Of a DNA stretch of 64,000 nt, positions 1 through 64,000 are shown one piece after another; position 1 is the first letter of the stretch; each line of letters starts with the position of its first letter. Position numbers and translations under genes: made by a program. The notes beneath the pieces are model-generated. The model did not search any database. It saw nothing but the letters and a program-made list of their open reading frames with translations, and was not told the DNA's origin. The DNA comes from Bradyrhizobium oligotrophicum S58 (lineage in GTDB: Bacteria > Pseudomonadota > Alphaproteobacteria > Rhizobiales > Xanthobacteraceae): positions 992,001 to 1,056,000 of the forward strand of contig NC_020453.1 in NCBI RefSeq assembly GCF_000344805.1, in the 5' to 3' direction.

Positions 1-808
1 CTGGGGGGTGGCGCTACTGACGGCGATTGCACTGTCGCTGTCATGGTCGAGCAGCGTGTCCTATGGCCTTGCCCGTAACGGCGTCGATCAGGCCGCTCTC
101 GGTGCGCTCGTCGAGGCCGGCGTGAACGCCGCCATCGACGGTCTGCTCGATGCCAGGGCGGACCGCCGCTGGCGCGCCGACGGCCGTCTCTACACGCTCG
201 ATTTCAACGGGACGCGGATCGGCATCAGGATTCAGGACGAGCTCGGACGGGTCGACCTCAACCAGACCGATGAGGCAATGCTGAACAGCCTGCTGCTATC
301 AGCAGGGCTGGACGCGCGGGCCGCCGCTGACCTGACCGACAAGATCGTGGATTGGCGAACCGCAACGTCCCTGAAGCACCTGAACGGCGCCAAGGACCGG
401 GACTACACGTCGCGCAACGCCGCCTATCATCCGCGTAACGGTCCGTTCCAGAGCGTCGATGAGCTGCTCCTGGTCATGGACATGACACCTTCGATCTTTG
501 CCCGGATCGCGCCGGCGCTCACGGTCCATTCGGGCCGGCAGTTCGTCGATCCGCAACTGGCGCCGCGCGAGGTGCTGCGCGCGCTGCCCGGCGTGACCGC
601 GCAGAGTGCCGAAGCGACGGTGGCCGCGCGCGACGGCGCCAGATCTGGCCTCGCCGAAGGCAACCCGATGACGGTGCTGCGTGGCCGCGCCTTCACGATC
701 CGGACCGAGTTTGCCTACGCGTCACGCGTGGTCGCAGGCGAGGTCGCGGTGCGCCTGACGGAGAATCCGCAGCAGCCCTATTGGGTGCTGAGCTGGGGGA
801 CGCGATGA
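1..808 (+). CDS. gspK: Type II secretion minor pseudopilin GspK (5' partial)
   Basis: The reading frame is open from the left edge, so the true start lies outside the window. The visible part begins in the hydrophobic prepilin-type helix (VALLTAIALSLSW), and the N-methylation/cleavage site is missing. The rest is typical GspK: an ELGRVDLNQTDE stretch, two helix-hairpin-helix-like segments (LLSAGLDARAAADLTDKIVDWR; GPFQSVDELLLVMDMTP) and a C-terminal beta domain. GspK caps the type II secretion pseudopilus in the inner membrane and periplasm. Its stop overlaps the gspE start (ATGA), so the two are translationally coupled. A diverged copy lies 4.3 kb downstream. Confidence 0.9.
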   Translation, partial: WGVALLTAIALSLSWSSSVSYGLARNGVDQAALGALVEAGVNAAIDGLLDARADRRWRADGRLYTLDFNGTRIGIRIQDELGRVDLNQTDEAMLNSLLLSAGLDARAAADLTDKIVDWRTATSLKHLNGAKDRDYTSRNAAYHPRNGPFQSVDELLLVMDMTPSIFARIAPALTVHSGRQFVDPQLAPREVLRALPGVTAQSAEATVAARDGARSGLAEGNPMTVLRGRAFTIRTEFAYASRVVAGEVAVRLTENPQQPYWVLSWGTR

Positions 809-2595
809 CGGGACACGCAATTCCTGCAATGCAGCGGGACGAGGCCTTCGTCGCAGACATCGAGCAGCCGCGCGCGCTGCCGCACCGGTCCATGCAAGAC
901 ATGGACAGGACCGCGCTGTTGCAGAGTTTTGGCGACTTCCTGCGCGAGGAAGGCATTGTCGATCGTATGAGCCTCGACCGTGCCGGACGCGCGGCGCAAA
1001 CCACCGGAGACAGGCTCGACACCGTGCTGACCAAGCTCGGTCTGGTGTCGGAGGCCGGTCTGGTCGCGGCGTTGGCGAAATTCCTGGCACTCGATCTGGT
1101 GCGTCCGGATCAGATTCCGATCGACCCTGTGTTGCCCGAACTGGTCGAAGCGGAGTTCGTGCGTCACAATCATGTGCTGCCGCTCGGCTGCAGCGATGGC
1201 CGGCTTGCCGTCGGCGTGACCGATCCGTTCAACCACGATCCGATCCGGGCCCTTGCATTCCTCACGGGTCTTTCGGTCGACATGCGGCTGTTCACGGCGG
1301 CGGATTTCGACAAGGCCTGCGCGGGGCTCTATCCCGCCATGTCGCGCAGCGACGAGACCCGCGCCACCGGCGGCGCCGAGGCCAACGAAGCCGACGTGCA
1401 GCGGCTGCGCGATCTTGCGAGCGAGGCGCCGATCATCCGCCTCGTCAACCAGATCATTACCAGTGCCGTCGAGGCGAGGGCGTCGGACATCCATATCGAG
1501 CCCAATGTGGACCAGGTGCTCGTCCGCTATCGCATCGACGGCGCCTTGCGCTCGGTCCAGGTGCTCGCGGCGGACCTGCGTGCCGCGATCACCTCCCGCG
1601 TGAAGATCATGTCGAAGCTCGACATTGCGGAGCGGCGCCTGCCGCAGGACGGGCGCATCAAGATCGCGGTCCGCGGCATCGACATCGACTTCCGCGTCTC
1701 CACGATCCCCACGGCCTTCGGCGAAAGCGTCGTGCTGCGCGTGCTCGACCGCAATCGCATCAGCCTCGATTTTGTCGAGCTCGGATTTTCCAGTGAGCAT
1801 ATCGCGATGCTCCAGGCCCTGCTGCAGCAGCCCAATGGGATCATCCTGGTCACAGGACCGACCGGCAGCGGCAAGACCACGACGCTGTATACGGCGCTGA
1901 AGACGCTCAACAGCACCGAGCGCAAGATCTTCTCGGTGGAGGACCCGATCGAATATCAGATGCCGGGGATCAATCAGGTGCAGGTCCAGTCGGAGATCGG
2001 GCTGACGTTTCCTCACGCGCTGCGCTCGATGCTCCGGCAGGATCCGGATATCATCATGATCGGTGAAATCCGCGATCTCGAGACGGCGCGCATCGCCATC
2101 CAGGCCTCGCTGACCGGTCACCTCGTGCTCTCGACGCTCCACACCAACGATGCGGCGTCTGCGATCACGCGGCTGATCGACATCGGCGTCGAGAACTATC
2201 TGCTGGCCTCGACGCTGAAGGGCGTGATTGCGCAGCGTTTGGTACGCAGGCTCTGTTCCCGTTGTTCCCATGGTCATCCGCAGGCGAGCTATTGGGCGGA
2301 GAGCTTCGAGCGGTCCGTGACCGGACTCCGTGCGTTGGGGCAGCCAGACATTCGCCAGCCGCAAGGCTGCTCCGATTGCGGCAATGCCGGCTTCTCCGGA
2401 CGTTCGACCATCGCGGAGATGCTGGTCGTCGACGAGGCATGTCAGAGTCTGATCCTGGCCAAGGCGTCGGACACTGCGATCGAGCGCGCCGCCCGCGAGC
2501 AGGGCATGCAGAGCATGTACGAGACCGGAGTCCGGAAGGTCTGGCGCGGCGAGACCACGATCGACGAAGTTCTGCGCGCGACGCGCATGGGATAG
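805..2595 (+). CDS. gspE: Type II secretion ATPase GspE
   Basis: Cytoplasmic hexameric ATPase that powers pseudopilus assembly. The N-terminal T2SSE/MshEN-type domain (about residues 40-170) is followed by the ATPase core. Walker A GPTGSGKTTT is near residue 351, the Asp box/Walker B IIMIGEIRD near 416, and a His box (STLHTNDA) follows. A zinc-type insert has CSRC near 482 and CSDC near 520, as in canonical GspE. The length of 596 aa is slightly above the usual 500-570. The ATG at 805 overlapping the gspK stop is preferred to the TTG at 781, which would embed 24 bases of gspK. A 16-base gap separates it from the gspL-like gene. Confidence 0.95.
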   Translation: MTGHAIPAMQRDEAFVADIEQPRALPHRSMQDMDRTALLQSFGDFLREEGIVDRMSLDRAGRAAQTTGDRLDTVLTKLGLVSEAGLVAALAKFLALDLVRPDQIPIDPVLPELVEAEFVRHNHVLPLGCSDGRLAVGVTDPFNHDPIRALAFLTGLSVDMRLFTAADFDKACAGLYPAMSRSDETRATGGAEANEADVQRLRDLASEAPIIRLVNQIITSAVEARASDIHIEPNVDQVLVRYRIDGALRSVQVLAADLRAAITSRVKIMSKLDIAERRLPQDGRIKIAVRGIDIDFRVSTIPTAFGESVVLRVLDRNRISLDFVELGFSSEHIAMLQALLQQPNGIILVTGPTGSGKTTTLYTALKTLNSTERKIFSVEDPIEYQMPGINQVQVQSEIGLTFPHALRSMLRQDPDIIMIGEIRDLETARIAIQASLTGHLVLSTLHTNDAASAITRLIDIGVENYLLASTLKGVIAQRLVRRLCSRCSHGHPQASYWAESFERSVTGLRALGQPDIRQPQGCSDCGNAGFSGRSTIAEMLVVDEACQSLILAKASDTAIERAAREQGMQSMYETGVRKVWRGETTIDEVLRATRMG

Positions 2596-2611
2596 GGCGG
2601 CGGGACGGGCG

Positions 2612-3754
2612 ATGCATGAGAGCAAGGATAGAGGCGCGTTGCTGGCCACGGTTCGTGCGGCGCGTCCGCGCGACTGGGCGCAATCGGCGGCCGCCTGGTG
2701 GTGCAGGGAAGCGGTCGATCTGCTGCCGCAACGGTTCGTGGCCGCGCTGGCGCCGGCCGGCCGGCCGAGACTTCTGGTCGATCGCGACGACACGGGGATC
2801 CGGCTTCAGTTGAACGATCCCCGATCGGGAGTGCAGGCTGGTGAAACGACCCATGCAGGTGAGGTGACGGCGGCGATCGCATCCATCCTGCAGCGTCATG
2901 GTCTGGATCGGCGCGACGTGGATCTGGGCTTGCGTCTGCCGGAAGAGAGTGTTTTTCGCCGCGAGCTCATGCTTCCACCCGAGGCGAAGGGCGCGATCGA
3001 TACGATCGTGCCGCAGAACCTGTTGCGCCGGACGCCGTTCAAGGCGGAGGACATCTATTGCGACCACTTGACCGCCACATCGCCTGACGGTCGGATCGCG
3101 GTTCGGCAATGGGTCACGCGGCGCCATCACGTGCAGCAGGCCGCAGATCAGCTCGGGCTTGCCGTCGCGCACATCGACTTTGTCGTGTTCGGCGACGATC
3201 AAACCTCGCCGTCGATCCGACTGGCGCGTCCTGCGGCTGCCCGCAAGACCTCCACCGTTGCGATCGCAGTGCTCGGCGCGCTCGCCGTGCTTCTTGGGTC
3301 CAGCATCGCGGTCCTGACCTTCGCCCGGCAACAGGCCACGCTCGCTCGGCTCGATGCCGAGATCGTTGTGGCCCGCAAGGGCGCCGAGCGCGTTCGCGTC
3401 CTGGTGGATCAATTGCGGGAGCGGCGGACGGCGCTGTCGCGCCTTCGTCTGCAGCGCAGCGAAGTGCCGGGATTGATCGACGTCTGGGATGAAGCCTCGC
3501 GCATTCTGCCGAAGCATTCCTGGCTGACCGAATTGCGGCTCGTGGAGGGAGCGAACCCGCGGAGCGCAACGGTCACGATGACCGGATTCTCGGCCGCGGC
3601 GCCGAGCCTGATCAACACGCTCGGTGGCTCGAGACTGTTCGTGGACGCTGCCCTGACGTCGCCGGTCGCGATGGATACGATCGAGAACCGGGAACGCTTT
3701 TCATTGCAGGCCAGGATTCGTGTGCCCGATGCCATCAAGGAGGTGGCGCCATGA
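2612..3754 (+). CDS. GspL/PilN-like inner-membrane type II secretion protein
   Basis: 380 aa. The N-terminal half is a cytoplasmic actin-like/GspL-type region. One membrane segment (TVAIAVLGALAVLLGSSIAV, about residues 215-235) is followed by a coiled segment rich in Arg, Glu and Leu and a C-terminal periplasmic PilN-like ferredoxin fold (IDVWDEASRILPKHSWLTEL onward). GspL recruits GspE to the membrane and contacts GspM. The position between gspE and gspM, and the ATGA overlap with the next gene, support this role. Sequence similarity to the PilN family seems stronger than to enterobacterial GspL, so no symbol is given. Confidence 0.75.
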   Translation: MHESKDRGALLATVRAARPRDWAQSAAAWWCREAVDLLPQRFVAALAPAGRPRLLVDRDDTGIRLQLNDPRSGVQAGETTHAGEVTAAIASILQRHGLDRRDVDLGLRLPEESVFRRELMLPPEAKGAIDTIVPQNLLRRTPFKAEDIYCDHLTATSPDGRIAVRQWVTRRHHVQQAADQLGLAVAHIDFVVFGDDQTSPSIRLARPAAARKTSTVAIAVLGALAVLLGSSIAVLTFARQQATLARLDAEIVVARKGAERVRVLVDQLRERRTALSRLRLQRSEVPGLIDVWDEASRILPKHSWLTELRLVEGANPRSATVTMTGFSAAAPSLINTLGGSRLFVDAALTSPVAMDTIENRERFSLQARIRVPDAIKEVAP

Positions 3755-4320
3755 GCGAATGGACGAAGCGCAGGGATGCGCTCGGACGCCGCGGCCTTTT
3801 CATCGTCGTCAACCTCGCGCTTCTTGCGCTGCTGTTCTGGGGCTTCGTGGCGCCGATCGCGGCGATGTTCGCCGAGCGGGAGGCACGGATCCAGCAACAG
3901 CAGGCGCTGCTGGCACGGTTGAGCGCGATCGCAGCCCAGGCATCGCCCATCGAGGGCCTTGCCTCCGAAACCGAGTCGCAGCTCCAGAACGGGGAGTTTC
4001 TGACGGGTGCGAATGAGAACGTGATCGCCGCCGACCTACAGACGAAGCTGAAGACGATCATGGGCAATGCCGGCGCCCAGTCCCGCGCGATTCAATCGCT
4101 GCCGGGCCGGACCGTCGATCAGATCAAGTACAGCGGCGCGCGGATCGATCTGTCCGGGCCGTTGTCCGCCGTCATGCGTGCGGTCCACGCGGTCGAAAGC
4201 GCGAGGCCATATTTGTTCATTGCCAATGCGGTGCTGAAGAGCGCGCCTGCGATGCGCCCGGGAACGGCCGAGGAGCCAGTGCTTCAGGCGCAGCTCGACA
4301 TCTACGGTGCGGTGCAATGA
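3751..4320 (+). CDS. gspM: Type II secretion protein M (GspM-like)
   Basis: 189 aa. A short cytoplasmic N-terminus is followed by one transmembrane helix (LFIVVNLALLALLFWGFVAP, about residues 13-32). Next comes a predicted coiled coil (FAEREARIQQQQALLARLSA) and a periplasmic ferredoxin-like domain. This is the standard architecture and size of GspM, the partner of GspL in the inner-membrane platform. Start and stop overlap both neighbours by four bases, so gspL-gspM-(gspN-like) is one tightly coupled unit. Confidence 0.8.
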   Translation: MSEWTKRRDALGRRGLFIVVNLALLALLFWGFVAPIAAMFAEREARIQQQQALLARLSAIAAQASPIEGLASETESQLQNGEFLTGANENVIAADLQTKLKTIMGNAGAQSRAIQSLPGRTVDQIKYSGARIDLSGPLSAVMRAVHAVESARPYLFIANAVLKSAPAMRPGTAEEPVLQAQLDIYGAVQ

Positions 4321-4835
4321 GGAGCCTCGTGCGATGGCGGGTGACGCCGCTTGCCGGAGTTCTGGCGCTCCTGGCGGGTCTTGATCTAGTGCTCGGCGCC
4401 TGGCTCGCGACGTCGGTCGGAGGCGGAGAAGCGCCCGGCGCCCGCCGCGCGGCTTGGGAAGCGCCGGTGCCCCGGACCATGGCGGGCGTGGCTGGACGGC
4501 AGCCGCTGCAGACATATGCCGAGATCCTGGCCCATCCGGTGTTCCAGAAGTCGCGCGAGCCGTTCGTTCCGCCCCCACCCGCGCCGCCACCGCCGATGCC
4601 GGTGGCCGCTCCGCCCCCGGTGGCCACTGACCCGGGCCTCCTGGTCGGCGGTGTCATGATCAACGGCGGCACGAGCAAGGCCTATCTGCTCAGCAAGGTT
4701 GGCGGGGGCGCAGGCTCCTGGATCAACGAAAACGAGACCTTTCAGGGCTGGCGGGTGACGTCGATCGACGCGTCAGGTGTTCGGATCGAGCAGGCGGGGC
4801 GCGCGATCGAATTGCAGCTCTACCCCAAGAATTGA
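4317..4835 (+). CDS. GspN/GspC-like type II secretion protein
   Basis: 172 aa. It has a basic N-terminus, one membrane anchor (PLAGVLALLAGLDLVLGAWL), then a proline-rich linker (residues about 80-105). The C-terminal small beta domain (LLVGGVMINGGTSKAYLLSK to the end) resembles the homology-region domain of GspC/PilP-type proteins, which bind the outer-membrane secretin. Gene order argues for a GspN/GspC role. It is the last gene of the coupled operon; a GC-rich hairpin follows nine bases after its stop. Confidence 0.6.
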   Translation: MRSLVRWRVTPLAGVLALLAGLDLVLGAWLATSVGGGEAPGARRAAWEAPVPRTMAGVAGRQPLQTYAEILAHPVFQKSREPFVPPPPAPPPPMPVAAPPPVATDPGLLVGGVMINGGTSKAYLLSKVGGGAGSWINENETFQGWRVTSIDASGVRIEQAGRAIELQLYPKN

Positions 4836-4843
4836 AGAATACA

Positions 4844-4858
4844 GGCCGCGCTGCGGCC
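4844..4858 (+). terminator. GC-rich hairpin after the gsp operon
   Basis: Perfect six-base arms GGCCGC and GCGGCC with a three-base loop, starting nine bases after the stop of the GspN-like gene. There is no U-tract, so it may be a weak or factor-dependent terminator or an mRNA-end stabiliser. Confidence 0.3.
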
Positions 4859-5069
4859 CCTTGAGCCGGAGTAGAATAGCCTTGTTCGCACAGACGAAAG
4901 ATCAAGGGCCAATCCGCAGACAGCCGCTCGTAGAGGAGGAGCGCGAATTGTTCGTTCCTGCTTGGCTCGGCTTCTCGGTGCTCTCATATGAGCTAGGTCT
5001 CTTACATGTCTTCTCGAAACCGTCGTCCGCCGAGCGATCTTCGGACCATGGCAGTCCCAGAGATCAGAA

Positions 5070-5894
5070 ATGCCAGTCATAGCGGTCCTGTGGATCCGAG
5101 GATTATTGACAACGTTGTCACTGTCGCTGCTCTGGGGCAGCGAGGTGTCGTACCGCCTCGCCCGCAACGATTGTGAACTTGCGATTCTGAGTGCGACTGC
5201 AGACGGGGCGCTGGACTACGCCGTGTCGGGATTGTTTGATCAAAAATCTGACCGCCTCTTGCGGCCAGGTGTAGGCGAGATTCACCTGCTCCACTTTGGC
5301 GAAGCCGAGATCCGGATCGTGATCCAGGACGAGCTCGGCAAGATCGACATCAACCAGGCCGACCCTGCCTTGCTTGCCAGTTTGCTGCGGTCGGTGGGGC
5401 TAAACGCCGATGCGGCAAGTGGGCTTGCAGACAAGATCGTGGACTGGCGAACCGCGAGCGAATTGAAGCATCTTAATGACGCCAAGGAGTTCAACTATCG
5501 CGCGGCGAATAGTCCCCACCTGCCGCGCAACGGTCCGTTTCAGAGCGTCGACGAGCTTCTTCTCGTAATGGACATGACGCCTGCTCTCTTCCAGCGGATC
5601 GAACCAGCCGTGACCGTGTATTCCGGAAGCCAGTTCGTTGACCCACGACGTGCCGCACCTGAAGCTCTGGCGGCGATGCCCGAGATGATCAGTAAGCAGG
5701 GGACAGCCTCGGATCGCCCGCCTCCATTCCCGATCGGCGCAAACGAAGAGCCAACGTCATCCTTGCGCGGTCGCGCCTTCATGATCCGTATCGAAGTCGC
5801 AAAGTCAGGCCAGGTTTCTCGATATCGAGCTGTTATTCGAATGACGGACAATCCGGTACATCCCTATTTTCTTCTCAGCTGGAAGATGACGTAA
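5070..5894 (+). CDS. Second, diverged GspK paralogue
   Basis: 274 aa, co-linear with the gspK at the window start. The conserved blocks are shared almost word for word (IQDELGKIDINQ, LADKIVDWRTASELKHL, NGPFQSVDELLLVMDMTP, SGSQFVDPR), while loops and the C-terminus have drifted. The start shown keeps the hydrophobic helix (IAVLWIRGLLTTLSLSLLW) but no prepilin cleavage motif is visible. Sequence upstream in another frame (from 5006) could be a displaced N-terminus. Codon usage looks less polished than in region 1-4835. It may be a functional alternative pilus tip or a decaying duplicate. No other gsp gene lies directly beside it. Confidence 0.7.
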   Translation: MPVIAVLWIRGLLTTLSLSLLWGSEVSYRLARNDCELAILSATADGALDYAVSGLFDQKSDRLLRPGVGEIHLLHFGEAEIRIVIQDELGKIDINQADPALLASLLRSVGLNADAASGLADKIVDWRTASELKHLNDAKEFNYRAANSPHLPRNGPFQSVDELLLVMDMTPALFQRIEPAVTVYSGSQFVDPRRAAPEALAAMPEMISKQGTASDRPPPFPIGANEEPTSSLRGRAFMIRIEVAKSGQVSRYRAVIRMTDNPVHPYFLLSWKMT

Positions 5895-6280
5895 GCTCGC
5901 GACCAGCGCTCTGTCAGAGACGTAGAGTCTGTGGAACACCCTCCTGGCGGCGAGCTTGGCGAGGACGTCAACTGTCGACCGGAAGACGCTCGACGCAGCT
6001 GTCAACGCCTTGTGCGAAAGCGGGACGCCGCGGCGTCGTACCCCGCGGACCAAATAGGCGTCAAGCGCCAGTCAGTAGGGCCGCAGAGCCGCGCTTACAT
6101 TTGAGCGACGAAGACGAGGCCCGCAAATGTCACGGAGACATCGGGCGGCTCAGTCCGCGTGGTGGCAAGGTGCTACGTATTGTTGCCGCAGCAAATGTTC
6201 GATTAGGACCGGCTATCGAGAGATGCGGCTGGCAACCGGGAGGCTAGCTAGCCACGGTGGCGCAGGCACTTCACGGATAG
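5895..6280. other. Non-coding stretch after the second gspK
   Basis: No convincing gene, RNA gene or repeat could be seen. Short open frames here have atypical codon use and no recognisable motif. The stretch precedes a series of gene fragments and is probably decayed coding DNA. Confidence 0.4.
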
Positions 6281-6525
6281 GCCACGCTTTCTCGTGAAGT
6301 GCGCCGCGTCTTGTCGCAGAACGGGGTGCTCGCCGTTATCAAAAACAACCGTCGGACGGAGGAGTGTGAGGCTCTCATGGCAGCCGAGCACTTCATCGAG
6401 GCCGAGAATCCGGATTATTCGCGGCACTATTGGGGTCTTGACATCGTTGCTGAGATCGAGGCTTACGGCAGCTTCAACGAGATCCAGCGCCGAATGGCCT
6501 TTGGTGGTCTCGCCTTGCCAATAGT
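6281..6525 (+). pseudogene. Fragment of a class I SAM-dependent methyltransferase
   Basis: The translated stretch EVRRVLSQNGVLAVIKNNRR, then EALMAAEHFIEAENPDYSRH and a GLDIVAEIEAYG block, matches the C-terminal third of class I methyltransferases, where a 'VLxPGGxLxVIxNN' strand follows the SAM site. The upstream Rossmann part with the GxGxG motif is absent. After about 6525 the frame runs into the antisense of a GDP-fucose synthase fragment. It is a truncated remnant, probably from the same lost surface-polysaccharide locus as its neighbours. The family call is moderate. Confidence 0.5.
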
Positions 6526-6527
6526 GA

Positions 6528-6944
6528 CTAACGACTGCGTCGTCGCTTCGCGCAGAATGCCTGATAGGCGAGCCCGACTCCTACTTCCAGGGAAGTCGTC
6601 GCGCGCCAGCCAAGCTCCGTCAGGCGGGAGACTTCGAGAAGCTTGCGTGGTGTGCCATCCGGCCGTGACCGCTCAAAGCTGATGCTACCCTTGAAGCCTA
6701 CTACGGTGGCAACCACGCGGGCGAAGTCGGCAATGGTGATATCCTCGCCAGTGCCGATGTTGACCAGCGCGGTGTCCGAATAGGTCTTCATTAGGTGCAC
6801 GCAGGCATCCGCCATGTCGTCGGCATAGAGGAACTCGCGCCGCGGCGTGCCGGTGCCCCAGACCACGACCTCCGGCGCATCCGCGAGCTTGGCCTCATGG
6901 AAGCGGCGGGTCAGCGCCGCGTTTGCGCCGATGGATGGGGTCGG
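6528..6944 (-). pseudogene. fcl: C-terminal fragment of GDP-L-fucose synthase
   Basis: Reads RRFHEAKLADAPEVVVWGTG, then TPRREFLYADDMADAC, NIGTGEDITIADFARVV and PDGTPRKLLEVSRLTELGWR. This is the unmistakable C-terminal half of GDP-fucose synthase (GMER), an NADP-dependent epimerase/reductase making GDP-L-fucose. An in-frame TAG at 6945-6947 closes the frame upstream. The N-terminal Rossmann domain with GxxGxxG and the YxxxK catalytic pair is missing. It is therefore a non-functional remnant, and the intact manC 3 kb away would feed the same pathway. Confidence 0.85.
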
Positions 6945-7431
6945 CTAAATCCCATGATCTGCGATCGCCGTAAATCTCGGCTGGAAGCTCCCGGGCGTTG
7001 TCAGGGACATTAGATCGATGGCGCTGCTCGACACGTACGAGGCGAAGCGCCTACGGACGTCGCTCAACACCGACCATCCTTGACGCTCTACGGATTTGCT
7101 CGGCCTTTTCGCTGCGATGCTCAAGACCAAAGACGCAACGGGGGAGCTGGCGACGAGTCTCGTCGTGTTGCCGACGGCCGTCTCGACCTTTACGCGTGCG
7201 TCTAGTTCAACTTTGCCGGTATCGGGTAACCCACTGTTGGTTCGCCAGCCTTCGTCTCGGATTGCACAACCTTGCCGCCCGATGCTTTGACGGCGTTCGC
7301 TCTGCCGCGTACTTTGTGTAGATCTCTAGGCGGTCTCACACTGATCCGTCCTGATTAGATCCTGCGGCATCGCCAAAGGTGCTCGGCTCGCTGGACGGCG
7401 CGTTGATGCAGGCATTGGACCATGGTCGCGG
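6945..7431. other. Degenerate stretch, no gene recognised
   Basis: About 490 bases between the fcl remnant and the DUF4304-like gene. Minus-strand frames around 6945-7130 have reasonable composition (for example GWSVLSDVRRRFASYVSSS) but no family could be named, and frames are interrupted. Probably another decayed gene. Confidence 0.35.
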
Positions 7432-7929
7432 CTAGCCTCCCACGCATCTTACGTGCGGACCACAAGTTCCACTGACGAACACCTCCTCGATTTCGGGCAT
7501 CAAGGTCACTGCCTCATCGACAGTCGCTTCGATATCCGCCTCCGTTGGCGCCGAACCCAACCACCTCCGCGCATCGAACCAGTGCCGGAAGAATGGGCGG
7601 CGATACACCTGGAAGTATTGTTCGAGATACTGGACCCATACGTCCTCCGCAGGAATGCGTCCTGACGCATGGACAATCCCCTCTTGAGGGACGACGCCAA
7701 GGTTGAGGCGAAACGCGGGGCGGCCGCGCTTGTCGAGCTGAATTTCGACGATCTGAAATCCTCGCATGCCTTCGCGCCGGAGTCTCCCAAATGGGAATGC
7801 GGAACGAATCTCCCGGCTCCGCGCATCACTGCCCGTAAGCGGGATCGTCCGGAATCCTCGCTGCTCAAACGCTGAGACTAGTCTCAATTGAATGACCCGT
7901 CTCAGCGCACGTCTAGCATTCTCCGTCAT
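7432..7929 (-). CDS. DUF4304-like protein, candidate immunity protein
   Basis: 165 aa, soluble, no signal peptide. The pattern is an N-terminal amphipathic helix, then RGFQIVEIQLDKRG, FRLNLGVVPQEG and an acidic C-terminal half (ADIEATVDEAVTLMPEIEE). This resembles DUF4304 proteins of 150-220 aa. It starts 87 bases downstream of an Rhs C-terminal tip on the same strand, the position where immunity genes of polymorphic toxins sit. The size and acidic C-terminus fit. The function is inferred from position only; the family call is tentative because no profile search was possible. Confidence 0.5.
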   Translation of the reverse strand: MTENARRALRRVIQLRLVSAFEQRGFRTIPLTGSDARSREIRSAFPFGRLRREGMRGFQIVEIQLDKRGRPAFRLNLGVVPQEGIVHASGRIPAEDVWVQYLEQYFQVYRRPFFRHWFDARRWLGSAPTEADIEATVDEAVTLMPEIEEVFVSGTCGPHVRCVGG

Positions 7930-8016
7930 GAGCTATCGATCTAGCCGCTAAGCAGTATCAACATCATCGGCATGAGCAGGTTCCTCCGTTGGCCTGCATC
8001 CCAGCAGCGCTGCCGG

Positions 8017-8622
8017 CTAAGCCGCCAGGATAGGCTCCCATCCGTTCAAAAAATCCATAGTCCCACCGTTCGACCCGGTAAGCATCTCCAAGCGCCCGCG
8101 CTGCGGTCCGGTGAGACCAGAGGTTCCAAATTTCGATTCGACATAGTAGCGTCTGCCGAAAAACGAGTCCCACGTGCTATCGACAACCGTTGTAAGATTT
8201 TGGCGCCCGGCGATTCTAGACTGGGTATCCACGAGTCTGCTTCCACGAAGCCGGTTCTCGATAACTGATAACGTCTCCCCTATATCACGCTTTGTACTGT
8301 TCGACAGACTCCGGAGGTAAGAAGTCAGGCCGCGGCCCCCGAGTCCGCCACCGAGTGCGCCAAGAGCTGTAGAAGCCAATAGTTGTGTCTTGTCGATGCA
8401 ACGGAGGTTGAACCCATTGGTTGAGAGCTGCATTGCCAAATCGAAGCTAAAGCCGATCGCCGCGCCGATGCACCACGGGCACTCGCCTGTCGGGTTTGTG
8501 TATCCGACCGGATTTCCGCCTGCGTAAACATAGAGGCTCGGCCCGGCGACGAGCCCAAGCGGATCTGCCTGCGACCAAAGCGCCATGCAGCAAGCACTCC
8601 ACTGCTCCAGTGGCGGGCGCAC
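8017..8622 (-). CDS. Orphan Rhs C-terminal tip with PD-(D/E)XK-like toxin domain
   Basis: Residues about 15-48 (WSQADPLGLVAGPSLYVYAG, then NPVGYTNPTGECP) are the end of the Rhs core, the conserved border after which a variable toxin domain begins. The remaining ~150 aa contain Glu116/Glu122, Asp148 (VVDSTWDS) and YYVESKFG with Glu162-Ser-Lys164, then Q174. This is the E-D-ExK-Q layout of restriction-endonuclease-fold toxins (Tox-REase group). The filamentous Rhs repeat region is absent: upstream sequence on this strand belongs to something else. It is either a displaced orphan tip that could recombine onto a full Rhs gene or a remnant. The nuclease call is an inference from motifs. Confidence 0.6.
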   Translation of the reverse strand: MRPPLEQWSACCMALWSQADPLGLVAGPSLYVYAGGNPVGYTNPTGECPWCIGAAIGFSFDLAMQLSTNGFNLRCIDKTQLLASTALGALGGGLGGRGLTSYLRSLSNSTKRDIGETLSVIENRLRGSRLVDTQSRIAGRQNLTTVVDSTWDSFFGRRYYVESKFGTSGLTGPQRGRLEMLTGSNGGTMDFLNGWEPILAA

Positions 8623-8727
8623 GATCGACCTTCAGCTCTATTCCCGAAACTGACGACGATCTAAGCTTGATCGTCCAAACGCCCTGGATGGCAGAATTCT
8701 GCCGCGGGCTGCCCGGATGTATACAAC

Positions 8728-9210
8728 TCAAACGAGCCATCCACTTTCCTGCGCAGCAAGGCTGACGAGCAGCCCAAAAGCTAGAAATGGTCCAAACGGG
8801 AGCGCGCTCCCCGTGTGACGGAGTAGCCAGCCGCATGTAGGGTGGCGACTACCGCAAGCCCCGATAGTGAGGCGGGCACAACTGGAGCGGGATTCCGTCC
8901 ATACCAATCCAAAAAGTCGACGCTGTCAGTAGCTTCACATCGCCTGGTCCCAGGCCCTGCTGCCTTCGGATGACGAAATAGAGCCCGCGTAGGAGCCAGA
9001 CGGCAGTAGCGACGATCACTGCCTGGAGAAGTGTTTCGACGACGGCAGGCAATCCGCCCAGGGCAGCTGCCCGTAGCGCCCCAATCAGGGCGATCATAGC
9101 AATCAGCGCGTTGAGTATTGTTCTGCGCCTGAAATCGATCCAAGCCAGCAAAAATCAAAAAGGCCTGGTGGCAAGAGCAGACAAGCCGTAGCTACCCCAA
9201 GTCTAGTCAT
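8728..9210 (-). pseudogene. gspO: Frameshifted prepilin peptidase (GspO type)
   Basis: Read across three frames the sequence gives a credible A24 prepilin peptidase C-terminal half. It begins MTRLGVATACLLLPPGLFD, then (shift) LLAWIDFRRRTILNALIAMI, ending in the family signature GLGPGDVKLLTAS. A second shift leads to PASLSGLAVVATLH and a third to LPFGPFLAFGLLVSLAAQ before a TGA at 8728. The GDVK motif carries one of the catalytic aspartates. At least three single-base shifts make it a pseudogene. The enzyme normally cleaves pseudopilins such as GspK, so this locus has lost its local peptidase. Confidence 0.75.
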
Positions 9211-9539
9211 CGCGTACTGATGAGCTGCGCGCGGGGATAGTGCTGGATGCGGTCGAATCCGAATCCCCACAGTGCACATTTGATTTCGAAAAGCGCCGTC
9301 TCGCCCCGCGCATGAGACAAGCGATTGATATTGCCAACAAAATCTCCGCGTTCGAGTGCTCTATAACCCTGAGTAAACACTCAAGCTATTACCTCATTTC
9401 AAGTGTCAATGCGGGAAGTCACGACTTCGCTTCTGGCCGATGTTTTGGTCGTGTTCTCCGCCAGAGTCGGGAGGCAGGCCAGCGGCTTGCCGAACATCGC
9501 CCCTACCTCGGCTCGCGTGATTCGCGGCGAGACCCCGCC
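9211..9539. other. Intergenic stretch between gspO remnant and manC
   Basis: About 330 bases between two minus-strand loci. No gene, tRNA or clear repeat was recognised. It is more AT-rich around 9330-9420 than its surroundings. Confidence 0.4.
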
Positions 9540-10952
9540 CTACTCGCGGCGGTAATCGTCTTCGATGCGGATGATGTCGTCCTCGCCGAGATAGGACCCG
9601 GTCTGGACCTCGATCAGTTCCAAGAGGATCTTGCCCGGGTTCTCCAGCCGGTGCACCGCACCCATCGGAATGTAGATCGATTCGTTCTCGTGCACGGTCT
9701 GGACCGTCTCGTTCACCGTGACGCGCGCCGCGCCGCGCACCACGATCCAGTGCTCGGAGCGGTGATAGTGCTTCTGCAGCGACAGCCGCTGGCCGGGCTT
9801 GACGATGATGCGCTTGACCTGGTGACGCTCGCCGTTGTCGACCGACTGATAGCTGCCCCAGGGCCGATGCACCTTGATGTGCGCCTCGGTCACTTCGGGC
9901 GCGACGATCTTGAGCTTGGCGACCAGCCGCTTCAAGCCGTTGGCATCGCGCTGACGCGAGACCAGCACGGCATCCTGCGCCGCCACCACGACGAGATCCT
10001 CGACGCCTTCGAGCGCGACCAGCGCCTTGTCGGTGACTACATTGCAGTTGCGGGAGTCCTCGAACACGGCGGTGCCGCGCGCGGCATTGCCCTGCCCGTC
10101 CTTGTCGGACAATTCCCAGACCGCATGCCAGGAGCCGACGTCGGACCAGCCGCACGACACTGGGGCCACGGCCGCCCGCTCGGTCTTCTCCATCACGGCA
10201 TAGTCGATCGAGATCGGCTTTGCCGCGGCGAAGGCATCGGAGTCCAGGATGATGAAGCCGAGGTCGCGGCCGGCCTTGGAGACAGCGTCGATCACCGTCT
10301 GTACGCTGCCCGCATCGAACTTGCGGTATTCATCGAGCAGGACCGACGCGCGGAACATGAAGTTGCCGCTGTTCCAGAGATAGCCGTCGCGAATGTAGCG
10401 CTCGGCGGTCGGCTGATCCGGCTTCTCGACGAATTTGGCGACGCCCCGGACCTCCCCGGAGACCTGCACGCCAGGGTTGATATAGCCGTACTCTGTCGCC
10501 GCACGCTCCGGATTGACGCCGAAGGTGACGATGCGGCCGGCCTCCGCGGCGGCGAGCCCGGCCCGGCACGCCGCGAGAAAGGCCGCGGTCTCACGCACGA
10601 CGTGGTCGGCCGCGAGCGCCAGCACGACGGCGTCGGTATCGCGCGACTGGGCGAAGGCGGCTCCGGCGGCGATGGCCGGGCCTGAATCACGCCGCATGGG
10701 CTCCAGCAGGACGTCAGCCTCGATGCCGATCTCGGCCAGTTGCTCCTGCACCATGAAGCGATAGGCCAGATTGGTGATGATGATCGGCCGCTCGAAGAGA
10801 TCGGCATCGGAGACGCGCAGCAGCGTGTCCTGGAACGTGGAACGGGCGCCGAACAGCGGCAGGAACTGCTTCGGCCTGACCTCGCGCGAGGCTGGCCAGA
10901 GCCGAGTCCCGGTGCCGCCGCACATGATGAGGGGAATGATGCGTCCGGTCAT
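9540..10952 (-). CDS. manC: Mannose-1-phosphate guanylyltransferase / mannose-6-phosphate isomerase
   Basis: 470 aa, full length for the bifunctional type II family. The N-terminal nucleotidyltransferase domain starts with the GTP-binding signature LIMCGGTGTRLWPASR and has the FVEKPD motif. The C-terminal cupin isomerase domain has RPWGSYQSVD, QKHYHRSEHWIVV, IPMGAVHRLENPG and a terminal RIEDDYRRE. It makes GDP-mannose, the precursor for GDP-fucose and surface polysaccharides. It is the only intact gene in a stretch of polysaccharide-gene debris, which may mean it is retained for another pathway. Confidence 0.95.
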   Translation of the reverse strand: MTGRIIPLIMCGGTGTRLWPASREVRPKQFLPLFGARSTFQDTLLRVSDADLFERPIIITNLAYRFMVQEQLAEIGIEADVLLEPMRRDSGPAIAAGAAFAQSRDTDAVVLALAADHVVRETAAFLAACRAGLAAAEAGRIVTFGVNPERAATEYGYINPGVQVSGEVRGVAKFVEKPDQPTAERYIRDGYLWNSGNFMFRASVLLDEYRKFDAGSVQTVIDAVSKAGRDLGFIILDSDAFAAAKPISIDYAVMEKTERAAVAPVSCGWSDVGSWHAVWELSDKDGQGNAARGTAVFEDSRNCNVVTDKALVALEGVEDLVVVAAQDAVLVSRQRDANGLKRLVAKLKIVAPEVTEAHIKVHRPWGSYQSVDNGERHQVKRIIVKPGQRLSLQKHYHRSEHWIVVRGAARVTVNETVQTVHENESIYIPMGAVHRLENPGKILLELIEVQTGSYLGEDDIIRIEDDYRRE

Positions 10953-10964
10953 GAAATCAACCCG

Positions 10965-11165
10965 TCAAATCCGATGGTAGTCGCGGTACCATTTTGCAAA
11001 ATGTCCTTTGTCGTCGGCGATCGAGGTCGCCGGCCGGAAGCCGATGTCGCGCTCGAGATCGCTGACATCAGCATAGTTCGTCTCGTCTCCGGCTGCATCG
11101 GCAACATCTTCATGATGGGCGGACGGCCGAACTCCTTCTCAAGCACCTTCCCGAGGGTACGCGTG
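10965..11165 (-). pseudogene. C-terminal fragment of a nucleotide-sugar epimerase
   Basis: In one frame it reads KVLEKEFGRPPIMKMLPMQP, then shifts to DLERDIGFRPATSIADD and HFAKWYRDYHRI before a TGA at 10965. This is the C-terminus of UDP-glucuronate 4-epimerase-like (CapI-type) enzymes, which end in 'GDVxxTYADxxxLxxxxGFxPxTxIxxGxxxFxxWYxxY'. At least one frameshift is present and the N-terminal Rossmann domain is missing. The 5' side is joined directly to a dehydrogenase fragment. Confidence 0.65.
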
Positions 11166-11451
11166 GCCGGGAGCATCGAGCCCAGATCGGCTTGGTGGGC
11201 ACTGTCGATCGGAACGGTGACGAAGACGCCGCGGCCGTCTCGCTCGGATCGCTGGTGAAGTGCAAGTCCGGCCGATTCAGAGTGGCCGACGGGAACTCAT
11301 AGCTGCTGTCCCTGCCGTCTTCTAGCTTTGCCATTTGGACGACCTCGATGTCAAATCCGATCGCCGGATGGCCGGCTTGCACGAACGCTGCCGCGACCGG
11401 CAAGCCGGCATAAGCACCGTCCATCGCTGCGATCATCAGTCCATGGGACAT
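11150..11451 (-). pseudogene. N-terminal fragment of a UDP-sugar dehydrogenase
   Basis: Reads GAYAGLPVAAAFVQAGHPAI, then GFDIEVVQMAKLEDGRD and DLHFTSDPSE. In a shifted frame it continues with a TVPIDSAHQADLG-like block and LGSMLPATRTLGK. This is the NAD-binding domain of UDP-glucose/UDP-GlcNAc dehydrogenases; the usual start 'VIGLGYVGLPVA' is degraded to MDGAYAGLPVA. The catalytic Cys and UDP-binding domains are gone. The fragment runs into the epimerase tail, so a deletion probably joined two neighbouring polysaccharide genes. Confidence 0.6.
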
Positions 11452-11914
11452 AAACTGGTGTTCCGGTTGTTTGCGAGGCCATTGACGCCCACCCCGCGGC
11501 TGTTTAGCCACTGGGGTGTCAGTACCGCAAGGGGGCGGTCTCCGCCTCGGCATCGCCTAAAGTCCGGCCCGCTAGGAGGGGAGTTGCGCGTCGCGCACTC
11601 GACTTCGGAACCTTAAGAGCCAAAGTCGCCCTCGTATAAGTGCATTTTGACTCCCCTCTTTGGGTCGTGGCTCGCTCGCGTCCTTTTGGGCCAATGAGCT
11701 CGAATTCGCAGGACGCATCATGACCAGCGCCGAGAACATTCTCTCGGCGCGCACTGGCAGGCGCCTTCATCGATCAGCCAGCGGAGATTTTCCATGTAGC
11801 TCAGGCCAGAGCGGGGGGGGGGAAACTGCGGCGGAGGAGAGATGATCGTCGGGTACACTGGCAGGTACATGATGCCCGCAGCATCAACCGCGCACGAAGA
11901 TACGTGACTCAGCC
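11452..11914. other. Non-coding stretch left of the integrase remnant
   Basis: About 460 bases with no gene or tRNA recognised. It contains an eight-G run near 11812. Because it flanks the recombinase remnant, the left ICE boundary (attL) could lie here, but no flanking direct repeat could be identified by eye. Confidence 0.35.
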
Positions 11915-12508
11915 CTAAGTCCCGCGCTTGATCGGCATCACCTTCTTGGGATCGAGCCAGTGGTCGATACGATCAGCCCAATGCTGCATCAGCTTCGCGC
12001 GCGAGCCGATCAGCGCGAGCGGTCCGTGCTTTTTGTAGAGCCCTTCCACGGTCGAACTATCGAGATGCGCGAGCTGCAGCTCGACGACATCGCCATCCCA
12101 CGCCTTGGCCTCCTTGATCTCTTCGTGGTGAGACAGGGTCGAGAAGGTGGTCCGGAATCCGTGGGCGCAATGATCAGTCTTGGTGTCAATGCCAAGCAGC
12201 CGCAAGCGCTTGTTGAGCGTGTTGTGGTGCTGGCGCCATTCGTCGAAATCTTGCTGTGACCGATTCGATAGGAAGACGTTCCATGCTGTCTGGAACGCGT
12301 CGCGCGCCTGCTCATAGGTGTTGGCGCGGCCGAGCTGTTGCTCGCCCGGATGACTGCCTGGATAGAAGCCGCAGAACCACTGCCAGACGGGCGAACCGGA
12401 GGGGCCTTCGGGGCGCTCTGCAATCGTTCCTGCCTCGACGTCTCCGAAGTAAATGCGCCAGGTCTCGTTTGGCGAGTGCGGATCGCGGCGACGGGTGAGT
12501 GTAGGCAT
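11915..12508 (-). pseudogene. Tyrosine recombinase C-terminus fused to an unrelated N-terminal segment
   Basis: The C-terminal half carries the catalytic end of a P4-type integrase: AHGFRTTFSTLSHHEE (box with Arg), LQLAHLDSS (His) and EGLYKKHG (nucleophilic Tyr). A typical tail follows (RAKLMQHWADRIDHWL). The N-terminal ~95 residues (LTRRRDPHSPNETWRIYFGD, then GSPVWQWFCGFYPGSHPGEQ) look like a separate small hypothetical family and lack the arm-binding and core-binding domains. The first Arg box of the recombinase is therefore absent. The product cannot be an active integrase, which marks the left end of a disabled mobile element. The chimera is open and could still be translated. Confidence 0.65.
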
Positions 12509-13126
12509 GCCGCATTGATTCCAGTCCCGCGGCTGAAAGTGAAGCCGCTACGCCTTGGGTGCAACTACATCGCCGTCCTCAATCTCTGGGCCGGGCGGGT
12601 TCGGGAACCTGAACGGGAGCGCTTGGTCTTGAGCTCGATTGAGAGCTGGATTGCACAGCGCTGTGCGCTCCTGTTTAGCGGCGAGAGGTCGGGGCCACTC
12701 TGCCGCTCCCGGAACTCCATTTGGATGGACGGTTCTCAGATACCGATCGCTAGCCCTTCCCCCCGCGCGGGAATTCCGAGCGGTCGCCCGCGCTTTGGCA
12801 ACATCGGCCGTGAGTATTATTCTCAAGATGAAATGTGGACGTGCGTCGGCTACACGAACGCAGGCTACGAGCCAAGCGTGAGCGAGCGCTTGCAGCAAAA
12901 CGCCTTGGATTAGACGCAAGCGCTTCATGGTGGCGGCAAAGACGCGTCGAATTGTCTTCTCAAAACAGCTCCGGCTTTGCTGGCATTTCAACACGGACAT
13001 CTTTCTCACACGCGGGAGCGACAGCTGAAGACGTTTGGAAGGCGGTCTCGTGCCCTGGAGCTCGACGGGGTCCGTGCTGCTTTTTCAGATCGACAGGTTG
13101 TGTTCGCTCCGAACAGGTTCTGACCA
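12509..13126. other. Stretch without a supported gene between integrase remnant and DUF2285 gene
   Basis: About 620 bases. Open frames exist on both strands but none shows a recognisable domain or good codon bias. In ICEMlSymR7A a small regulator (qseC) lies divergent to qseM. No HTH gene could be identified in this position. Confidence 0.35.
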
Positions 13127-13405
13127 ATGCCCATTCCGCCGCTCGATCCCGCTGTCGCCGACCTCGCGCCGACTGATTCCGTTCTGACAGCCTATGATGA
13201 AGAACATGCTGTGACCTATCTCCGCCTTCTGGATGCAGCATCCGAGGGCGCGGATTGGGAGGAGGTTGCCCGGCTCGTCTTGCACATCGATCCGATCAAC
13301 GAACCCCAGCGTGCCCGCCGCGCCTTCGATAGCCATCTGGCGCGGGCGAGGTGGATGTCTGAGAAGGGTTATCATCAGTTGCTACGCGGATCGGATCAGA
13401 CGTAG
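13127..13405 (+). CDS. Short DUF2285 protein, QseM-like anti-activator candidate
   Basis: 92 aa consisting almost entirely of a DUF2285 domain: TAYDEEHAVTYLRLLDAASE, GADWEEVARLVLHIDP, then RARRAFDSHLARARWMSEKG and YHQLLRG. In ICEMlSymR7A the short DUF2285 protein QseM binds both the LuxR-type activator TraR and the excision activator FseA and blocks transfer (established). Here the same element carries a luxR gene and an FseA-like pair, so an equivalent role is a sound inference. The ATG at 13127 has only a weak ribosome site. Size, single-domain make-up and ICE location fit; orthology needs a tree. Confidence 0.7.
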   Translation: MPIPPLDPAVADLAPTDSVLTAYDEEHAVTYLRLLDAASEGADWEEVARLVLHIDPINEPQRARRAFDSHLARARWMSEKGYHQLLRGSDQT

Positions 13406-14070
13406 CTCTGAGCTCCTGAGGCTGCGGCAGGCCCGCTTGGATTGGAAAACAAGCCGCGGTCCGTCGCGAGCATGGATTGAACGGGCTCGCGAGATCATAC
13501 GCAGGCAACCGAACTCAAGTTGCGGTAGAAGCGATCGAACGCATGCGGCGCAGCTTCAGCCAGCTTCGAAGCCGCCTTGCGGCATGAGCCGCGATCCACG
13601 GTCTTGGCCGGCACTCAGATCCTTCTCCAGGCGACTGAGGGCGTGGACAAGAAATCAGGGCGGAAGCCGCACGCGGAGCGTCCCTGGGTCGCGCCTGAGG
13701 CATCATCTGGCTGCCGCTCGCGCTTGATCCTGCCGGTGGGTCTGCGAACTCACCCAATGACAGCGGGCGGGCGATCGCTATCCGAGGATTTTCGGAACTG
13801 CCCTTGAGCGCGGCATTCAGCATGCCACTGATCGGCCTCCTATGCTCAGCCGCACCGGTCACTGGTGAAAAGACGGCTCGTGGCCGATAGGGGCTGTCAC
13901 CAAGGCTGTGCCCGCCGCGGCAAAGACGAGTCGCTTCCTTGAGGCGAGGGGGGTGCCGAAACCGCGCCCCTCGATCTCCGGCATCCCCCCTCGCTGCCCT
14001 GCGCGTCGATCATGTCCGTCGACGCGCCGGACGACCCGTGAGGGCGCGAACCTGTCCCGGAGGATGCTCG
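13406..14070. other. Stretch without a supported gene between DUF2285 and HTH genes
   Basis: About 665 bases. Several frames are open but none has a recognisable domain. It may hold control sequences for the HTH-repA-traF operon, whose first gene has a good ribosome site at 14058-14063. Confidence 0.35.
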
Positions 14071-14373
14071 ATGCCCGATCAGATAGCCGGTCCCCCGCCG
14101 CGCTTTCTTCGTACACCCGAAGCTGCGCGCTATCTTGGTCTGTCCGGCCGCACCCTGGAAAAGCACCGCACCTACGGCACCGGCCCCTTATATCGCAAGA
14201 TCGGCGGCCGCGTCGTGTATGCGCTCGACGATCTGAAAGCCTGGGCCGATCGCGGCACCAAGACGTCGACGGCTGATCCCGGCCAGGGCACCGTTCTGCC
14301 GGCGAAGCGACATCCAGGTCTCATTCCCTATGCAGGGCAGGAGCGTCGTGCGTCGCGGGCTGGGCGGGCTTGA
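14071..14373 (+). CDS. Helix-turn-helix protein, RdfS-like excision factor candidate
   Basis: 100 aa with an N-terminal MerR/AlpA-type winged HTH: RFLRTPEAARYLGLSGRTLE, then HRTYGTGPLYRKIGGRVVYA and LDDLKAWAD. Proteins of this kind act as excisionases or recombination directionality factors. In ICEMlSymR7A the RDF RdfS heads an operon with traF and the relaxase gene. Here the HTH gene heads repA-DUF2840-traF with the relaxase beyond, which supports the parallel. The ATG at 14071 follows a strong ribosome site (CGGAGGATG). The stop overlaps the repA start. It could also regulate repA. Confidence 0.65.
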   Translation: MPDQIAGPPPRFLRTPEAARYLGLSGRTLEKHRTYGTGPLYRKIGGRVVYALDDLKAWADRGTKTSTADPGQGTVLPAKRHPGLIPYAGQERRASRAGRA

Positions 14374-15257
14374 ACGTGCGAGGTTTGCGCAAATCCGAGC
14401 GCGATCAGCTCGATCTGTTTCACGCGCTGCCTGGCGATCTCGCGCCGCGCGATGCGCAGGATCTGATGGCCTATCCGTTCTTCTCGCTGGCCAAGAGCAA
14501 GCGCGTCGTGCCGATCGACTTCCGCGCGGGGCCTGTCGCCATTCGGGTCGAGGCCGTCCCCGAACATGGCATGGCGACGATCTGGGATGCGGATGTTCTG
14601 ATCTGGGCGGCGTCACAGATCGTCGAGGCTCGCGACGCCGGACTGAAGACGTCGCGCCTGATGGCCGCCACGCCGTATGAGATCCTGACGTTTGTCGGCC
14701 GCGGCACCGGCGTGCGTGACTACGACCGTCTGAAGGCAGGACTTGACCGGCTGCAGTCGACGACCGTGCTCACCTCGATTCGTCAGCCGGCCGAGCGGCG
14801 GCGGCACCGGTTCTCCTGGATCAACGAGTGGAAGGAGACGGCGGATGCTAATGGCAGGCCGTCCGGATTGCAGCTGATCCTGCCGGACTGGTTCTATTCG
14901 GGCGTCATCGATGACGCGCTCGTGCTGACCATTGATCGGGCCTATTTCGCGCTGACGGGCGGGCTGGAGCGCTGGCTTTATCGTCTCGTGCGCAAGCATG
15001 GCGGCCGTCAGGATGGCGGCTGGAGCTTCGATCTCGGCTATCTGCATGCCAAGTCCGGCAGCCTCTCGCCGCTGAAGCATTTCGCCTACGATCTTCGCGA
15101 GATCGTCCGCCGTCAGCGCCTGCCGGGCTACCAGCTCGTCCTGACCCGCGATCCAAACGGCACCGAACGGCTGAACTTCGCCGCTGCGGTCACGGACCCG
15201 GTCGCACGGCGTTTCGCCAGGCATCGTTCCTCGGGCGCGGCGGGGGACAAGCTGTGA
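14370..15257 (+). CDS. repA: Replication initiator protein RepA
   Basis: 295 aa of the RepA family found in plasmids and trb-type ICEs of Alphaproteobacteria. Conserved blocks include RDAQDLMAYPFFSLAKSKR, TIWDADVLIWAASQI, MAATPYEILTFVGRGTG, DRLKAGLDRLQSTTV and GGLERWLYRLVRKHGG. It probably binds the iteron-like repeats just downstream to allow replication of the excised circle. The TTG at 14370 overlaps the upstream stop (TTGA); a GTG at 14376 is an alternative. The usual neighbour parA is not present after it. Confidence 0.85.
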   Translation: MNVRGLRKSERDQLDLFHALPGDLAPRDAQDLMAYPFFSLAKSKRVVPIDFRAGPVAIRVEAVPEHGMATIWDADVLIWAASQIVEARDAGLKTSRLMAATPYEILTFVGRGTGVRDYDRLKAGLDRLQSTTVLTSIRQPAERRRHRFSWINEWKETADANGRPSGLQLILPDWFYSGVIDDALVLTIDRAYFALTGGLERWLYRLVRKHGGRQDGGWSFDLGYLHAKSGSLSPLKHFAYDLREIVRRQRLPGYQLVLTRDPNGTERLNFAAAVTDPVARRFARHRSSGAAGDKL

Positions 15258-15263
15258 ATCGTC

Positions 15264-15329
15264 TCGTGCTATCGGGGACCGGAGGACTCGTGCCATCGAG
15301 GACCGGATCATCGTGCCATCGGGGACCAA
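15264..15329 (+). repeat. Three iteron-like direct repeats after repA
   Basis: Copies at 15264-15282, 15288-15306 and 15311-15329 share the 19-base core TCGTGCCATCGGGGACCGG, with one to two changes per copy. Start-to-start spacing is 24 and 23 bases, about two helix turns. They begin only 7 bases after the repA stop. Tandem repeats at this phase next to an initiator gene are the hallmark of a vegetative origin or of initiator autoregulation. Confidence 0.65.
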
Positions 15330-15387
15330 AATCGGGCTTAAGCCTTTGGTCCGGCGCGTGCTTCCCGCCGTCTAACTTACCTAACCG

Positions 15388-15406
15388 CAAAATCCTTCGG
15401 ATTTTG
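15388..15406 (+). terminator. AT-rich hairpin downstream of the iterons
   Basis: Perfect eight-base arms CAAAATCC and GGATTTTG around a three-base loop. The hairpin is bracketed by TCTAAC at 15371 and 15407, with CCTAAC at 15381. It may terminate the repA transcript or be an origin element (AT-rich unwinding region). Confidence 0.45.
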
Positions 15407-15546
15407 TCTAACGGGCCCGCGCTTTCGGGCGCCGATGCACGCTGGTGTCTTCTGTTGCCAAGGGCGGAGGCCGCTCGAGAAGCCAGGGCCGTTCTCATTG
15501 CCGGCCCGCAGCGCCGTCCAGATGTCATCAACCTCAGAGTTTGCGA

Positions 15547-16011
15547 ATGAGCGAGCTGACGCACGTCCAATTGCTATGGCTGCAGGGAAAGATCGAAAAC
15601 CGCATACGTTTCGGTCGAACCGTGCAGGAGCTCCGTCTCGACCACTATCGCCGCGAGGTTGCGTTCGCGCCGGGCAGCGTCTTCGCATTCGTGCGCTGGT
15701 CGTCGAACGATTACGGCACGGTGCTGTCCCGGATCAGCGTTCTGCAAGCCGTTGGCCCCGGCGAGGCCTGTGCGACCGTGCCCTTCGTCGCTCCAGGCGC
15801 AGCGATCCTGCTGCAGGTGGTTGGTTGGCCGAAGGTCGAGCGGGTGCTGCAGCAGATCGACGCGATCGAGGCGCTCGGCATCGATCCGGCGGATGTCGCA
15901 CCGGATCATTGGTGGCACGTTCAGAACCGCATGGCCGCTGGCCAACGGCCGCGCCCCTACACGATTCTTCGGCATCGGGCCTGGCTGCATCGCCGGAGTG
16001 TCATGCCATGA
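15547..16011 (+). CDS. DUF2840 domain protein
   Basis: 154 aa with a family of unknown function that accompanies traF and repA in trb-type ICEs. Typical blocks: HVQLLWLQGKIENRIRFGR, RREVAFAPGSVFAFVRW, NDYGTVLSRISVLQAV and the C-terminal DHWWHVQNRMAAGQRPRPYT. No signal peptide or membrane segment. The ATG at 15547 fits the domain start; its stop overlaps the traF start (ATGA). The role is unknown, but the conserved coupling suggests participation in transfer or maintenance. Confidence 0.75.
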   Translation: MSELTHVQLLWLQGKIENRIRFGRTVQELRLDHYRREVAFAPGSVFAFVRWSSNDYGTVLSRISVLQAVGPGEACATVPFVAPGAAILLQVVGWPKVERVLQQIDAIEALGIDPADVAPDHWWHVQNRMAAGQRPRPYTILRHRAWLHRRSVMP

Positions 16012-16523
16012 GGAGGGGCCCGTGCATTGTCGTCGCGATGCTCGCCGTCGCGTCGCTGTTGATGGAGGCTGGACTACCGGCGCGACACCCGGTGCTGATC
16101 TGGAATGCCTCCGACAGCGTTCCAATCGGCTTGTATCTGGTTCAGCCGGTCCAGCGATGGGTGACCAGCGAGATCGTCGTTGTCCTTCCCCAAGGCGTGC
16201 TGGCTGGATGGCTCGCGGACGCCGGCTACCTGCCCAACGGCGTGCCGATGCTGAAGCGCATTCTTGCTCTTCCCGGCCAATCCGTTTGTCGTCGCGAGCA
16301 CGTCATCCTGATCGATGGGGTCGAAGCCGGCGTCGCGCAAGAGAGCGACAGACACGGCCGTCCGCTCCCGGATTGGCAGGGCTGTCGCACCATCGGCGAT
16401 GACGAGCTCTTTCTGATGAACCGGCAGTCGGACAGCTCGCTGGATGGAAGATATTTCGGTCTGACCGCGACATCGGAGGTCATCGGGCGTGCCATTCCCG
16501 TGTGGACGAGGGATCCGTCATGA
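16008..16523 (+). CDS. traF: Conjugal transfer signal peptidase TraF (S26)
   Basis: 171 aa. An N-terminal membrane anchor (IVVAMLAVASLLMEAGLP) is followed by the S26 signature with the catalytic Ser in NASDSVPIGLYLV and the catalytic Lys in NGVPMLKRILALPGQ. Domain E is degenerate (NRQSDSSLDGRYFG). TraF peptidases process and cyclise the TrbC pilin, which is also encoded here. It is the last intact gene of the HTH-repA-DUF2840-traF operon before the IS66 insertion that separates it from the relaxase. Confidence 0.85.
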   Translation: MRRGPCIVVAMLAVASLLMEAGLPARHPVLIWNASDSVPIGLYLVQPVQRWVTSEIVVVLPQGVLAGWLADAGYLPNGVPMLKRILALPGQSVCRREHVILIDGVEAGVAQESDRHGRPLPDWQGCRTIGDDELFLMNRQSDSSLDGRYFGLTATSEVIGRAIPVWTRDPS

Positions 16524-16813
16524 TGCCTGCGATCCGCGCTCGGGCTGCGAATGTCCTGCCCTCCTCGATGCACAAAGGCCGTGGCCGGAGACGATCGCCA
16601 TCAAAGCTGGGACGAGAGGCTTTGACCTGCGGATGCTTCAGCAGCGGAATGCCTCTTATCGGTTCGGCACGGTGTGGTGCTTCAACTTCGATGTTACCTG
16701 TCCGTCGACCGCGTCACGGCCGGCGAAGCTTCGCGGTGGTGTCCGACGGGCCGGCGCGGGCCATCAGCCTGAGAGCTGGGGCAGGGGGCGACATCCAATC
16801 AAAATTTGCCGAC
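16524..16813. other. Remnant between traF and the IS66 element
   Basis: One frame (RPWPETIAIKAGTRGFDLRM, then LQQRNASYRFGTVWCFNFDV) has coding-like composition but no start of its own and no family was recognised. It is probably the remains of a gene cut by the insertion or by an earlier deletion. Confidence 0.4.
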
Positions 16814-16840
16814 GTAGGCATCCGGCCGCTGCACATGGCC

Positions 16841-16918
16841 TCAGGTCTTGACATGATCAGCCAGCTTCCAGGTCCACGGCAGCAACTCGTCGGGGCGGTT
16901 GACGGGATCGGGCTGCAT
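16841..16918 (-). pseudogene. tnpC: Last codons of IS66 transposase TnpC
   Basis: A 25-codon tail reading PDPVNRPDELLPWTWKLADH, the typical IS66 TnpC ending in which 'VNxxxELLPWxW' precedes the stop. The entire DDE catalytic region is deleted. Confidence 0.6.
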
Positions 16919-16930
16919 GTCGGGTGGTGG

Positions 16931-17254
16931 TCAAACACGCTGATCTATAGAAGAATCGCAACTCAGTTCAGCAATCGGTATCGCGAGTTGAGCTGGTGCG
17001 AGTGCGATCGAACCGTCATAGCCCGCCATCACTGGCCACACGAAGCCACCCTGGTCGATGCGTTTGGTGTTTCCGTCCCAGAACAGGACCTTCAGGATCG
17101 ATGCCTTCTTGCGGCGGAACGCAAAGAGGTGGCCGGAGCACGGGTCCATCTTCAGCGCCTCCTGGACCAGCATTGCAAGGCCGTCCATGTTCTTGCGCAT
17201 GTCGGTGTAGCCGAGCGCCAGGTGCGCCTTCACGCCTGCAGGAACGAACATCAT
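16931..17254 (-). CDS. tnpB: IS66 accessory protein TnpB
   Basis: 107 aa with the classical TnpB signature: AHLALGYTDMRKNMDGLAML, LFAFRRKKASILKVLFWDGN and QGGFVWPVMAGYDG. The C-terminus departs from the family after LSCDSS, near the deletion joint, and the central 'GLCLF/YKRLE' segment is shortened to TKRIDQ. TnpB is required for IS66 transposition, though its biochemical role is unclear. Its start overlaps the end of tnpA. Confidence 0.8.
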   Translation of the reverse strand: MMFVPAGVKAHLALGYTDMRKNMDGLAMLVQEALKMDPCSGHLFAFRRKKASILKVLFWDGNTKRIDQGGFVWPVMAGYDGSIALAPAQLAIPIAELSCDSSIDQRV

Positions 17255-18147
17255 TGCGCTGCATCTCCGCTCTCGCTCTGCGCTCGCACCGCATCCGGAT
17301 CGCTGTCGGCGGGAGCGAAGACAGGCCGTGCATCATGGAGCTCGACGGCCAGCATGGCCTCCGGGGGACGTCCGAGATCGCGCAGGGCGCGCGCAACGGG
17401 CATGTCGTCGGGCAGCACGATGCGGGCGGGCTTGGAGCGCTTCCCTTGCGCGATGCCGAACTGCGCGCGCCAGCGGAACAGCAGCCCGGTGACGATCCCG
17501 TGCTTGCGCGCGACGGCAGAGACCTTGGCGCCTGGTAGCTCGGTTTGCCTGGAAATCGCGAGCCTCTCTTTGTCACTGAAGAAGCGGCGAGCCGGCGTTT
17601 TGGCCGCGGCCGGATCGCCGATTTCGGCGGCTGTCAAGCGGCGTTCGGGCTGTGAGTTTCTAGCACTAGTGCTAACGGGCGGACGGGCTGAGGGATGAAG
17701 ATGGGCGCGCCAGTCGATCGTGACCTCGCCGGCGGCCAGTCGGTCGCGCCATTTGCGCAGCGAATGCGGCGACAGCTGCATCGCCGCAGCGTAGGCACGG
17801 AGCTCCATTCCGCTCCAGCTCAGCGCCTCGACATGCATCGCCCAGAACGCCTGCGAGGGCCGATTGCGCACATCCGAAGTGACCGTGAACCTACGCTGCT
17901 TCTGCTTTCGAAGCGCCTTTTCCCGCTCTTCCCGGGCGCGCTCGCGGCGCAATTCCGCCTGATATTTCTTAAGCTTAAGCGCAGTCTCATTGTGGGCCGG
18001 CCGCCTCAGCCAACGCCGCAGAGTGTTCTCGGTCAGACGTTGTTGCTGGCAGAATTTGCGGATTCGGAGACCGCTCCGACGCCACGCTTCGATGTGCAGC
18101 GGCCACCATTCGCGGCGCGCTCTGTTCTCGAACTGTCTGGATCCCAC
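17251..18147 (-). CDS. tnpA: IS66 accessory protein TnpA (long form)
   Basis: 298 aa. The N-terminal half holds two helix-turn-helix-like repeats of the form 'WxxHIEAWRRSGLxIxxFCQQxxLxxxTLRRW' (near residues 14-45 and 101-135). The C-terminal part (FFSDKERLAISRQTELPGAK, then VSAVARKHGIVTGLLFRWRA) is a transposase-like HTH, ending in the typical LPDDMPVARALRDLGRPPEA block. IS66 TnpA is normally about 130 aa, so this is the extended version seen in rhizobial elements. Confidence 0.75.
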   Translation of the reverse strand: MGSRQFENRARREWWPLHIEAWRRSGLRIRKFCQQQRLTENTLRRWLRRPAHNETALKLKKYQAELRRERAREEREKALRKQKQRRFTVTSDVRNRPSQAFWAMHVEALSWSGMELRAYAAAMQLSPHSLRKWRDRLAAGEVTIDWRAHLHPSARPPVSTSARNSQPERRLTAAEIGDPAAAKTPARRFFSDKERLAISRQTELPGAKVSAVARKHGIVTGLLFRWRAQFGIAQGKRSKPARIVLPDDMPVARALRDLGRPPEAMLAVELHDARPVFAPADSDPDAVRAQSESGDAAQ

Positions 18148-18407
18148 AGGAGATACTCCACGGCAGCAGAGAACCCGAAATGGAACGACAACACACGAGG
18201 GGGAAGGTGTGCAGAGACCGGACGGTTACGGGGCGACGTTTTAGGGCAAGATAAAAGCGGCTCGCCGGTTGATCAGCAAGCCATTGACATGGCTCGCGTT
18301 CAACCGTGCCGGCCGGTCGGAGCGCGAGCCGCGCGCATTGTCTTCGTCAGCAGGATCAATGCTGTTTCCGGCACTTCAGCGTCAGCCTGTGCTGCGAGGC
18401 GCCGCAC

Positions 18408-20168
18408 ATGAGCAGCGGCGAGCGCGAATTCCGCATCCGCCCGGGCCGCATCCGTCATGGACGTGAGCGGAAGGCCAAGAGCTTCATCAATCGAGTCCTG
18501 CGCGCCGCGAACGCCGCAGGCCACGTCAGCCCGCTGACGGCGATCGATGGACGCCGGACGGTTCGCGCCCATTCGACCTTCGGCCGCGGCCGTCTCAGCT
18601 TCAGTCGCGAGCGCCTCTTTGTCCCGGTTCGCCGTGTCATGGTGAAGGCCCGCATCGCAAGGCACAAGGGCCGCGCGTTTCGGTCAGCGCCGCTGTCGAT
18701 GCATCTGACCTATCTCAAACGGGAGGGGGTCACCCGTGATGGCGATCCGGCAAGGATGTTCGACGCGCAAGGTGATCACTCCGACGAGGCTGCCTTCGAG
18801 GAGCGGAGCAGCAACGACCGGCATCATTTCCGGTTCATCGTCTCGCCGGAGGACGCGGCCGACATGGTGGACCTCAGAGCCTTCACCCGAGATCTGATGC
18901 GGCAGATGGAGGCCGATCTGTCGACGCGTCTTGAGTGGATCGCGGTTGATCATTGGAACACGGATCATCCGCACGTTCATGTGCTCGTCCGCGGCGTCGA
19001 TGAGACGGACGCAGATCTGGTGATTGCCCGCGACTATATCGGCAGGGGCCTGCGCTCCCGGGCCGAGGAGCTGGTCGCGCTCGAGCTCGGTCCGAAGCCG
19101 GAGCATGATATCCGCAACGCCCTCGAACGAGAGATCACGGCAGATCGCTGGACGCGGCTCGATCGCGAAATCCGCATGGCGTCCGATGAGCTGGGTGCCA
19201 TCGATCTCCGTCAGCACGTGGCAGGTCGTCCAGATCCCGAGGTTCTCCGCCTGATGCGAGGGCGCCTGCAATATCTGGAGCGTATGGGGCTGGCCGCGGC
19301 AGCCGGGCCCAACGAGTGGATGGTTGAGCTCGGTGCAGAGCGGCAGCTCCGCGAGCTCGGCACGCGCGATGACATCATCAGGACGATGCATCAGGCATTC
19401 GCCCGCGGCGGCGAGGAGCGGAGCGCCGCGGACTACGTCATCAATGGCGTCGATACCTCATCCCCCATCGTGGGCCGGTTGGTCGATCGTGGACTGCATG
19501 ACGAGCTGACCGGCGAAGCCTATGCGGTGGTCGACGGCATCGACGGCCGCGCCCATCACGTCCGCTTCCGCGGGATCGAGGCGTTTGCGCAGGCGCCTCA
19601 GCTTGGCGGCATCGTCGAGATCAGGCGCTTTGGCGCGCCGGACGAGGCGCGGCCGACCCTGGTCCTGGCGACGCGCTCGGATCTTGCCCTGGCTGATCAG
19701 ATCAAGGCCGAGGGTGCGACCTGGCTCGATCATCGGCTGGTCGAGCGCGAGCCCGTCTCTGTCGCCTCCAGTGGATTTGGCGCGGAGGTGAGGGGCGCGC
19801 TGCGCAGCCGGGCAGAGCAGCTCGTCGAACGGGGACTGGCGCAGAGACACGGCCAGCAGATCGTCCCGCAACGGGATCTTCTGAAGACGCTGCGCCGGCA
19901 GGAGCTCGAATCCGTAGGCGCGCGGCTGTCGGTGACCAACAGCTTGCCGCAGCTGCCGGTGGCTGCTGGCGAACAGATCTCGGGAATCTATCGCCAGCGA
20001 CTTGTCCTCGCCTCCGGCCGCTTCGCCCTGATCGACAATGGTCTCGGCTTCTACCTCGTGCCGTGGTCCCGCGACATCGATCACCGGCTCGGTCAGAAGG
20101 TCACAGGCCTTGCCAAGACCGGCGGCATCGAATGGCAGCTTGGCCGCAAGCGCAATCTCAGTCTTTAG
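18408..20168 (+). CDS. rlxS: VirD2/RlxS-like conjugative relaxase (DUF3363)
   Basis: 586 aa. The N-terminal relaxase domain has the metal-binding histidines in WNTDHPHVHVLVRGVDE (near residue 185) and FIVSPEDAADMVDLRAFTR just before it. The candidate nicking Tyr lies in the N-terminal MHLTYLKREGV block. The C-terminal half is a DUF3363 region (from about residue 270). The enzyme nicks oriT and pilots the strand into the recipient with TraG. The ATG at 18408 starts the conserved MSSGEREFRIRPGRI motif. It is the first gene downstream of the IS66 element, so it may have lost its native promoter or traF-coupled transcription. Confidence 0.85.
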   Translation: MSSGEREFRIRPGRIRHGRERKAKSFINRVLRAANAAGHVSPLTAIDGRRTVRAHSTFGRGRLSFSRERLFVPVRRVMVKARIARHKGRAFRSAPLSMHLTYLKREGVTRDGDPARMFDAQGDHSDEAAFEERSSNDRHHFRFIVSPEDAADMVDLRAFTRDLMRQMEADLSTRLEWIAVDHWNTDHPHVHVLVRGVDETDADLVIARDYIGRGLRSRAEELVALELGPKPEHDIRNALEREITADRWTRLDREIRMASDELGAIDLRQHVAGRPDPEVLRLMRGRLQYLERMGLAAAAGPNEWMVELGAERQLRELGTRDDIIRTMHQAFARGGEERSAADYVINGVDTSSPIVGRLVDRGLHDELTGEAYAVVDGIDGRAHHVRFRGIEAFAQAPQLGGIVEIRRFGAPDEARPTLVLATRSDLALADQIKAEGATWLDHRLVEREPVSVASSGFGAEVRGALRSRAEQLVERGLAQRHGQQIVPQRDLLKTLRRQELESVGARLSVTNSLPQLPVAAGEQISGIYRQRLVLASGRFALIDNGLGFYLVPWSRDIDHRLGQKVTGLAKTGGIEWQLGRKRNLSL

Positions 20169-20185
20169 CAGTCGGGAGACACCAC

Positions 20186-22180
20186 ATGCCTGCGACCCGA
20201 ATCCAATGGGCACAGTTGCTCACCGTCTTGCTGATCAACCTGCTTGCGATCTGGACGGCGACCGAGTGGACGGCCTGGCGGCTTGCCTTCCAACCGCGAT
20301 TGGGGGCGCCGTGGTTCATCCTGGCCAGCTGGCCTGTCTATTTCCCTCCGACCTTCTTCTGGTGGTGGTTCATCTACGATGCCTATGCGCCCTCCATCTT
20401 TACCGAAGGTGCGGCTATCGCGGTCAGTGGCAGTCTTGCGTCGATTGCGGTTGCGATCGGCATGTCGCTCTGGCGGTCACGGGAGGCGAAAGCCGCAGCC
20501 ACCTACGGGTCGGCGCGTTGGGCCGAACCGGGCGAGGTGCGCAAGGCGGGACTGCTCGGTGAAGACGGCGTGGTCCTGGGACGGTTGGGAGCGCGCTACC
20601 TGCGCCATGATGGACCGGAGCATGTGCTCTGTTTTGCACCGACGCGGTCTGGCAAGGGCGTTGGTCTCGTGGTGCCGTCTCTTCTGACGTGGCCGGGATC
20701 GGCGATCGTTCACGATATCAAGGGCGAGAATTGGCAGCTGACGGCAGGATTTCGCGCGCGGCACGGCCAGGTATTCCTGTTCGACCCGACCAATCCGAAT
20801 GCCTCAGCCTACAATCCACTTCTCGAGGTCAGGCGAGGGCCCTCCGAGGTGCGTGACGTGCAGAATGTTGCCGACGTGCTGGTGGATCCCGAGGGATCTC
20901 TCGACAAGCGCAATCATTGGGAAAAGACCAGCCATTCGCTTCTGGTCGGTGCCATCCTGCACGTTCTCTATGCCGAGCCCGACAAGACCTTGGCCGGTGT
21001 TGCCGCGTTCCTCTCCGACCCCCGGCGCACGATCGAGGCGACGTTGATGGCGATGATGGCGACGCATCATCTGGGCGCAGCCGGGCCGCACCCGGTGGTG
21101 GCATCGACAGCGCGCGAGCTTCTGAACAAATCGGAGAATGAGCGCTCGGGCGTCCTTTCAACGGCGATGTCATTCCTCGGTCTTTACCGGGATCCGGTGG
21201 TGGCTGCTGTCACGGGGAGATGTGATTGGCACATTTCTGATCTGGTTGCAGGGGAGGAGCCCGCGACGCTGTATCTCGTCGTGCCGCCATCCGACATCTC
21301 ACGCACCAAGCCGCTCATTCGTCTGGTTCTGAACCAGATCGGCCGGCGTTTGACCGAGGATCTCAAGGCAAAGCAGAGCCGTCATCGCGTCCTGATGATG
21401 CTGGACGAGTTTCCGGCATTGGGCCGGCTCGACTTCTTCGAATCCGCTCTCGCCTTCATGGCTGGGTACGGCATCAAGAGCTTCCTGATTGCGCAATCGC
21501 TCAATCAGATCGAGAAGGCCTATGGGCAGAACAATGCCATTCTGGACAACTGCCATGTCCGCGTCAGCTTCGCGACCAATGACGAGCGAACCGCCAAGCG
21601 CGTCTCGGACGCGCTCGGCACCGCAACCGAAATGCGGGCCGTGAAGAATTATGCCGGGCATCGCCTGGCGCCATGGTTGGGTCACCTGATGGTGTCGCGC
21701 CAGGAGACGCCGCGTCCGCTCCTGACGCCGGGCGAGGTGATGCAGTTGCCGGCGGCCGATGAGATCGTGATGGTCGCCGGCGCTCCACCGATCCGCGCCA
21801 GGAAGGTGCGCTATTTCGAGGACCACAGACTGGTCTTGCGTATCCTGCCGCCGCCGGACGTCGCCAGGACCAGAGTGTCTGCGGGTGCGGATGACTGGTC
21901 ATCGCTTGCGCCCCTCACGCCCGTGCTCGACGGATCAAAGCGGACAGTGCCCACCGAGACAAGGGACGAGGACGCCAATGGCGGCTTGCGGCGCGAGCCG
22001 GAGCTGTCGCAGCACGAAGCGATCGCGATCGAAGCAAAAAGCCCAGATCCGGCGGACGAGTTTTCTGTCGTGTTCGATGACGATGATGGGATGACGCAGC
22101 AGGGCCGCTCGCGCGATGTGAGCACGACGCGAATTGCGCGTCAGGCCGCGCTCGACCCGCGTGATGACATGGGCTTGTGA
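20186..22180 (+). CDS. traG: Type IV coupling protein TraG/VirD4
   Basis: 664 aa. Two N-terminal membrane helices (LLTVLLINLLAIWTATEW; a second near residues 80-95) precede the hexameric ATPase. Walker A PTRSGKGVGLV is near residue 152 and Walker B VLMMLDEFPALG near 404, with the family block FLIAQSLNQIEKAYG after it. It links the relaxase-DNA complex to the Trb channel. It lies 17 bases after rlxS and ends 10 bases before the copG-like gene, consistent with one operon. Confidence 0.92.
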   Translation: MPATRIQWAQLLTVLLINLLAIWTATEWTAWRLAFQPRLGAPWFILASWPVYFPPTFFWWWFIYDAYAPSIFTEGAAIAVSGSLASIAVAIGMSLWRSREAKAAATYGSARWAEPGEVRKAGLLGEDGVVLGRLGARYLRHDGPEHVLCFAPTRSGKGVGLVVPSLLTWPGSAIVHDIKGENWQLTAGFRARHGQVFLFDPTNPNASAYNPLLEVRRGPSEVRDVQNVADVLVDPEGSLDKRNHWEKTSHSLLVGAILHVLYAEPDKTLAGVAAFLSDPRRTIEATLMAMMATHHLGAAGPHPVVASTARELLNKSENERSGVLSTAMSFLGLYRDPVVAAVTGRCDWHISDLVAGEEPATLYLVVPPSDISRTKPLIRLVLNQIGRRLTEDLKAKQSRHRVLMMLDEFPALGRLDFFESALAFMAGYGIKSFLIAQSLNQIEKAYGQNNAILDNCHVRVSFATNDERTAKRVSDALGTATEMRAVKNYAGHRLAPWLGHLMVSRQETPRPLLTPGEVMQLPAADEIVMVAGAPPIRARKVRYFEDHRLVLRILPPPDVARTRVSAGADDWSSLAPLTPVLDGSKRTVPTETRDEDANGGLRREPELSQHEAIAIEAKSPDPADEFSVVFDDDDGMTQQGRSRDVSTTRIARQAALDPRDDMGL

Positions 22181-22190
22181 GGACGAAACG

Positions 22191-22619
22191 ATGCGGGACC
22201 GAATGAACGTCTACTTCCCGCCGGAACTGCTGCGGCAGATCGTAGAGCTCGCCGATCGCAGGAAGCTTTCGCGCTCGGCGATCGTCGAGGCGGCGGTTCA
22301 GTCGTTCCTGTCGCCCGATGCGGCTGATCGGCGCGAGGCGGCGCTCACACGCCGGCTCGACCGGCTGTCGCGGCAGATGCAGCGGCTCGAGCGCGATGTC
22401 GGCATCCTCGCCGAGACGCACGCGCTGTTCGTTCGTTTCTGGCTGACCGTGACGCCCCCGCTGCCGTCCGAAGCGCAGGCCGCAGCGCAGATCAAGGGAC
22501 GCGAGCGGTTCGAAGGCTTTGTCGAGGCGCTGGGTCGCCGGCTGCAGAAAGGACAGAGCTTCCTGCGCGAAATCCCTGAGGATTTCGTCAGACCGCCGTC
22601 GAGCGAGCCCGGCTCCTGA
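22191..22619 (+). CDS. CopG-type ribbon-helix-helix protein of the transfer operon
   Basis: 142 aa. The N-terminal ribbon-helix-helix motif (MNVYFPPELLRQIVELADRR, then KLSRSAIVEAAVQSFL) precedes a coiled coil (RLDRLSRQMQRLERDVGIL) and a conserved LAETHALFVRFWLTVTPPLP block. In trb-type ICEs such a gene sits between traG and trbB and is thought to act in oriT or promoter binding. A paralogue lies 160 bases downstream. Confidence 0.8.
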   Translation: MRDRMNVYFPPELLRQIVELADRRKLSRSAIVEAAVQSFLSPDAADRREAALTRRLDRLSRQMQRLERDVGILAETHALFVRFWLTVTPPLPSEAQAAAQIKGRERFEGFVEALGRRLQKGQSFLREIPEDFVRPPSSEPGS

Positions 22620-22777
22620 AGCAGAGGAAGCGTCGATCGAGACCGTCCAGCGCCCGGGGGGGAGCTTGGAATCTACGCCAGAGTTTCTTTTCGCGCGCTG
22701 CGCTGCGAACGATCGAACCTTGCGCGTGCCAGGCCAGGGAAGCTGACCTAATCGACGGACCAGATGAGGTCCGAACG

Positions 22778-23317
22778 ATGAAGAACAAAGTCACTTTCCA
22801 GCTCTCCAGCGAAATTCTCGCCCGCCTCGCCGGCGCAGCCGAGGAAAGATGTGTGAACCGCGCGATCGTCGTGGAAAAGGCGCTCGAACGGTTTCTAGCC
22901 CAGCCGCTGGACGGACCAATCCCTGCGCATGATCGCCTGCAGAATCTGGAGCAGCAGCTGCAGGCCATCCAGCGCGATATCGAGGTCCTCAATGAGACGG
23001 TCGCCCTTCATGCACGCTACCATTTGGCGGTGACGTCGCTGGCGGATCAGGAGAGCGCGGGCGCGGCAGGAGACGGCGATCGTGATTTCGACCAGGCGAT
23101 GCGGATTGGCGCGATCCAGCAGCTGCAGCGTCACTTGTCGGAAAGGCCGCGAGAGACGCGGCCCGATGGCGGTGCGCGAGCCAGTCAGGTGAGCCCGCCA
23201 TTTCCGGCTCAACTTCGCCGTGCCGAGCCTTCGATTGCCCAGGTGTCCTGGGGCGTGCCCGCCGCCGGGGAGGGCGGCGAGGATCCCTTTCGCCTCCCGC
23301 CTCAAGCAAGCCGTTGA
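22778..23317 (+). CDS. Second ribbon-helix-helix protein, paralogue of the upstream gene
   Basis: 179 aa with the same plan: VTFQLSSEILARLAGAAEER, then VNRAIVVEKALERFL, a coiled coil (LQNLEQQLQAIQRDIEVL) and NETVALHARYHLAVTSLAD. Sequence identity with its neighbour is clear in pattern but low. The C-terminal ~70 residues are polar and Pro/Arg-rich and look disordered. It overlaps or abuts the MFS gene and may regulate it. This pair interrupts the usual copG-trbB junction, so it was probably acquired as cargo together with the transporter. Confidence 0.7.
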   Translation: MKNKVTFQLSSEILARLAGAAEERCVNRAIVVEKALERFLAQPLDGPIPAHDRLQNLEQQLQAIQRDIEVLNETVALHARYHLAVTSLADQESAGAAGDGDRDFDQAMRIGAIQQLQRHLSERPRETRPDGGARASQVSPPFPAQLRRAEPSIAQVSWGVPAAGEGGEDPFRLPPQASR

Positions 23318-23351
23318 GCGATCTTACGACCACGCAGATCACGGCACTCCG

Positions 23352-24725
23352 TTGTCGGCCTACACCTTCGGCCGCAAGGGCATCGAAGCCGGAGACCAAG
23401 GCCAGCGCGAGATCACGGGCTGGCGGCTCGCCGCCCTGGTGTTTCTGCCCTTCGCGATGGGCTACTTCCTGTCCTATCTGTTTCGCACCATCAATGGACT
23501 CGTCTCTGCCAGTCTTGCCTCAGAGCTCGGGTTGAACGCGGCCGATCTTGGTCTGATCACGGCGGCCTACTTCCTGGTCCTTGCGGCTGCCCAGATCCCG
23601 GTCGGCATGATGCTCGATCGCTATGGCCCGCGGCGGGTTCAGAGCGCGCTTCTTGTCGTCGCGGCCTTGGGCGCGGAAGCCTTCGCAAGGTCGTCGGGGC
23701 CGCTCTCGCTGCTCCTCTCACGCGCCCTGATCGGGCTCGGGGTCGCTGCGGCTCTGACCGCGGGCCTGAAAGCCATCGTTCTATGGTTTCCGCGCGAGCG
23801 GGTGGCGTTGGTCAATGGGTACATGGTCATGCTCGGAGCGCTTGGCGCCGTCAGCGCGACGGTCCCTGCGGAAGCCATCCTGGTGAAGACGGGATGGCGC
23901 GGCCTGTTTGACATCCTGGCGGTCGCGACAGCTGCAGCGGCGATCCTGATCTATTGCCTGGTGCCGGAGCGCGAAACGCAGGCGTCGTCCGCGTCGGAAG
24001 CAGGTGGCTTGCGGAGCATTCTTCGCGACGTCCGGTTCTGGAGGGTCGCGCCGCTATCCGGAGCCTGCATCGGATCGGCGTGGTCGCTCCAGGGCTTATG
24101 GGCCTCCGCGTGGCTGGCCGACGTGGAGGGCATGACCCGCGCCCAGGTCGTGACGGCGCTGTGCGTGACGGCCCTCATGCTCAGCCTCGGCGCGTGGATG
24201 CTCGGCGCGCTCGCCAACTGGACGCGTCGCAGGGGAGTAGGCCCAGAGCGCTTGCTGGCCTTGATCGCAGTGGTCTTCATGGCGGCTCAGCTGGCGCTGG
24301 TGTGGCGGTTGCCATTGCCGGCGATCGCGCCATGGCTGATCATCGCGGTCGTCGGCGCCGCTACCGTACTCAGCTTTGCGATCATATCGGACTATTTCCC
24401 GAAGGAGATGGCCGGCCGCGCCAACGGGGCGTTGAACGTGGTGCATTTCGGGTGGGGGTTTCTTGCTCAGTACGGGATCGGTGTATTGCTGACGCAATGG
24501 CCGCAATCCAATGGGCACTATCCTGTCATTGCCTATCAGGTTGCCTTCGGGGTGAACCTGGCGCTGCAGGCAGCAGCACTGATCTGGTTTGCCGCTCCGC
24601 GAGAACAGAGACCGCGGTCGGCGCAGGCGAGCAGCGGGACCGAGATTGTCATGACTGACCTCGTCGCGGCCTCGGGCGAGCGTCGGGCTCTCGCTCGCGA
24701 GTCGGTCAGGCGTGCCAGCTGGTGA
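23352..24725 (+). CDS. MFS transporter inserted between copG and trbB
   Basis: About 457 aa with twelve hydrophobic segments. The MFS loop motif between TM2 and TM3 is QIPVGMMLDRYGPRRVQS; other helices include RLAALVFLPFAMGYFLSYLF (TM1) and LSLLLSRALIGLGVAAALTA. No substrate can be predicted; it resembles CynX/NNP-like small-solute carriers. The start is uncertain: the TTG at 23352 is shown, but the frame is open to 23220 and no good ribosome site is visible. Such a gene is not part of the conjugation machinery, so it is cargo. Confidence 0.75.
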   Translation: MSAYTFGRKGIEAGDQGQREITGWRLAALVFLPFAMGYFLSYLFRTINGLVSASLASELGLNAADLGLITAAYFLVLAAAQIPVGMMLDRYGPRRVQSALLVVAALGAEAFARSSGPLSLLLSRALIGLGVAAALTAGLKAIVLWFPRERVALVNGYMVMLGALGAVSATVPAEAILVKTGWRGLFDILAVATAAAAILIYCLVPERETQASSASEAGGLRSILRDVRFWRVAPLSGACIGSAWSLQGLWASAWLADVEGMTRAQVVTALCVTALMLSLGAWMLGALANWTRRRGVGPERLLALIAVVFMAAQLALVWRLPLPAIAPWLIIAVVGAATVLSFAIISDYFPKEMAGRANGALNVVHFGWGFLAQYGIGVLLTQWPQSNGHYPVIAYQVAFGVNLALQAAALIWFAAPREQRPRSAQASSGTEIVMTDLVAASGERRALARESVRRASW

Positions 24726-25007
24726 GCCCACGCTGCAGCGCGGGTCCTCATCATGAGCCGCGATATAACAACGACCTCCTTTCCGTGGCTGTGAGATGAG
24801 CGCCTTCAGCGGCCTTTGATCGGAGCGGAGAAAGCTGCGTGCTCATCCATCGGTTCGCTCGTGTCCCCAGCCGATGCAATCGTGTGGCGTCTACGCTTTC
24901 CTTCGCCGCGCTACGCGCGAGACGCTGTTGGTCTTGCCCCTGCAACAGGTCTGCATCTTTGATCACCCCAGGCGACGCAGATGATCGCGCAATGATCGGA
25001 GGTGAGA
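24726..25007. other. Intergenic stretch before trbB
   Basis: About 280 bases with no gene. A Shine-Dalgarno sequence GGAGG at 24998-25002 fixes the trbB start at the GTG 25008. A promoter for the trb operon is likely here because the MFS insertion separates trbB from traG. Confidence 0.4.
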
Positions 25008-25973
25008 GTGACCGGCTTCATCCAGACACAGCGCATCGCTCGTAGCGCCCGCATGCTGCGGACGGCATTGGGGCCTGCCATCGCGCGTCATCTCGACGAT
25101 CAATCCGTCGTGGAGATCATGCTCAATCCGGATGGCCGGCTCTGGATCGATCGGCTCGCGTCTGGCTTGGCCGATACCGGTGAGAGCCTCGCTGCCGGTG
25201 ATGGCGAGCGCGTCGTCCGGCTGGTCGCGCACCACGTCGGACTCGAGGTCCATGCCGGCTCTCCGCGCGTGTCGGCGGAGCTGCCGACGACGGGCGAACG
25301 TTTTGAAGGCCTGCTGCCGCCGCTCGTTGCAGCTCCGACATTCGCCATCCGCAAGCCCGCGATCGCCGTCTTCGCGCTCGACGACTACGTGGCTTGCGGG
25401 ATTGCGACCGCAGACCAGGCCGGCGCGTTGCGGCGGGCGGTTGCCAACCGCTGCAACATTCTGGTGGCCGGCGGCACCTCGACCGGCAAGACCACGCTGG
25501 TCAATGCCTTGTTGGCTGAGGTGGCGATGACCGGCGATCGCATCGTGCTGATCGAGGATACGCTCGAGCTGCAATGCTCGGCGCCTAACCTCGTGACGCT
25601 TCGAACCAAGCAGGGTGTGGCGTCGCTTTCGGATCTGGTGCGCGCCGCGCTTCGGCTGCGCCCGGATCGCATTCCGATCGGCGAGGTCCGCGGGCCCGAG
25701 GCGCTCGATCTCGTCAAGGCCTGGGGCACCGGCCATCCCGGCGGCATCGGCACCATTCATGCCGGGTCCGCGCTCGGCACCCTCCGGCGGCTGGAGCAGC
25801 TGATTCAGGAGGCCGTCGTGACCGTCCCACGTGCTCTGATTGCCGAGACGATCAACGTGATTGCCGTTCTCGCCGGGCGCGGCTCGCAGCGGCGGCTCGG
25901 CGAGCTCGTGCGTGTCGAGGGGCTCTCACCTTGCGGAGACTACATCCTCGTTCCTTTGGGAGATCAGCGATGA
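25008..25973 (+). CDS. trbB: Conjugal transfer ATPase TrbB
   Basis: 321 aa, VirB11 type. Walker [13 protein letters not shown] is near residue 155, followed by the Asp box [12 protein letters not shown] and the Walker B-region [15 protein letters not shown], with the His box [16 protein letters not shown]. This cytoplasmic hexamer powers pilus assembly and DNA transfer. The GTG at 25008 is preferred over 25002 because of the SD spacing. It overlaps trbC by four bases. Confidence 0.93.
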
Positions 25974-26296
25974 GGGCGCGACTGTCCTGCTGGTCCATCG
26001 CCACGATGGCGATTGCTGCTGCCGCAGTGCTCGTGGCGGTGGCGCCGGTGCATGCGGCGGGCTCGAACATGCCTTGGGAGCAGCCGCTCAACAAGATCCT
26101 GCTTTCGGTCGAGGGACCGGTCGCCAAGATCATCGCCGTGATCATCATCATCACGACAGGTCTGTCGCTGGGTTTTGGCGAAACCTCCGGTGGCTTCCGG
26201 CGGCTCATCCAGATCGTCTTCGGTCTCTCCATCGCCTTTGCCGCCTCGAGCTTCTTCCTGTCGTTCTTCTCCTTCGGCGGCGGCGTGGTGTTCTGA
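25970..26296 (+). CDS. trbC: Conjugal pilin precursor TrbC
   Basis: 108 aa. The N-terminal export signal (SIATMAIAAAAVLVAVAPVHA) is followed by the mature prepilin with two hydrophobic helices (IIAVIIIITTGLSLGFG; IVFGLSIAFAASSFFLSFF). This is the substrate of TraF, which cyclises it in related systems. ATG overlaps the trbB stop; its own stop overlaps trbD. Confidence 0.9.
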   Translation: MRARLSCWSIATMAIAAAAVLVAVAPVHAAGSNMPWEQPLNKILLSVEGPVAKIIAVIIIITTGLSLGFGETSGGFRRLIQIVFGLSIAFAASSFFLSFFSFGGGVVF

Positions 26297-26559
26297 TGGA
26301 TGATGAGATCAAGGGCTTCAGCGCGCCAGTGCATCGCTCGTTGACCGAGCCCATTCTGCTCGGGGGCGCGCCGCGATCGGTCGCGATTGTCAACGGCACC
26401 GTGTCGGCGGCGCTGGGCCTCGGTTTGCGGCTCTGGTTCTTCGGCCTGCTGCTCTGGTTCGTCTGCCACATGGTCGCGGTCTGGGCGACACGGCGCGATC
26501 CATCCTTTGTCGAGGTCGTGCGCCGCCACCTGCGGATTCCCAATCATCTCAGCCAGTGA
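26296..26559 (+). CDS. trbD: Conjugal transfer protein TrbD
   Basis: 87 aa, VirB3-like inner-membrane protein. GFSAPVHRSLTEPILLGGAP is followed by two membrane segments around TVSAALGLGLRLWFFGLLLW and a cationic tail. Position between trbC and trbE and the one-base overlap at 26296 are canonical. Confidence 0.88.
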   Translation: MDDEIKGFSAPVHRSLTEPILLGGAPRSVAIVNGTVSAALGLGLRLWFFGLLLWFVCHMVAVWATRRDPSFVEVVRRHLRIPNHLSQ

Positions 26560-26566
26560 GGCTCTC

Positions 26567-29008
26567 ATGTTCAATTTGGCCGAATACCGCCGCACCAACA
26601 TCCGGCTTGCGGACTTCCTGCCCTGGGCGGCGCTGGTGGACGAGGGCGTCGTCCTCAACAAGGACGGCTCGCTGCAGCGCACGGCGCGTTTTCGCGGGCC
26701 CGACCTGGAGAGCTCGGTCGCATCCGAACTTGTCGTCGTCGCTTCCCGTCTCAACAATGCTTTGCGGCGCTTAGGCTCGGGCTGGGCGATCTTCGTCGAG
26801 GCGCAGCGGCATTCGGCCGGAGCCTACCCAACTTGCGTGTTTCCGGATGCCGCGTCCGCCCTGGTCGATGCCGAGAGAAAGGCCCAGTTCGAGGAGCAGG
26901 CGGCGCACTACGAGTCGAGCTACTATCTGACGTTTCTGTACCTGCCGCCGCGAGAAGACGTCGCCCGTTCCGAACGCGTGCTCTATGAAGGCGCGCCGCA
27001 GCCGGAGGGCTCGCGCGGCCGCGACATCCTGCGCAGCTTCGTCGATCGCACCGACCGCATCCTGCAGCTCGTGGGCGGCTTCATGCCGGAATGCGGCTGG
27101 CTCGGCGACGACGCCGTGCTGAGCTATCTGCACTCGACCGTCTCCACCAAGCGCCAGCGGGTCCGTATCCCTGAAGTTCCCATGCATCTGGATGGGCTGC
27201 TCGCCGACCAGCCGCTGACCTGCGGCCTCGCGCCGATGCTGGGGGCGGTCAATCTCCGCGTGCTCACCATCATCGGCTTTCCCTCTGCAACCACGCCAGG
27301 ACTGCTGGACGAATTGAACGGGCTTGCCTTCGCCTACCGCTGGTCGACCCGCGCCATCATGCTCGACAAGCAGGATGCCGTGAAGCTCGTGACACGAATC
27401 CGCCGGCAGTGGTTCGCCAAGCGCAAATCTCTGGCGGCGATCCTCAAGGAGGTCGTGACCAACGAGGCGGCAAGCCTCGTTGACAGCGACGCCCACAACA
27501 AGACCGCTGACGCCGATGCGGCGCTGCAGGATCTCGGCTCCGATGAGATCGGCCAGGCCTATGTCACCGCGACCGTGACGGTGTGGGATCCTGATCCGGC
27601 GAGAGCTGACGAGAAGCTGCGCCTGGTGGAGAAGGTGATCCAAGGGCGCGATTTCACCTGCATGACCGAGACTGTGAATGCGGTCGAGGCCTGGCTCGGC
27701 AGCCTTCCGGGGCACGTCTATGCCAATGTGCGCCAGCCGCCGCTGTCGACGCTGAACCTTGCGCATCTCGTTCCGCTCTCGGCGGTCTGGGCAGGTGAGG
27801 TGCGTGACCATCATTTGAGGGCGCCTGCGCTGCTGTTCGGCCGCACCGAGGGCGCGACGCCATTCCGGTTCTCGCTTCATGTCGGCGATGTCGGTCACAC
27901 GCTGGTGGTCGGACCGACTGGTGCCGGCAAATCGGTGCTGCTGGCGCTGATGGCTCTTCAGTTCCGCCGCTATCCCAATGCGCAGATCCTTGCGTTCGAT
28001 TTCGGCGGCTCCCTGCGGGCCGCCGCGCTCGCCATGGCAGGTGACTGGCATGATCTCGGTGGGACGCTGCCGGCCGATAGCGAGACCTCGATCGCGCTGC
28101 AGCCGCTGGCAGGCGTCGATGATGTGATGGAGCGCGCCTGGGCGGCGGAGTGGATCGCCGGCCTGCTGGCCCGCGAGAAGATCGTGGTGACGCCGGAAGC
28201 CAAGGAGCATCTGTGGTCGGCGCTGACCTCGCTGGCTTCCGCGCCACCTTCTGAGCGGACCCTGACCGGCCTGTCGGTGTTGTTGCAGTCGAACAGCCTG
28301 AAGCGGGCCCTCAAGCCGTATTGCCTCGATGGTGCTCACGGACGACTGCTGGATGCCGATCATGAGCTCGTGGGCGACCGGCCGGTCCAGGTGTTTGAGA
28401 CCGAGGGGCTGATCGGAGCCGCCGCAGCTCCTGCTGTCCTGGCGTATCTGTTCCACAGGATCGCGCGGCAGCTCGACGGCCGCCCGACACTTCTGATCAT
28501 CGATGAAGGGTGGCTGGCGCTGGACGACGCAGAGTTCGCGGGCCAGCTCAGGGAGTGGCTGAAGACCCTGCGCAAGAAGAACGCCTCCGTCGTTTTCGCG
28601 ACCCAGTCGCTGTCCGACATCGACGGCTCACCGATCGCGCCCGCCATCATTGAGAGCTGCCCAACCCGAATCCTGCTGCCCAATGAGCGCGCGCTCGAGC
28701 CGCAGATCAGGGGGATCTATCGTCGCTTCGGCCTCAATGATCGTCAGCTTGAGCTCGTCAGCCGCGCGGTGCCCAAGCGCGACTATTACTGCCAGTCGCG
28801 GCGGGGCAACCGCATGTTCGAGCTCGGTCTTGGCGAGGTCGCGCTCGCCTTTGCCGCGGTGTCGTCCAAGGCCGATCAGGCCGCGATCTCGGAAGTTCTC
28901 AAATCCGCCGGCAGGCCCGGCTTTGCGGCGGCGTGGTTGCGGCACCTCAAGCTTGGCTGGGCAGCCGACCTCATCCCGCGCCTCGAAAATCTGGAGACGC
29001 CGCGATGA
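26567..29008 (+). CDS. trbE: Conjugal transfer ATPase TrbE (VirB4)
   Basis: 813 aa, full length. It starts FNLAEYRRTNIRLADFLPW. Walker A VGPTGAGKSVLLALM is near residue 449; Walker B PTLLIIDEGWLALDD and the motif VVFATQSLSDIDGSPIAPAI follow. TrbE is the largest ATPase of the mating channel, needed for substrate transfer and pilus biogenesis. Its start follows a GTGAGG site; its end overlaps trbJ. Confidence 0.95.
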   Translation: MFNLAEYRRTNIRLADFLPWAALVDEGVVLNKDGSLQRTARFRGPDLESSVASELVVVASRLNNALRRLGSGWAIFVEAQRHSAGAYPTCVFPDAASALVDAERKAQFEEQAAHYESSYYLTFLYLPPREDVARSERVLYEGAPQPEGSRGRDILRSFVDRTDRILQLVGGFMPECGWLGDDAVLSYLHSTVSTKRQRVRIPEVPMHLDGLLADQPLTCGLAPMLGAVNLRVLTIIGFPSATTPGLLDELNGLAFAYRWSTRAIMLDKQDAVKLVTRIRRQWFAKRKSLAAILKEVVTNEAASLVDSDAHNKTADADAALQDLGSDEIGQAYVTATVTVWDPDPARADEKLRLVEKVIQGRDFTCMTETVNAVEAWLGSLPGHVYANVRQPPLSTLNLAHLVPLSAVWAGEVRDHHLRAPALLFGRTEGATPFRFSLHVGDVGHTLVVGPTGAGKSVLLALMALQFRRYPNAQILAFDFGGSLRAAALAMAGDWHDLGGTLPADSETSIALQPLAGVDDVMERAWAAEWIAGLLAREKIVVTPEAKEHLWSALTSLASAPPSERTLTGLSVLLQSNSLKRALKPYCLDGAHGRLLDADHELVGDRPVQVFETEGLIGAAAAPAVLAYLFHRIARQLDGRPTLLIIDEGWLALDDAEFAGQLREWLKTLRKKNASVVFATQSLSDIDGSPIAPAIIESCPTRILLPNERALEPQIRGIYRRFGLNDRQLELVSRAVPKRDYYCQSRRGNRMFELGLGEVALAFAAVSSKADQAAISEVLKSAGRPGFAAAWLRHLKLGWAADLIPRLENLETPR

Positions 29009-29733
29009 TCTCTGGCAAGCGATGGGCAGCGTCGTTGGCGCTGCTGGTTCTGAGCTCGGCGGGACCGGTGCGGGCCCAGCTCGTCGTCTTCGACCCCAAC
29101 AACTATGCTCAGAACGTGCTGACCGCGGCGCGTGAGCTGCAGCAGATCAACAATCAGATCCTGGCCCTGCAGAACCAGGCCCAGATGCTGATCAATCAGT
29201 CACGCAACCTCGTCAATCTGCCGTATTCGTCGCTCTTGCAGCTGCAGCAATCGATCCAGCGGACCCAGGATCTGCTCAAGCAGGCTCAGCGCCTGGCCTA
29301 CGACGTGCAGCAGATCGAGCAGGCGTTCAAGACGATCTACGCGCCGGCAGCCGCCGGCACCAGCGCGGCCGACCTCGCAGACAATGCGCGCTCACGCTGG
29401 CAGACGTCGGTGGCCGCGCTGCAGGATGCGCTCAAGCTTCAGGCAGGCGTGGTCGGCAATCTCGACGCGATCAAGAGCCAGTCCGCAGCGCTGGTTGCCG
29501 CGAGCCAAGGTGCCGCCGGCGCCTTGGCTGTTACGCAAGCGGGCAACCAGATCCTGGCGATGCAGGCGCAACAGCTCGCGGATCTGACGGCGGTCGTGGC
29601 CGCCCAGGGACGGGCGCAGAGCCTCACCATGGCCGAGCGCGCGGCGGCAAAGGACCAGGCACGCGAACAGCTCCGCCGCTTCCTGACACAGGGGCAGGGC
29701 GACCAGTCCTCCAACGTACGAATGTTTCACTGA
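29005..29733 (+). CDS. trbJ: Conjugal transfer protein TrbJ
   Basis: 242 aa, VirB5-like periplasmic protein. A cleavable signal (RWAASLALLVLSSAGPVRA-Q) precedes long Gln-rich helices (ELQQINNQILALQNQAQMLI; LLQLQQSIQRTQDLLKQAQR), forming a coiled coil as in VirB5 pilus-tip adhesins. The ATG at 29005 overlaps the trbE stop. Confidence 0.92.
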   Translation: MISGKRWAASLALLVLSSAGPVRAQLVVFDPNNYAQNVLTAARELQQINNQILALQNQAQMLINQSRNLVNLPYSSLLQLQQSIQRTQDLLKQAQRLAYDVQQIEQAFKTIYAPAAAGTSAADLADNARSRWQTSVAALQDALKLQAGVVGNLDAIKSQSAALVAASQGAAGALAVTQAGNQILAMQAQQLADLTAVVAAQGRAQSLTMAERAAAKDQAREQLRRFLTQGQGDQSSNVRMFH

Positions 29734-29813
29734 TGATGACGAGCGTTGTGGACCAAACCGGCGGATCCTTCGCTGCGGCTGCGCGGCAGCTCATCGTTGA
29801 GATGGCCCGATGA
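29733..29813 (+). CDS. Tiny open frame in the TrbK (entry-exclusion) position
   Basis: 26 codons (MMTSVVDQTGGSFAAAARQL and six more), overlapping the trbJ stop on its left and the trbL start on its right, both in ATGA fashion. Canonical TrbK is a 60-90 aa lipoprotein or membrane protein. This one has no lipobox and no membrane segment. It is probably a degenerated trbK kept open by the translational coupling. Confidence 0.4.
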   Translation: MMTSVVDQTGGSFAAAARQLIVEMAR

Positions 29814-31021
29814 CAGGAACGGGGATCATCGATCAGTTCCTGGAGACCTTTACCCGGACCATCGACAGCGGCTTCGGTCTCTTGGGCGGTGAGGTCGGAT
29901 ATCTCGCAACCACGCTCGTCGCCATAGATGTCACGCTGGCTGCGCTGTTCTGGGCGTTCGGCGGCGAGGACGATGTCATCGCCCGGCTCGTGAGGAAGAC
30001 CTTGTTTGTCGGCGTGTTCGCCTATCTGATCGGCAATTGGAACAGCCTCGCCCGCGTCGTCTTCGAGAGCTTCGCAGCACTTGGCCTCAAGGCCGCCGGC
30101 TCGGCGCTGTCGGCGGCGGACTTCCTGCGCCCGGGCAGGATCGCGCAAGTCGGTCTCGATACCGGGCGGCCGCTGCTTCAGGCGATCTCGGGTCTCCTCG
30201 GCTATGTGAGCTTCTTCGAAAACTTTCTGCAGATTGCGGTCCTGTTGTTTGCGTGGCTGGTCGTGCTGCTCGCCTTCTTCATTCTGGCTATCCAGCTCTT
30301 CGTCACCCTGATCGAGTTCAAGCTCACGACGCTTGCCGGATTTGTTCTCATTCCGTTTGGTCTGTTCGGCAAGACCGCGTTCGCAGCCGAACGTGTGCTC
30401 GGCAATGTCATCTCCTCCGGTGTGAAGGTTCTGCTGCTTGCCCTGATCTCAGGGACCGGCTCGACCCTGTTCGGTCAGTTGACCCTGGTGACGGGCAGCG
30501 ATCCTCCAACGGTGGAGAGTGCCATGGCCCTGGTCCTGGCGTCCCTGTCGCTGCTCAGCCTTGGATTGTTCGGGCCCGGGATCGCCAATGGTCTTGTCGG
30601 TGGCGGACCGCAGCTCGGAGCAGGGAGCGCGGTCGGGGCGTCGCTTGCAGCGGGAGGTCTCGTCGTAGCCGGCGCCGGCATGGCCGCTGGTGCAGCGGGG
30701 CTCGCAGGCGGCGCGATCTCTGGTGCAAGCCGTGCTGTCGCGCCGCTTGGTGCGGCGGCGTCCGGCGGAGGGCGCGTCAGCGGCGTTGCCGCCGAGGCGG
30801 CAGGAGCGAACGCGAGTCCTCTGCGCCAGATGGCGAATGTCGAGGCCGGCGGCTCGCATCAGCCGGGTCAGGCCGACGGCTCGGGCTCGCCGATGTGGGC
30901 GCAGCGCATGAAGGCAGTGCGCGCCGTGCATCAGGGCGCATCTACCACGGCGCAGGCCGTTCGCCATGCCGAGCACGGCGGTCAGGGAAGCGCGGTCGAT
31001 CTCTCCGAGGGGAAATCCTGA
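29810..31021 (+). CDS. trbL: Conjugal transfer protein TrbL
   Basis: 403 aa, VirB6-like polytopic inner-membrane protein. At least five membrane helices lie in residues 25-250 (for example LLFAWLVVLLAFFILAIQLF), followed by a Gly/Ala-rich segment (about 260-330) and a polar cytoplasmic tail. It forms part of the translocation channel. Its start is coupled to the preceding micro-frame; trbF follows after a single base. Confidence 0.92.
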   Translation: MTGTGIIDQFLETFTRTIDSGFGLLGGEVGYLATTLVAIDVTLAALFWAFGGEDDVIARLVRKTLFVGVFAYLIGNWNSLARVVFESFAALGLKAAGSALSAADFLRPGRIAQVGLDTGRPLLQAISGLLGYVSFFENFLQIAVLLFAWLVVLLAFFILAIQLFVTLIEFKLTTLAGFVLIPFGLFGKTAFAAERVLGNVISSGVKVLLLALISGTGSTLFGQLTLVTGSDPPTVESAMALVLASLSLLSLGLFGPGIANGLVGGGPQLGAGSAVGASLAAGGLVVAGAGMAAGAAGLAGGAISGASRAVAPLGAAASGGGRVSGVAAEAAGANASPLRQMANVEAGGSHQPGQADGSGSPMWAQRMKAVRAVHQGASTTAQAVRHAEHGGQGSAVDLSEGKS

Positions 31022-31022
31022 C

Positions 31023-31706
31023 ATGTTCAAGCGATCATTCGTTCATTACGGCCATACGCCCGAGCCGGTGACGCCCTATCAGAAGGCAGCCCAGATCTGG
31101 GACGAGCGCATCGGCTCTGCGCGCGTGCAGGCCAAGAACTGGCGGCTGATGGCGTTCGGCTGCCTCAGCCTCGCCGCAGGCTTCGCGTCCGCCCTGATCT
31201 GGCAGTCGACCCGCGGCACGGTGACGCCCTGGGTGGTCGAGATTGGCCATCTCGGCGAGGTCCAGCGAGTGGCGCCCGCGGTGGCTGACTACATGCCGAC
31301 CGATCCGCAGGTCGCCTTCCATCTCGCCCGCTTCATCGAGGATGTGAGAGGTCTGCCGGCCGACGGCATCGTGCTGCGCCAGAACTGGCTGCGCGCCTAC
31401 GAGTTCACGACCGATCGCGGCGCGGCTGCCCTGAATGATTATGCCCGCTCCAATGACCCCTTTACCAAGCTCGGGAGGATCCAGGTCTCGATCGAGGTCT
31501 CCAGTGTGATCCGCGCCTCGCCGGACAGCTTCCGGATCGCCTGGGTCGAGCGTCGCTACGAGAACGGCGCGTCGGTTGCGACCGAGCGCTGGAGCGCGAT
31601 ACTCACCATCGTGCTTGCCATGCCAGACGATGCTGACCGCCTGCGCAAGAACCCGCTCGGCGTCTACGTCCAAGCCATCAATTGGTCGAAGGAGCTGTCG
31701 CAATGA
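31023..31706 (+). CDS. trbF: Conjugal transfer protein TrbF
   Basis: 227 aa, VirB8-like. An N-terminal FKRSFVHYGHTPEPVTPYQK motif and membrane anchor (LMAFGCLSLAAGFASALIW) precede a periplasmic NTF2-like domain (RIAWVERRYENGASVATERW). It is a scaffold of the inner-membrane complex. It overlaps trbG by four bases. Confidence 0.92.
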   Translation: MFKRSFVHYGHTPEPVTPYQKAAQIWDERIGSARVQAKNWRLMAFGCLSLAAGFASALIWQSTRGTVTPWVVEIGHLGEVQRVAPAVADYMPTDPQVAFHLARFIEDVRGLPADGIVLRQNWLRAYEFTTDRGAAALNDYARSNDPFTKLGRIQVSIEVSSVIRASPDSFRIAWVERRYENGASVATERWSAILTIVLAMPDDADRLRKNPLGVYVQAINWSKELSQ

Positions 31707-32671
31707 GCAAGTCAATGGTCCGGATATCTGGAGGGACAATGATGACGGGGGCCGCCGTTCTGGTTCTGCTCTGCAGCTGCACGACGACCAGTCCGCCGAA
31801 GATCAGCTATGATAGCGAAGCGCCATCATTGCCGGCACCGCCTGCCGTCCTTGATGGGAAGGCTCAGCCGCTTCGTCTTCCGCCGCCCTGGAAAGTGTCC
31901 CTTGGCGGCAAGGCGGGAGCCCAGGAAGAAGCGGAGCCGCTCGACCGCGTCGAGACGGCCAATAGCGCGGCGCGGGTCGAACCGCGCAAGAAGGGCTACT
32001 TCAACGCGACGCAGATCTATGCCTATAGTCCCGGCGCGCTCTATCAGGTCTATGCGGCGCCCGGGCAGATCACCGACATCATGCTCGAGGAAGGTGAACA
32101 GCTGGCAGCGTCGGGGCCCGTGTCGGCCGGCGACACCGTGCGCTGGGTCATCGGCGATACCGAGAGCGGGGCGGGCGAACGCCGCCGCGTCCACATCCTG
32201 GTCAAGCCCACGCGTGCCGCGATCGAAACCAATCTCGTCGTGAACACCGACCGGCGGACCTATCTGCTCGAGCTTCGCGCTCGCGACAAGCCGTATATGC
32301 CCGCCGTGGCCTGGTACTATCCGCAGAATGCCGAGACGAGAGCGCGCCAGCTCGTCTTGAGGCCGGAGCTGCCCAATCCGGCGCTGCGGCGCTTCCGCTA
32401 TCGCATCGAGGGTGATGATCCGCCATGGAGGCCGGTCTATGCCTATGACGATGGCCGCAAGGTCTATATCGAGTTCGCCCCCGGCATTGTGCAGGGTGAA
32501 TTGCCGCCCTTGTTCATTATCGGGAGCGATGGTGCACCCGAGATCGTCAATTACCGTGCCTTCCGCAACACAATGATCGTCGATCGGCTGTTTGCCGCAG
32601 CCGAGTTGCGCCTTGGTGGCGATCAGCAGCGCACGGTCAGGATCGTCAGAACCGACGGAGCCTCGCTGTGA
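31703..32671 (+). CDS. trbG: Conjugal transfer protein TrbG
   Basis: 322 aa, VirB9-like outer-membrane-complex protein. Lipoprotein-type signal (TGAAVLVLLCSC, lipid site near Cys30). The N-terminal domain has FNATQIYAYSPGALYQVYAA, and the C-terminal VirB9 fold runs from about residue 215 (PVYAYDDGRKVYIEF). Coupled to trbF and trbI by overlapping start and stop codons. Confidence 0.92.
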   Translation: MSKSMVRISGGTMMTGAAVLVLLCSCTTTSPPKISYDSEAPSLPAPPAVLDGKAQPLRLPPPWKVSLGGKAGAQEEAEPLDRVETANSAARVEPRKKGYFNATQIYAYSPGALYQVYAAPGQITDIMLEEGEQLAASGPVSAGDTVRWVIGDTESGAGERRRVHILVKPTRAAIETNLVVNTDRRTYLLELRARDKPYMPAVAWYYPQNAETRARQLVLRPELPNPALRRFRYRIEGDDPPWRPVYAYDDGRKVYIEFAPGIVQGELPPLFIIGSDGAPEIVNYRAFRNTMIVDRLFAAAELRLGGDQQRTVRIVRTDGASL

Positions 32672-33885
32672 CAAGCGAGGAGGTCGAACCCTCACTGTCG
32701 CAGGCGGCATTTGCAGCCGACAAGGCCGAACGACGCACCAGGATCTTGCGCCTGAACGGAGATCTTCCACCGGTTACACGGCTGTCGCGCAATGTCCTGG
32801 CCGGCGGCAGTGCCGTGGCGCTGCTGGTGATGGGAGGCGCCGTCGTCTGGACATTGCAGAGCAACAAGCCCGGCAAATCGGCCGCGGCCGAGCTCTACAG
32901 CACTGATCATCACGACCTCGCCGATGGGCTTTCGGCCCTGCCGCGTGACTACGCCAATCTTCCCAAGAATCTCCCGGCAGACGTCCCAGCGATCGGACCG
33001 CCGCTGCCCGGGGATCTCGGCAAGGCGATTGTCGCCGCGCAAGGCCAGGCACTTGCGGCAACGCCCGATCAGGAGCAGCTCCGCCATGAGCAGGAGCGGG
33101 ACGCCGCTCGCTCGAGCCGCCTTTTTGCGACGGTCAATGTTCGTGGCACCGAGGCAGCGGCGAGTGCGGCTCAGACCAGCGACCGCCCGGGCGCGATGTC
33201 CAGTCCCGATGACGCGTTCGCCCAGAATGGCCAGGACCGCAAGCTCGCCTTCGTCAATGCTTCGGTCGATCGCCGGACCACGAGTCCCGACCGTGTCAGC
33301 CAGCCGGCGTCCCCCTATGTGGTTCAGGCCGGGACCGTCATTGCGGGAGCCCTGATCACGGGCATTCGCTCCGACCTGCCGGGGCAGATCACCGCACAAG
33401 TTACGGAGAACGTGTTCGATTCCCCGTCAGGCCGTTTCCTGCTTGTGCCGCAGGGGGCACGGTTGATCGGCACATACGATAGCCAGGTGACGGCGGGGCA
33501 ATCGCGCGTGCTCCTGGTCTGGACCAGGCTGATCATGCCCAATGGCCGTTCGATCGTTCTGGAACGGCAGCCGGGCGCCGACGCTGCCGGCTATTCGGGT
33601 CTGTCAGACGAGGTCGACAACCATTTCAGGCAACTGGTTGGCGCAGCTTTGCTCTCGACGCTGCTCTCGATGGGGAGCGAGGTCAACGCGGGCACGAACC
33701 AGAATACGAACAACGCCGCGATCATCCAGGCGCTCCGCCAGGGCTTCGGCAACGCCATGAGCCGCACAGGTCAGCAGCTCGTCGGCCAACAGATGAACAT
33801 CCAGCCGACTCTGACAGTGAGGCCGGGCTTTCCGGTCCGCGTGATCGTCAATCGCGATCTCGTGCTCGAGCCGTATCAGGGGTAG
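32668..33885 (+). CDS. trbI: Conjugal transfer protein TrbI
   Basis: 405 aa, VirB10-like. A cytoplasmic N-terminus, one membrane helix (NVLAGGSAVALLVMGGAVVW), a Pro/Ala-rich periplasmic linker and the C-terminal beta-barrel domain (VVQAGTVIAGALITGIRSDL, then FLLVPQGARLIGTYDS, ending RPGFPVRVIVNRDLVLEPYQ). It spans both membranes. GTG start overlapping the trbG stop (GTGA). Confidence 0.93.
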   Translation: MTSEEVEPSLSQAAFAADKAERRTRILRLNGDLPPVTRLSRNVLAGGSAVALLVMGGAVVWTLQSNKPGKSAAAELYSTDHHDLADGLSALPRDYANLPKNLPADVPAIGPPLPGDLGKAIVAAQGQALAATPDQEQLRHEQERDAARSSRLFATVNVRGTEAAASAAQTSDRPGAMSSPDDAFAQNGQDRKLAFVNASVDRRTTSPDRVSQPASPYVVQAGTVIAGALITGIRSDLPGQITAQVTENVFDSPSGRFLLVPQGARLIGTYDSQVTAGQSRVLLVWTRLIMPNGRSIVLERQPGADAAGYSGLSDEVDNHFRQLVGAALLSTLLSMGSEVNAGTNQNTNNAAIIQALRQGFGNAMSRTGQQLVGQQMNIQPTLTVRPGFPVRVIVNRDLVLEPYQG

Positions 33886-33890
33886 CAGTC

Positions 33891-34124
33891 ATGGCGAAGC
33901 TGAAGATCTCGGAACTTCCCGACGAGAAGCCCGTCAAGATCACGGTCGAACTGCCAGCGAACGTGTTTCGCGATCTGCAGACCTATGCCGAAGCTGTTGG
34001 CCGCCATTCTGACCGGCCGGCCAATGATCTCGGTCGCCTGGCTTCGGCAATGGTGGCACGTTTCATGGCGACTGATCGGGCGTTTGCCAAGTCGAAGCGG
34101 ACACCAGCCCTCAAGGCCAAATAG
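33891..34124 (+). CDS. DUF2274 protein at the end of the trb operon
   Basis: 77 aa, soluble: KLKISELPDEKPVKITVELP, then NVFRDLQTYAEAVGRHSD and ASAMVARFMATDRAFAKSK. This small family regularly follows trbI. The core resembles a ribbon-helix-helix fold, so DNA binding is possible but not shown. It begins six bases after the trbI stop and ends the operon. Confidence 0.8.
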   Translation: MAKLKISELPDEKPVKITVELPANVFRDLQTYAEAVGRHSDRPANDLGRLASAMVARFMATDRAFAKSKRTPALKAK

Positions 34125-34352
34125 ACCCGGAGCCGCGCCTCGCGTTGGCTTGCTCCGCAAAGCATACAAACTGGGACAGCCCGGCGCTCAACCTCGGAAT
34201 TAGCCTTTTGGCCGTTGAGGAACGGCAAGGTTCAGCCCGGAGCTGTGTCGGGCGCGATAAAGTCCGGGAAAAAGGCCTCCGCAGTTGGCGGTTGAACCAT
34301 GTGCACGTGATTGCGGCATGGGACAGGCTCAACAGGAGCGAGCGGGGTGCTC

Positions 34353-34808
34353 TCATGCAGCGCCTTCGGTGCCTGTATGCCGGCGAACCGATTTCAGGAT
34401 CGCTGATGCGAGACCGAATTCCTGACAGGCCTGGATGAGCTGCCCGATCACTCGGCGCCGTCCGCCGGCGCTCAGTGCGCGATCGCAGCCGAAGCGCGAT
34501 GCTTCCCAGACTGCATCCGAATGCGGCAGCAAGCCTTCAACCAGGTCAGGCCACAAGGACTTGACCATGTAGGGGCGTGTGGTCGGAATCAGCCGTGCAG
34601 TTCCCGGGGCCCGATCGTGCTCGTCGACGACCAGAATGTAGGTAGCTGCCGGCGTGTCGAACTCATCATATTCCAGGCCCTGATAATGAGGCACGGACCA
34701 CCCCTGGCGCTCGACGAACATCCGGTACCGCAACCGATGATGCGAGATCCACGCCTCGCCATATCGATGGACGGTTTCCCACCTGATTGAAAGGGTACGC
34801 ATGAGCAT
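34353..34808 (-). pseudogene. Truncated LuxI-type acyl-homoserine-lactone synthase
   Basis: 151 aa against the usual ~200-220. The N-terminal catalytic core is well kept: HHRLRYRMFVERQGWSV, GLEYDEFDTPAATYILVVDE, GTARLIPTTRPYMVKSLWPD and VWEASRFGCDRAL carry the invariant Arg, Phe, Trp, Asp, Asp, Arg and Glu-x-x-Arg residues. After QACQEFGLA the sequence leaves the family and stops. No matching C-terminus was found in the other two frames downstream. The missing part forms the acyl-chain pocket, so activity is doubtful. It is divergent from luxR, as in TraI/TraR-type systems. Confidence 0.8.
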
Positions 34809-35504
34809 CTTCCAATGTGCCGCGTGAAGGAAGGTGCAGACTAATCGGCGCAGCGTCAGCGAGGGAGCTACCCAGTCGAGTAGCTCGCGGGCCTGTCGAG
34901 CGGCCGCCGTCTCATTGGCTGCTCAGAGGACGGCAGCAGTCAGGCCTCGCCCCAATATCACCTATAATTAGACGCAATTCTGAGTTGTGTTGTGGTGGGG
35001 TTCTTGGCTTTTGCAAGGCTGTTGTGGCAGGTGCGAACGGGTTCAGCGTGGGAGAGCCATGAGGCCTGACTTGCGGGTGCGGCGTGCCGGGATGAATGCC
35101 TCTCGCGCCCATGATCCGCTCGAAAGCTTATACCAGCAAGATAGTGCATGCTGACAGAAGTGCCGAAGAGAGCCTATCCAGCAGGCACTTTGCTGCGCGA
35201 TGTCGTCGACCGAGTTGGCAAGATCGTCTCGGCTGCCGACTCCGGAGGCGGGCAATGGTGATGCCATCGAGGCTTCCGAATGATTAAGCGAATGTGATCG
35301 TCAATTGCACGACGTGGCGTATCATGGTACAGTCTACCTGAGGTTGGGTTGAAGTTTTGACAGGCAAGTGCCCGCTTCTCGCCTTAGTCGAGGCGCACGA
35401 GGGGGCAAGAACGAACCGTTGGCGGTCGGGGCGCTGAGACGGATTCGCTTTCACGATCACATCTGGGCGGAAGTCTGCGCAGCTTTGTCTGCCGTGAGGT
35501 GGCA
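34809..35504. other. Long divergent intergenic region between luxI remnant and luxR
   Basis: About 695 bases with no gene recognised. It must carry the luxR promoter. A clear 18-20 base lux/tra-box palindrome could not be identified by eye. Confidence 0.4.
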
Positions 35505-36296
35505 ATGGACCTCTTCAGCTTCATAGATTGTGCAAACCGCACGCAGTCGTTGTCCGACCTCTTCGATCTTCTCGTCGGTTCTGCAGCCGATGAGGGTTTC
35601 GGTCAGGTAGCCTATGGCGCGTTGAACTACGAAGAGACGGTACGGCTGCCAGATCATCCGATGCCGGCCATCGCTCTCAACTTTCCGCTCGATTGGCGGA
35701 AGCACTATTTCGAGCGCAAGTATCACGAGATCGATCCGGTCGTCAGGAGAACGGCGTTTCACAGCAGGCCATTCCTGTGGGATCAGCTGCTCGAGCGGCG
35801 GCAGCTGCAGGACGGCGAGCGATTGGTCCTTCATGAGGGCCGCGAAGCCGGTCTCAAGCACGGGGTGAGCGTGCCGCTGTTTGGCCCGTCGGGACGTATC
35901 TCCGTTCTATCCTTTGCATCCCGCTTCGAGGATGCGGACCCGGTCCGGCATCTCAAGCATCTTCACGCTATGGCGTGTCAGTTCCATGTCGCTTTTGGCG
36001 AGCTTGCCCGGCCAGCGGCGGGCAAGAAGGCGATCGAGCTTTCGCAGCGCGAACGCGAATGTCTGAAGTGGACCGCGGAGGGCAAATCCTCCTGGGACAT
36101 CGGAATAATCCTCAAGATCAGTGAAAACACGATCAACTTCCACATCAAGAAGGCGATGAGAAAGCTTGGCACGAACAGCCGGACGGTCGCGGTCGTGAGG
36201 GCGATAAGGCTTGGTCTGATCGAGATTCCTGGACTAGCCGGCCGATCCATGTCGGCGTGGATCGACACACCACCGACTGAAACCGACGCCACCTAA
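35505..36296 (+). CDS. LuxR-family quorum-sensing regulator
   Basis: 263 aa. The N-terminal autoinducer-binding domain (about residues 15-165) has the expected aromatic and acidic pattern: FPLDWRKHYFERKYHEIDPV, the usual 'W...Y....DPV' signature, and HGVSVPLFGPSGR. The C-terminal GerE HTH reads ELSQRERECLKWTAEGKSSW, then DIGIILKISENTINFHIKKA. Intact, unlike the adjacent luxI. The ATG at 35505 follows GAGGTGG; a GTG at 35499 is possible. Probable role: activation of ICE excision and transfer genes in response to an AHL. With luxI truncated it may act as a solo receptor. Confidence 0.88.
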   Translation: MDLFSFIDCANRTQSLSDLFDLLVGSAADEGFGQVAYGALNYEETVRLPDHPMPAIALNFPLDWRKHYFERKYHEIDPVVRRTAFHSRPFLWDQLLERRQLQDGERLVLHEGREAGLKHGVSVPLFGPSGRISVLSFASRFEDADPVRHLKHLHAMACQFHVAFGELARPAAGKKAIELSQRERECLKWTAEGKSSWDIGIILKISENTINFHIKKAMRKLGTNSRTVAVVRAIRLGLIEIPGLAGRSMSAWIDTPPTETDAT

Positions 36297-36835
36297 CCGT
36301 TGCCGCGCTGACATTCGCCTCCACCCTTTCCGGGTTGAGCAGCCACATTGCCGGACCGTGGTGACGACCTCGCCCGCCGCCATGGTTTGACGCGCCGCAT
36401 GGCCGAGCAGCTCACGGCATCCAGAGCGATGACTGTTGCGAATAGCCTGTCGTGCGCGCAGTATCGTGGCCGCACCCGGTTTCGCGGGCTGTCTGTGGCG
36501 GAGTGCTGGAAGAAAGGCTGTTCGCGAGCCCAAATGACGCGCCGTCAATCGAGCGGTTTGAGGTCGCCTCATAGGCCGCGAGAGGCAAGAGACGGCGGCG
36601 AAAAATGCGTTCTGCCAACGTACCACTGCGTAGACTGTATTGTCCCATCCGATGAGCACGGCGAAAACCGGCGATCGGGCTCAAGCGGGTCCGTTCTGAA
36701 GTGTTCAACCGTGCTGCGACCATGAGATCTCACCGGGCCGTTTGCAAAGGGCCTCGTCAACTCACCGGCCGCGGCATTCCTGACCGGTGCAACACTCGAT
36801 TTCACCGAGGGTGAATTTGCCGCTTGACGTGACGA
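36297..36835. other. Boundary stretch between quorum-sensing gene and metabolic cassette
   Basis: About 540 bases. No supported gene on either strand; open frames have no recognisable domain. It marks the change from ICE core genes to the catabolic cargo and may contain decayed DNA. Confidence 0.35.
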
Positions 36836-38581
36836 TCACGTCGCGGGCTCGACCAGCTCCGGCCGGTCGAGAGTGCCATCGTAGAGGGACAGTGGCGGGT
36901 GCGCATCAGCTGCGCAGATCACGTCGATCAACCAGGGTCGCCGCGCTGTGAGTGCGGTGCCGAGCGCAGCTGCGAGCTCGCCGGGGGCGGTGACCTGAAT
37001 TGCGGCGCACCCGCAGGCCTGCGCGATCTCAGCATGCGAGACTGGGCCAAGGCGGCAAGCGGTGGTGAACCGGCCGAACTTCGCGGTCTCGGCATCCTTT
37101 TGATAGCCAAGGACGCTGTTGTTCAGGACGATGACGACCACTGCGATGTCGCTACGAACCATTGTCTCGAGTTCGGCCCAGCTATGCGCAAATCCGCCGT
37201 CGCCTACCACTGCGACGACAGGATGGTGAGGCTTGGCAAGTTTGGCGCCGATCGCCAGAGGCAGCCCCCAGCCCAGTCCGGCAAGACCACGCGGCGTGAT
37301 GAAGCGCATCCCCGCCCGTAAGCCACGCAATTGGCCGAGGATCCACATGGAGGCATAGCTTGCGTCTGCGACGACGACGGTCTCGGACGTCAGATGGCTC
37401 TGGAGCTCCTTCATGATCCGCTCGGGACGGATGGGCGACATGTTCGCTTCCCTGACCGAGCAACGGTCGATTTCGAACTGATGCCATGCTGCCGCGATGC
37501 GGCTCTCGAGTTCGCCCCGTTGTCGCCGCCGCATGCGGAGATCGCGGACTTGTACCGCCGAGCACAGCAGGTCTAGCGTTGTTTCGGCATCGCCTACCAG
37601 ACGAAGCGCCTGGTAGTTGCGCCCGATCTCCTGCGGATCGATGTCGATATGAATGAGCATGGCGCTCGGGGGGATCAGTCGCCAGCTGTCGGTTCCGTTC
37701 TGGTTAGTGCGGGAGCCCACCAGGAGCACGGTGTCGGCCTCGCCGAGCAGCCGGCGCGTATGCCGTCCCAGCGAGCCTGGCCCGTTCAAGGCACCCAGAA
37801 CTCCGCACGACAACGGGTGGTGCTCGTCGACGCTACCTTTGCCCATGTTGGTCGTGAAGATAGGCAGATGAGCGAGGTCCTGCAGCCGGGCCAAGGCTCC
37901 GGCTGCACCTTTGGATGTGGCGCCGCCACCTGCGATGACCGCAGGCGCACGCGCTGAGGCGATCAGGTCGGCTGCTGCTTCAATGAGGTCTCTCGACGGG
38001 CAGGTGCGGTCGATCGGCCAATGGCCGTAGCTGGCACTCCGCTGCAGTCGCGGTGTGATGGCGCGTTCGCGCAGGAGATCGGCGGGAAGGAGCAGAACGG
38101 CCGGTCCCGGACGTCCGCTTCCTGCGGCAACAAAGGCTGCATCGACATAATCGTCGACGCGATCTGCGGTAAGCATGCGACGCACCGATTTGGCGCAGGC
38201 GGAGAACAACGCCATATGGTCGAGCTCCTGAAAGGCGTTGCGATCGATCTGCGGACGTTCCACCTCCTGAACCAGGGCCACCAGCGGAATACTGGCCTTG
38301 TAAGCTTCGGCCAGCGGTGGCACGAGTAGCGTCGCCGCGGGGCCATTTTGCGCCGCCACGACGGCGATGCGGCCGGACACACGGGCATGTCCATCCGCCA
38401 TGGCGCCTCCCATGTTTTCCTGGCGGTAGGTGACCTGCCTGATGCCGATCGCTTCCGCGGCAAGAATGACGGCGGATGGCAGGCTTTGCGCAAAGATGAG
38501 CTCCGTGCCGTGCCGTTTCAGTGCCAGCGCAATTCGTTCGGCGACCGTTATGTTCTCATCCTGCTTCACGGTTGACCCCAT
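36836..38581 (-). CDS. Thiamine-diphosphate-dependent enzyme (acetolactate-synthase-like)
   Basis: 581 aa with the three-domain ThDP fold. The N-terminal PYR domain has the activating Glu in TYRQENMGGAMADGHARVSG. The central domain spans about residues 195-330. The C-terminal PP domain carries the ThDP/Mg motif GDGGFAHSWAELETMV (near residue 460) closing with VIVLNNSVLGY (near 489). Reaction unknown: such enzymes decarboxylate 2-oxo acids or join aldehydes. Its start overlaps the aminotransferase stop by 16 bases, so a 2-oxo acid produced by transamination is a plausible substrate. It is not a housekeeping IlvB: no small subunit lies nearby. Confidence 0.8.
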   Translation of the reverse strand: MGSTVKQDENITVAERIALALKRHGTELIFAQSLPSAVILAAEAIGIRQVTYRQENMGGAMADGHARVSGRIAVVAAQNGPAATLLVPPLAEAYKASIPLVALVQEVERPQIDRNAFQELDHMALFSACAKSVRRMLTADRVDDYVDAAFVAAGSGRPGPAVLLLPADLLRERAITPRLQRSASYGHWPIDRTCPSRDLIEAAADLIASARAPAVIAGGGATSKGAAGALARLQDLAHLPIFTTNMGKGSVDEHHPLSCGVLGALNGPGSLGRHTRRLLGEADTVLLVGSRTNQNGTDSWRLIPPSAMLIHIDIDPQEIGRNYQALRLVGDAETTLDLLCSAVQVRDLRMRRRQRGELESRIAAAWHQFEIDRCSVREANMSPIRPERIMKELQSHLTSETVVVADASYASMWILGQLRGLRAGMRFITPRGLAGLGWGLPLAIGAKLAKPHHPVVAVVGDGGFAHSWAELETMVRSDIAVVVIVLNNSVLGYQKDAETAKFGRFTTACRLGPVSHAEIAQACGCAAIQVTAPGELAAALGTALTARRPWLIDVICAADAHPPLSLYDGTLDRPELVEPAT

Positions 38582-39945
38582 TCCATGCGCTGTGCGCGAT
38601 CCGACAGAAAATGCTCGAAGACCTGCACGATGAGATCGATTTCAGTCTCTCCCATCGGCGTCGAAAGACAAGCGGCCGCGCCATTCGGAAGAACGATGCC
38701 TTCTGCTGTGAAGAAGCGGGTGAGTTCTGTCATGACAGCGGCTTCGCTCTTCGACCAGAAGGCCTCGCGGAAGTCCCGCGGCGGGAGCCGCTTTGGATGA
38801 ATGCGAAACAGTGATGCCGCACCGGTGACGGAGAAGGCGACCTGACGGCGTTCGATCGCATGCATGAGCCGGCTCCTGAGCAGATCTCCGATCTGCTCCA
38901 GCCGGGCGAAGGCCGCTTCGTCCAAGTGCTGCATGGCCACCAGCCCCGCCGTCATGGACATTGGATTGGCCGAAAACGTGCCCCCTTGCGGGACCGCAGG
39001 CCTGGTCTGACCGGCGTCGAATGCGGCCATCACGGATGCTCGGCCGCCGATCGCGCCGATAGGCAGCCCTCCGCCGATGATCTTTCCGAGTGTGTAGAGG
39101 TCGGGCTCCAGGCCGAACCGTGCAGCCGCTCCGGCATACCCCTGGCGAAAATTCAACACCTCGTCGCTGATGATGAGAATGCCGTGACGGCGAGCCGCCG
39201 CCTGGATCGCGCTGACGAACTCCGGATCCGGAGCGATCAATCCGGCTCTGCTCGGCATGGGATCGATCACGATGGCGGCAAGAAGATCCGCAGACCGCCC
39301 GATCAGCTCGGTCGCCCGTTGCGGGTCGTTGAAGCGCAACGGCACCACGTCAAACAAGACCGAGTCGGGCATGCCCCTATAGAAGGTCACCGCGTTGGGG
39401 TCGTCGCGCGATCCCCAGTTCGCGGGGGTGCTAGACTGGCTGACTTCCACCCAGTCATATGCGCCGTGATAGGCGCCCTCGATCTTGGCGATGCCCGGCC
39501 GTCCGGTCCACGCGCGCGCCGCCTTGATGGCGAACATCACCGCTTCCGTGCCGGTGTTGCAGAAGCGGATTCGCTCGATGGCAGGGACCCTCTCACAGAT
39601 CAGAGCCGCCAGGTCGATCTCCTTCTCGGTGGGATTCGCAAAGCAGGTGCCATCACGCAGTTGTTGTTCCAGCGCGCTTACAACAGGCGCGAAAGCATGC
39701 CCATGGATCAGCGTGGTGAAGTTGGCGTTCAGATCTAGAAACCGGCGGCCGTCGGCATCGAAAACATACGCACCGGCGCCGTGGCTGACATAACGGGGGG
39801 TTGGATCTCGCTCGATCGTGACCCGGGTTGTGCCGTCGGGGAACACATCTCTCGCACGGCGGAACGCCTCGCTGGAGCGCGGCCCCACCCGGGCCCCACT
39901 GGTTTTCTCGATCGCTGAGCAAGGCAGAGCTGATTGACCCGTCAT
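38566..39945 (-). CDS. Class III aminotransferase (glutamate-1-semialdehyde aminomutase-like)
   Basis: 459 aa. PLP-enzyme landmarks: NTGTEAVMFAIKAARAWTG (phosphate loop), GAYHGAYDWVE, IIDPMPSR-type Asp (AAIVIDPMPSRAGL), ILIISDEVLNFRQG and the Schiff-base Lys near residue 286 in YTLGKIIGGGLPIGA. It resembles GSA aminomutase-type enzymes more than omega-transaminases of the BioA group. Biosynthetic hemL is unlikely: it is paired with a ThDP enzyme and ABC importers and preceded by a GntR-type operator 49 bases upstream of its start. Confidence 0.85.
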   Translation of the reverse strand: MTGQSALPCSAIEKTSGARVGPRSSEAFRRARDVFPDGTTRVTIERDPTPRYVSHGAGAYVFDADGRRFLDLNANFTTLIHGHAFAPVVSALEQQLRDGTCFANPTEKEIDLAALICERVPAIERIRFCNTGTEAVMFAIKAARAWTGRPGIAKIEGAYHGAYDWVEVSQSSTPANWGSRDDPNAVTFYRGMPDSVLFDVVPLRFNDPQRATELIGRSADLLAAIVIDPMPSRAGLIAPDPEFVSAIQAAARRHGILIISDEVLNFRQGYAGAAARFGLEPDLYTLGKIIGGGLPIGAIGGRASVMAAFDAGQTRPAVPQGGTFSANPMSMTAGLVAMQHLDEAAFARLEQIGDLLRSRLMHAIERRQVAFSVTGAASLFRIHPKRLPPRDFREAFWSKSEAAVMTELTRFFTAEGIVLPNGAAACLSTPMGETEIDLIVQVFEHFLSDRAQRMEWGQP

Positions 39946-39993
39946 TCTGGAATCTCATTTAACCGTCCGATTAGCGAGAGCATTAAGCCAGTT

Positions 39994-40017
39994 TGATATT
40001 TGATGCAACAAATATCA
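39994..40017. promoter_or_regulatory. Near-perfect palindrome upstream of the aminotransferase
   Basis: Arms TGATATTTG and CAAATATCA around ATGCAA; it reads almost identically on both strands. It lies 49 bases upstream of the aminotransferase ATG. Its core TTTGATGCA resembles sites in front of the importer, gntR and hyuA, making it a likely operator for the GntR/FCD regulator at 44701-45441. Confidence 0.6.
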
Positions 40018-40514
40018 GGGTTGATACTCATGACACCTCTCGAAGGGCATCGAACCGTAGGCCAGGCAATCGTTGGAGCATCCGATCATCGCGGCGCGGC
40101 CAGCAAGATTGAGTCGAGAGGATCGTTCCAAACAGCCGGCCACGAAGGACGCAGAAAAGCGAGATCGTCGTTTCAGAACTTCAGGGTTTGCGGAATCCTG
40201 GGCCTGGTTGAACCGGGCGCGCTTATTGGCTTCCGAACCGCGTTGCACCGATGCAGGGCTTGCCGTTCTGCTGATAGTTCTCAGCATATGTATATTTGCG
40301 ATGGCAGATGCGCGCGTCGGAACCGCGCGCCTTCTTAAGACCAGCAGCAGCCGTGGTCGTCGTCGGCTGACGACGAGCGGCGCGCTGTAAATCGGCGTGT
40401 CAGCTGGCTCGTGTCGAAGTCTGCGCGTCCGGCTGAATCTGGAAAGCTGATCCTACCATGAATATTGCGACGCTGGCCGGTGTGGTCTCCACAGTCAGTG
40501 CGGTGTGCCCATTC
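40018..40514. other. Gap between aminotransferase operator and importer genes
   Basis: About 500 bases without a supported gene. Frames on both strands are open in part but have no recognisable features. Nothing else seen. Confidence 0.4.
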
Positions 40515-41612
40515 TCACTTCAGCATCCAGGCATTCCAGGCCTCGAGTATTCTGGCTTGATTGTCGTTGATCCAAGCAGGATCGTGTTTGATGATCTTCT
40601 TGAACGCTTCGGATGAGGTTGGAATCTTTGCCCGTCCTTCGTCGCTCATCAGCTTGATTGCGTCTTGGCTGACCGGGGTCACGCCGAACTTCTCCGCGAA
40701 TTTAGCCTGCACCGCCGGCGTCTCCAGATAGAACTTCAACAGCGCTTGTGCGCCCTCCCCATTTGGCGAGTTCTTGAGGATCTGCATCGTGTCCGCAAGC
40801 ATGAAGGCTTGGTCATATGACTGCTGTACCGGCTGGCCTTCTGCTTTCAATGCGCTGACGCGGGTGCCCCAGATCATTCCCATGACATAGTCACCGCCAC
40901 GAAATCCCTGCTGGCTTTGATCGCCGGTCTTCCACCAGAGCGACACCTGCGGCTTGATCTGGTCAAGTTTCTTGAAGGCCCGGTCGAGATCAAGCGGAAA
41001 CAGCTGGTCCGTGGCAACGCCGTCGGCGAGGAGCGCGGCAGCCAGCACGCGCCAGGGATCGCCGAAGTTCGGCAGCGCTCGTGGTCCAGGAAAGTCTTTG
41101 ACGTTCCAGAAGTCAGCCCAGGTCTGCGGGGGGAGGCCTTTGAACTTGTCGGCGTTGAAGGCCAGCAGCGTCGCGTTATAGGTGATCTTCACGCCGCTGG
41201 CGTTGCAGGTGTCGTTCGCCAGGTCCCTGCGTTCAGCGAACTGCTTGCAGAACTCCGTCAGATCCTCGGTGAAAGCGCGGTTCTGGGCGGACGCGGCCAG
41301 AATATCCACATTGTTGATCATATCCCACGCGACATCCTTCGCTTCGAACATCGCCTGAGCTTTGCTGCGCATTTGCGCGTCCGTTGCGACAACGGTCTTG
41401 ACCTTGATGCCAGTCTGTTTGGTGAACGGCTCGAACCAGATTTCGGAGATGGCTTGGTTGAAGACGCCACCGGTGGTCGCGACCACCACCTCCTTCTGTT
41501 CCGCGAAGGCTGCACCTGCGGTGAGGCCGCAGAACGTTGCGACGAGGAGAAGCCGCTTCATTGCCGAGTATCCAGTTTTTGCGCCTGTCTCGTTCAAGTG
41601 TTGCCGTGACAT
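40515..41612 (-). CDS. Spermidine/putrescine-type ABC substrate-binding protein (PotD-like)
   Basis: About 365 aa. Sec signal peptide (MKRLLLVATFCGLTAGAAFA) and SBP family 1/8 fold: VVVATTGGVFNQAISEIWFE, TYNATLLAFNADKFKG, PQTWADFWNVKDFPGPRALP and the C-terminal EAFKKIIKHDPAWINDNQ. The ATG at 41612 follows a good AGAAGGA site and gives an extended signal region; the ATG at 41561 starts the classical signal peptide but has no SD. It delivers an amine or amino-acid-like ligand to the divergently encoded permease/ATPase set. The ligand is unknown. Confidence 0.85.
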   Translation of the reverse strand: MSRQHLNETGAKTGYSAMKRLLLVATFCGLTAGAAFAEQKEVVVATTGGVFNQAISEIWFEPFTKQTGIKVKTVVATDAQMRSKAQAMFEAKDVAWDMINNVDILAASAQNRAFTEDLTEFCKQFAERRDLANDTCNASGVKITYNATLLAFNADKFKGLPPQTWADFWNVKDFPGPRALPNFGDPWRVLAAALLADGVATDQLFPLDLDRAFKKLDQIKPQVSLWWKTGDQSQQGFRGGDYVMGMIWGTRVSALKAEGQPVQQSYDQAFMLADTMQILKNSPNGEGAQALLKFYLETPAVQAKFAEKFGVTPVSQDAIKLMSDEGRAKIPTSSEAFKKIIKHDPAWINDNQARILEAWNAWMLK

Positions 41613-41689
41613 ATAAACTTTCCTTCTGACCGGCTGACTGCCTCGCCGACAGGTGGTCGATGGGAGGGCGTCACAAAAGTAGTTGAAAG

Positions 41690-41710
41690 TTTTTGTTGCA
41701 TCAAGTATCA
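41690..41710. promoter_or_regulatory. Operator-like site between PotD-like and PotA-like genes
   Basis: Contains TTGTTGCATCAAGTATCA, which on the other strand reads TGATACTTGATGCAACAA. This is one full arm and centre of the palindrome at 39994, with the second arm degraded. It sits in the divergent control region, 78 bases upstream of the substrate-binding-protein start. Confidence 0.5.
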
Positions 41711-41789
41711 AATCGGGAAGCGGCGTAAAGTTTGAGGGTGCATACCGGTCGTGAGAAAAGCCATCGCACTGCAACCGGCGGATCATACG

Positions 41790-42929
41790 ATGAGAGTTGC
41801 GCCTGGCCGGCGCGGGCCACCCAGCTTCGGTCAGGAAGTCGAAATCCGTGGAGTGTCGAAATTCTACGGCGATATGCGAGCAGTGGACGCTGTGTCGCTC
41901 AAAGTCGCTCCCGGCGAGTTTCTATCACTCTTGGGTCCTTCCGGGTCCGGCAAGACGAGCTTGCTGATGATGATCGCGGGGTTCGAGACGGCGGACCAAG
42001 GCACGATCAGCGTTGGAACGCGCGATCTGACCTATGTCGCGCCCAACGAGCGCGGGATCGGCATGGTGTTTCAGAAATATGCTCTCTTCCCTCACATGAC
42101 GGTGGCCCAAAACATTGCCTTTCCGTTGAAGATGCGAAAGTTTCCAGCCGACGACATCAGGCGAAAGGTTCAGGAGACGCTGGCATTGGTGCGGCTCGAG
42201 GATTACGGCGAGCGCATGCCAAGCCAATTGTCCGGCGGCCAGCAGCAGCGGATCGCCGTTGCGAGGGCCATCGTCTTCGAGCCGCCAGTCCTGTTGATGG
42301 ATGAGCCGCTCGGCGCGCTTGATAAGAAGCTGCGCGAGCAATTGCAGATCGAGATCAAGCAGTTGCAGCAGCGTCTCGGCATCACGGTGATCTACGTGAC
42401 GCACGATCAGGAAGAGGCGCTGACGATGTCGGATCGAGTCGCGGTGATGTGCCATGGTCGACTCGAACAAATCGGCACGCCGGTAGAACTCTATGAGCGC
42501 CCCGGCAGCGCCCTCGTTGCCGATTTCATCGGCAAGATGAACTTCATCGACGGCGAGTGGGTCGGATTGGGCGGTGCCGCCGGCATCGTTCGGGTCAAAA
42601 ATTGCGGTTCGCTTGCGGCGCACGGCAATCCCCGCGGTTCCGATGCGGTGCTGGCTGCGCGCCAGCCAGTTCGCATGGCGATCCGTCCCGAACAATGGAG
42701 GATCTCAAAGCAGGGGCAGGGGGGCGAGTACGTACTCGACGGCGTAATTCAGAACGCCATCTTCGTCGGATCCTATCGTGTATTCCTCGTGCGTCTAGCG
42801 GACGAAGGCGTCGTCCAGGTCCAATTGCCCGCGGGCCAGGCGTCGCAGCATCTGGCTGAAGGCGAAAGTGTCGAGCTTAGTTGTGAGCCCGAGGCAATTC
42901 ATCTGTTCCCTGCGCGGATCGCTGGATGA
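41790..42929 (+). CDS. ABC importer ATPase (PotA-like)
   Basis: About 380 aa. Walker A LLGPSGSGKTSLLMM, Q-loop MVFQKYALFPHM, signature LSGGQQQRIAVARAI, Walker B VLLMDEPLGALDKKLR and H-loop YVTHDQEEALTMSD. The C-terminal TOBE domain begins near residue 265. First gene of a three-gene plus-strand operon with two permeases, opposite the PotD-like gene. The ATG at 41790 is used; an in-frame GTG at 41751 would add 13 residues. Confidence 0.92.
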   Translation: MRVAPGRRGPPSFGQEVEIRGVSKFYGDMRAVDAVSLKVAPGEFLSLLGPSGSGKTSLLMMIAGFETADQGTISVGTRDLTYVAPNERGIGMVFQKYALFPHMTVAQNIAFPLKMRKFPADDIRRKVQETLALVRLEDYGERMPSQLSGGQQQRIAVARAIVFEPPVLLMDEPLGALDKKLREQLQIEIKQLQQRLGITVIYVTHDQEEALTMSDRVAVMCHGRLEQIGTPVELYERPGSALVADFIGKMNFIDGEWVGLGGAAGIVRVKNCGSLAAHGNPRGSDAVLAARQPVRMAIRPEQWRISKQGQGGEYVLDGVIQNAIFVGSYRVFLVRLADEGVVQVQLPAGQASQHLAEGESVELSCEPEAIHLFPARIAG

Positions 42930-43819
42930 GCGCAATGATCAAGCCAAAAGGGCATATGCGACTTTTCGCGACGACATCGGTCCGACAATATTCTCCAAGT
43001 TTCTCTCTGGCGTTGATCGCGCCGCTGATCTTGCTGTTAGTCTTCAGCTTCGTCTATCCGGTTGGTCGCCTGCTATGGACGAGCGTGGCGACACCTAACG
43101 GTGTCACAGCCGAGCACTATCTGCGAATCTGGTATCAACCGCTCTATCTCACTATTCTAGGGCGAACGATCCAGCTTGCCTTCGTTGTAACGGTCACGGC
43201 ATTCCTATTGGCGTTTCCCGTTGCCTACGCGATGACGCTCGTCAAAAAGCGCTGGGTCGCAGTGATGACGATTTGCGTCCTGATCCCGCTATGGACTTCT
43301 GTGCTGGTGCGGTCCTACTCGTGGATCGTGTTGCTGCAGCGAAACGGCATCGTCAACAATCTTCTGCGTGAGATCGGCGTCGTCACTGATCCTCTTCGCA
43401 TGATCTACACCGAAGGCTCGGTGATGGTTGCGATGACGCATGGCCTGCTGCCATTCATGATCTTGCCGATTTATTCTGCGCTCGACACCATTCCGCCGGA
43501 ACTGGCCAAGGCGGCACGAAATCTCGGCGCAGGTCCCGTTCAGGCCTTCTTACGGATTACGCTGCCCCTTAGCCTTCCCGGCATCTATGCCGGATCGCTC
43601 ATGACTTTCATCTTGGCGCTAGGGTTCTACATTACCCCGGCGCTGGTTGGTGGGCCGCAGACATTGATGATGGCGACGCTGATCGGCCAGCAAACAACGG
43701 ATCTTTTGAATTGGCCGTTTGCCGCCGCTCTGTCGGGAGTCCTTCTCGCGGCGACATTGCTGCTGGTCGCCGTCTTCCGGAAAGCTCTCGCGCTCAACAA
43801 AGGGGGCCAGTTTGGCTAG
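42926..43819 (+). CDS. ABC importer permease (PotB-like)
   Basis: 297 aa with six membrane helices (for example LALIAPLILLLVFSFVYPVG; AFVVTVTAFLLAFPVAYAM). The EAA loop for ATPase contact reads ELAKAARNLGAGPVQAFLRI. Start overlaps the ATPase stop (ATGA). Together with 43812-44654 it forms the transmembrane pair. Confidence 0.9.
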   Translation: MSAMIKPKGHMRLFATTSVRQYSPSFSLALIAPLILLLVFSFVYPVGRLLWTSVATPNGVTAEHYLRIWYQPLYLTILGRTIQLAFVVTVTAFLLAFPVAYAMTLVKKRWVAVMTICVLIPLWTSVLVRSYSWIVLLQRNGIVNNLLREIGVVTDPLRMIYTEGSVMVAMTHGLLPFMILPIYSALDTIPPELAKAARNLGAGPVQAFLRITLPLSLPGIYAGSLMTFILALGFYITPALVGGPQTLMMATLIGQQTTDLLNWPFAAALSGVLLAATLLLVAVFRKALALNKGGQFG

Positions 43820-44654
43820 TCTTCCCTTGGCAGCCTTGCTCTCCCGTCGACGCTCGAGATCGTTCTCCGTTGAATCGACACTCGGGCCGCTGCTGTTTGC
43901 CGGCGTGGTCGGACTGGTCCTGTTCTTCCTCGTACTGCCAACTCTCATCGTTGTTCCAATGTCGGTCGGCACGGCGTCTTACATCGAATTTCCTCCGCGT
44001 GGTCTGACGCTCAAATGGTATGCCGATTATTTCGCGGACCCTGATTGGAGGGCCGCGACTTGGTTCAGCCTGAAGATTGCTTTCGCCACCACCATCACGT
44101 CGACGGTTATTGGCACTCTGGCCTCGATTGCCCTTGTGCGCGGCAAGTTGCCAGGCAAAGCACTCATTCAAGCTCTGACCCTGAGCCCTATGGTTGTGCC
44201 GCACATCGTCATTGCCGTAGCGATCTATCTTGTGTTCGCGCCAATTGGCCTGACAGGAAACTTCACAGGCTTTCTGATCGCGCATACCATGTTATCAGTG
44301 CCCTACATCATCATCACCGTGAGCGCGGTACTTCAGCGCTTTGACGTGACGCTCGAGCTTGCCGCATTGAACTGCGGGGCCAGCCGCTCCCAGGCTTTCT
44401 GGCACATCGTATTGCCCAATATCATGCCCGGTGTCGCGGCTGGTGCCGTGTTCGCTTTTCTCGCTTCGTTCGACGAAGCAACGGTTGCCTTCTTCATTTC
44501 CGGCATTCATGGGACAACGATCACGCGCAAGATGTTCGAGGATATCGACTTCAACCTCACACCCATTATCGCGGCAGTATCGACCGTCCTTGTGGTTTTC
44601 ACCTTGCTGCTGATGGGGGGAGTGCAACTGCTGCAATCCAGTAGGAGGAGCTGA
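43812..44654 (+). CDS. ABC importer permease (PotC-like)
   Basis: 280 aa, six membrane helices, EAA loop ELAALNCGASRSQAFWHIVL. The TTG at 43812 overlaps the PotB-like stop and has a strong AAAGGGGG ribosome site in front. The alternative ATG at 43719 would overlap the upstream gene by 100 bases and is rejected. Confidence 0.88.
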   Translation: MASLPLAALLSRRRSRSFSVESTLGPLLFAGVVGLVLFFLVLPTLIVVPMSVGTASYIEFPPRGLTLKWYADYFADPDWRAATWFSLKIAFATTITSTVIGTLASIALVRGKLPGKALIQALTLSPMVVPHIVIAVAIYLVFAPIGLTGNFTGFLIAHTMLSVPYIIITVSAVLQRFDVTLELAALNCGASRSQAFWHIVLPNIMPGVAAGAVFAFLASFDEATVAFFISGIHGTTITRKMFEDIDFNLTPIIAAVSTVLVVFTLLLMGGVQLLQSSRRS

Positions 44655-44700
44655 CCGGAGCAGGGGTTGTGAACTTCAGAATACAGCGATCCCCCTTTTT

Positions 44701-45441
44701 CTAGTCTGCCCGCGTGACAAGCCGTCGGTACCCGTCCCTGATATCCTTCTCGATTGCGGCCTGAACCCGCGCCTGATCGGCCGATTCCAGCCCCGCAATG
44801 GCCTCCATGTGATTGCTGACGCCGACTCGAGAGGTAGCAAACTCGGGATAGAGGTCATTGAGCGAGGGGCCAATGCGTACCCACAGCGACTCGATCATGG
44901 CGGTGAGCCGGGGCATCTGCGCGGTATCATAGATCGCGAAATGGAACGCCTTGTTTGCCTTTAGGACCGCTGAATAGTTGCGGTTATCCAGCTCCGCGTT
45001 GATCTGCATCTGCAGCGCCTTGAGTTGTTCCACCAGTTGCCTTGGCGCCTTTTCTGCCGCGATCCGGGCAGCCAATCCCTCCAGAACCAGCCGGATCGAA
45101 GTGACTTCGTCGAGAGCTGCCTTGGTGAGGGGTGGAACGATGACTGTCTTGGGACCAGCATTCACCAGCGCACCTTCGCCGATGAGGCGCATGATGGCAT
45201 CGCGCGCCGGCGTCGTGCTGACCTCAAGCGCCTGGGCGACCGCGCGCACTGTCAGCTTCTGTCCGGCCGAAAATTCACCCCGCACGATCGCCTCTTTCAA
45301 CGAGGTGTAAGCAAGCTCGCCAAGGCTCGTCTGGCGATCGATCGGGGCCAGCGGCATCTCGGCCAGCGATTTGAGGGCGGGTTCGGTGGGCTCTGACAAC
45401 ATGGGCGCACTCTGAGTTCCGAAGCGACAGATTTCAAGCAT
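44701..45441 (-). CDS. GntR-family regulator, FCD subgroup
   Basis: 246 aa. The N-terminal winged HTH (LAYTSLKEAIVRGEFSAGQK, then TVRAVAQALEVSTTPARDAI) is followed by an all-helical FCD domain with its metal/ligand residues in the LRLVLEG, ALKANKAFHFAIYD and SNHMEAIAGLES blocks. FCD regulators usually repress catabolic operons and respond to a carboxylate or amino-acid metabolite. The gene is convergent with the PotC-like gene and divergent from hyuA. A similar operator lies 11-27 bases upstream of its own start, which suggests autoregulation. Confidence 0.9.
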   Translation of the reverse strand: MLEICRFGTQSAPMLSEPTEPALKSLAEMPLAPIDRQTSLGELAYTSLKEAIVRGEFSAGQKLTVRAVAQALEVSTTPARDAIMRLIGEGALVNAGPKTVIVPPLTKAALDEVTSIRLVLEGLAARIAAEKAPRQLVEQLKALQMQINAELDNRNYSAVLKANKAFHFAIYDTAQMPRLTAMIESLWVRIGPSLNDLYPEFATSRVGVSNHMEAIAGLESADQARVQAAIEKDIRDGYRRLVTRAD

Positions 45442-45451
45442 CTGCAGCCGT

Positions 45452-45468
45452 TTGGTGCATCATTTTTG
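45452..45468. promoter_or_regulatory. Weak operator-like site in front of gntR
   Basis: TTGGTGCATCATTTTTG, 11-27 bases upstream of the GntR start. It keeps the TGCATCA centre seen in the stronger sites but the flanks are poor. Confidence 0.35.
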
Positions 45469-45522
45469 AAGTGAACGGGAATTCTCCCCAGTTTCACGCC
45501 TGCGACGCCAGGTAGCAGGATA

Positions 45523-45556
45523 TTGACAAACGATATTTGATGTCTGATACATCAAA
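45523..45556 (+). promoter_or_regulatory. hyuA promoter with overlapping palindromic operator
   Basis: A consensus -35 (TTGACA, 45523-45528) is followed after 17 bases by a weak -10 (GATACA, 45546-45551). A perfect palindrome overlaps the -10: TTTGATGT (45536-45543), spacer CTGAT, ACATCAAA (45549-45556). The start codon at 45569 follows the ribosome site AAAAGGAGGTGG. The geometry is that of a repressor blocking RNA polymerase. Confidence 0.65.
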
Positions 45557-45568
45557 AGGAGGTGGAAA

Positions 45569-47632
45569 ATGGACCAGGATCTGCAGGGCACGTTCCGCAT
45601 CGGAGTCGATATCGGCGGAACTTTTACCGACGTGAGCATCGTCGAACAAGCCGGTCATGTGCATGCAATCAAGTCGCCGACCATGCCGTCTGATCCGGCC
45701 AAAAGTGTAGTTGCAGCGCTCGAGCGTGCGGCCTCCGAGCTTGGCATGACGCTTCAGCTGTTATTGTCCCGGACCAACCTATTCGTTCACGGTTCGACAA
45801 TCGCGACCAATACCTTGCTCGAGAGAACGGGAGCGATCGTCGGTCTCCTCGGCACCGAGGGGTTTCGCGACACGATCGAGATCAGGAGGGGCTGGCGAGA
45901 CAATCCCTGGGACCATCGTTCTCCCTGGCCAGATCCCATTGTGCCGCGGCACCGGAGATTGTCCGTGGTCGGGCGGATGGACGCGGAAGGGGGGACGGTC
46001 ATTCCTCTGGATCCGGCGTCCGTCCGCCGCGCGCTCGACCGCATGCTCTCGTTCGGTGTCGAGTCTGTCGCCGTCTGCCTGCTCCACAGCTATCGCAATT
46101 CCGACCATGAGCAGCGTTGCCGTGACATCATTGCCGAGCATGCCCCCGAGCTGTGGGTGACGCTGTCCAGCGAGCTGGCGCCGGTTGTCGGTGAGTACGA
46201 GCGGGCATCAACGTCTGTCATCAATGCCTATGTGGCGCCGCGCGTCGTGCCTTATCTCAACGGCCTCGAACGTGATCTCCGAGCGATGGGCCTGCGCGCA
46301 CTGTTGGTCGTTCAAAGTAATGGCGGCGTTGTCTCGGTGGCTCAGATTGCCAGGCATCCGGTGGCCATGCTGCTGTCAGGTCCCGCTGCAGCCGCCGGCG
46401 CCCTCACGCAATTTCAGACCGAGGCCGGCACCGATCATCTGATCTCGCTCGAAGTCGGGGGGACGAGCTGCGACGTGATGATGGTCAATGCAGGCGAGAT
46501 TGGCATGACCGATCTTCTCGATATCGAACGTTTGCGCGTCGCGGTGCCGTCGGTCGAAATTACGACCGTGAGTGCCGGCGGTGGCTCGATCGCCAGCGTG
46601 GACGAAGGAGGGCTGCTCTGCGTCGGCCCGCGCGGAGCGGGATCCAATCCGGGGCCGGCCTGCTACGAGCGTGGCGGCATGCATCCGACCCTGACCGATG
46701 CTCAGTTGCTGCTCGGCAGGTTACGGCCTGGACCGCAGGGCGGCGGCGCGATCATTCTCAATCGGTGGCTTGCGGAGGAGGCGATCCGGACGCAGATTGC
46801 CGAGCCGCTCGGTCTTCAGCCCTTTGAGGCGGCCGTTGGCATCATTCGGCTGGCCGAGCAGACGATGCTGCATGCCGTCGAGAACGTCAGCATCGAGAAG
46901 GGTCTGGATCCGCGCCGCTTTACTCTTGTTGCTGGAGGCGGAGCAGGCGCGCTGCATGCGAGCAGCATTGCGCGTCTGGCGCGCTGCCACAACGTCTTTG
47001 TGCCTCGTCTGGCGGGAATATTGTGTGCGTTCGGAATGTGCAACACCGACCTGCGCTGCGATCTGCAGCGGAGTATTCCGATCGCCCTTGAGCAGCAATA
47101 TCGTGGCATCATCGACCGGCTGACGGCGACTCTGATCGGGCAGGCAATAGCTCTCCTGGAGGCGGAAGGCTTCCCACCGGAGCGCCGGCGATTCCTTACG
47201 CAGTGGTACCTGCGTTATTTCGGTCAGCAGTCAACGATCCCAATCACCCTTCAGGACAACGAGCCGATTGCCGCGATCATCGAGCGGTTTGAAACCGAAC
47301 ACCTGCGCATGTTCGGTCATACTCAGCCGGATGGTCGCCATCAGGTCGTCTCCGTCAAGGTCAGCGGCTTCGGCCTTCTGTCGCGGCCGCAGAACTCAGG
47401 ATTAAAGTTCGCTGGAAGGCGTGTGGCGGGTCCTGATGAGCGACGCAAAATCTGGGTCGATGCCGAGCATGAATGGCAAGAGGTCCCGGTCTTAAAAGGG
47501 AGTGCGCTAGCGCCCCACAGGCTGGTCGATGGCCCTGCCATTGTCGAGGAAAGCACCACCACAATTCTCGTAGGCGCGCGTGATCGGCTCCGTGTGACCT
47601 CCGGCGGTAACTACATCATCGAGCTCCAATAG
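45569..47632 (+). CDS. hyuA: Hydantoinase/oxoprolinase subunit A (HyuA-like)
   Basis: 687 aa. The N-terminal ASKHA-type ATP-binding motif is RIGVDIGGTFTDVSIVEQ, with GSTIATNTLLERTGAIVGLL after it, then the second phosphate region SLEVGGTSCDVMMV and SAGGGSIASVDEGG. Typical length for N-methylhydantoinase A / 5-oxoprolinase-type enzymes, which open cyclic amides with ATP. First gene of the hyuAB-importer operon and directly controlled by the palindromic promoter. The exact substrate cannot be read from the sequence. Confidence 0.9.
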   Translation: MDQDLQGTFRIGVDIGGTFTDVSIVEQAGHVHAIKSPTMPSDPAKSVVAALERAASELGMTLQLLLSRTNLFVHGSTIATNTLLERTGAIVGLLGTEGFRDTIEIRRGWRDNPWDHRSPWPDPIVPRHRRLSVVGRMDAEGGTVIPLDPASVRRALDRMLSFGVESVAVCLLHSYRNSDHEQRCRDIIAEHAPELWVTLSSELAPVVGEYERASTSVINAYVAPRVVPYLNGLERDLRAMGLRALLVVQSNGGVVSVAQIARHPVAMLLSGPAAAAGALTQFQTEAGTDHLISLEVGGTSCDVMMVNAGEIGMTDLLDIERLRVAVPSVEITTVSAGGGSIASVDEGGLLCVGPRGAGSNPGPACYERGGMHPTLTDAQLLLGRLRPGPQGGGAIILNRWLAEEAIRTQIAEPLGLQPFEAAVGIIRLAEQTMLHAVENVSIEKGLDPRRFTLVAGGGAGALHASSIARLARCHNVFVPRLAGILCAFGMCNTDLRCDLQRSIPIALEQQYRGIIDRLTATLIGQAIALLEAEGFPPERRRFLTQWYLRYFGQQSTIPITLQDNEPIAAIIERFETEHLRMFGHTQPDGRHQVVSVKVSGFGLLSRPQNSGLKFAGRRVAGPDERRKIWVDAEHEWQEVPVLKGSALAPHRLVDGPAIVEESTTTILVGARDRLRVTSGGNYIIELQ

Positions 47633-47641
47633 GGGAACACC

Positions 47642-49474
47642 ATGGATCCCGTCTTGCTCGCCCTGACGCAGAAACAGCTCGATCATATCACCCGGCAGAT
47701 GGGATGGGTGATGATGAAGACCGCGCGCAGTCCCATCTTCTCGCAGTCTCACGACTTTTCCTGCTTCATAGGGGACGCGGATGGGGCCGTGGTGGCGCAG
47801 GCTGACGGCATCCCCATTCATACCGGGAGCGGCGGCTTCGCGCTACGCGCTCTGAAGCAGGCCTTTGGCGGAGATATCGCCGACGGCGATGTCTTCCTGT
47901 CCAATGATCCTTATTTGGCGGGCAACAATCATCTGGCGGACTGGACGATGATGCGGCCCGTCTTCGTCGAAGGTATGTTGTTTGGTTTTTCGTGCAATCG
48001 CGCACATCAGTCTGACATCGGGGGAGGTGTCGCGGGTACCTACAACGCGGCCGCGCGAGAGATCTTCCATGAAGGCGTTCGCATCCCGCCATTGCGGATC
48101 GCCCAAAAGGAAGTCGTCCGCGAGGATATTCTGCGGCTGCTGCTCGCCAACACGCGCTGTCCCGACCTGCTCGTCGGCGATCTGCACGCCATGCTTGGAT
48201 CGACTCGGATCGGTGCCGAAAGGCTCGCGTCGCTGGCCCGCGATCTCGGCAGCAAACAAGCGCAAAGGCTGTTTCCAAACCTGCTCGACTATGCAGAGCG
48301 TCGGATGCAGTTTGAGATCGAGCAGTTGCGGCCTGGTCGATACAGCGGCGTCGACGTCAGCGATCATGATTGCTTTGCGGCGGCCAACATCCGGATCGAG
48401 GTCTCCCTGACTGTCGAGCGCGAACGGCTGGTGTTCGACTTTTCCGGTTGTTCGCCGCAGATTGCGGGCTTCAAGAACAGTCCCTTGGCCAACACCTCAT
48501 CGGCCGTCTATCTCGCGGTAGCGACCTTTCTGGACCAGTCACTGCCCCGGAACGAGGGCGCCTACCGGGCGATCCAGATCATCGCTCCTGAAGGCACCAT
48601 CGTGAACGCAAGGTCGCCGGCGCCCGTCGGGTTTACGACCACGCATCCGGCGCACGAGATCATTACCGCCTGCTGGCAGGCCTTGTCGGGCGCCGCGCCC
48701 GATCGCAGCTGCGCAGGGTGGGGCAAGTCGCTACACCCCGTATCGGCCGGTTCGACGCGACAGGGCAATATCTTCGTTCTCTATCATTGGCTGGGCTATC
48801 CCGCCGCCGGTGCGGTCGCAGAACGCGATGGCTTCAACGTGCTCGGCACGGTCAACACCCTCGGTGGGCTCGTGTTGCCGAATGTCGAGGACCTCGAGCT
48901 GGCCTACCCGGTCGAGATCCGCCGCCAGGAGTTCCGAACCGATGGAGGAGGTCCTGGCCGGATGCGTGGCGGGACCGGAATTCACTACGAGGCCCGGCAG
49001 CTGGTGCCCACCGAGACCACGTTTCGTGACGAGGCGAGCAGGCGGCCCTCCGGGTCCGGGGTGATGGGCGGACAGGCCGGAGCCGTTGCTTCGATCCGCT
49101 GCTGCGCCGCAGACGGCACCCTCGTTCAAACACCGGCCTACGGCACGTTGCGCTGTGGGCCCATGGACATTTCGATCGAGTCGGCGGGCGGTGGCGGATG
49201 GGGCGATCCGGGCGAGCGGAATCCGGAAGCGGTGCGCCGCGATGTCATCGACGAGCTCGTCAGCATGGATGCCGCCCGGACCATCTATCAGGTCGTGCTG
49301 TCATCGGACATGTCGAATGTCGACTATGAGGCGACGCATCGCGAGCGGAGCAAGAGACGTTTCACCACGACCACCCTTGAGGAGATCGCCCAATGGGAGC
49401 TTTCACGGCAAGAGCCTACGCCTGCAAACGACGAGCGATCCTCGTGGCGGCCGTCGCCGTTCAGGTCGCATTAG
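47642..49474 (+). CDS. hyuB: Hydantoinase/oxoprolinase subunit B (HyuB-like)
   Basis: 610 aa. Family blocks: GWVMMKTARSPIFSQSHDFS, HTGSGGFALRAL, LSNDPYLAGNNHLADWTMMR, GFSCNRAHQSDIGG and the Gly-rich C-terminus RMRGGTGIHYE and SAGGGGWGDPGERNPEAV. Forms a heteromeric enzyme with HyuA, starting nine bases after it. The last ~80 bases overlap the start of the next gene, which is unusually long for this operon. Confidence 0.9.
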   Translation: MDPVLLALTQKQLDHITRQMGWVMMKTARSPIFSQSHDFSCFIGDADGAVVAQADGIPIHTGSGGFALRALKQAFGGDIADGDVFLSNDPYLAGNNHLADWTMMRPVFVEGMLFGFSCNRAHQSDIGGGVAGTYNAAAREIFHEGVRIPPLRIAQKEVVREDILRLLLANTRCPDLLVGDLHAMLGSTRIGAERLASLARDLGSKQAQRLFPNLLDYAERRMQFEIEQLRPGRYSGVDVSDHDCFAAANIRIEVSLTVERERLVFDFSGCSPQIAGFKNSPLANTSSAVYLAVATFLDQSLPRNEGAYRAIQIIAPEGTIVNARSPAPVGFTTTHPAHEIITACWQALSGAAPDRSCAGWGKSLHPVSAGSTRQGNIFVLYHWLGYPAAGAVAERDGFNVLGTVNTLGGLVLPNVEDLELAYPVEIRRQEFRTDGGGPGRMRGGTGIHYEARQLVPTETTFRDEASRRPSGSGVMGGQAGAVASIRCCAADGTLVQTPAYGTLRCGPMDISIESAGGGGWGDPGERNPEAVRRDVIDELVSMDAARTIYQVVLSSDMSNVDYEATHRERSKRRFTTTTLEEIAQWELSRQEPTPANDERSSWRPSPFRSH

Positions 49475-51009
49475 GTTTTTCACCGGTCTGGGGCCAGAGC
49501 CGTAACGAAACCGCGCGAGTGGTCTGGCCGTTCGAGACCTCTTCGCTGGATCCTGCGGGCGCCGGCGTGCAGCGATCGACCTGGGGCGTGTCCTGGCACG
49601 TCTACGATCGGCTGGTCACGTTCGCGCTGGATCAACCGCGTGACAATGTCCAGCAATACAGGCTGGATGAACCGCGCGGCGACATCGCTGAACGCTGGGA
49701 CATCTCCGAGGACGGCAAGGTCTACAGATTTCATCTTCGCAGCTCCGCAGTCTTCCATGACGGATCGCAAGTGACCGCCGAGGACGTCAAATGGTCGCTG
49801 CGACGTGCGATCAGCCTGCCGACCACGCGTTTCGTCCTCAATCTGGGAGGTCTTGCCAGCGAAGACCAGATCAAGGCGATCGACGCAAAGACCGTGGAGA
49901 TTGCGCTCGCCAAGCCAAATCGCTATCTGCTGCTTTCGCTCAGCACTCCGTTCGCACCCATTATCAATGCGAACCAGGTCAAGGCTCATGTCACCCCCAA
50001 CGATCCCTGGGGCACCGAGTGGCTGAAGGCCAACGAGGCGGGGAGCGGCGCCTATCAGGTTATGACCTTCCGGCCCGATCAGGTCGTCCTGCAGCGTAAC
50101 GACAAATGGTATGGCACGCCGCAACCGGCCATGCGGTGGGCCGTGTTCCAAACCGTGCCCGAAGATACGACACGCGTGGCGCTGGTCGAGCGGCGTGCGG
50201 CCGATGTCGCCGTCGGTCTGACGCCGAATGCCATCGAAGGCGTCGAACGGCGCGCACAGGCCAGGCTGTTACTGATTCCCATGCCGAACCAGTTCGAGTT
50301 TCTGGTCATGAACACGCAGACCAAGCCATTCGACGATGTACGAGTCCGTCAGGCGATCGCCCACGCCATCCCGCAAGAGGATATCTTCCGGAGTGTGTTC
50401 CTCGATCGGGGCAAACGACTGTTCGGCCCGCCTGAGCAGGCGCAAGGTGCCAGCTTTCCACAACCACAGTCGTTCGCCTATGATCCGGAGTTGGCGCGCA
50501 AGCTGTTGGCGGAGGCAGGATACCCGAACGGCTTTGATACCACCTTGTCGCTATGCACCTGCAAGGCCGAATACTTCGAAAATCTCGCGGTGGCACTCAA
50601 GGATCATCTCGCCCGGGCTGGCATCCGTGTGACGATCGAGAAGCTGCCGGGGGCGCGTTTCGGCGAGCTGCAGACAGCAAAGCAAATGCCGGTCTATCTG
50701 GAAAACCAGGTGGCGTGGCTCAATCTTCCCGACTACTGGATCCGGATCTTCTATCGCGGAAATACACGTTCGAATTTCTCTGGCTACAACAATCCCGCGC
50801 TTGATGGGCTGCTGGCAAAGGCGGACGACGCCGGCAGCGACGCCGATTATGATGCGGCGATGCGTGAGATGATCGCGATCGTGAACCGCGATGTTCCGCT
50901 CCTGATGTTTCGTCAGGCGGCTCTGGAGGTCGTCATAGGCAAGGACATTGGCAATTACGCGTACTGGTTTCATACGCTTCCAGATGTGCGGTCGATGATC
51001 AGGAACTGA
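49393..51009 (+). CDS. Dipeptide/oligopeptide-type substrate-binding protein
   Basis: 538 aa, SBP family 5. The signal peptide (RAILVAAVAVQVALGFSPVWG) is followed by VVWPFETSSLDPAGAG, the ERWDISEDGKVYRFHLRS block, DDVRVRQAIAHAIPQEDIF and a C-terminal IVNRDVPLLMFRQAALEVVI. The ATG at 49393 has a GAGGAG site eight bases upstream and lies 82 bases inside hyuB. It supplies ligand to the permeases that follow; linkage to hyuAB suggests the importer brings in the cyclic or amide substrate. Confidence 0.88.
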   Translation: MGAFTARAYACKRRAILVAAVAVQVALGFSPVWGQSRNETARVVWPFETSSLDPAGAGVQRSTWGVSWHVYDRLVTFALDQPRDNVQQYRLDEPRGDIAERWDISEDGKVYRFHLRSSAVFHDGSQVTAEDVKWSLRRAISLPTTRFVLNLGGLASEDQIKAIDAKTVEIALAKPNRYLLLSLSTPFAPIINANQVKAHVTPNDPWGTEWLKANEAGSGAYQVMTFRPDQVVLQRNDKWYGTPQPAMRWAVFQTVPEDTTRVALVERRAADVAVGLTPNAIEGVERRAQARLLLIPMPNQFEFLVMNTQTKPFDDVRVRQAIAHAIPQEDIFRSVFLDRGKRLFGPPEQAQGASFPQPQSFAYDPELARKLLAEAGYPNGFDTTLSLCTCKAEYFENLAVALKDHLARAGIRVTIEKLPGARFGELQTAKQMPVYLENQVAWLNLPDYWIRIFYRGNTRSNFSGYNNPALDGLLAKADDAGSDADYDAAMREMIAIVNRDVPLLMFRQAALEVVIGKDIGNYAYWFHTLPDVRSMIRN

Positions 51010-51141
51010 CACCCGCCAAGCGGCTCCTCGTCACCCTCGACGAGGACCGGATGCTTCGCCATCCTACGCCGTCTGCGGGTCCCGCGGTCGCCTTTGATTG
51101 TTCTCGCCGAAGAGCGTTGTTGAAGAGCTTGGAGTCCCGCG

Positions 51142-52158
51142 ATGCTGACCTTCTTCGTGCGCCGCCTGCTTGCGGCGGTGCCCGCGATCTGCACCCTGGT
51201 CGTGGCGACGTTCCTCATCATGCGCGTTCTCCCCGGCGATCCGGCGGCTTTCTTCGCCTCGGGTCCCGTACCGACCGCGGATGAGATGGCCTATGTCCGA
51301 CAAAAGCTCGGCCTCGATCGGTCCGTCCCCGAGCAGCTCCTGATCTATGTGAAGGATATCGGCCGAGCTGATCTCGGCATGTCATTCACAACCGGGCGTC
51401 CGGTCCTGACGGAACTGCGCGAGCGCCTGCCAGCCTCACTTGAGCTGGCGGTCGTGGCGCTGCTGCTGGCGCTTGCCATATCCATTCCTCTAGGCGTCAT
51501 GGCAGCGATATGGCGCGGCTCGCCGGTGGATCACGTAGCGCGCGTCATCAGCAGTATCGGCGTGTCGATGCCGACCTTCGTCACGGGCCTGCTCCTGACC
51601 TACGTGTTCTTTCTCTGGCTTGGCATCGCGCCGGAACCCGTCGATCGAATCGACATGTTTATCGCCGCGCCGCCGCGTCTGACAGGCTTTCTCCTGATCG
51701 ACAGCAGCGTCAGCGGGCGCTGGGATGCGCTGCAGTCAGCTGCTGGCAGGCTTGTGCTGCCGAGCATCACAATGGCGATCTTCGTGCTGTCGCCGCTGAC
51801 GCGCATGACGCGATCCGCCATGCTGGGGGTGCTGAGTTCCGATTTCGTGCGTACGGCGCGCGCGATGGGGCTCAGCGACGTCACCGTCTACATCCGCTAC
51901 GCGCTGCGCAACGCGCTGCTGCCAGTGTTGACGACGATGGGGATCGTTTTCTCGACGATGCTTGGTTCTAATGTTCTGGTCGAACGGGTCTTCGGCTGGC
52001 CCGGCATCGGCAGCTTCGCGCTCAATGCGCTGCTCGCATCCGACTATGCGCCCGTGCAGGGGTTCGTTCTGTTGATGGGATTGCTTCTCGTTACCGTCAA
52101 TCTGGCAATCGATCTCGCCTATGGCCTTGCTGATCCGCGCGCACGCAGGGGGGTATGA
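51142..52158 (+). CDS. Dipeptide-type ABC permease (DppB-like)
   Basis: 338 aa, six membrane helices; begins MLTFFVRRLLAAVPAICTLV and has the family block LPGDPAAFFASGPVPTADE. The EAA loop is FVRTARAMGLSDVTVYIRYA. It ends in the overlap with the next permease. A 130-base gap separates it from the substrate-binding protein and might hold a hairpin or ribosome site, though nothing strong is visible. Confidence 0.92.
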   Translation: MLTFFVRRLLAAVPAICTLVVATFLIMRVLPGDPAAFFASGPVPTADEMAYVRQKLGLDRSVPEQLLIYVKDIGRADLGMSFTTGRPVLTELRERLPASLELAVVALLLALAISIPLGVMAAIWRGSPVDHVARVISSIGVSMPTFVTGLLLTYVFFLWLGIAPEPVDRIDMFIAAPPRLTGFLLIDSSVSGRWDALQSAAGRLVLPSITMAIFVLSPLTRMTRSAMLGVLSSDFVRTARAMGLSDVTVYIRYALRNALLPVLTTMGIVFSTMLGSNVLVERVFGWPGIGSFALNALLASDYAPVQGFVLLMGLLLVTVNLAIDLAYGLADPRARRGV

Positions 52159-53009
52159 TGCAGTCTTCATCTTCGATCGTCTCACATGCGGCGCGGATCG
52201 TCACGCTGAACTGGTTGTCGGTTGCGGCCGTCGCGACCGTCACAATCATGCTGCTCTTGGCTTTGTTCGGACCGATGCTGGCACCGTTCGATCCCTATGC
52301 GACCGATCTCGGCCATGTGCTTCTGCCGCCAGGCCCGACGCATTGGTTCGGCACCGACCAGCTTGGGCGGGACGTTTTGAGCAGAGTGATTGTGTCGGCA
52401 CGCCTTGATCTATTCATCGCGGTCTGCGCGGTGACGGCGTCCTTCACCATAGGCGTCAGCATCGGCGGACTATCTGGCTATCTGGGCGGTGCCTTCGATC
52501 TCTGGACCAGCCGCATCGCCGAGATGCTCCAGGTCTTTCCGCTGTTCGTCCTGGCCATGGCGCTGGTTGCCGCTCTTGGCAACGATCTGCGTAACGTGAT
52601 CCTTGCGACCGCGATCGTGAATCTCCCGTTCTATGTGCGGCTGGCGCGCGTGGAGATTGGCGTGTTGAGCAGCCAGCTGTTTGTCGAGGCAGCGCGCGTC
52701 GCCGGCAATGGCGACGGGCGGATCATAGCGCGCGTTCTGCTCCCGAATGTGATGCCCAACCTTATGATTCAGTTGTCCGTAAATCTCGGCTGGGCGATCC
52801 TCAATGCCGCAAGCCTGTCCTTCATCGGCCTCGGCATTCGGCCGCCGACGGCGGAATGGGGGATCATGGTCGCTGATGGCGCCGCTCAGGCGATGGCTGG
52901 CAATTGGTGGCTTGTCGTCTTTCCAGGCGCAGCGCTCGCCTTGGCAGTGTTCGCCTTCAATCTGCTGGGTGATGCCTTGAGGGACATCCTCGACGTTCGT
53001 AGCCGATAG
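52155..53009 (+). CDS. Dipeptide-type ABC permease (DppC-like)
   Basis: 284 aa. Typical DppC blocks LAPFDPYATDLGHVLLPPGP, THWFGTDQLGRDVLSRVIVS and the EAA loop FVEAARVAGNGDGRIIARVL, six membrane helices. Start ATGATG overlaps the DppB-like stop. Confidence 0.92.
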   Translation: MMQSSSSIVSHAARIVTLNWLSVAAVATVTIMLLLALFGPMLAPFDPYATDLGHVLLPPGPTHWFGTDQLGRDVLSRVIVSARLDLFIAVCAVTASFTIGVSIGGLSGYLGGAFDLWTSRIAEMLQVFPLFVLAMALVAALGNDLRNVILATAIVNLPFYVRLARVEIGVLSSQLFVEAARVAGNGDGRIIARVLLPNVMPNLMIQLSVNLGWAILNAASLSFIGLGIRPPTAEWGIMVADGAAQAMAGNWWLVVFPGAALALAVFAFNLLGDALRDILDVRSR

Positions 53010-53028
53010 AAGTCCTGGTGAGCAGGTC

Positions 53029-54831
53029 ATGTTGAAGAGATCCGATCCCCCGCTGCTGAGCATTGATGGCTTGGCTGTCGAGTTCGATACCCCGCATGGA
53101 CGCGTGCGGGCGCTCGATCACGTGTCGTTCGACATCGAAGCGGGCGAGATCGTTGGCATCGTCGGAGAAAGCGGGTCCGGGAAATCTGTCACGGCCTACT
53201 CGATCCTGGGGCTGCTTCCGCGCCAGGCTCGGGTTCAGTCGGGTTCGATCTCCTATCTCGGCCGGTCATTGCTCGGCCTGCGGGAGTCGGAGCTGAAGGC
53301 CATTCGCGGAAGTGAGATATCGATGGTGTTTCAGAGCCCGCAAACGGCTCTCAATCCGATCCGGCCGGTCGGAGCACAGATCAGCGACGTGCTGAGGGCG
53401 CACAGCTCGCTGAGGGGCAGTGACGCTGACAAGAGGGCTATCGAAGCCCTCCATGCGGTTCACATTCAAGCCCCGGAGCGTCGTGTCCACGCCTATCCGT
53501 TCGAGATGTCGGGCGGAATGTGTCAGCGCAGCGTGATTGCCATGGCGCTTGCGTGTACGCCACGGCTGCTGCTGGCTGACGAGCCGACCACCGGCTTGGA
53601 CGTCACCACCCAGAAGGCCATTATGGAACTGCTGGTGGAGTTGAATCGCTCTCGCGGCATGTCCACCATGTTCATCACCCATGATCTCGGTCTGGCGGCG
53701 CAATATTGTAACCGCGTCATCATCATGGAGCGGGGACGGGTCGTCGAGCACGGTCCGACCGCGCAGATCTTCAGTCGTCCGCAACACATCTACACGCGGA
53801 AGCTGATGAGCGCGACACCGCAGGGTCATGACAAGCTGACGGACCTGATACCTGCCTCCGAGCCGCAGGTCTTCGGGCCGATCCGGCAGCTCTCGGAGGC
53901 GGCTCATACGCCAGATATTGCGAAGGAGCCCGTTCTCAGCGTCCAAGGCCTGACGCACGACTACGTGCTGCAGAATTCACCGCGCATCTTCTCGAAGTTC
54001 AAGGCGCCTTGGCGCAGCCGCCCCGAGGCCGCGCCATCGTCATTTCGGGCGGTCGATGATCTCAGCTTCGAGGTGTACCAGGGCGAATGTGTCGGACTCG
54101 TCGGCGAGTCGGGGTCGGGCAAGACGACGACGTCGCGGCTGATTGCCAAGCTGGTCAAGCCCTCGGCGGGATCGATCAGGCTTCATGGTGAAGAGATCGC
54201 CGATGCCGACCCGCGGTCCTTTGCAAGGTCGGCCAAGCGGCGGCTGATTCAGATCGTGTTTCAGGATCCCGCCTCCAGCCTGGATCCGCGGCGGACTGCA
54301 TTCGAGGCGGTTGCCGATCCGCTGCTTCGCCTCGAACGGCTGAAAAGATCGGATGACCTCGAACGGCGCATCCACAGCATCTGCGATCTTGTCGAGTTTC
54401 CGAAGGCGCTGCTCAGCAGGTACCCACATCAACTCTCGGGCGGTCAAAAGGCCCGCGTCGGCATTGGCCGGGCGATTTCGGTCAACCCGGCGTTGGTCGT
54501 GCTCGATGAGCCTACCTCGGCCTTGGACGTCTCCGTGCAGGCCGTCGTGCTCAACCAGCTGGACAAGCTGAAGCGAGCGCTCGGCCTGTCCTATTTGTTC
54601 GTCAGTCATGATCTCAACATCGTCAGGCTGATGTGCGATCGCGTCATGGTCATGAGGGGCGGGCGCATTGTCGAGCAGGCCACGGTCGCAGACCTGTTCA
54701 GCAGACCGCAGCACGCATATACCAAGGCGCTTCTCGACGCGATCCCCCGAATCGAATTCGGCGGCGAGTCAGCACCAATCTCCGGGATTGAGAGAAGCCG
54801 CTTGAGTGTGGGCGCGGTCCCTCGAAGCTGA
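53029..54831 (+). CDS. Fused double ABC ATPase (DppD-DppF type)
   Basis: 600 aa with two complete nucleotide-binding domains. N-domain: Walker A GIVGESGSGKSVTAYSI, Walker B LLLADEPTTGLD, and a signature reading SGGMCQR, where the family normally has SGGMRQR. C-domain: Walker A GLVGESGSGKTTTSRLI, signature LSGGQKARVGIGRA, Walker B LVVLDEPTSALDVS. The linker around residues 270-330 includes the oligopeptide-ATPase C-terminal motif. One protein thus replaces the usual DppD plus DppF. Ends the hyuAB-importer operon. Confidence 0.92.
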   Translation: MLKRSDPPLLSIDGLAVEFDTPHGRVRALDHVSFDIEAGEIVGIVGESGSGKSVTAYSILGLLPRQARVQSGSISYLGRSLLGLRESELKAIRGSEISMVFQSPQTALNPIRPVGAQISDVLRAHSSLRGSDADKRAIEALHAVHIQAPERRVHAYPFEMSGGMCQRSVIAMALACTPRLLLADEPTTGLDVTTQKAIMELLVELNRSRGMSTMFITHDLGLAAQYCNRVIIMERGRVVEHGPTAQIFSRPQHIYTRKLMSATPQGHDKLTDLIPASEPQVFGPIRQLSEAAHTPDIAKEPVLSVQGLTHDYVLQNSPRIFSKFKAPWRSRPEAAPSSFRAVDDLSFEVYQGECVGLVGESGSGKTTTSRLIAKLVKPSAGSIRLHGEEIADADPRSFARSAKRRLIQIVFQDPASSLDPRRTAFEAVADPLLRLERLKRSDDLERRIHSICDLVEFPKALLSRYPHQLSGGQKARVGIGRAISVNPALVVLDEPTSALDVSVQAVVLNQLDKLKRALGLSYLFVSHDLNIVRLMCDRVMVMRGGRIVEQATVADLFSRPQHAYTKALLDAIPRIEFGGESAPISGIERSRLSVGAVPRS

Positions 54832-54849
54832 AGCCATGGCCGCCATGCG

Positions 54850-55470
54850 TCACGCCCGGCTCTCGGCGGACGGTTCGGCCCGGTAGACGAAGTAGATCCC
54901 CGGCAAGGATGAGGCCGGTTCCAGTGGGGAGTTGAGGCGACACGGTCTCAGCCAACGGATCGCGCCGGCGGCGGCCGCCGAGATCGGTGCCGTTCTGATG
55001 AAAATCGCAATCCTGGCCGCCGAAGCGTCACAGACGTTGAACAGTGCCAACAACACGGTTGCGACCGGATCACCACGATGGATGGTCACTGGCGTGCCCG
55101 CAACGAGCTGCCCGGGCAATCCGACGGCAACTCCAATAGGCCCGCAGCAACAGCCCGCGAGCCGGCGTGAGGAGCATTTTTCCTGTCCGAGCAAGGCGGC
55201 GAATGTCAGGGTCAGCAGAGGGCTGGTGCAGATCACAAGCGCTCCCGGCGAGGCGGCGGTGTTTTGCATGGCAATTGTCAGACGCCACGGGCAAAGCCTG
55301 CGGCCACACTACCAAGAGCGAGAGTGGCCGCACAATCCGGGCCGGCGGACATTGCGGTCGCCCGAGAAGCGGTGCAAGGCACGCAGCCGCAATCGCGCAG
55401 CGAAGAAAAGGTAACGGTTAGCGAACCATGCTGCCAAACGATCAGGCCCGTCGTGGCGAGTTGAGCGCCG
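54850..55470 (-). pseudogene. Decayed EamA/DMT-family permease
   Basis: Minus-strand frames give transporter pieces: GALVICTSPLLTLTFAALLG, QEKCSSRRLAGCCCGPIGVA (the EamA 'TPLxxxLLAxLLLGExLxxxRxxGxxLGxxGV' block) and, in other frames upstream, RYLFFAARLRLRALHRFSGD-type and WPQALPVASDN stretches. Several frameshifts break the ten-helix protein. It is a remnant. Confidence 0.5.
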
Positions 55471-56194
55471 TTGGCGCGGATCGCGACCGTGGCGACAACT
55501 GATACGACTGCGGATGTGGTACGAAGGTTCAGCCTCCAGAGGTCCGTTCGTCCGAGATGATCTTGCATCCGCAATCTCCTGGTTCCGCACCTCAAGCGGC
55601 GTGCCGAAGCGCGTGACGTGCGGGGCTGTGACAAGTGCGGGGTGTTGCGAGCTACAATCTGGCGTCAGCCGACCAGCAGACGGACGGGCTCCGCCGCCAT
55701 AGGACCTCTGCTCAGCCGACTGGCATGTCACTCGGAACAGCGGGGGGCCGATCAGCTTTCGTTGCCATGCGGAGCCGATGGTCATCCTAATATGAAGATC
55801 ACGATGAGGCTCAGCTATCCGGAAAGGTAGCGGTTTTGGACCCAGTCGCATGTCTGTCACGATCACGGGAAATTCTTCCGCTCGGCTGGAACGCTACGGA
55901 CGCCACGAGATGCGTTTGTCAAACGTGCGTGAGCACCATTCGAGAGAGTTCGCGCGAGCATTGAGCGGAAGCAACCGTGACATGGTCGCGCGACTGGCAG
56001 CAGCGCGGCCGCATCGTAGCTACCGAGAATCGAGCGATTTGAATGAAACCGAACGTCCCTGAAATACTCAAAATCCACTGTGTTGCGCTCGATCGGTGTC
56101 AACTGCGTAGATTGATAGCCCCCGTGCCGGATCCCTCGTTGCTAGCCTCCGCAACCGTTGGTGAGCGAGCTGCAATGGCAGGGACGAGTGTGGA
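55471..56194. other. Stretch without a supported gene upstream of the fseA-like pair
   Basis: About 720 bases. No gene recognised. In ICEMlSymR7A a second luxI-like gene (traI2) and a TraR-dependent promoter precede the homologous pair. No luxI-like frame is visible here, and no clear tra-box was found by eye. Confidence 0.4.
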
Positions 56195-56389
56195 ATGAGT
56201 GAGTTCAACTGGCGGTCGTCCGAGTCTTACAAGAAGCTAGAGACAGCCGATGCGGCCGACTTTGCCTGGGAATGTCTACGTCGCAATCCAGACTATCGGC
56301 GAGACTACAGCGATCTGCTTGCGCAAGACAAAGACGGCCCGACCGATCCTGAATTTAGGCGGCGATGGGGGCTTTCTTTTCGCGGCTGA
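56195..56389 (+). CDS. Msi172-like protein (transcriptional-regulator-like domain), first half of split FseA
   Basis: 64 aa of the small domain formerly called DUF6499: FNWRSSESYKKLETADAADF, then AWECLRRNPDYRRDY and DPEFRRRWGLSFRG before a TGA at 56387. In ICEMlSymR7A, Msi172 and the downstream Msi171 are joined by a +1 programmed ribosomal frameshift to make FseA, the activator of excision (established). The next reading frame here is exactly +1 and continues the conserved RWGLxFxADP motif, so the same mechanism is likely. Preceded by a modest GGGACGAGTG site. Confidence 0.75.
   Translation: MSEFNWRSSESYKKLETADAADFAWECLRRNPDYRRDYSDLLAQDKDGPTDPEFRRRWGLSFRG
56366..56389 (+). promoter_or_regulatory. 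Candidate +1 ribosomal frameshift window
   Basis: The pyrimidine-rich run GGGGGCTTTCTTTTCGC (56367-56383) lies just before the zero-frame TGA. Slipping one base forward anywhere in this run turns RRWGLSF-RG-stop into RRWGLSF-AADPMRRFDAQ, which restores the domain junction expected for a fused FseA. No ribosome site precedes the first ATG of the second frame (56394). Confidence 0.6.
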
Positions 56390-56393
56390 CCCA

Positions 56394-56969
56394 ATGCGGC
56401 GGTTTGATGCTCAGGCCATATTCTGGGCACCGGAAGTGCTGCCGACTGTGCTTCGGGTTGTTCCGACCTCGCAAGGCTCGCTTGCGCCATTCTCTCATCT
56501 CGACCTTCGCGGATCGCCCGACGCCGAGCTGAGACGGGCGTCCGATGGCTGGTACGCGGTGCTGCAGCTGGGCGGCGCCACGCACCGGCTGATGCTCTCC
56601 CGGCTTCCGGCGAAGAGGATGGCCGTGGCCGTCGAACTGCCGCTCGACCGAGATTTCGATTTGCAGACCCGCGCGGCCTATCGGCTTTGGACGGCGCTGA
56701 GACGAGGTCTGATCACGCTTTCGGCTCACCCCGGGCCTGTTCAGCAGCGCCGGCGCCTCGTTCTGGCGCTGCGCGCCTTGGATGGCCGTGTCGAGGGCCA
56801 GAACTATCGGGCGATCGCCACGGTTCTGTTCGGGTCCGAGCGAGTTGAAGATCGGGGATGGAAAACGCACGACCTGCGCAGCCGGACCATCCGGCTGGTT
56901 CAAACAGGTCAGACGCTGATCCGAGGCGGCTATCGAAATCTGCTGCGTAGCCAACGGCGATCAGCATGA
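56394..56969 (+). CDS. Msi171-like DUF2285 protein, second half of split FseA
   Basis: 191 aa if translated alone; the frame is open from upstream and joins the previous gene at +1. The N-terminal FWAPEVLPTVLRVVPTSQG beta region is followed by LMLSRLPAKRMAVAVELPLD, and the C-terminal DUF2285 helices read RRRLVLALRALDGRVEGQNY, then RAIATVLFGSERVEDRGWKT, RSRTIRLVQTGQTLIRGGYR. The small DUF2285 gene at 13127 shows the same fold in isolation, as QseM does relative to FseA. Expected role: activation of the RdfS-like operon and excision. Confidence 0.75.
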   Translation: MRRFDAQAIFWAPEVLPTVLRVVPTSQGSLAPFSHLDLRGSPDAELRRASDGWYAVLQLGGATHRLMLSRLPAKRMAVAVELPLDRDFDLQTRAAYRLWTALRRGLITLSAHPGPVQQRRRLVLALRALDGRVEGQNYRAIATVLFGSERVEDRGWKTHDLRSRTIRLVQTGQTLIRGGYRNLLRSQRRSA

Positions 56970-57086
56970 TCGGCCCGCCGGCCCGCCTCGCAGCCGCCGC
57001 GGAAGCCGACCATCGGCGCAAGGACCGGCTGAGCACGCCGGGCGCTAAAACTCAGTCATCCGGCTTGGCTGATGTCCTTGAGCGCA

Positions 57087-57608
57087 CTACTCGTCGTCGC
57101 GCGAGCTGAGAAGCTCGGCCATCTGCAGTACCTTTCGGCGAAGCCGCTCGTCGGATATACCGAAATAGAGCTCGAGCAGTTGGCGGGATTCGCGTTTGGT
57201 CACAAGCTCACTGAACTCCGCCGTCTGCTCATGGGACGCCTTTGGCGCAGCGGCGCGCGGCTTGGCGTCAATCTCGTCAAAGAACCACGTGATCGGAACA
57301 GCCAGCTGGTTTGCGATTTCGTAGAGCCTTGATGCGCTGATCCGGGTCTCGCCAGCTTCATACTTCTGAATGAGTTGAGCTGTGAGGCCGAGCCGTCTTG
57401 CCAGGTCATCCTGGCTGAGATCGAGCAGGTTCCGTCGCAGGCGCAACCGCATTCCCACATGTTGATCGACATGATTGGGCTTCTTGGATGACCTCCTGAG
57501 CCGCTTGCCTGGGTTTCGGGACGCAGCGGGGCGGCCGTCAGGGAGCTGTTTGGAAATAGCCACTCCGATTACCTCATGCCCTGTCGAAGATGTTTGCCCA
57601 TGAAGCAT
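57087..57608 (-). CDS. XRE-family regulator
   Basis: About 173 aa. A variable basic N-terminus precedes the HTH KPNHVDQHVGMRLRLRRNLL, DLSQDDLARRLGLTAQLIQK, then YEAGETRISASRLYEIANQL and AVPITWFFDEI. This is a common rhizobial type. The C-terminal part (ELVTKRESRQLLELYFGISD, then RRKVLQMAELLSSRDDE) is a helical tail seen in the same group. The ATG at 57608 is used; the frame is open to 57719. It is convergent with the fseA-like pair and divergent from the GNAT-like gene, either of which it might regulate. Confidence 0.8.
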   Translation of the reverse strand: MLHGQTSSTGHEVIGVAISKQLPDGRPAASRNPGKRLRRSSKKPNHVDQHVGMRLRLRRNLLDLSQDDLARRLGLTAQLIQKYEAGETRISASRLYEIANQLAVPITWFFDEIDAKPRAAAPKASHEQTAEFSELVTKRESRQLLELYFGISDERLRRKVLQMAELLSSRDDE

Positions 57609-57729
57609 CAATCTAAGCTTGAAACAATCAACCAGAATTATGTCATTCGCGCTACAACTCCAGAGGATAGATAAAATGCGATCGTCGCCAGCCACGGTTT
57701 GATGTCCGCGACGTAGCAAAGGACAAGGA

Positions 57730-58509
57730 ATGTCGATCCAGGATTGCTGTCCTCAATCTGGCCGCGTGCCTTCCAATCTGAGGATCGATCATGGTCCGGT
57801 CAGCCTCCTGGGACGCTTCTTCCTCGCCGCTGACACAGCCGCCCAAGGGCGCGGCATAAGCATATATTTCGGGAGCCTACAGGATTTGCTCGACATCAAC
57901 AGCGCAAATTCCGACAGCTGGCGGCCGTTGGTTCCGATTTTCCAGCCCGATCTCGGTGGCGCGACGGCTGAGAACACCTTCGTCATGGTCGGGAAGGACA
58001 AGGACGGAGAGGTCGTCGCGACACAGGCGGGTCGGTACTACGACTGGACAGACACGACGCTGCGCGAGGAAGCCATCTCGCTTCGAATGTTCTACGCAGA
58101 TCCGGCAGCCGCGTTGGCGCGCGGAGACGGTTGCACGATTGCGACCCCGGTGGGGTCGACGATTTCGGGCAGGGTCGTGTTTTCCGGCGCCGGCTGGTAC
58201 CGGCGCGATTTCCGCGGCAGAGGGTTGGCGCGAATCCTGCCCCGGATTTCGCGTGCCTATGCTCATGCGCGCTGGAATACGGATTTCACGATCAGCATGA
58301 TGGCCGACGCGGTGATTGCCGGCGGAATGGCGGACCGCACCGGCTACACCCGGATCGAGCGGTCGAGCGTCGAACTGGTCGTATCTCCGCTCGGATCGAT
58401 GCGCTGTGGTCTTGTCTGGATGCCGGTGCAGGAGATGCTGGCCGATCTGGAGGTCGCCATGGGCGTGAGCTGGAGCGAGGAATCGGATCCGCGCGCAGCG
58501 GCAGTGTAA
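57730..58509 (+). CDS. GNAT-like protein of unknown substrate
   Basis: 259 aa, soluble. The stretch GAGWYRRDFRGRGLARILPR resembles the acetyl-CoA pyrophosphate loop (R-x-x-G-x-G/A) of GNAT enzymes, followed by a helix and a strand ending in YTRIERSSVELVV. The N-terminal half (SIYFGSLQDLLDINSANSDS, then WRPLVPIFQPDL) matches no family I can name. Diverges from the XRE regulator, sharing its promoter region. Function unknown. Confidence 0.45.
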   Translation: MSIQDCCPQSGRVPSNLRIDHGPVSLLGRFFLAADTAAQGRGISIYFGSLQDLLDINSANSDSWRPLVPIFQPDLGGATAENTFVMVGKDKDGEVVATQAGRYYDWTDTTLREEAISLRMFYADPAAALARGDGCTIATPVGSTISGRVVFSGAGWYRRDFRGRGLARILPRISRAYAHARWNTDFTISMMADAVIAGGMADRTGYTRIERSSVELVVSPLGSMRCGLVWMPVQEMLADLEVAMGVSWSEESDPRAAAV

Positions 58510-58540
58510 GCGGAGCCGGCTCTCAATGGTGGGGGGGAGC

Positions 58541-58912
58541 ATGCAGGGACCGTTGGATGATCGGGATGCCGAAGCATATGTCCGACACCTGTTCGCGTGT
58601 ATCGACGCTCACGACTGGGCTGGCTTGTCCAGCCTGCTGGACGACGGTGCCGTCTATGAGCGTCCAGGATATGAGCCCTTTATCGGCAAATTGGCCATCA
58701 TGCAGTTCTATCGCCACGAGCGCATCGTGGCCTCGGGAGAGCACCTGCTTGAGCAGGTGCTGAGCAATGGCGAACAGATCGCCTGCTGGGGCAGCTTTAC
58801 GGGCCAGGACAAGAATGGACGTCCCTTGAAGGTCAGATTTGCCGATGTCTATCATCTCAGCAGTGGTCGCATCGGCCTGCGGCGGACATTCTTCGACAGC
58901 CCGGCGCTCTGA
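58541..58912 (+). CDS. SnoaL/NTF2-like protein
   Basis: 123 aa, cone-shaped NTF2-like fold: AEAYVRHLFACIDAHDWAGL, SSLLDDGAVYERPGYEPFIG, HLLEQVLSNGEQIACWGSFT, then LKVRFADVYHLSSGRIGLRR. Such proteins are ketosteroid-isomerase-like enzymes or ligand binders. ATG at 58541 follows GGGGGGGAG. It starts 31 bases after the GNAT-like gene, so the two may form a small operon. No catalytic assignment is possible. Confidence 0.7.
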   Translation: MQGPLDDRDAEAYVRHLFACIDAHDWAGLSSLLDDGAVYERPGYEPFIGKLAIMQFYRHERIVASGEHLLEQVLSNGEQIACWGSFTGQDKNGRPLKVRFADVYHLSSGRIGLRRTFFDSPAL

Positions 58913-59093
58913 TCAGCGCAGCGGCCACGTTCTCTCGGCACCGGTGAACAGACAGCTCTCCCAAGGGGGCGTCGACAGGGTGCTGCGGCGCAGCCGGCAG
59001 GTAGCAGGCATCGGCCGGAGCAGATGCGACGATCATTGCCGGTGCTTGATGGTGTTGGCCCAAAATGGTTTGGGCCAATGCGCAGCGCGGGCG

Positions 59094-60398
59094 TCAGGCC
59101 GTCATGGCGCGCGGCTCAGAACGCCAGGCTGCCGCCTGCAAGGCCTCGCCGTCCATTCCTGTGCAGGCCAGCCCGAGATGGGACAGCACCGTCGGCGCGA
59201 TGTCGATGACGCGCGCGGGCGACTTGCGGATCCGACCCGGACTGAAGCCTTGGCCGCATGCCATCAGGAACGGAGCCTGCTCGTAGGTCCCGAGCCCTCC
59301 ATGCTGTCCGCATCCGAGTCGGTCGGGCTTGCCAAGGGCAGGCTTGGCCGCGAGGCTCGAACCGCGGATTCCGAAGCGGTTGGGGACGTCGCTGGACCGC
59401 ATGGAAACAGCAAAAGCGAGGCCGCCGGTGTGAGCTTGTCCAACGCGGTCGAGCTCGTCCGGCCCGAAGACCTGCCCGGCCCAATCACTGCGTTCCAGAA
59501 ACGATCGCACGCTTTGCAGCGGGGGGCCGCGCTGGGAGTCGACATAGATCAAGGCCGAGGTCCCGTTCGAGATGGCCAGAATCTCGTCGGACAAATGATC
59601 GGCTTTGAGACCGGCGGTGATCAGCGCCGCATCGATGTCAACGATGTCCTCGACCGTTTGATGGCCGTGATCCGATCCGATCAGAAGGAGGATGTCATCG
59701 CCCCGGTCGCGCTGTCTTGCCACGGCTGCAATCACCTCCGCCGCCCGACGATCCGCCTCCGCCAGAACGGCAAGATGGTCCGGAGAACCGAGCGGCGCGT
59801 TGTGTTGTATATGGTCCGGTTCGCCCAGCCACAAAACGCCCACCGCGGGGCGACGTTGGACCAGAACGTCGTCGATGAAGCGCGCCGTCATTCTGGCGTC
59901 CCCACGGCTGTCCAGCGTGACGTCCAATCGCTCGCCGGCCGCGACTTCGATGCGGCCAGGTCCGAACGAGCCGGCCCGGTGATAGACAAATCCGTGCCCG
60001 TCGGGATCATGGGCATAGGCAGCCCCCGGGGACACATTGCTGAAGACGATCTGGCCACCCACCGTCTTGACGCGTTCCGCCAGGGTCGGCACTTGCAGTG
60101 ATGATCCAGTGACCCGGCGCTTGTGTTGCAGAAACTGCGGATCTCCGGCGTCGCGCAGCACCAACCTGCCGGATTCGATCAGGGCAACGGAGTTGCCTTG
60201 CAGTCCATGCCTTGCTGGAATGCATCCGGTTGCAACACTCGCCGACACGACGCGTGTGCACGAAGGAAAGACCGTCCGGTAGTCCTCGAACCATTCCGCG
60301 CGCGCGGCGAAATCTGCGAGATGGGGCGTAGTCGCAGGCGAAACCAGGTCCCGTCGAAGTCCGTCGAGGATCATGATGACAACACGCTTCATGGTCAA
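59094..60398 (-). CDS. Alkaline-phosphatase-superfamily phosphodiesterase/pyrophosphatase
   Basis: 434 aa. Metal site: the first Asp in VIMILDGLRRDLV, the nucleophile region FPSCTRVVSASVATGCIPAR (Ser/Thr), Asp/His in LWLGEPDHIQHNA and the closing pair in LIGSDHGHQTVEDI. This is type I phosphodiesterase/nucleotide-pyrophosphatase-like architecture, without a signal peptide, hence probably cytoplasmic. It overlaps the upstream phosphonoacetate-hydrolase-like gene by four bases. Paired use suggests both act on one phosphorus compound. Confidence 0.82.
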   Translation of the reverse strand: MTMKRVVIMILDGLRRDLVSPATTPHLADFAARAEWFEDYRTVFPSCTRVVSASVATGCIPARHGLQGNSVALIESGRLVLRDAGDPQFLQHKRRVTGSSLQVPTLAERVKTVGGQIVFSNVSPGAAYAHDPDGHGFVYHRAGSFGPGRIEVAAGERLDVTLDSRGDARMTARFIDDVLVQRRPAVGVLWLGEPDHIQHNAPLGSPDHLAVLAEADRRAAEVIAAVARQRDRGDDILLLIGSDHGHQTVEDIVDIDAALITAGLKADHLSDEILAISNGTSALIYVDSQRGPPLQSVRSFLERSDWAGQVFGPDELDRVGQAHTGGLAFAVSMRSSDVPNRFGIRGSSLAAKPALGKPDRLGCGQHGGLGTYEQAPFLMACGQGFSPGRIRKSPARVIDIAPTVLSHLGLACTGMDGEALQAAAWRSEPRAMTA

Positions 60399-61675
60399 AG
60401 GTCCACCTCATTGAGCGCGACACTGAAAATATCGAAATTGCGTAAAGTGCGCTCGTCGGGCGCGCCCTGGCTCGCGCGAAGCCGATGAGACAGGATAAAG
60501 GGGACGCGCTGCTCGGCGAGGCCGCCATGCGAGCGCAGCCTTGCGCCCGCCAGGTTGGAGAGCTCGTGGTCGCACGCTCGGGCGCCCAGGGCGATTCCCT
60601 TTGCTGCGATCACGCAGACGTCGCCCTCGCGGTCGGGCGGCAGCTCGAAGCGGGCGGCCGCGTCATCTCCGGTCAAGGCGAGACCGACGCCGGGAAGCCC
60701 GGCGAGAAACGAAACGACGTCTGACGCCAGCAACACTGGATCCAGGAGGTGAACCCGGACGAAGCCGCCGAGCGCGCCGTGATGGCGGACGAACGGATCG
60801 GTGATGGGGCAGATCACCCGCGTTCGCCCGAGGCCGAAGACCGCGTCGAGCTGATCGCCGAGATACAAGACATTGGGCGAACCATCGGCGTGCGCCATAT
60901 CACTCATACCGTGATCGGCGACGATCCCGACAAGCGTGCCCTCGGCAAGCAGTGCGCCGAGCCTCTGATCCACCTCGGCCATGAACGCCAGGGCTTCCGG
61001 CTCGTGCGGCGCGTAGGCGTGCTGGACATAGTCGGACAGCGACAAATAGATCAGATCAGGACGATAATCCGCCAACAGCTTGAGACCGGCGTCCAGGACG
61101 AACAGTGACAGGTCCGCCGAATACTGATGAGGAACGGAGCGGCCGATCCGCGCGGGCACGTCTGCAATGCCATTCTCGGCTTCGCTGCAGCAATCCGCCT
61201 TCTCGGCAGAGAACACGATTCCCTTGAGGTCCTTGCCAAGCGCCTTGCGGAGCTTGTCCTTGGCCGTCACGGCTGCCACCTTGGCTCCCGCACGGGAGAA
61301 GGCGGAAAGGATCGTCGGTGCTCGCACCGGCGATGCGTCCACCATCATCACCTCCTGTCCGCTCGTCCGGTCGATGTAGAAGTTGCCCGACACACCGTGG
61401 TGCGCGGGTGCGACCCCGGTGACGATCGAAACGTTGTTTGGATTGGTGAAGGTCGGCATCGCCGCGAGCGCCGTGGTCGCAAAGCCGTCGCGTCTCATGC
61501 GATCGAGGGCAGGGACGATGCCCGCGCTGCTCGCCGCTGCGATATAGTCGGGGTCGCAGCCGTCGAAGCAGATGATGACAGTGGGAACGCGCGGCCAATT
61601 GTAGACCCGTCCGTTGACTTCGATCTGCGCGTCGGAACCCGTTGTCGGCTGGGTGACGGAGGAATATTGCATCAA
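60395..61675 (-). CDS. Phosphonoacetate hydrolase-like enzyme (PhnA type)
   Basis: 426 aa. Matches the phosphonoacetate hydrolase subgroup: metal-binding Asp in VIICFDGCDPDYI, the nucleophilic Thr in MPTFTNPNNVSIVTG, HHGVSGNFYIDRTSGQEVMM, YLSLSDYVQHAYAP and VGIVADHGMSD. These enzymes split the C-P bond of phosphonoacetate to acetate and phosphate, using zinc. The substrate is inferred from the motif set; other alkyl phosphonates or phosphate esters are possible. Coupled to the amidase by a four-base overlap. Confidence 0.75.
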   Translation of the reverse strand: MMQYSSVTQPTTGSDAQIEVNGRVYNWPRVPTVIICFDGCDPDYIAAASSAGIVPALDRMRRDGFATTALAAMPTFTNPNNVSIVTGVAPAHHGVSGNFYIDRTSGQEVMMVDASPVRAPTILSAFSRAGAKVAAVTAKDKLRKALGKDLKGIVFSAEKADCCSEAENGIADVPARIGRSVPHQYSADLSLFVLDAGLKLLADYRPDLIYLSLSDYVQHAYAPHEPEALAFMAEVDQRLGALLAEGTLVGIVADHGMSDMAHADGSPNVLYLGDQLDAVFGLGRTRVICPITDPFVRHHGALGGFVRVHLLDPVLLASDVVSFLAGLPGVGLALTGDDAAARFELPPDREGDVCVIAAKGIALGARACDHELSNLAGARLRSHGGLAEQRVPFILSHRLRASQGAPDERTLRNFDIFSVALNEVDL

Positions 61676-63018
61676 TGGTCAACCCGTGTTGGCAGGCGGC
61701 AGGTGTGAGCAACCCAGGCGGCGTTCTGAAGCAGCTCACGGTCAGAGCCATGGCGTCCAATGAGCTGGAGACCGATCGGCAAGCCGTGGGCGCCGCAGAG
61801 CAGCGGCAGTGAGACGACAGGCAGACCGCACAGGCTCCAGGGCATGGCGAGACTCCCCGAGCCGGGACCTTCATCGAGCCTTGTCGCCTCGCCCGGCGCC
61901 GAAAGGGTCACAAGCACATCGTGCCGCGCGAACAGCTGCGACGTCAGTCTGATCAAGCGATCGGCCAACGCGTTCAACTCGATGTAACGTTTCGCGCTGA
62001 GCGCAATGCCGGCGGCAATTCCATCCTGCAGCGGTGGACACAGCTTGGCAGACAGATGCCGGGGCAGATCGCCGAAGCGAGCCGCCAGATGCGCGTTCAA
62101 GAGGCCAAGAGCCACCTCGATCGCATGGCCGAACTCGCTCGGAAGATCCAGTTCGTCGGCTGCTACCGGCAACGCACCGATGCAGGCCGTCAAAGCCTCG
62201 TCCACCTCCGGAGCGACCTGCTCGAATCCCGGTCCGCGCACCACGGCGAGCCTCGGGGGGCGGCCGATCCGATCGGCGGCGCCGTCGACAACAGGATCAA
62301 ATGCGCCGGCAAACAAGCAGAGATCCTGGACGGATCTCGCGAGATAGCCGATCTGCGCAAGCCGCGGCACCAGGATGTTGGAGCCTTCCATGCTTGCAAA
62401 CCCGAACGACGGCTTGAAGGCATACGCTCCGCAGAATGATGCCGGCAGCACCGTCGAGGCGGTGTGCTGAGTCCCGAGTGCAAGAGGCACCATTCGGTCG
62501 ACCACGGCTGCGGCTGAACCGGCCGAAGACACACCAGGTGATCGCCCAAGATCATTGGGATTGCGGGCAGCGCTCGGGTGATACATGCCGAACTCCGACG
62601 TCGTCGTCTTGCCGATGATGATGGCGCCGGCCCGCCTGAGGATCGCGACCGCCGCGGCGTCCGCTGCCGGGCGACGGTCGCGCAGCAGGCTGCTGCCATA
62701 TTCCGATGGCATGTCGATCGTGTCGAAGACGTCCTTGACGCCGATGGGCAGGCCGTGGAGCGGTCCGGCGAGCCGGCCTTCCGATTGCGCCTTGTCGGCG
62801 AGGAACGCCTGCTCCCGCCCCGTGTCCACCGCGAGATGACTGAAGGCGTGGACCTCGCCGTCGCGTGCCGCGATGCGAGCGAGGCAGGCCTCGAGCAGTG
62901 CGGTCGCGGACAGGCGCAGTTCGCGTATGGCCGAAGCTGCAGCCGTGGCTGTCAGCTGCGAAGGATCGCCATCCATCTGGCAAAGCTGATGCCGACTGTG
63001 TGGGATCGCGCTGGTCAT
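61672..63018 (-). CDS. Amidase-signature enzyme
   Basis: 448 aa with an amidase-signature fold: catalytic Lys in GLPIGVKDVFDTIDM, cis-Ser in PGVSSAGSAAAVVDRM, nucleophile region LGTQHTASTVLPASFCGAYA and KPSFGF. The glycine-rich box is atypical: the family normally has GGSSGGSA and a TGGSIR-like nucleophile block, here SSAGSA and HTASTV. It may still be active because Ser is retained at the key places. It lies in one overlapping operon with LivM and the two phosphatase-fold enzymes, so it could release an amide-linked substrate. Confidence 0.8.
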   Translation of the reverse strand: MTSAIPHSRHQLCQMDGDPSQLTATAAASAIRELRLSATALLEACLARIAARDGEVHAFSHLAVDTGREQAFLADKAQSEGRLAGPLHGLPIGVKDVFDTIDMPSEYGSSLLRDRRPAADAAAVAILRRAGAIIIGKTTTSEFGMYHPSAARNPNDLGRSPGVSSAGSAAAVVDRMVPLALGTQHTASTVLPASFCGAYAFKPSFGFASMEGSNILVPRLAQIGYLARSVQDLCLFAGAFDPVVDGAADRIGRPPRLAVVRGPGFEQVAPEVDEALTACIGALPVAADELDLPSEFGHAIEVALGLLNAHLAARFGDLPRHLSAKLCPPLQDGIAAGIALSAKRYIELNALADRLIRLTSQLFARHDVLVTLSAPGEATRLDEGPGSGSLAMPWSLCGLPVVSLPLLCGAHGLPIGLQLIGRHGSDRELLQNAAWVAHTCRLPTRVDH

Positions 63019-64000
63019 GATCGGCCCGTCTCCTCGAAGGTCTCGGCAGGTGCGAATGAGGTGGCGCTGGCCCCGCGCAGCCGTGAAGGCCAGGCGAACG
63101 CGTGTCGAGGCATCATCCCGTCACGAAAGGTCAGGACGCATGTTGCGAAGACGACGCCCTGGATCACCTGCACCCAGGCACCATAGGGAGCGAGAAAGTG
63201 CTGCATCGTGACCAGGACCGCAGCGCCGGCCAAGGGTCCGCCCAATGTGCCGAGGCCGCCTATGAGGCACATCAGAACAGCCTCTCCGGAGAGGTGCCAG
63301 TGTGCGCCGGACAAGGTCGCGAGCTGAAAGGCAACTGCACTCAGTGACCCCGCGAGGCCGGCGCAGCCGGCGGCGATCGCAAAGGCGAACAGCTTCAGGC
63401 CCCAGGCGTTCTGACCAAGGGACAGGGCGCGCCGCTCGTCGTCGCGGACTGCGACAAGCATCATCCCAAGCTGAGACGACAGCAGCCGCTTGATGCCGAA
63501 ATGGACGGAGCAGAAGGCGATGACCGCAAGCGCATAGACGGCGAGGTCGTTGCGCAGATCGATCAGACCGAACAGGACACCGCGCGGCACCGCCTGGAGC
63601 CCGTCTTCGCCATGCGTGAAGCTCGACTGGACGAACACGAAATAGACCATCTGGGCAACGGCGAGCGTGATCATGGCTTGATAGATGCCACGCCGCCGGA
63701 TCGCCAGCGCTCCCATGACGACGCCGAGCAGGATAGCGGCAGTGATTCCGGCCAGCATCGCGAGCTCTGGGGACATCGCCCATTCCTTCATGGCATGCGC
63801 CGTCACATAGGCGGCTGTCCCGTAGAGAGCCGCCTGGCCGAACGACATGACGCCGGCAAAACCGAGCAGGAAGTTGAATGACGCGGCAAGGATCGCAAAG
63901 CAGAAGATCTTGACCAGGAATATCGGATAGAGCAGGGCCGGCAGCAGAGCGAGCACGGCGGCGGCCATCGCCATGATCAGGATGCGTTCGAAATTCTGGC
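63015..64000 (-). CDS. livM: Branched-chain-type ABC permease LivM (5' end outside window)
   Basis: The frame remains open to the right edge (upstream residues QNFERILI precede the first in-window Met at 63974), so the start is not in view. About 320 aa visible with at least eight membrane helices; LivM-type blocks GFAGVMSFGQAALYGTAAYV and the EAA-like GQNAWGLKLFAFAIAAGCAG. Imports branched or amide-like solutes with LivH, LivG, LivF and a binding protein that must lie further right. Start overlap with the amidase (ATGA) places the importer and the enzymes in one operon. Confidence 0.9.
   Translation of the reverse strand, partial: QNFERILIMAMAAAVLALLPALLYPIFLVKIFCFAILAASFNFLLGFAGVMSFGQAALYGTAAYVTAHAMKEWAMSPELAMLAGITAAILLGVVMGALAIRRRGIYQAMITLAVAQMVYFVFVQSSFTHGEDGLQAVPRGVLFGLIDLRNDLAVYALAVIAFCSVHFGIKRLLSSQLGMMLVAVRDDERRALSLGQNAWGLKLFAFAIAAGCAGLAGSLSAVAFQLATLSGAHWHLSGEAVLMCLIGGLGTLGGPLAGAAVLVTMQHFLAPYGAWVQVIQGVVFATCVLTFRDGMMPRHAFAWPSRLRGASATSFAPAETFEETGRS

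Follow-up and report, generated by a model that had tools for sequence, protein, structure and literature searches.

A gene split between two reading frames

The window analysed here is a 64,000-nt stretch of the forward strand of the plant-symbiotic Bradyrhizobium oligotrophicum S58 (NC_020453.1, positions 992,001-1,056,000), to which all coordinates refer. At positions 56195-56969 two overlapping frames carry the following features.

56195..56389 (+): ORF1 (msi172-like), 64 aa, DUF6499 (PF20109) by profile match, ending WGLSFRG-stop
56366..56371 (+): TGGGGG, ribosome-binding-site-like, encoding Trp-Gly, 6 nt before the slip codon (from the sequence; idea from PMC10359603)
56378..56381 (+): putative +1 slip site TTT_C, where the P-site Phe tRNA would move from UUU to UUC
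56382..56969 (+): +1-frame part (msi171-like), with a middle domain and DUF2285 (PF10074)
56387..56389 (+): 0-frame stop TGA, separated from the slip codon by two sense codons; B. aeschynomenes 83002 has CGA here

The profile matches (E 6.7e-24 for PF20109 in ORF1 and E 3.2e-28 for PF10074 in the +1-frame half) exclude chance for both frames. ORF1 contains the sequence AWECLRRN, corresponding to the AWEFLRRN-like motif in the N-terminal DUF6499 domain of the FseA family, and the +1-frame half supplies the C-terminal DUF2285 domain that also marks this family. Across the S58 genome (8.26 Mb, one contig), PF20109 matches once and PF10074 twice. The initial annotation had described where ORF1 ends, the relative +1 frame of the DUF2285 half and a pyrimidine-rich run ahead of the stop, all of which are borne out by the sequence and the ORF translations. 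The terminal codons of ORF1 are TGG GGG CTT TCT TTT CGC GGC TGA, and the run, CTTTCTTTTC, occupies 56372-56381. Apart from the slip, both frames are open to their ends, and the second, at +1, is open across the site.

The joined protein gives an AlphaFold model of moderate quality (pLDDT 71.5, pTM 0.56) that is weak at the junction, where residues 59-64 and 68-83 score under 50. Within these bounds, the modelled protein appears to adopt the RovC-like fold of the FseA family, with the structural match to RovC (PDB 6xz5) predicted to cover both halves. A first model was too poor (pLDDT 54.4) and was replaced by this second one, although RovC had ranked first with the poorer model too (E 4.6e-3).

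Upstream of ORF1 is a 51-codon ORF (56043-56198, +) that ends in an overlap of its stop with the start of fseA (ATGA), as would suit translational coupling. The same frame in 83002 is open from a GTG and ends in a TAA that overlaps the fseA ATG (TAATG). A relation of this ORF to traI was looked for and none was found. Beyond the split gene are an XRE-type repressor-like gene (57087-57719, -) and a gene (57730-58509, +) whose protein scores above cut-off in none of Pfam, NCBIfam and PHROG; 83002 carries the DNA of both genes as well.

The surrounding element

Judged by its gene content, the window carries an ICE-type element, since it holds relaxase, TraG, trb-type, LuxR/TraR-type, rdfS-like and lone DUF2285 genes.

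11915..12508 (-): C-terminal integrase fragment behind an N-terminus not matching that integrase; no Pfam match
13127..13405 (+): lone DUF2285 protein, QseM-like antiactivator candidate (PF10074, E 8.4e-8)
13955..13982 (+): FseA-box-like site GCCGAA-N16-TCCGGC, 116 bp before the rdfS ATG
14071..14373 (+): rdfS-like excisionase / helix-turn-helix protein (PF12728; PHROG 66, excisionase and transcriptional regulator)
18306..20168 (+): relaxase (rlxS-like, DUF3363)
20063..22180 (+): coupling protein TraG/VirD4
25002..33885 (+): trb mating-pair region, with ATPase, TrbE-, TrbL-, VirB8/TrbF-, CagX/TrbG- and TrbI-type matches
34353..34808 (-): traI-like AHL synthase without an internal stretch found in 83002
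35499..36296 (+): LuxR/TraR-type regulator (PF03472 and PF00196)

One protein of the trb region (28933-29730) matches only DUF4141, under its cut-off. A transposase-like gene (HTH_Tnp_1; 17251-18147, -) sits between traF and the relaxase gene.

The R7A-type quorum-sensing parts in the window thus comprise a TraR-like gene and a TraI-like gene from which an internal stretch is missing. Among NCBIfam families, the regulator matches SdiA best and then others including TraR, all under cut-off. The traI gene of 83002 is longer and collinear with the S58 copy (locus L042, 5409-6308). The integrase of 83002 is a 500-aa gene (locus L197, 9967-11469); searched against the S58 genome, it finds the fragment at 95% and otherwise only sequences of 39% and 32% identity. 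Excision of the S58 element by its own integrase is therefore doubtful, and a role in excision is uncertain for this copy because its integrase is only a fragment and its traI lacks the internal stretch.

A traI2-msi172-msi171 operon, its tra-box and decayed traI2 genes have been described (PMC5882170). In S58, a search for a shared tra-box found none: no 18-mer with fewer than five mismatches is common to 55991-56194, the 204 nt ahead of fseA, and the traI-traR intergenic region, and a search for a traI remnant in 53001-56400 gave no significant match (best E 1.1). A 16/20 palindrome lies at 55716-55735.

The +1 arrangement among relatives

PF20109 is present in 108 of 146 genomes of a genus sample, 61 of 297 of an order sample and 43 of 398 of a phylum sample, the samples overlapping. 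Of the named relatives found, B. aeschynomenes 83002 is nearest at this locus, with 88% over the DUF2285 half. In total, 182 loci were classified, made up of search matches and 100 hand-picked regions and biased toward Bradyrhizobium and strong matches; related loci were counted without tree correction, so they are not independent. DUF2285 lies in the +1 frame in 159 of them, S58 included, in the same frame in 14 and in a -1 relation in two (L072 and L134), while a DUF2285 match is absent in six and a DUF6499 match in one. Three of the 159 calls (L084, L181 and L186) are doubtful, resting on weak DUF6499 matches that stop before the W-G-x-x-F end. With these omitted, the 156 secure loci were reduced to 113 representatives. 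The recurrence of the same split in 83002 and across these loci answers the concern, raised in the initial annotation, that a sequencing error had produced it.

The exceptions are of several kinds. In three same-frame loci (L028, L121 and L143) a stop directly follows the slip site, and these, like the two -1 loci, look decayed, with extra indels or stops. The remaining 11 same-frame loci are weak-scoring, divergent members with one long open frame. One close relative, G056 (L198), has the domains joined in a single frame and has lost the Trp. Single-frame metagenomic relatives (P0005, P0006 and P0008-P0017) were not counted as natural fusions and were set aside because some gene callers repair frames.

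A probable four-base slip site

The initial annotation placed the slip within 56367-56386, and this interval, which proves right, can be narrowed to TTT_C at 56378-56381. TTT serves as the slip codon in 155 of the 159 +1 loci (TTTC in 136, TTTT in 18, TTTA in 1) and in 111 of the 113 representatives, although Phe elsewhere in the same genes is encoded by TTT at only 244 of 845 positions. The following base is C in 104 representatives and T in eight, hence a pyrimidine in 112 of 113. Either TTTC or TTTT lets the Phe tRNA re-pair one base forward, and a conserved slip-prone codon is what +1 frameshifting calls for. Farther along, 112 of 113 representatives retain Pro as the fourth codon past the slip.

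Codon choice is also skewed just upstream, where 60 of 113 representatives use GGG for the Gly following Trp; among the other Gly codons of these genes, GGG accounts for 242 of 1788. A UGGGGG beside the slip site has been likened to a ribosome-binding site (PMC10359603). The two representatives with TGT as the slip codon (L078 and L163) do not fit the TTT rule and are probably decayed or differently decoded; decay is suggested because AGG replaces GGG after Trp in both.

CTT_T (56372-56375) was considered as a general slip site and rejected, as CTTT occurs there in only 5 of 113 representatives. For the S58 sequence taken by itself, a slip there may still occur and would give GLLF rather than GLSF. 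No stimulatory RNA structure emerged, neither the two windows downstream of the site (z -0.41 and -0.52) nor the one upstream (z 0.38) folding better than shuffles, and there is no Rfam match within 55000-58000.

Alternative explanations for the split

Conceivably, the two halves could be separate proteins acting as a pair, the second starting for itself either at ATG 56250 within ORF1, which opens a 239-aa ORF in the +1 frame, or after the slip. In 52 of 113 representatives the +1 frame does have a start codon at some point ahead of the slip, and the Azorhizobium homologues rihF1b and rihF1a, for which frameshifting is denied, are said to have their own start and stop codons (PMC9601964). The initial annotation held that the second half has no ribosome site, which is fair for a start after the slip (ATG 56394, with TTCTTTTCGCGGCTGACCCA before it) but fails if widened to the absence of any start codon, given the in-frame ATG at 56250. 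Against independent initiation, comparison of the S58 window with 83002 indicates purifying selection on ORF1 before the slip (dN/dS 0.119) and on the +1 frame after it (0.246), whereas four other readings give 1.13 to 2.37; the highest value belongs to the +1-frame codons inside ORF1, which are thus unconstrained. In addition, ATG 56394 is replaced by ACG in 83002, and 48 of 113 representatives have no start codon in the +1 frame ahead of the conserved FW motif (16 codons being taken where the motif is missing). Separate proteins would also leave the conservation of TTT unexplained, and we regard them as improbable.

Alternatively, a frameshift mutation might have broken a gene that was formerly in a single frame. 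Other genes of the S58 element are damaged, several relatives look decayed (those with extra indels or stops noted above), and G056 shows that both domains can lie in one frame. Nevertheless, 156 to 159 of 182 loci are split, and at one and the same place, so that the split is the norm; purifying selection acts on both halves, and neither frame is interrupted before its end other than by the slip. Decay is accordingly very unlikely as the origin of the arrangement. Transcriptional slippage, yielding an mRNA shorter by one base, might be entertained for the pyrimidine run with four T at the S58 site, but is extremely unlikely because 83 of 113 representatives have a run of just three T and none has more than five, and T runs of 3 to 5 are too short for usual polymerase slippage.

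The stop codon after the slip

Two sense codons separate the slip codon from the 0-frame stop in 94 of the 159 +1 loci, and in the other 65 the stop is further off; the corresponding numbers among the 113 representatives are 60 and 53. S58 and 83002 differ here by a substitution that is synonymous in the +1 frame, GCC in 83002 standing for GCT in S58 and turning the 0-frame TGA into CGA. A nearby stop is thus not required for the split arrangement. Of the 92 representatives whose third +1 codon encodes Asp, 58 have T as the last base of the codon before it, versus 28.6 expected from synonymous usage, an excess that, counted without correction for kinship, hints at selection for the stop.

It is possible, though on balance unlikely, that the UUU_Y slip is independent of the stop and that the UGA two codons on in Bradyrhizobium is a separate brake, added or retained by selection. 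This UGA would fix the point at which non-shifting ribosomes terminate, and could be gained or lost by a change silent for FseA, as in GCT GAC of S58 and GCC GAC of 83002.

A candidate FseA box upstream of rdfS

FseA boxes are described as inverted hexamers with a 15-16-bp spacer, located before rdfS (PMC10359603). The likeness of the S58 candidate to that description is one of geometry, two inverted hexamers with 16 bp between them. Upstream of 17 of 30 Bradyrhizobium rdfS genes (L228-L257, S58 included), GCCGAA-N16-TTCGGC occurs exactly, at about -116 from the ATG, and 28 of the 30 upstream regions have it within two mismatches at -115 to -117. The S58 site has one mismatch. The rdfS-like protein of S58 shows 86-88% identity in its best nine other matches.

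The S58 window holds three further sites within one mismatch, where 10 simulated sequences give an overall expectation of 0.7, so it is position that makes 13955-13982 credible. One of the three, an exact copy at 10848-10875, inside the frame 9540-10952 and away from any rdfS, is presumably due to chance. A pattern test puts rdfS about 720 bp downstream of the fseA slip region in 24 of 30 loci; in S58, unlike ICEMlSymR7A, the two genes are 42 kb apart.

A model for S58 FseA and its relation to known systems

Taken together, 56195-56969 very probably represents a single fseA gene of an ICE-type element, its halves joined by a +1 frameshift and its product activating rdfS. The recoding proposed in the initial annotation is supported by comparative evidence: family membership, a frame relation that recurs in many genomes, the extreme codon preference seen at one position, purifying selection that follows the proposed frames, the RovC-like match across the junction and the FseA-box-like site before rdfS. 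Ribosomes would translate ORF1 until UUU occupies the P site and CGC the A site, whereupon a fraction would slip one base forward, the Phe tRNA re-pairing with UUC, and read on through GCG GCU GAC. The trans-frame product would be a 257-aa DUF6499-DUF2285 activator (...WGLSF-AADP...), and non-shifting ribosomes would end at the UGA two codons later to leave the 64-aa DUF6499 protein. Once made, FseA would attach to the box ahead of rdfS and turn on the excision/transfer operon. In published work FseA is placed ahead of RdfS and excision (PMC11963761). The slip and its efficiency are inferred, as are DNA binding and the activation of rdfS.

The closest parallel is FseA of ICEMlSymR7A (msi172-msi171), whose frameshift has been reviewed (PMC5009743). 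As published, it too has overlapping frames in a +1 relation, with DUF6499 followed by DUF2285 and a WG-coding UGGGG before the site, in a Trb-type element with traR-, traI-, QseM- and RdfS-like genes. The S58 element departs from it in its incomplete traI and integrase fragment, and in the UGA that closely follows the slip, since a figure legend has Msi172 of R7A drawn continuing past the shift (PMC10359603). That 2023 study reports 4709 FseA homologues, about 61% of them split by a conserved +1 site; S58 shares the domain pair and the +1 split, and no difference of kind from the family as outlined there was found. RovC, similar in predicted structure, has a different target: what it activates is a type VI secretion system and not the excision of an element (PMC10359603).

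In a more distant comparison, the +1 frameshift of RF2 (prfB) likewise has a ribosome-site-like sequence upstream and a UGA nearby. The S58 site differs from it in its slip codon, UUU, which is 6 nt from the G-rich stretch, and in its stop, which does not come directly after the slip codon and in relatives often lies far off.

An earlier report on this site in the S58 element was not found in the literature searched, which does not prove its absence. With the S58 fseA gene, a system already described gains one more well-supported example; the gene does not represent a new system. What is new is the slip site, narrowed to four bases using many sequences, the evidence against the need for a nearby UGA, and the setting with damaged integrase and AHL-synthase genes. 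Members of the FseA family are split or missed by annotation pipelines, and S58 adds a well-supported member to it. Moreover, the S58 and 83002 elements form a natural pair, with and without the nearby UGA, for measuring the effect of the stop on +1 frameshifting.
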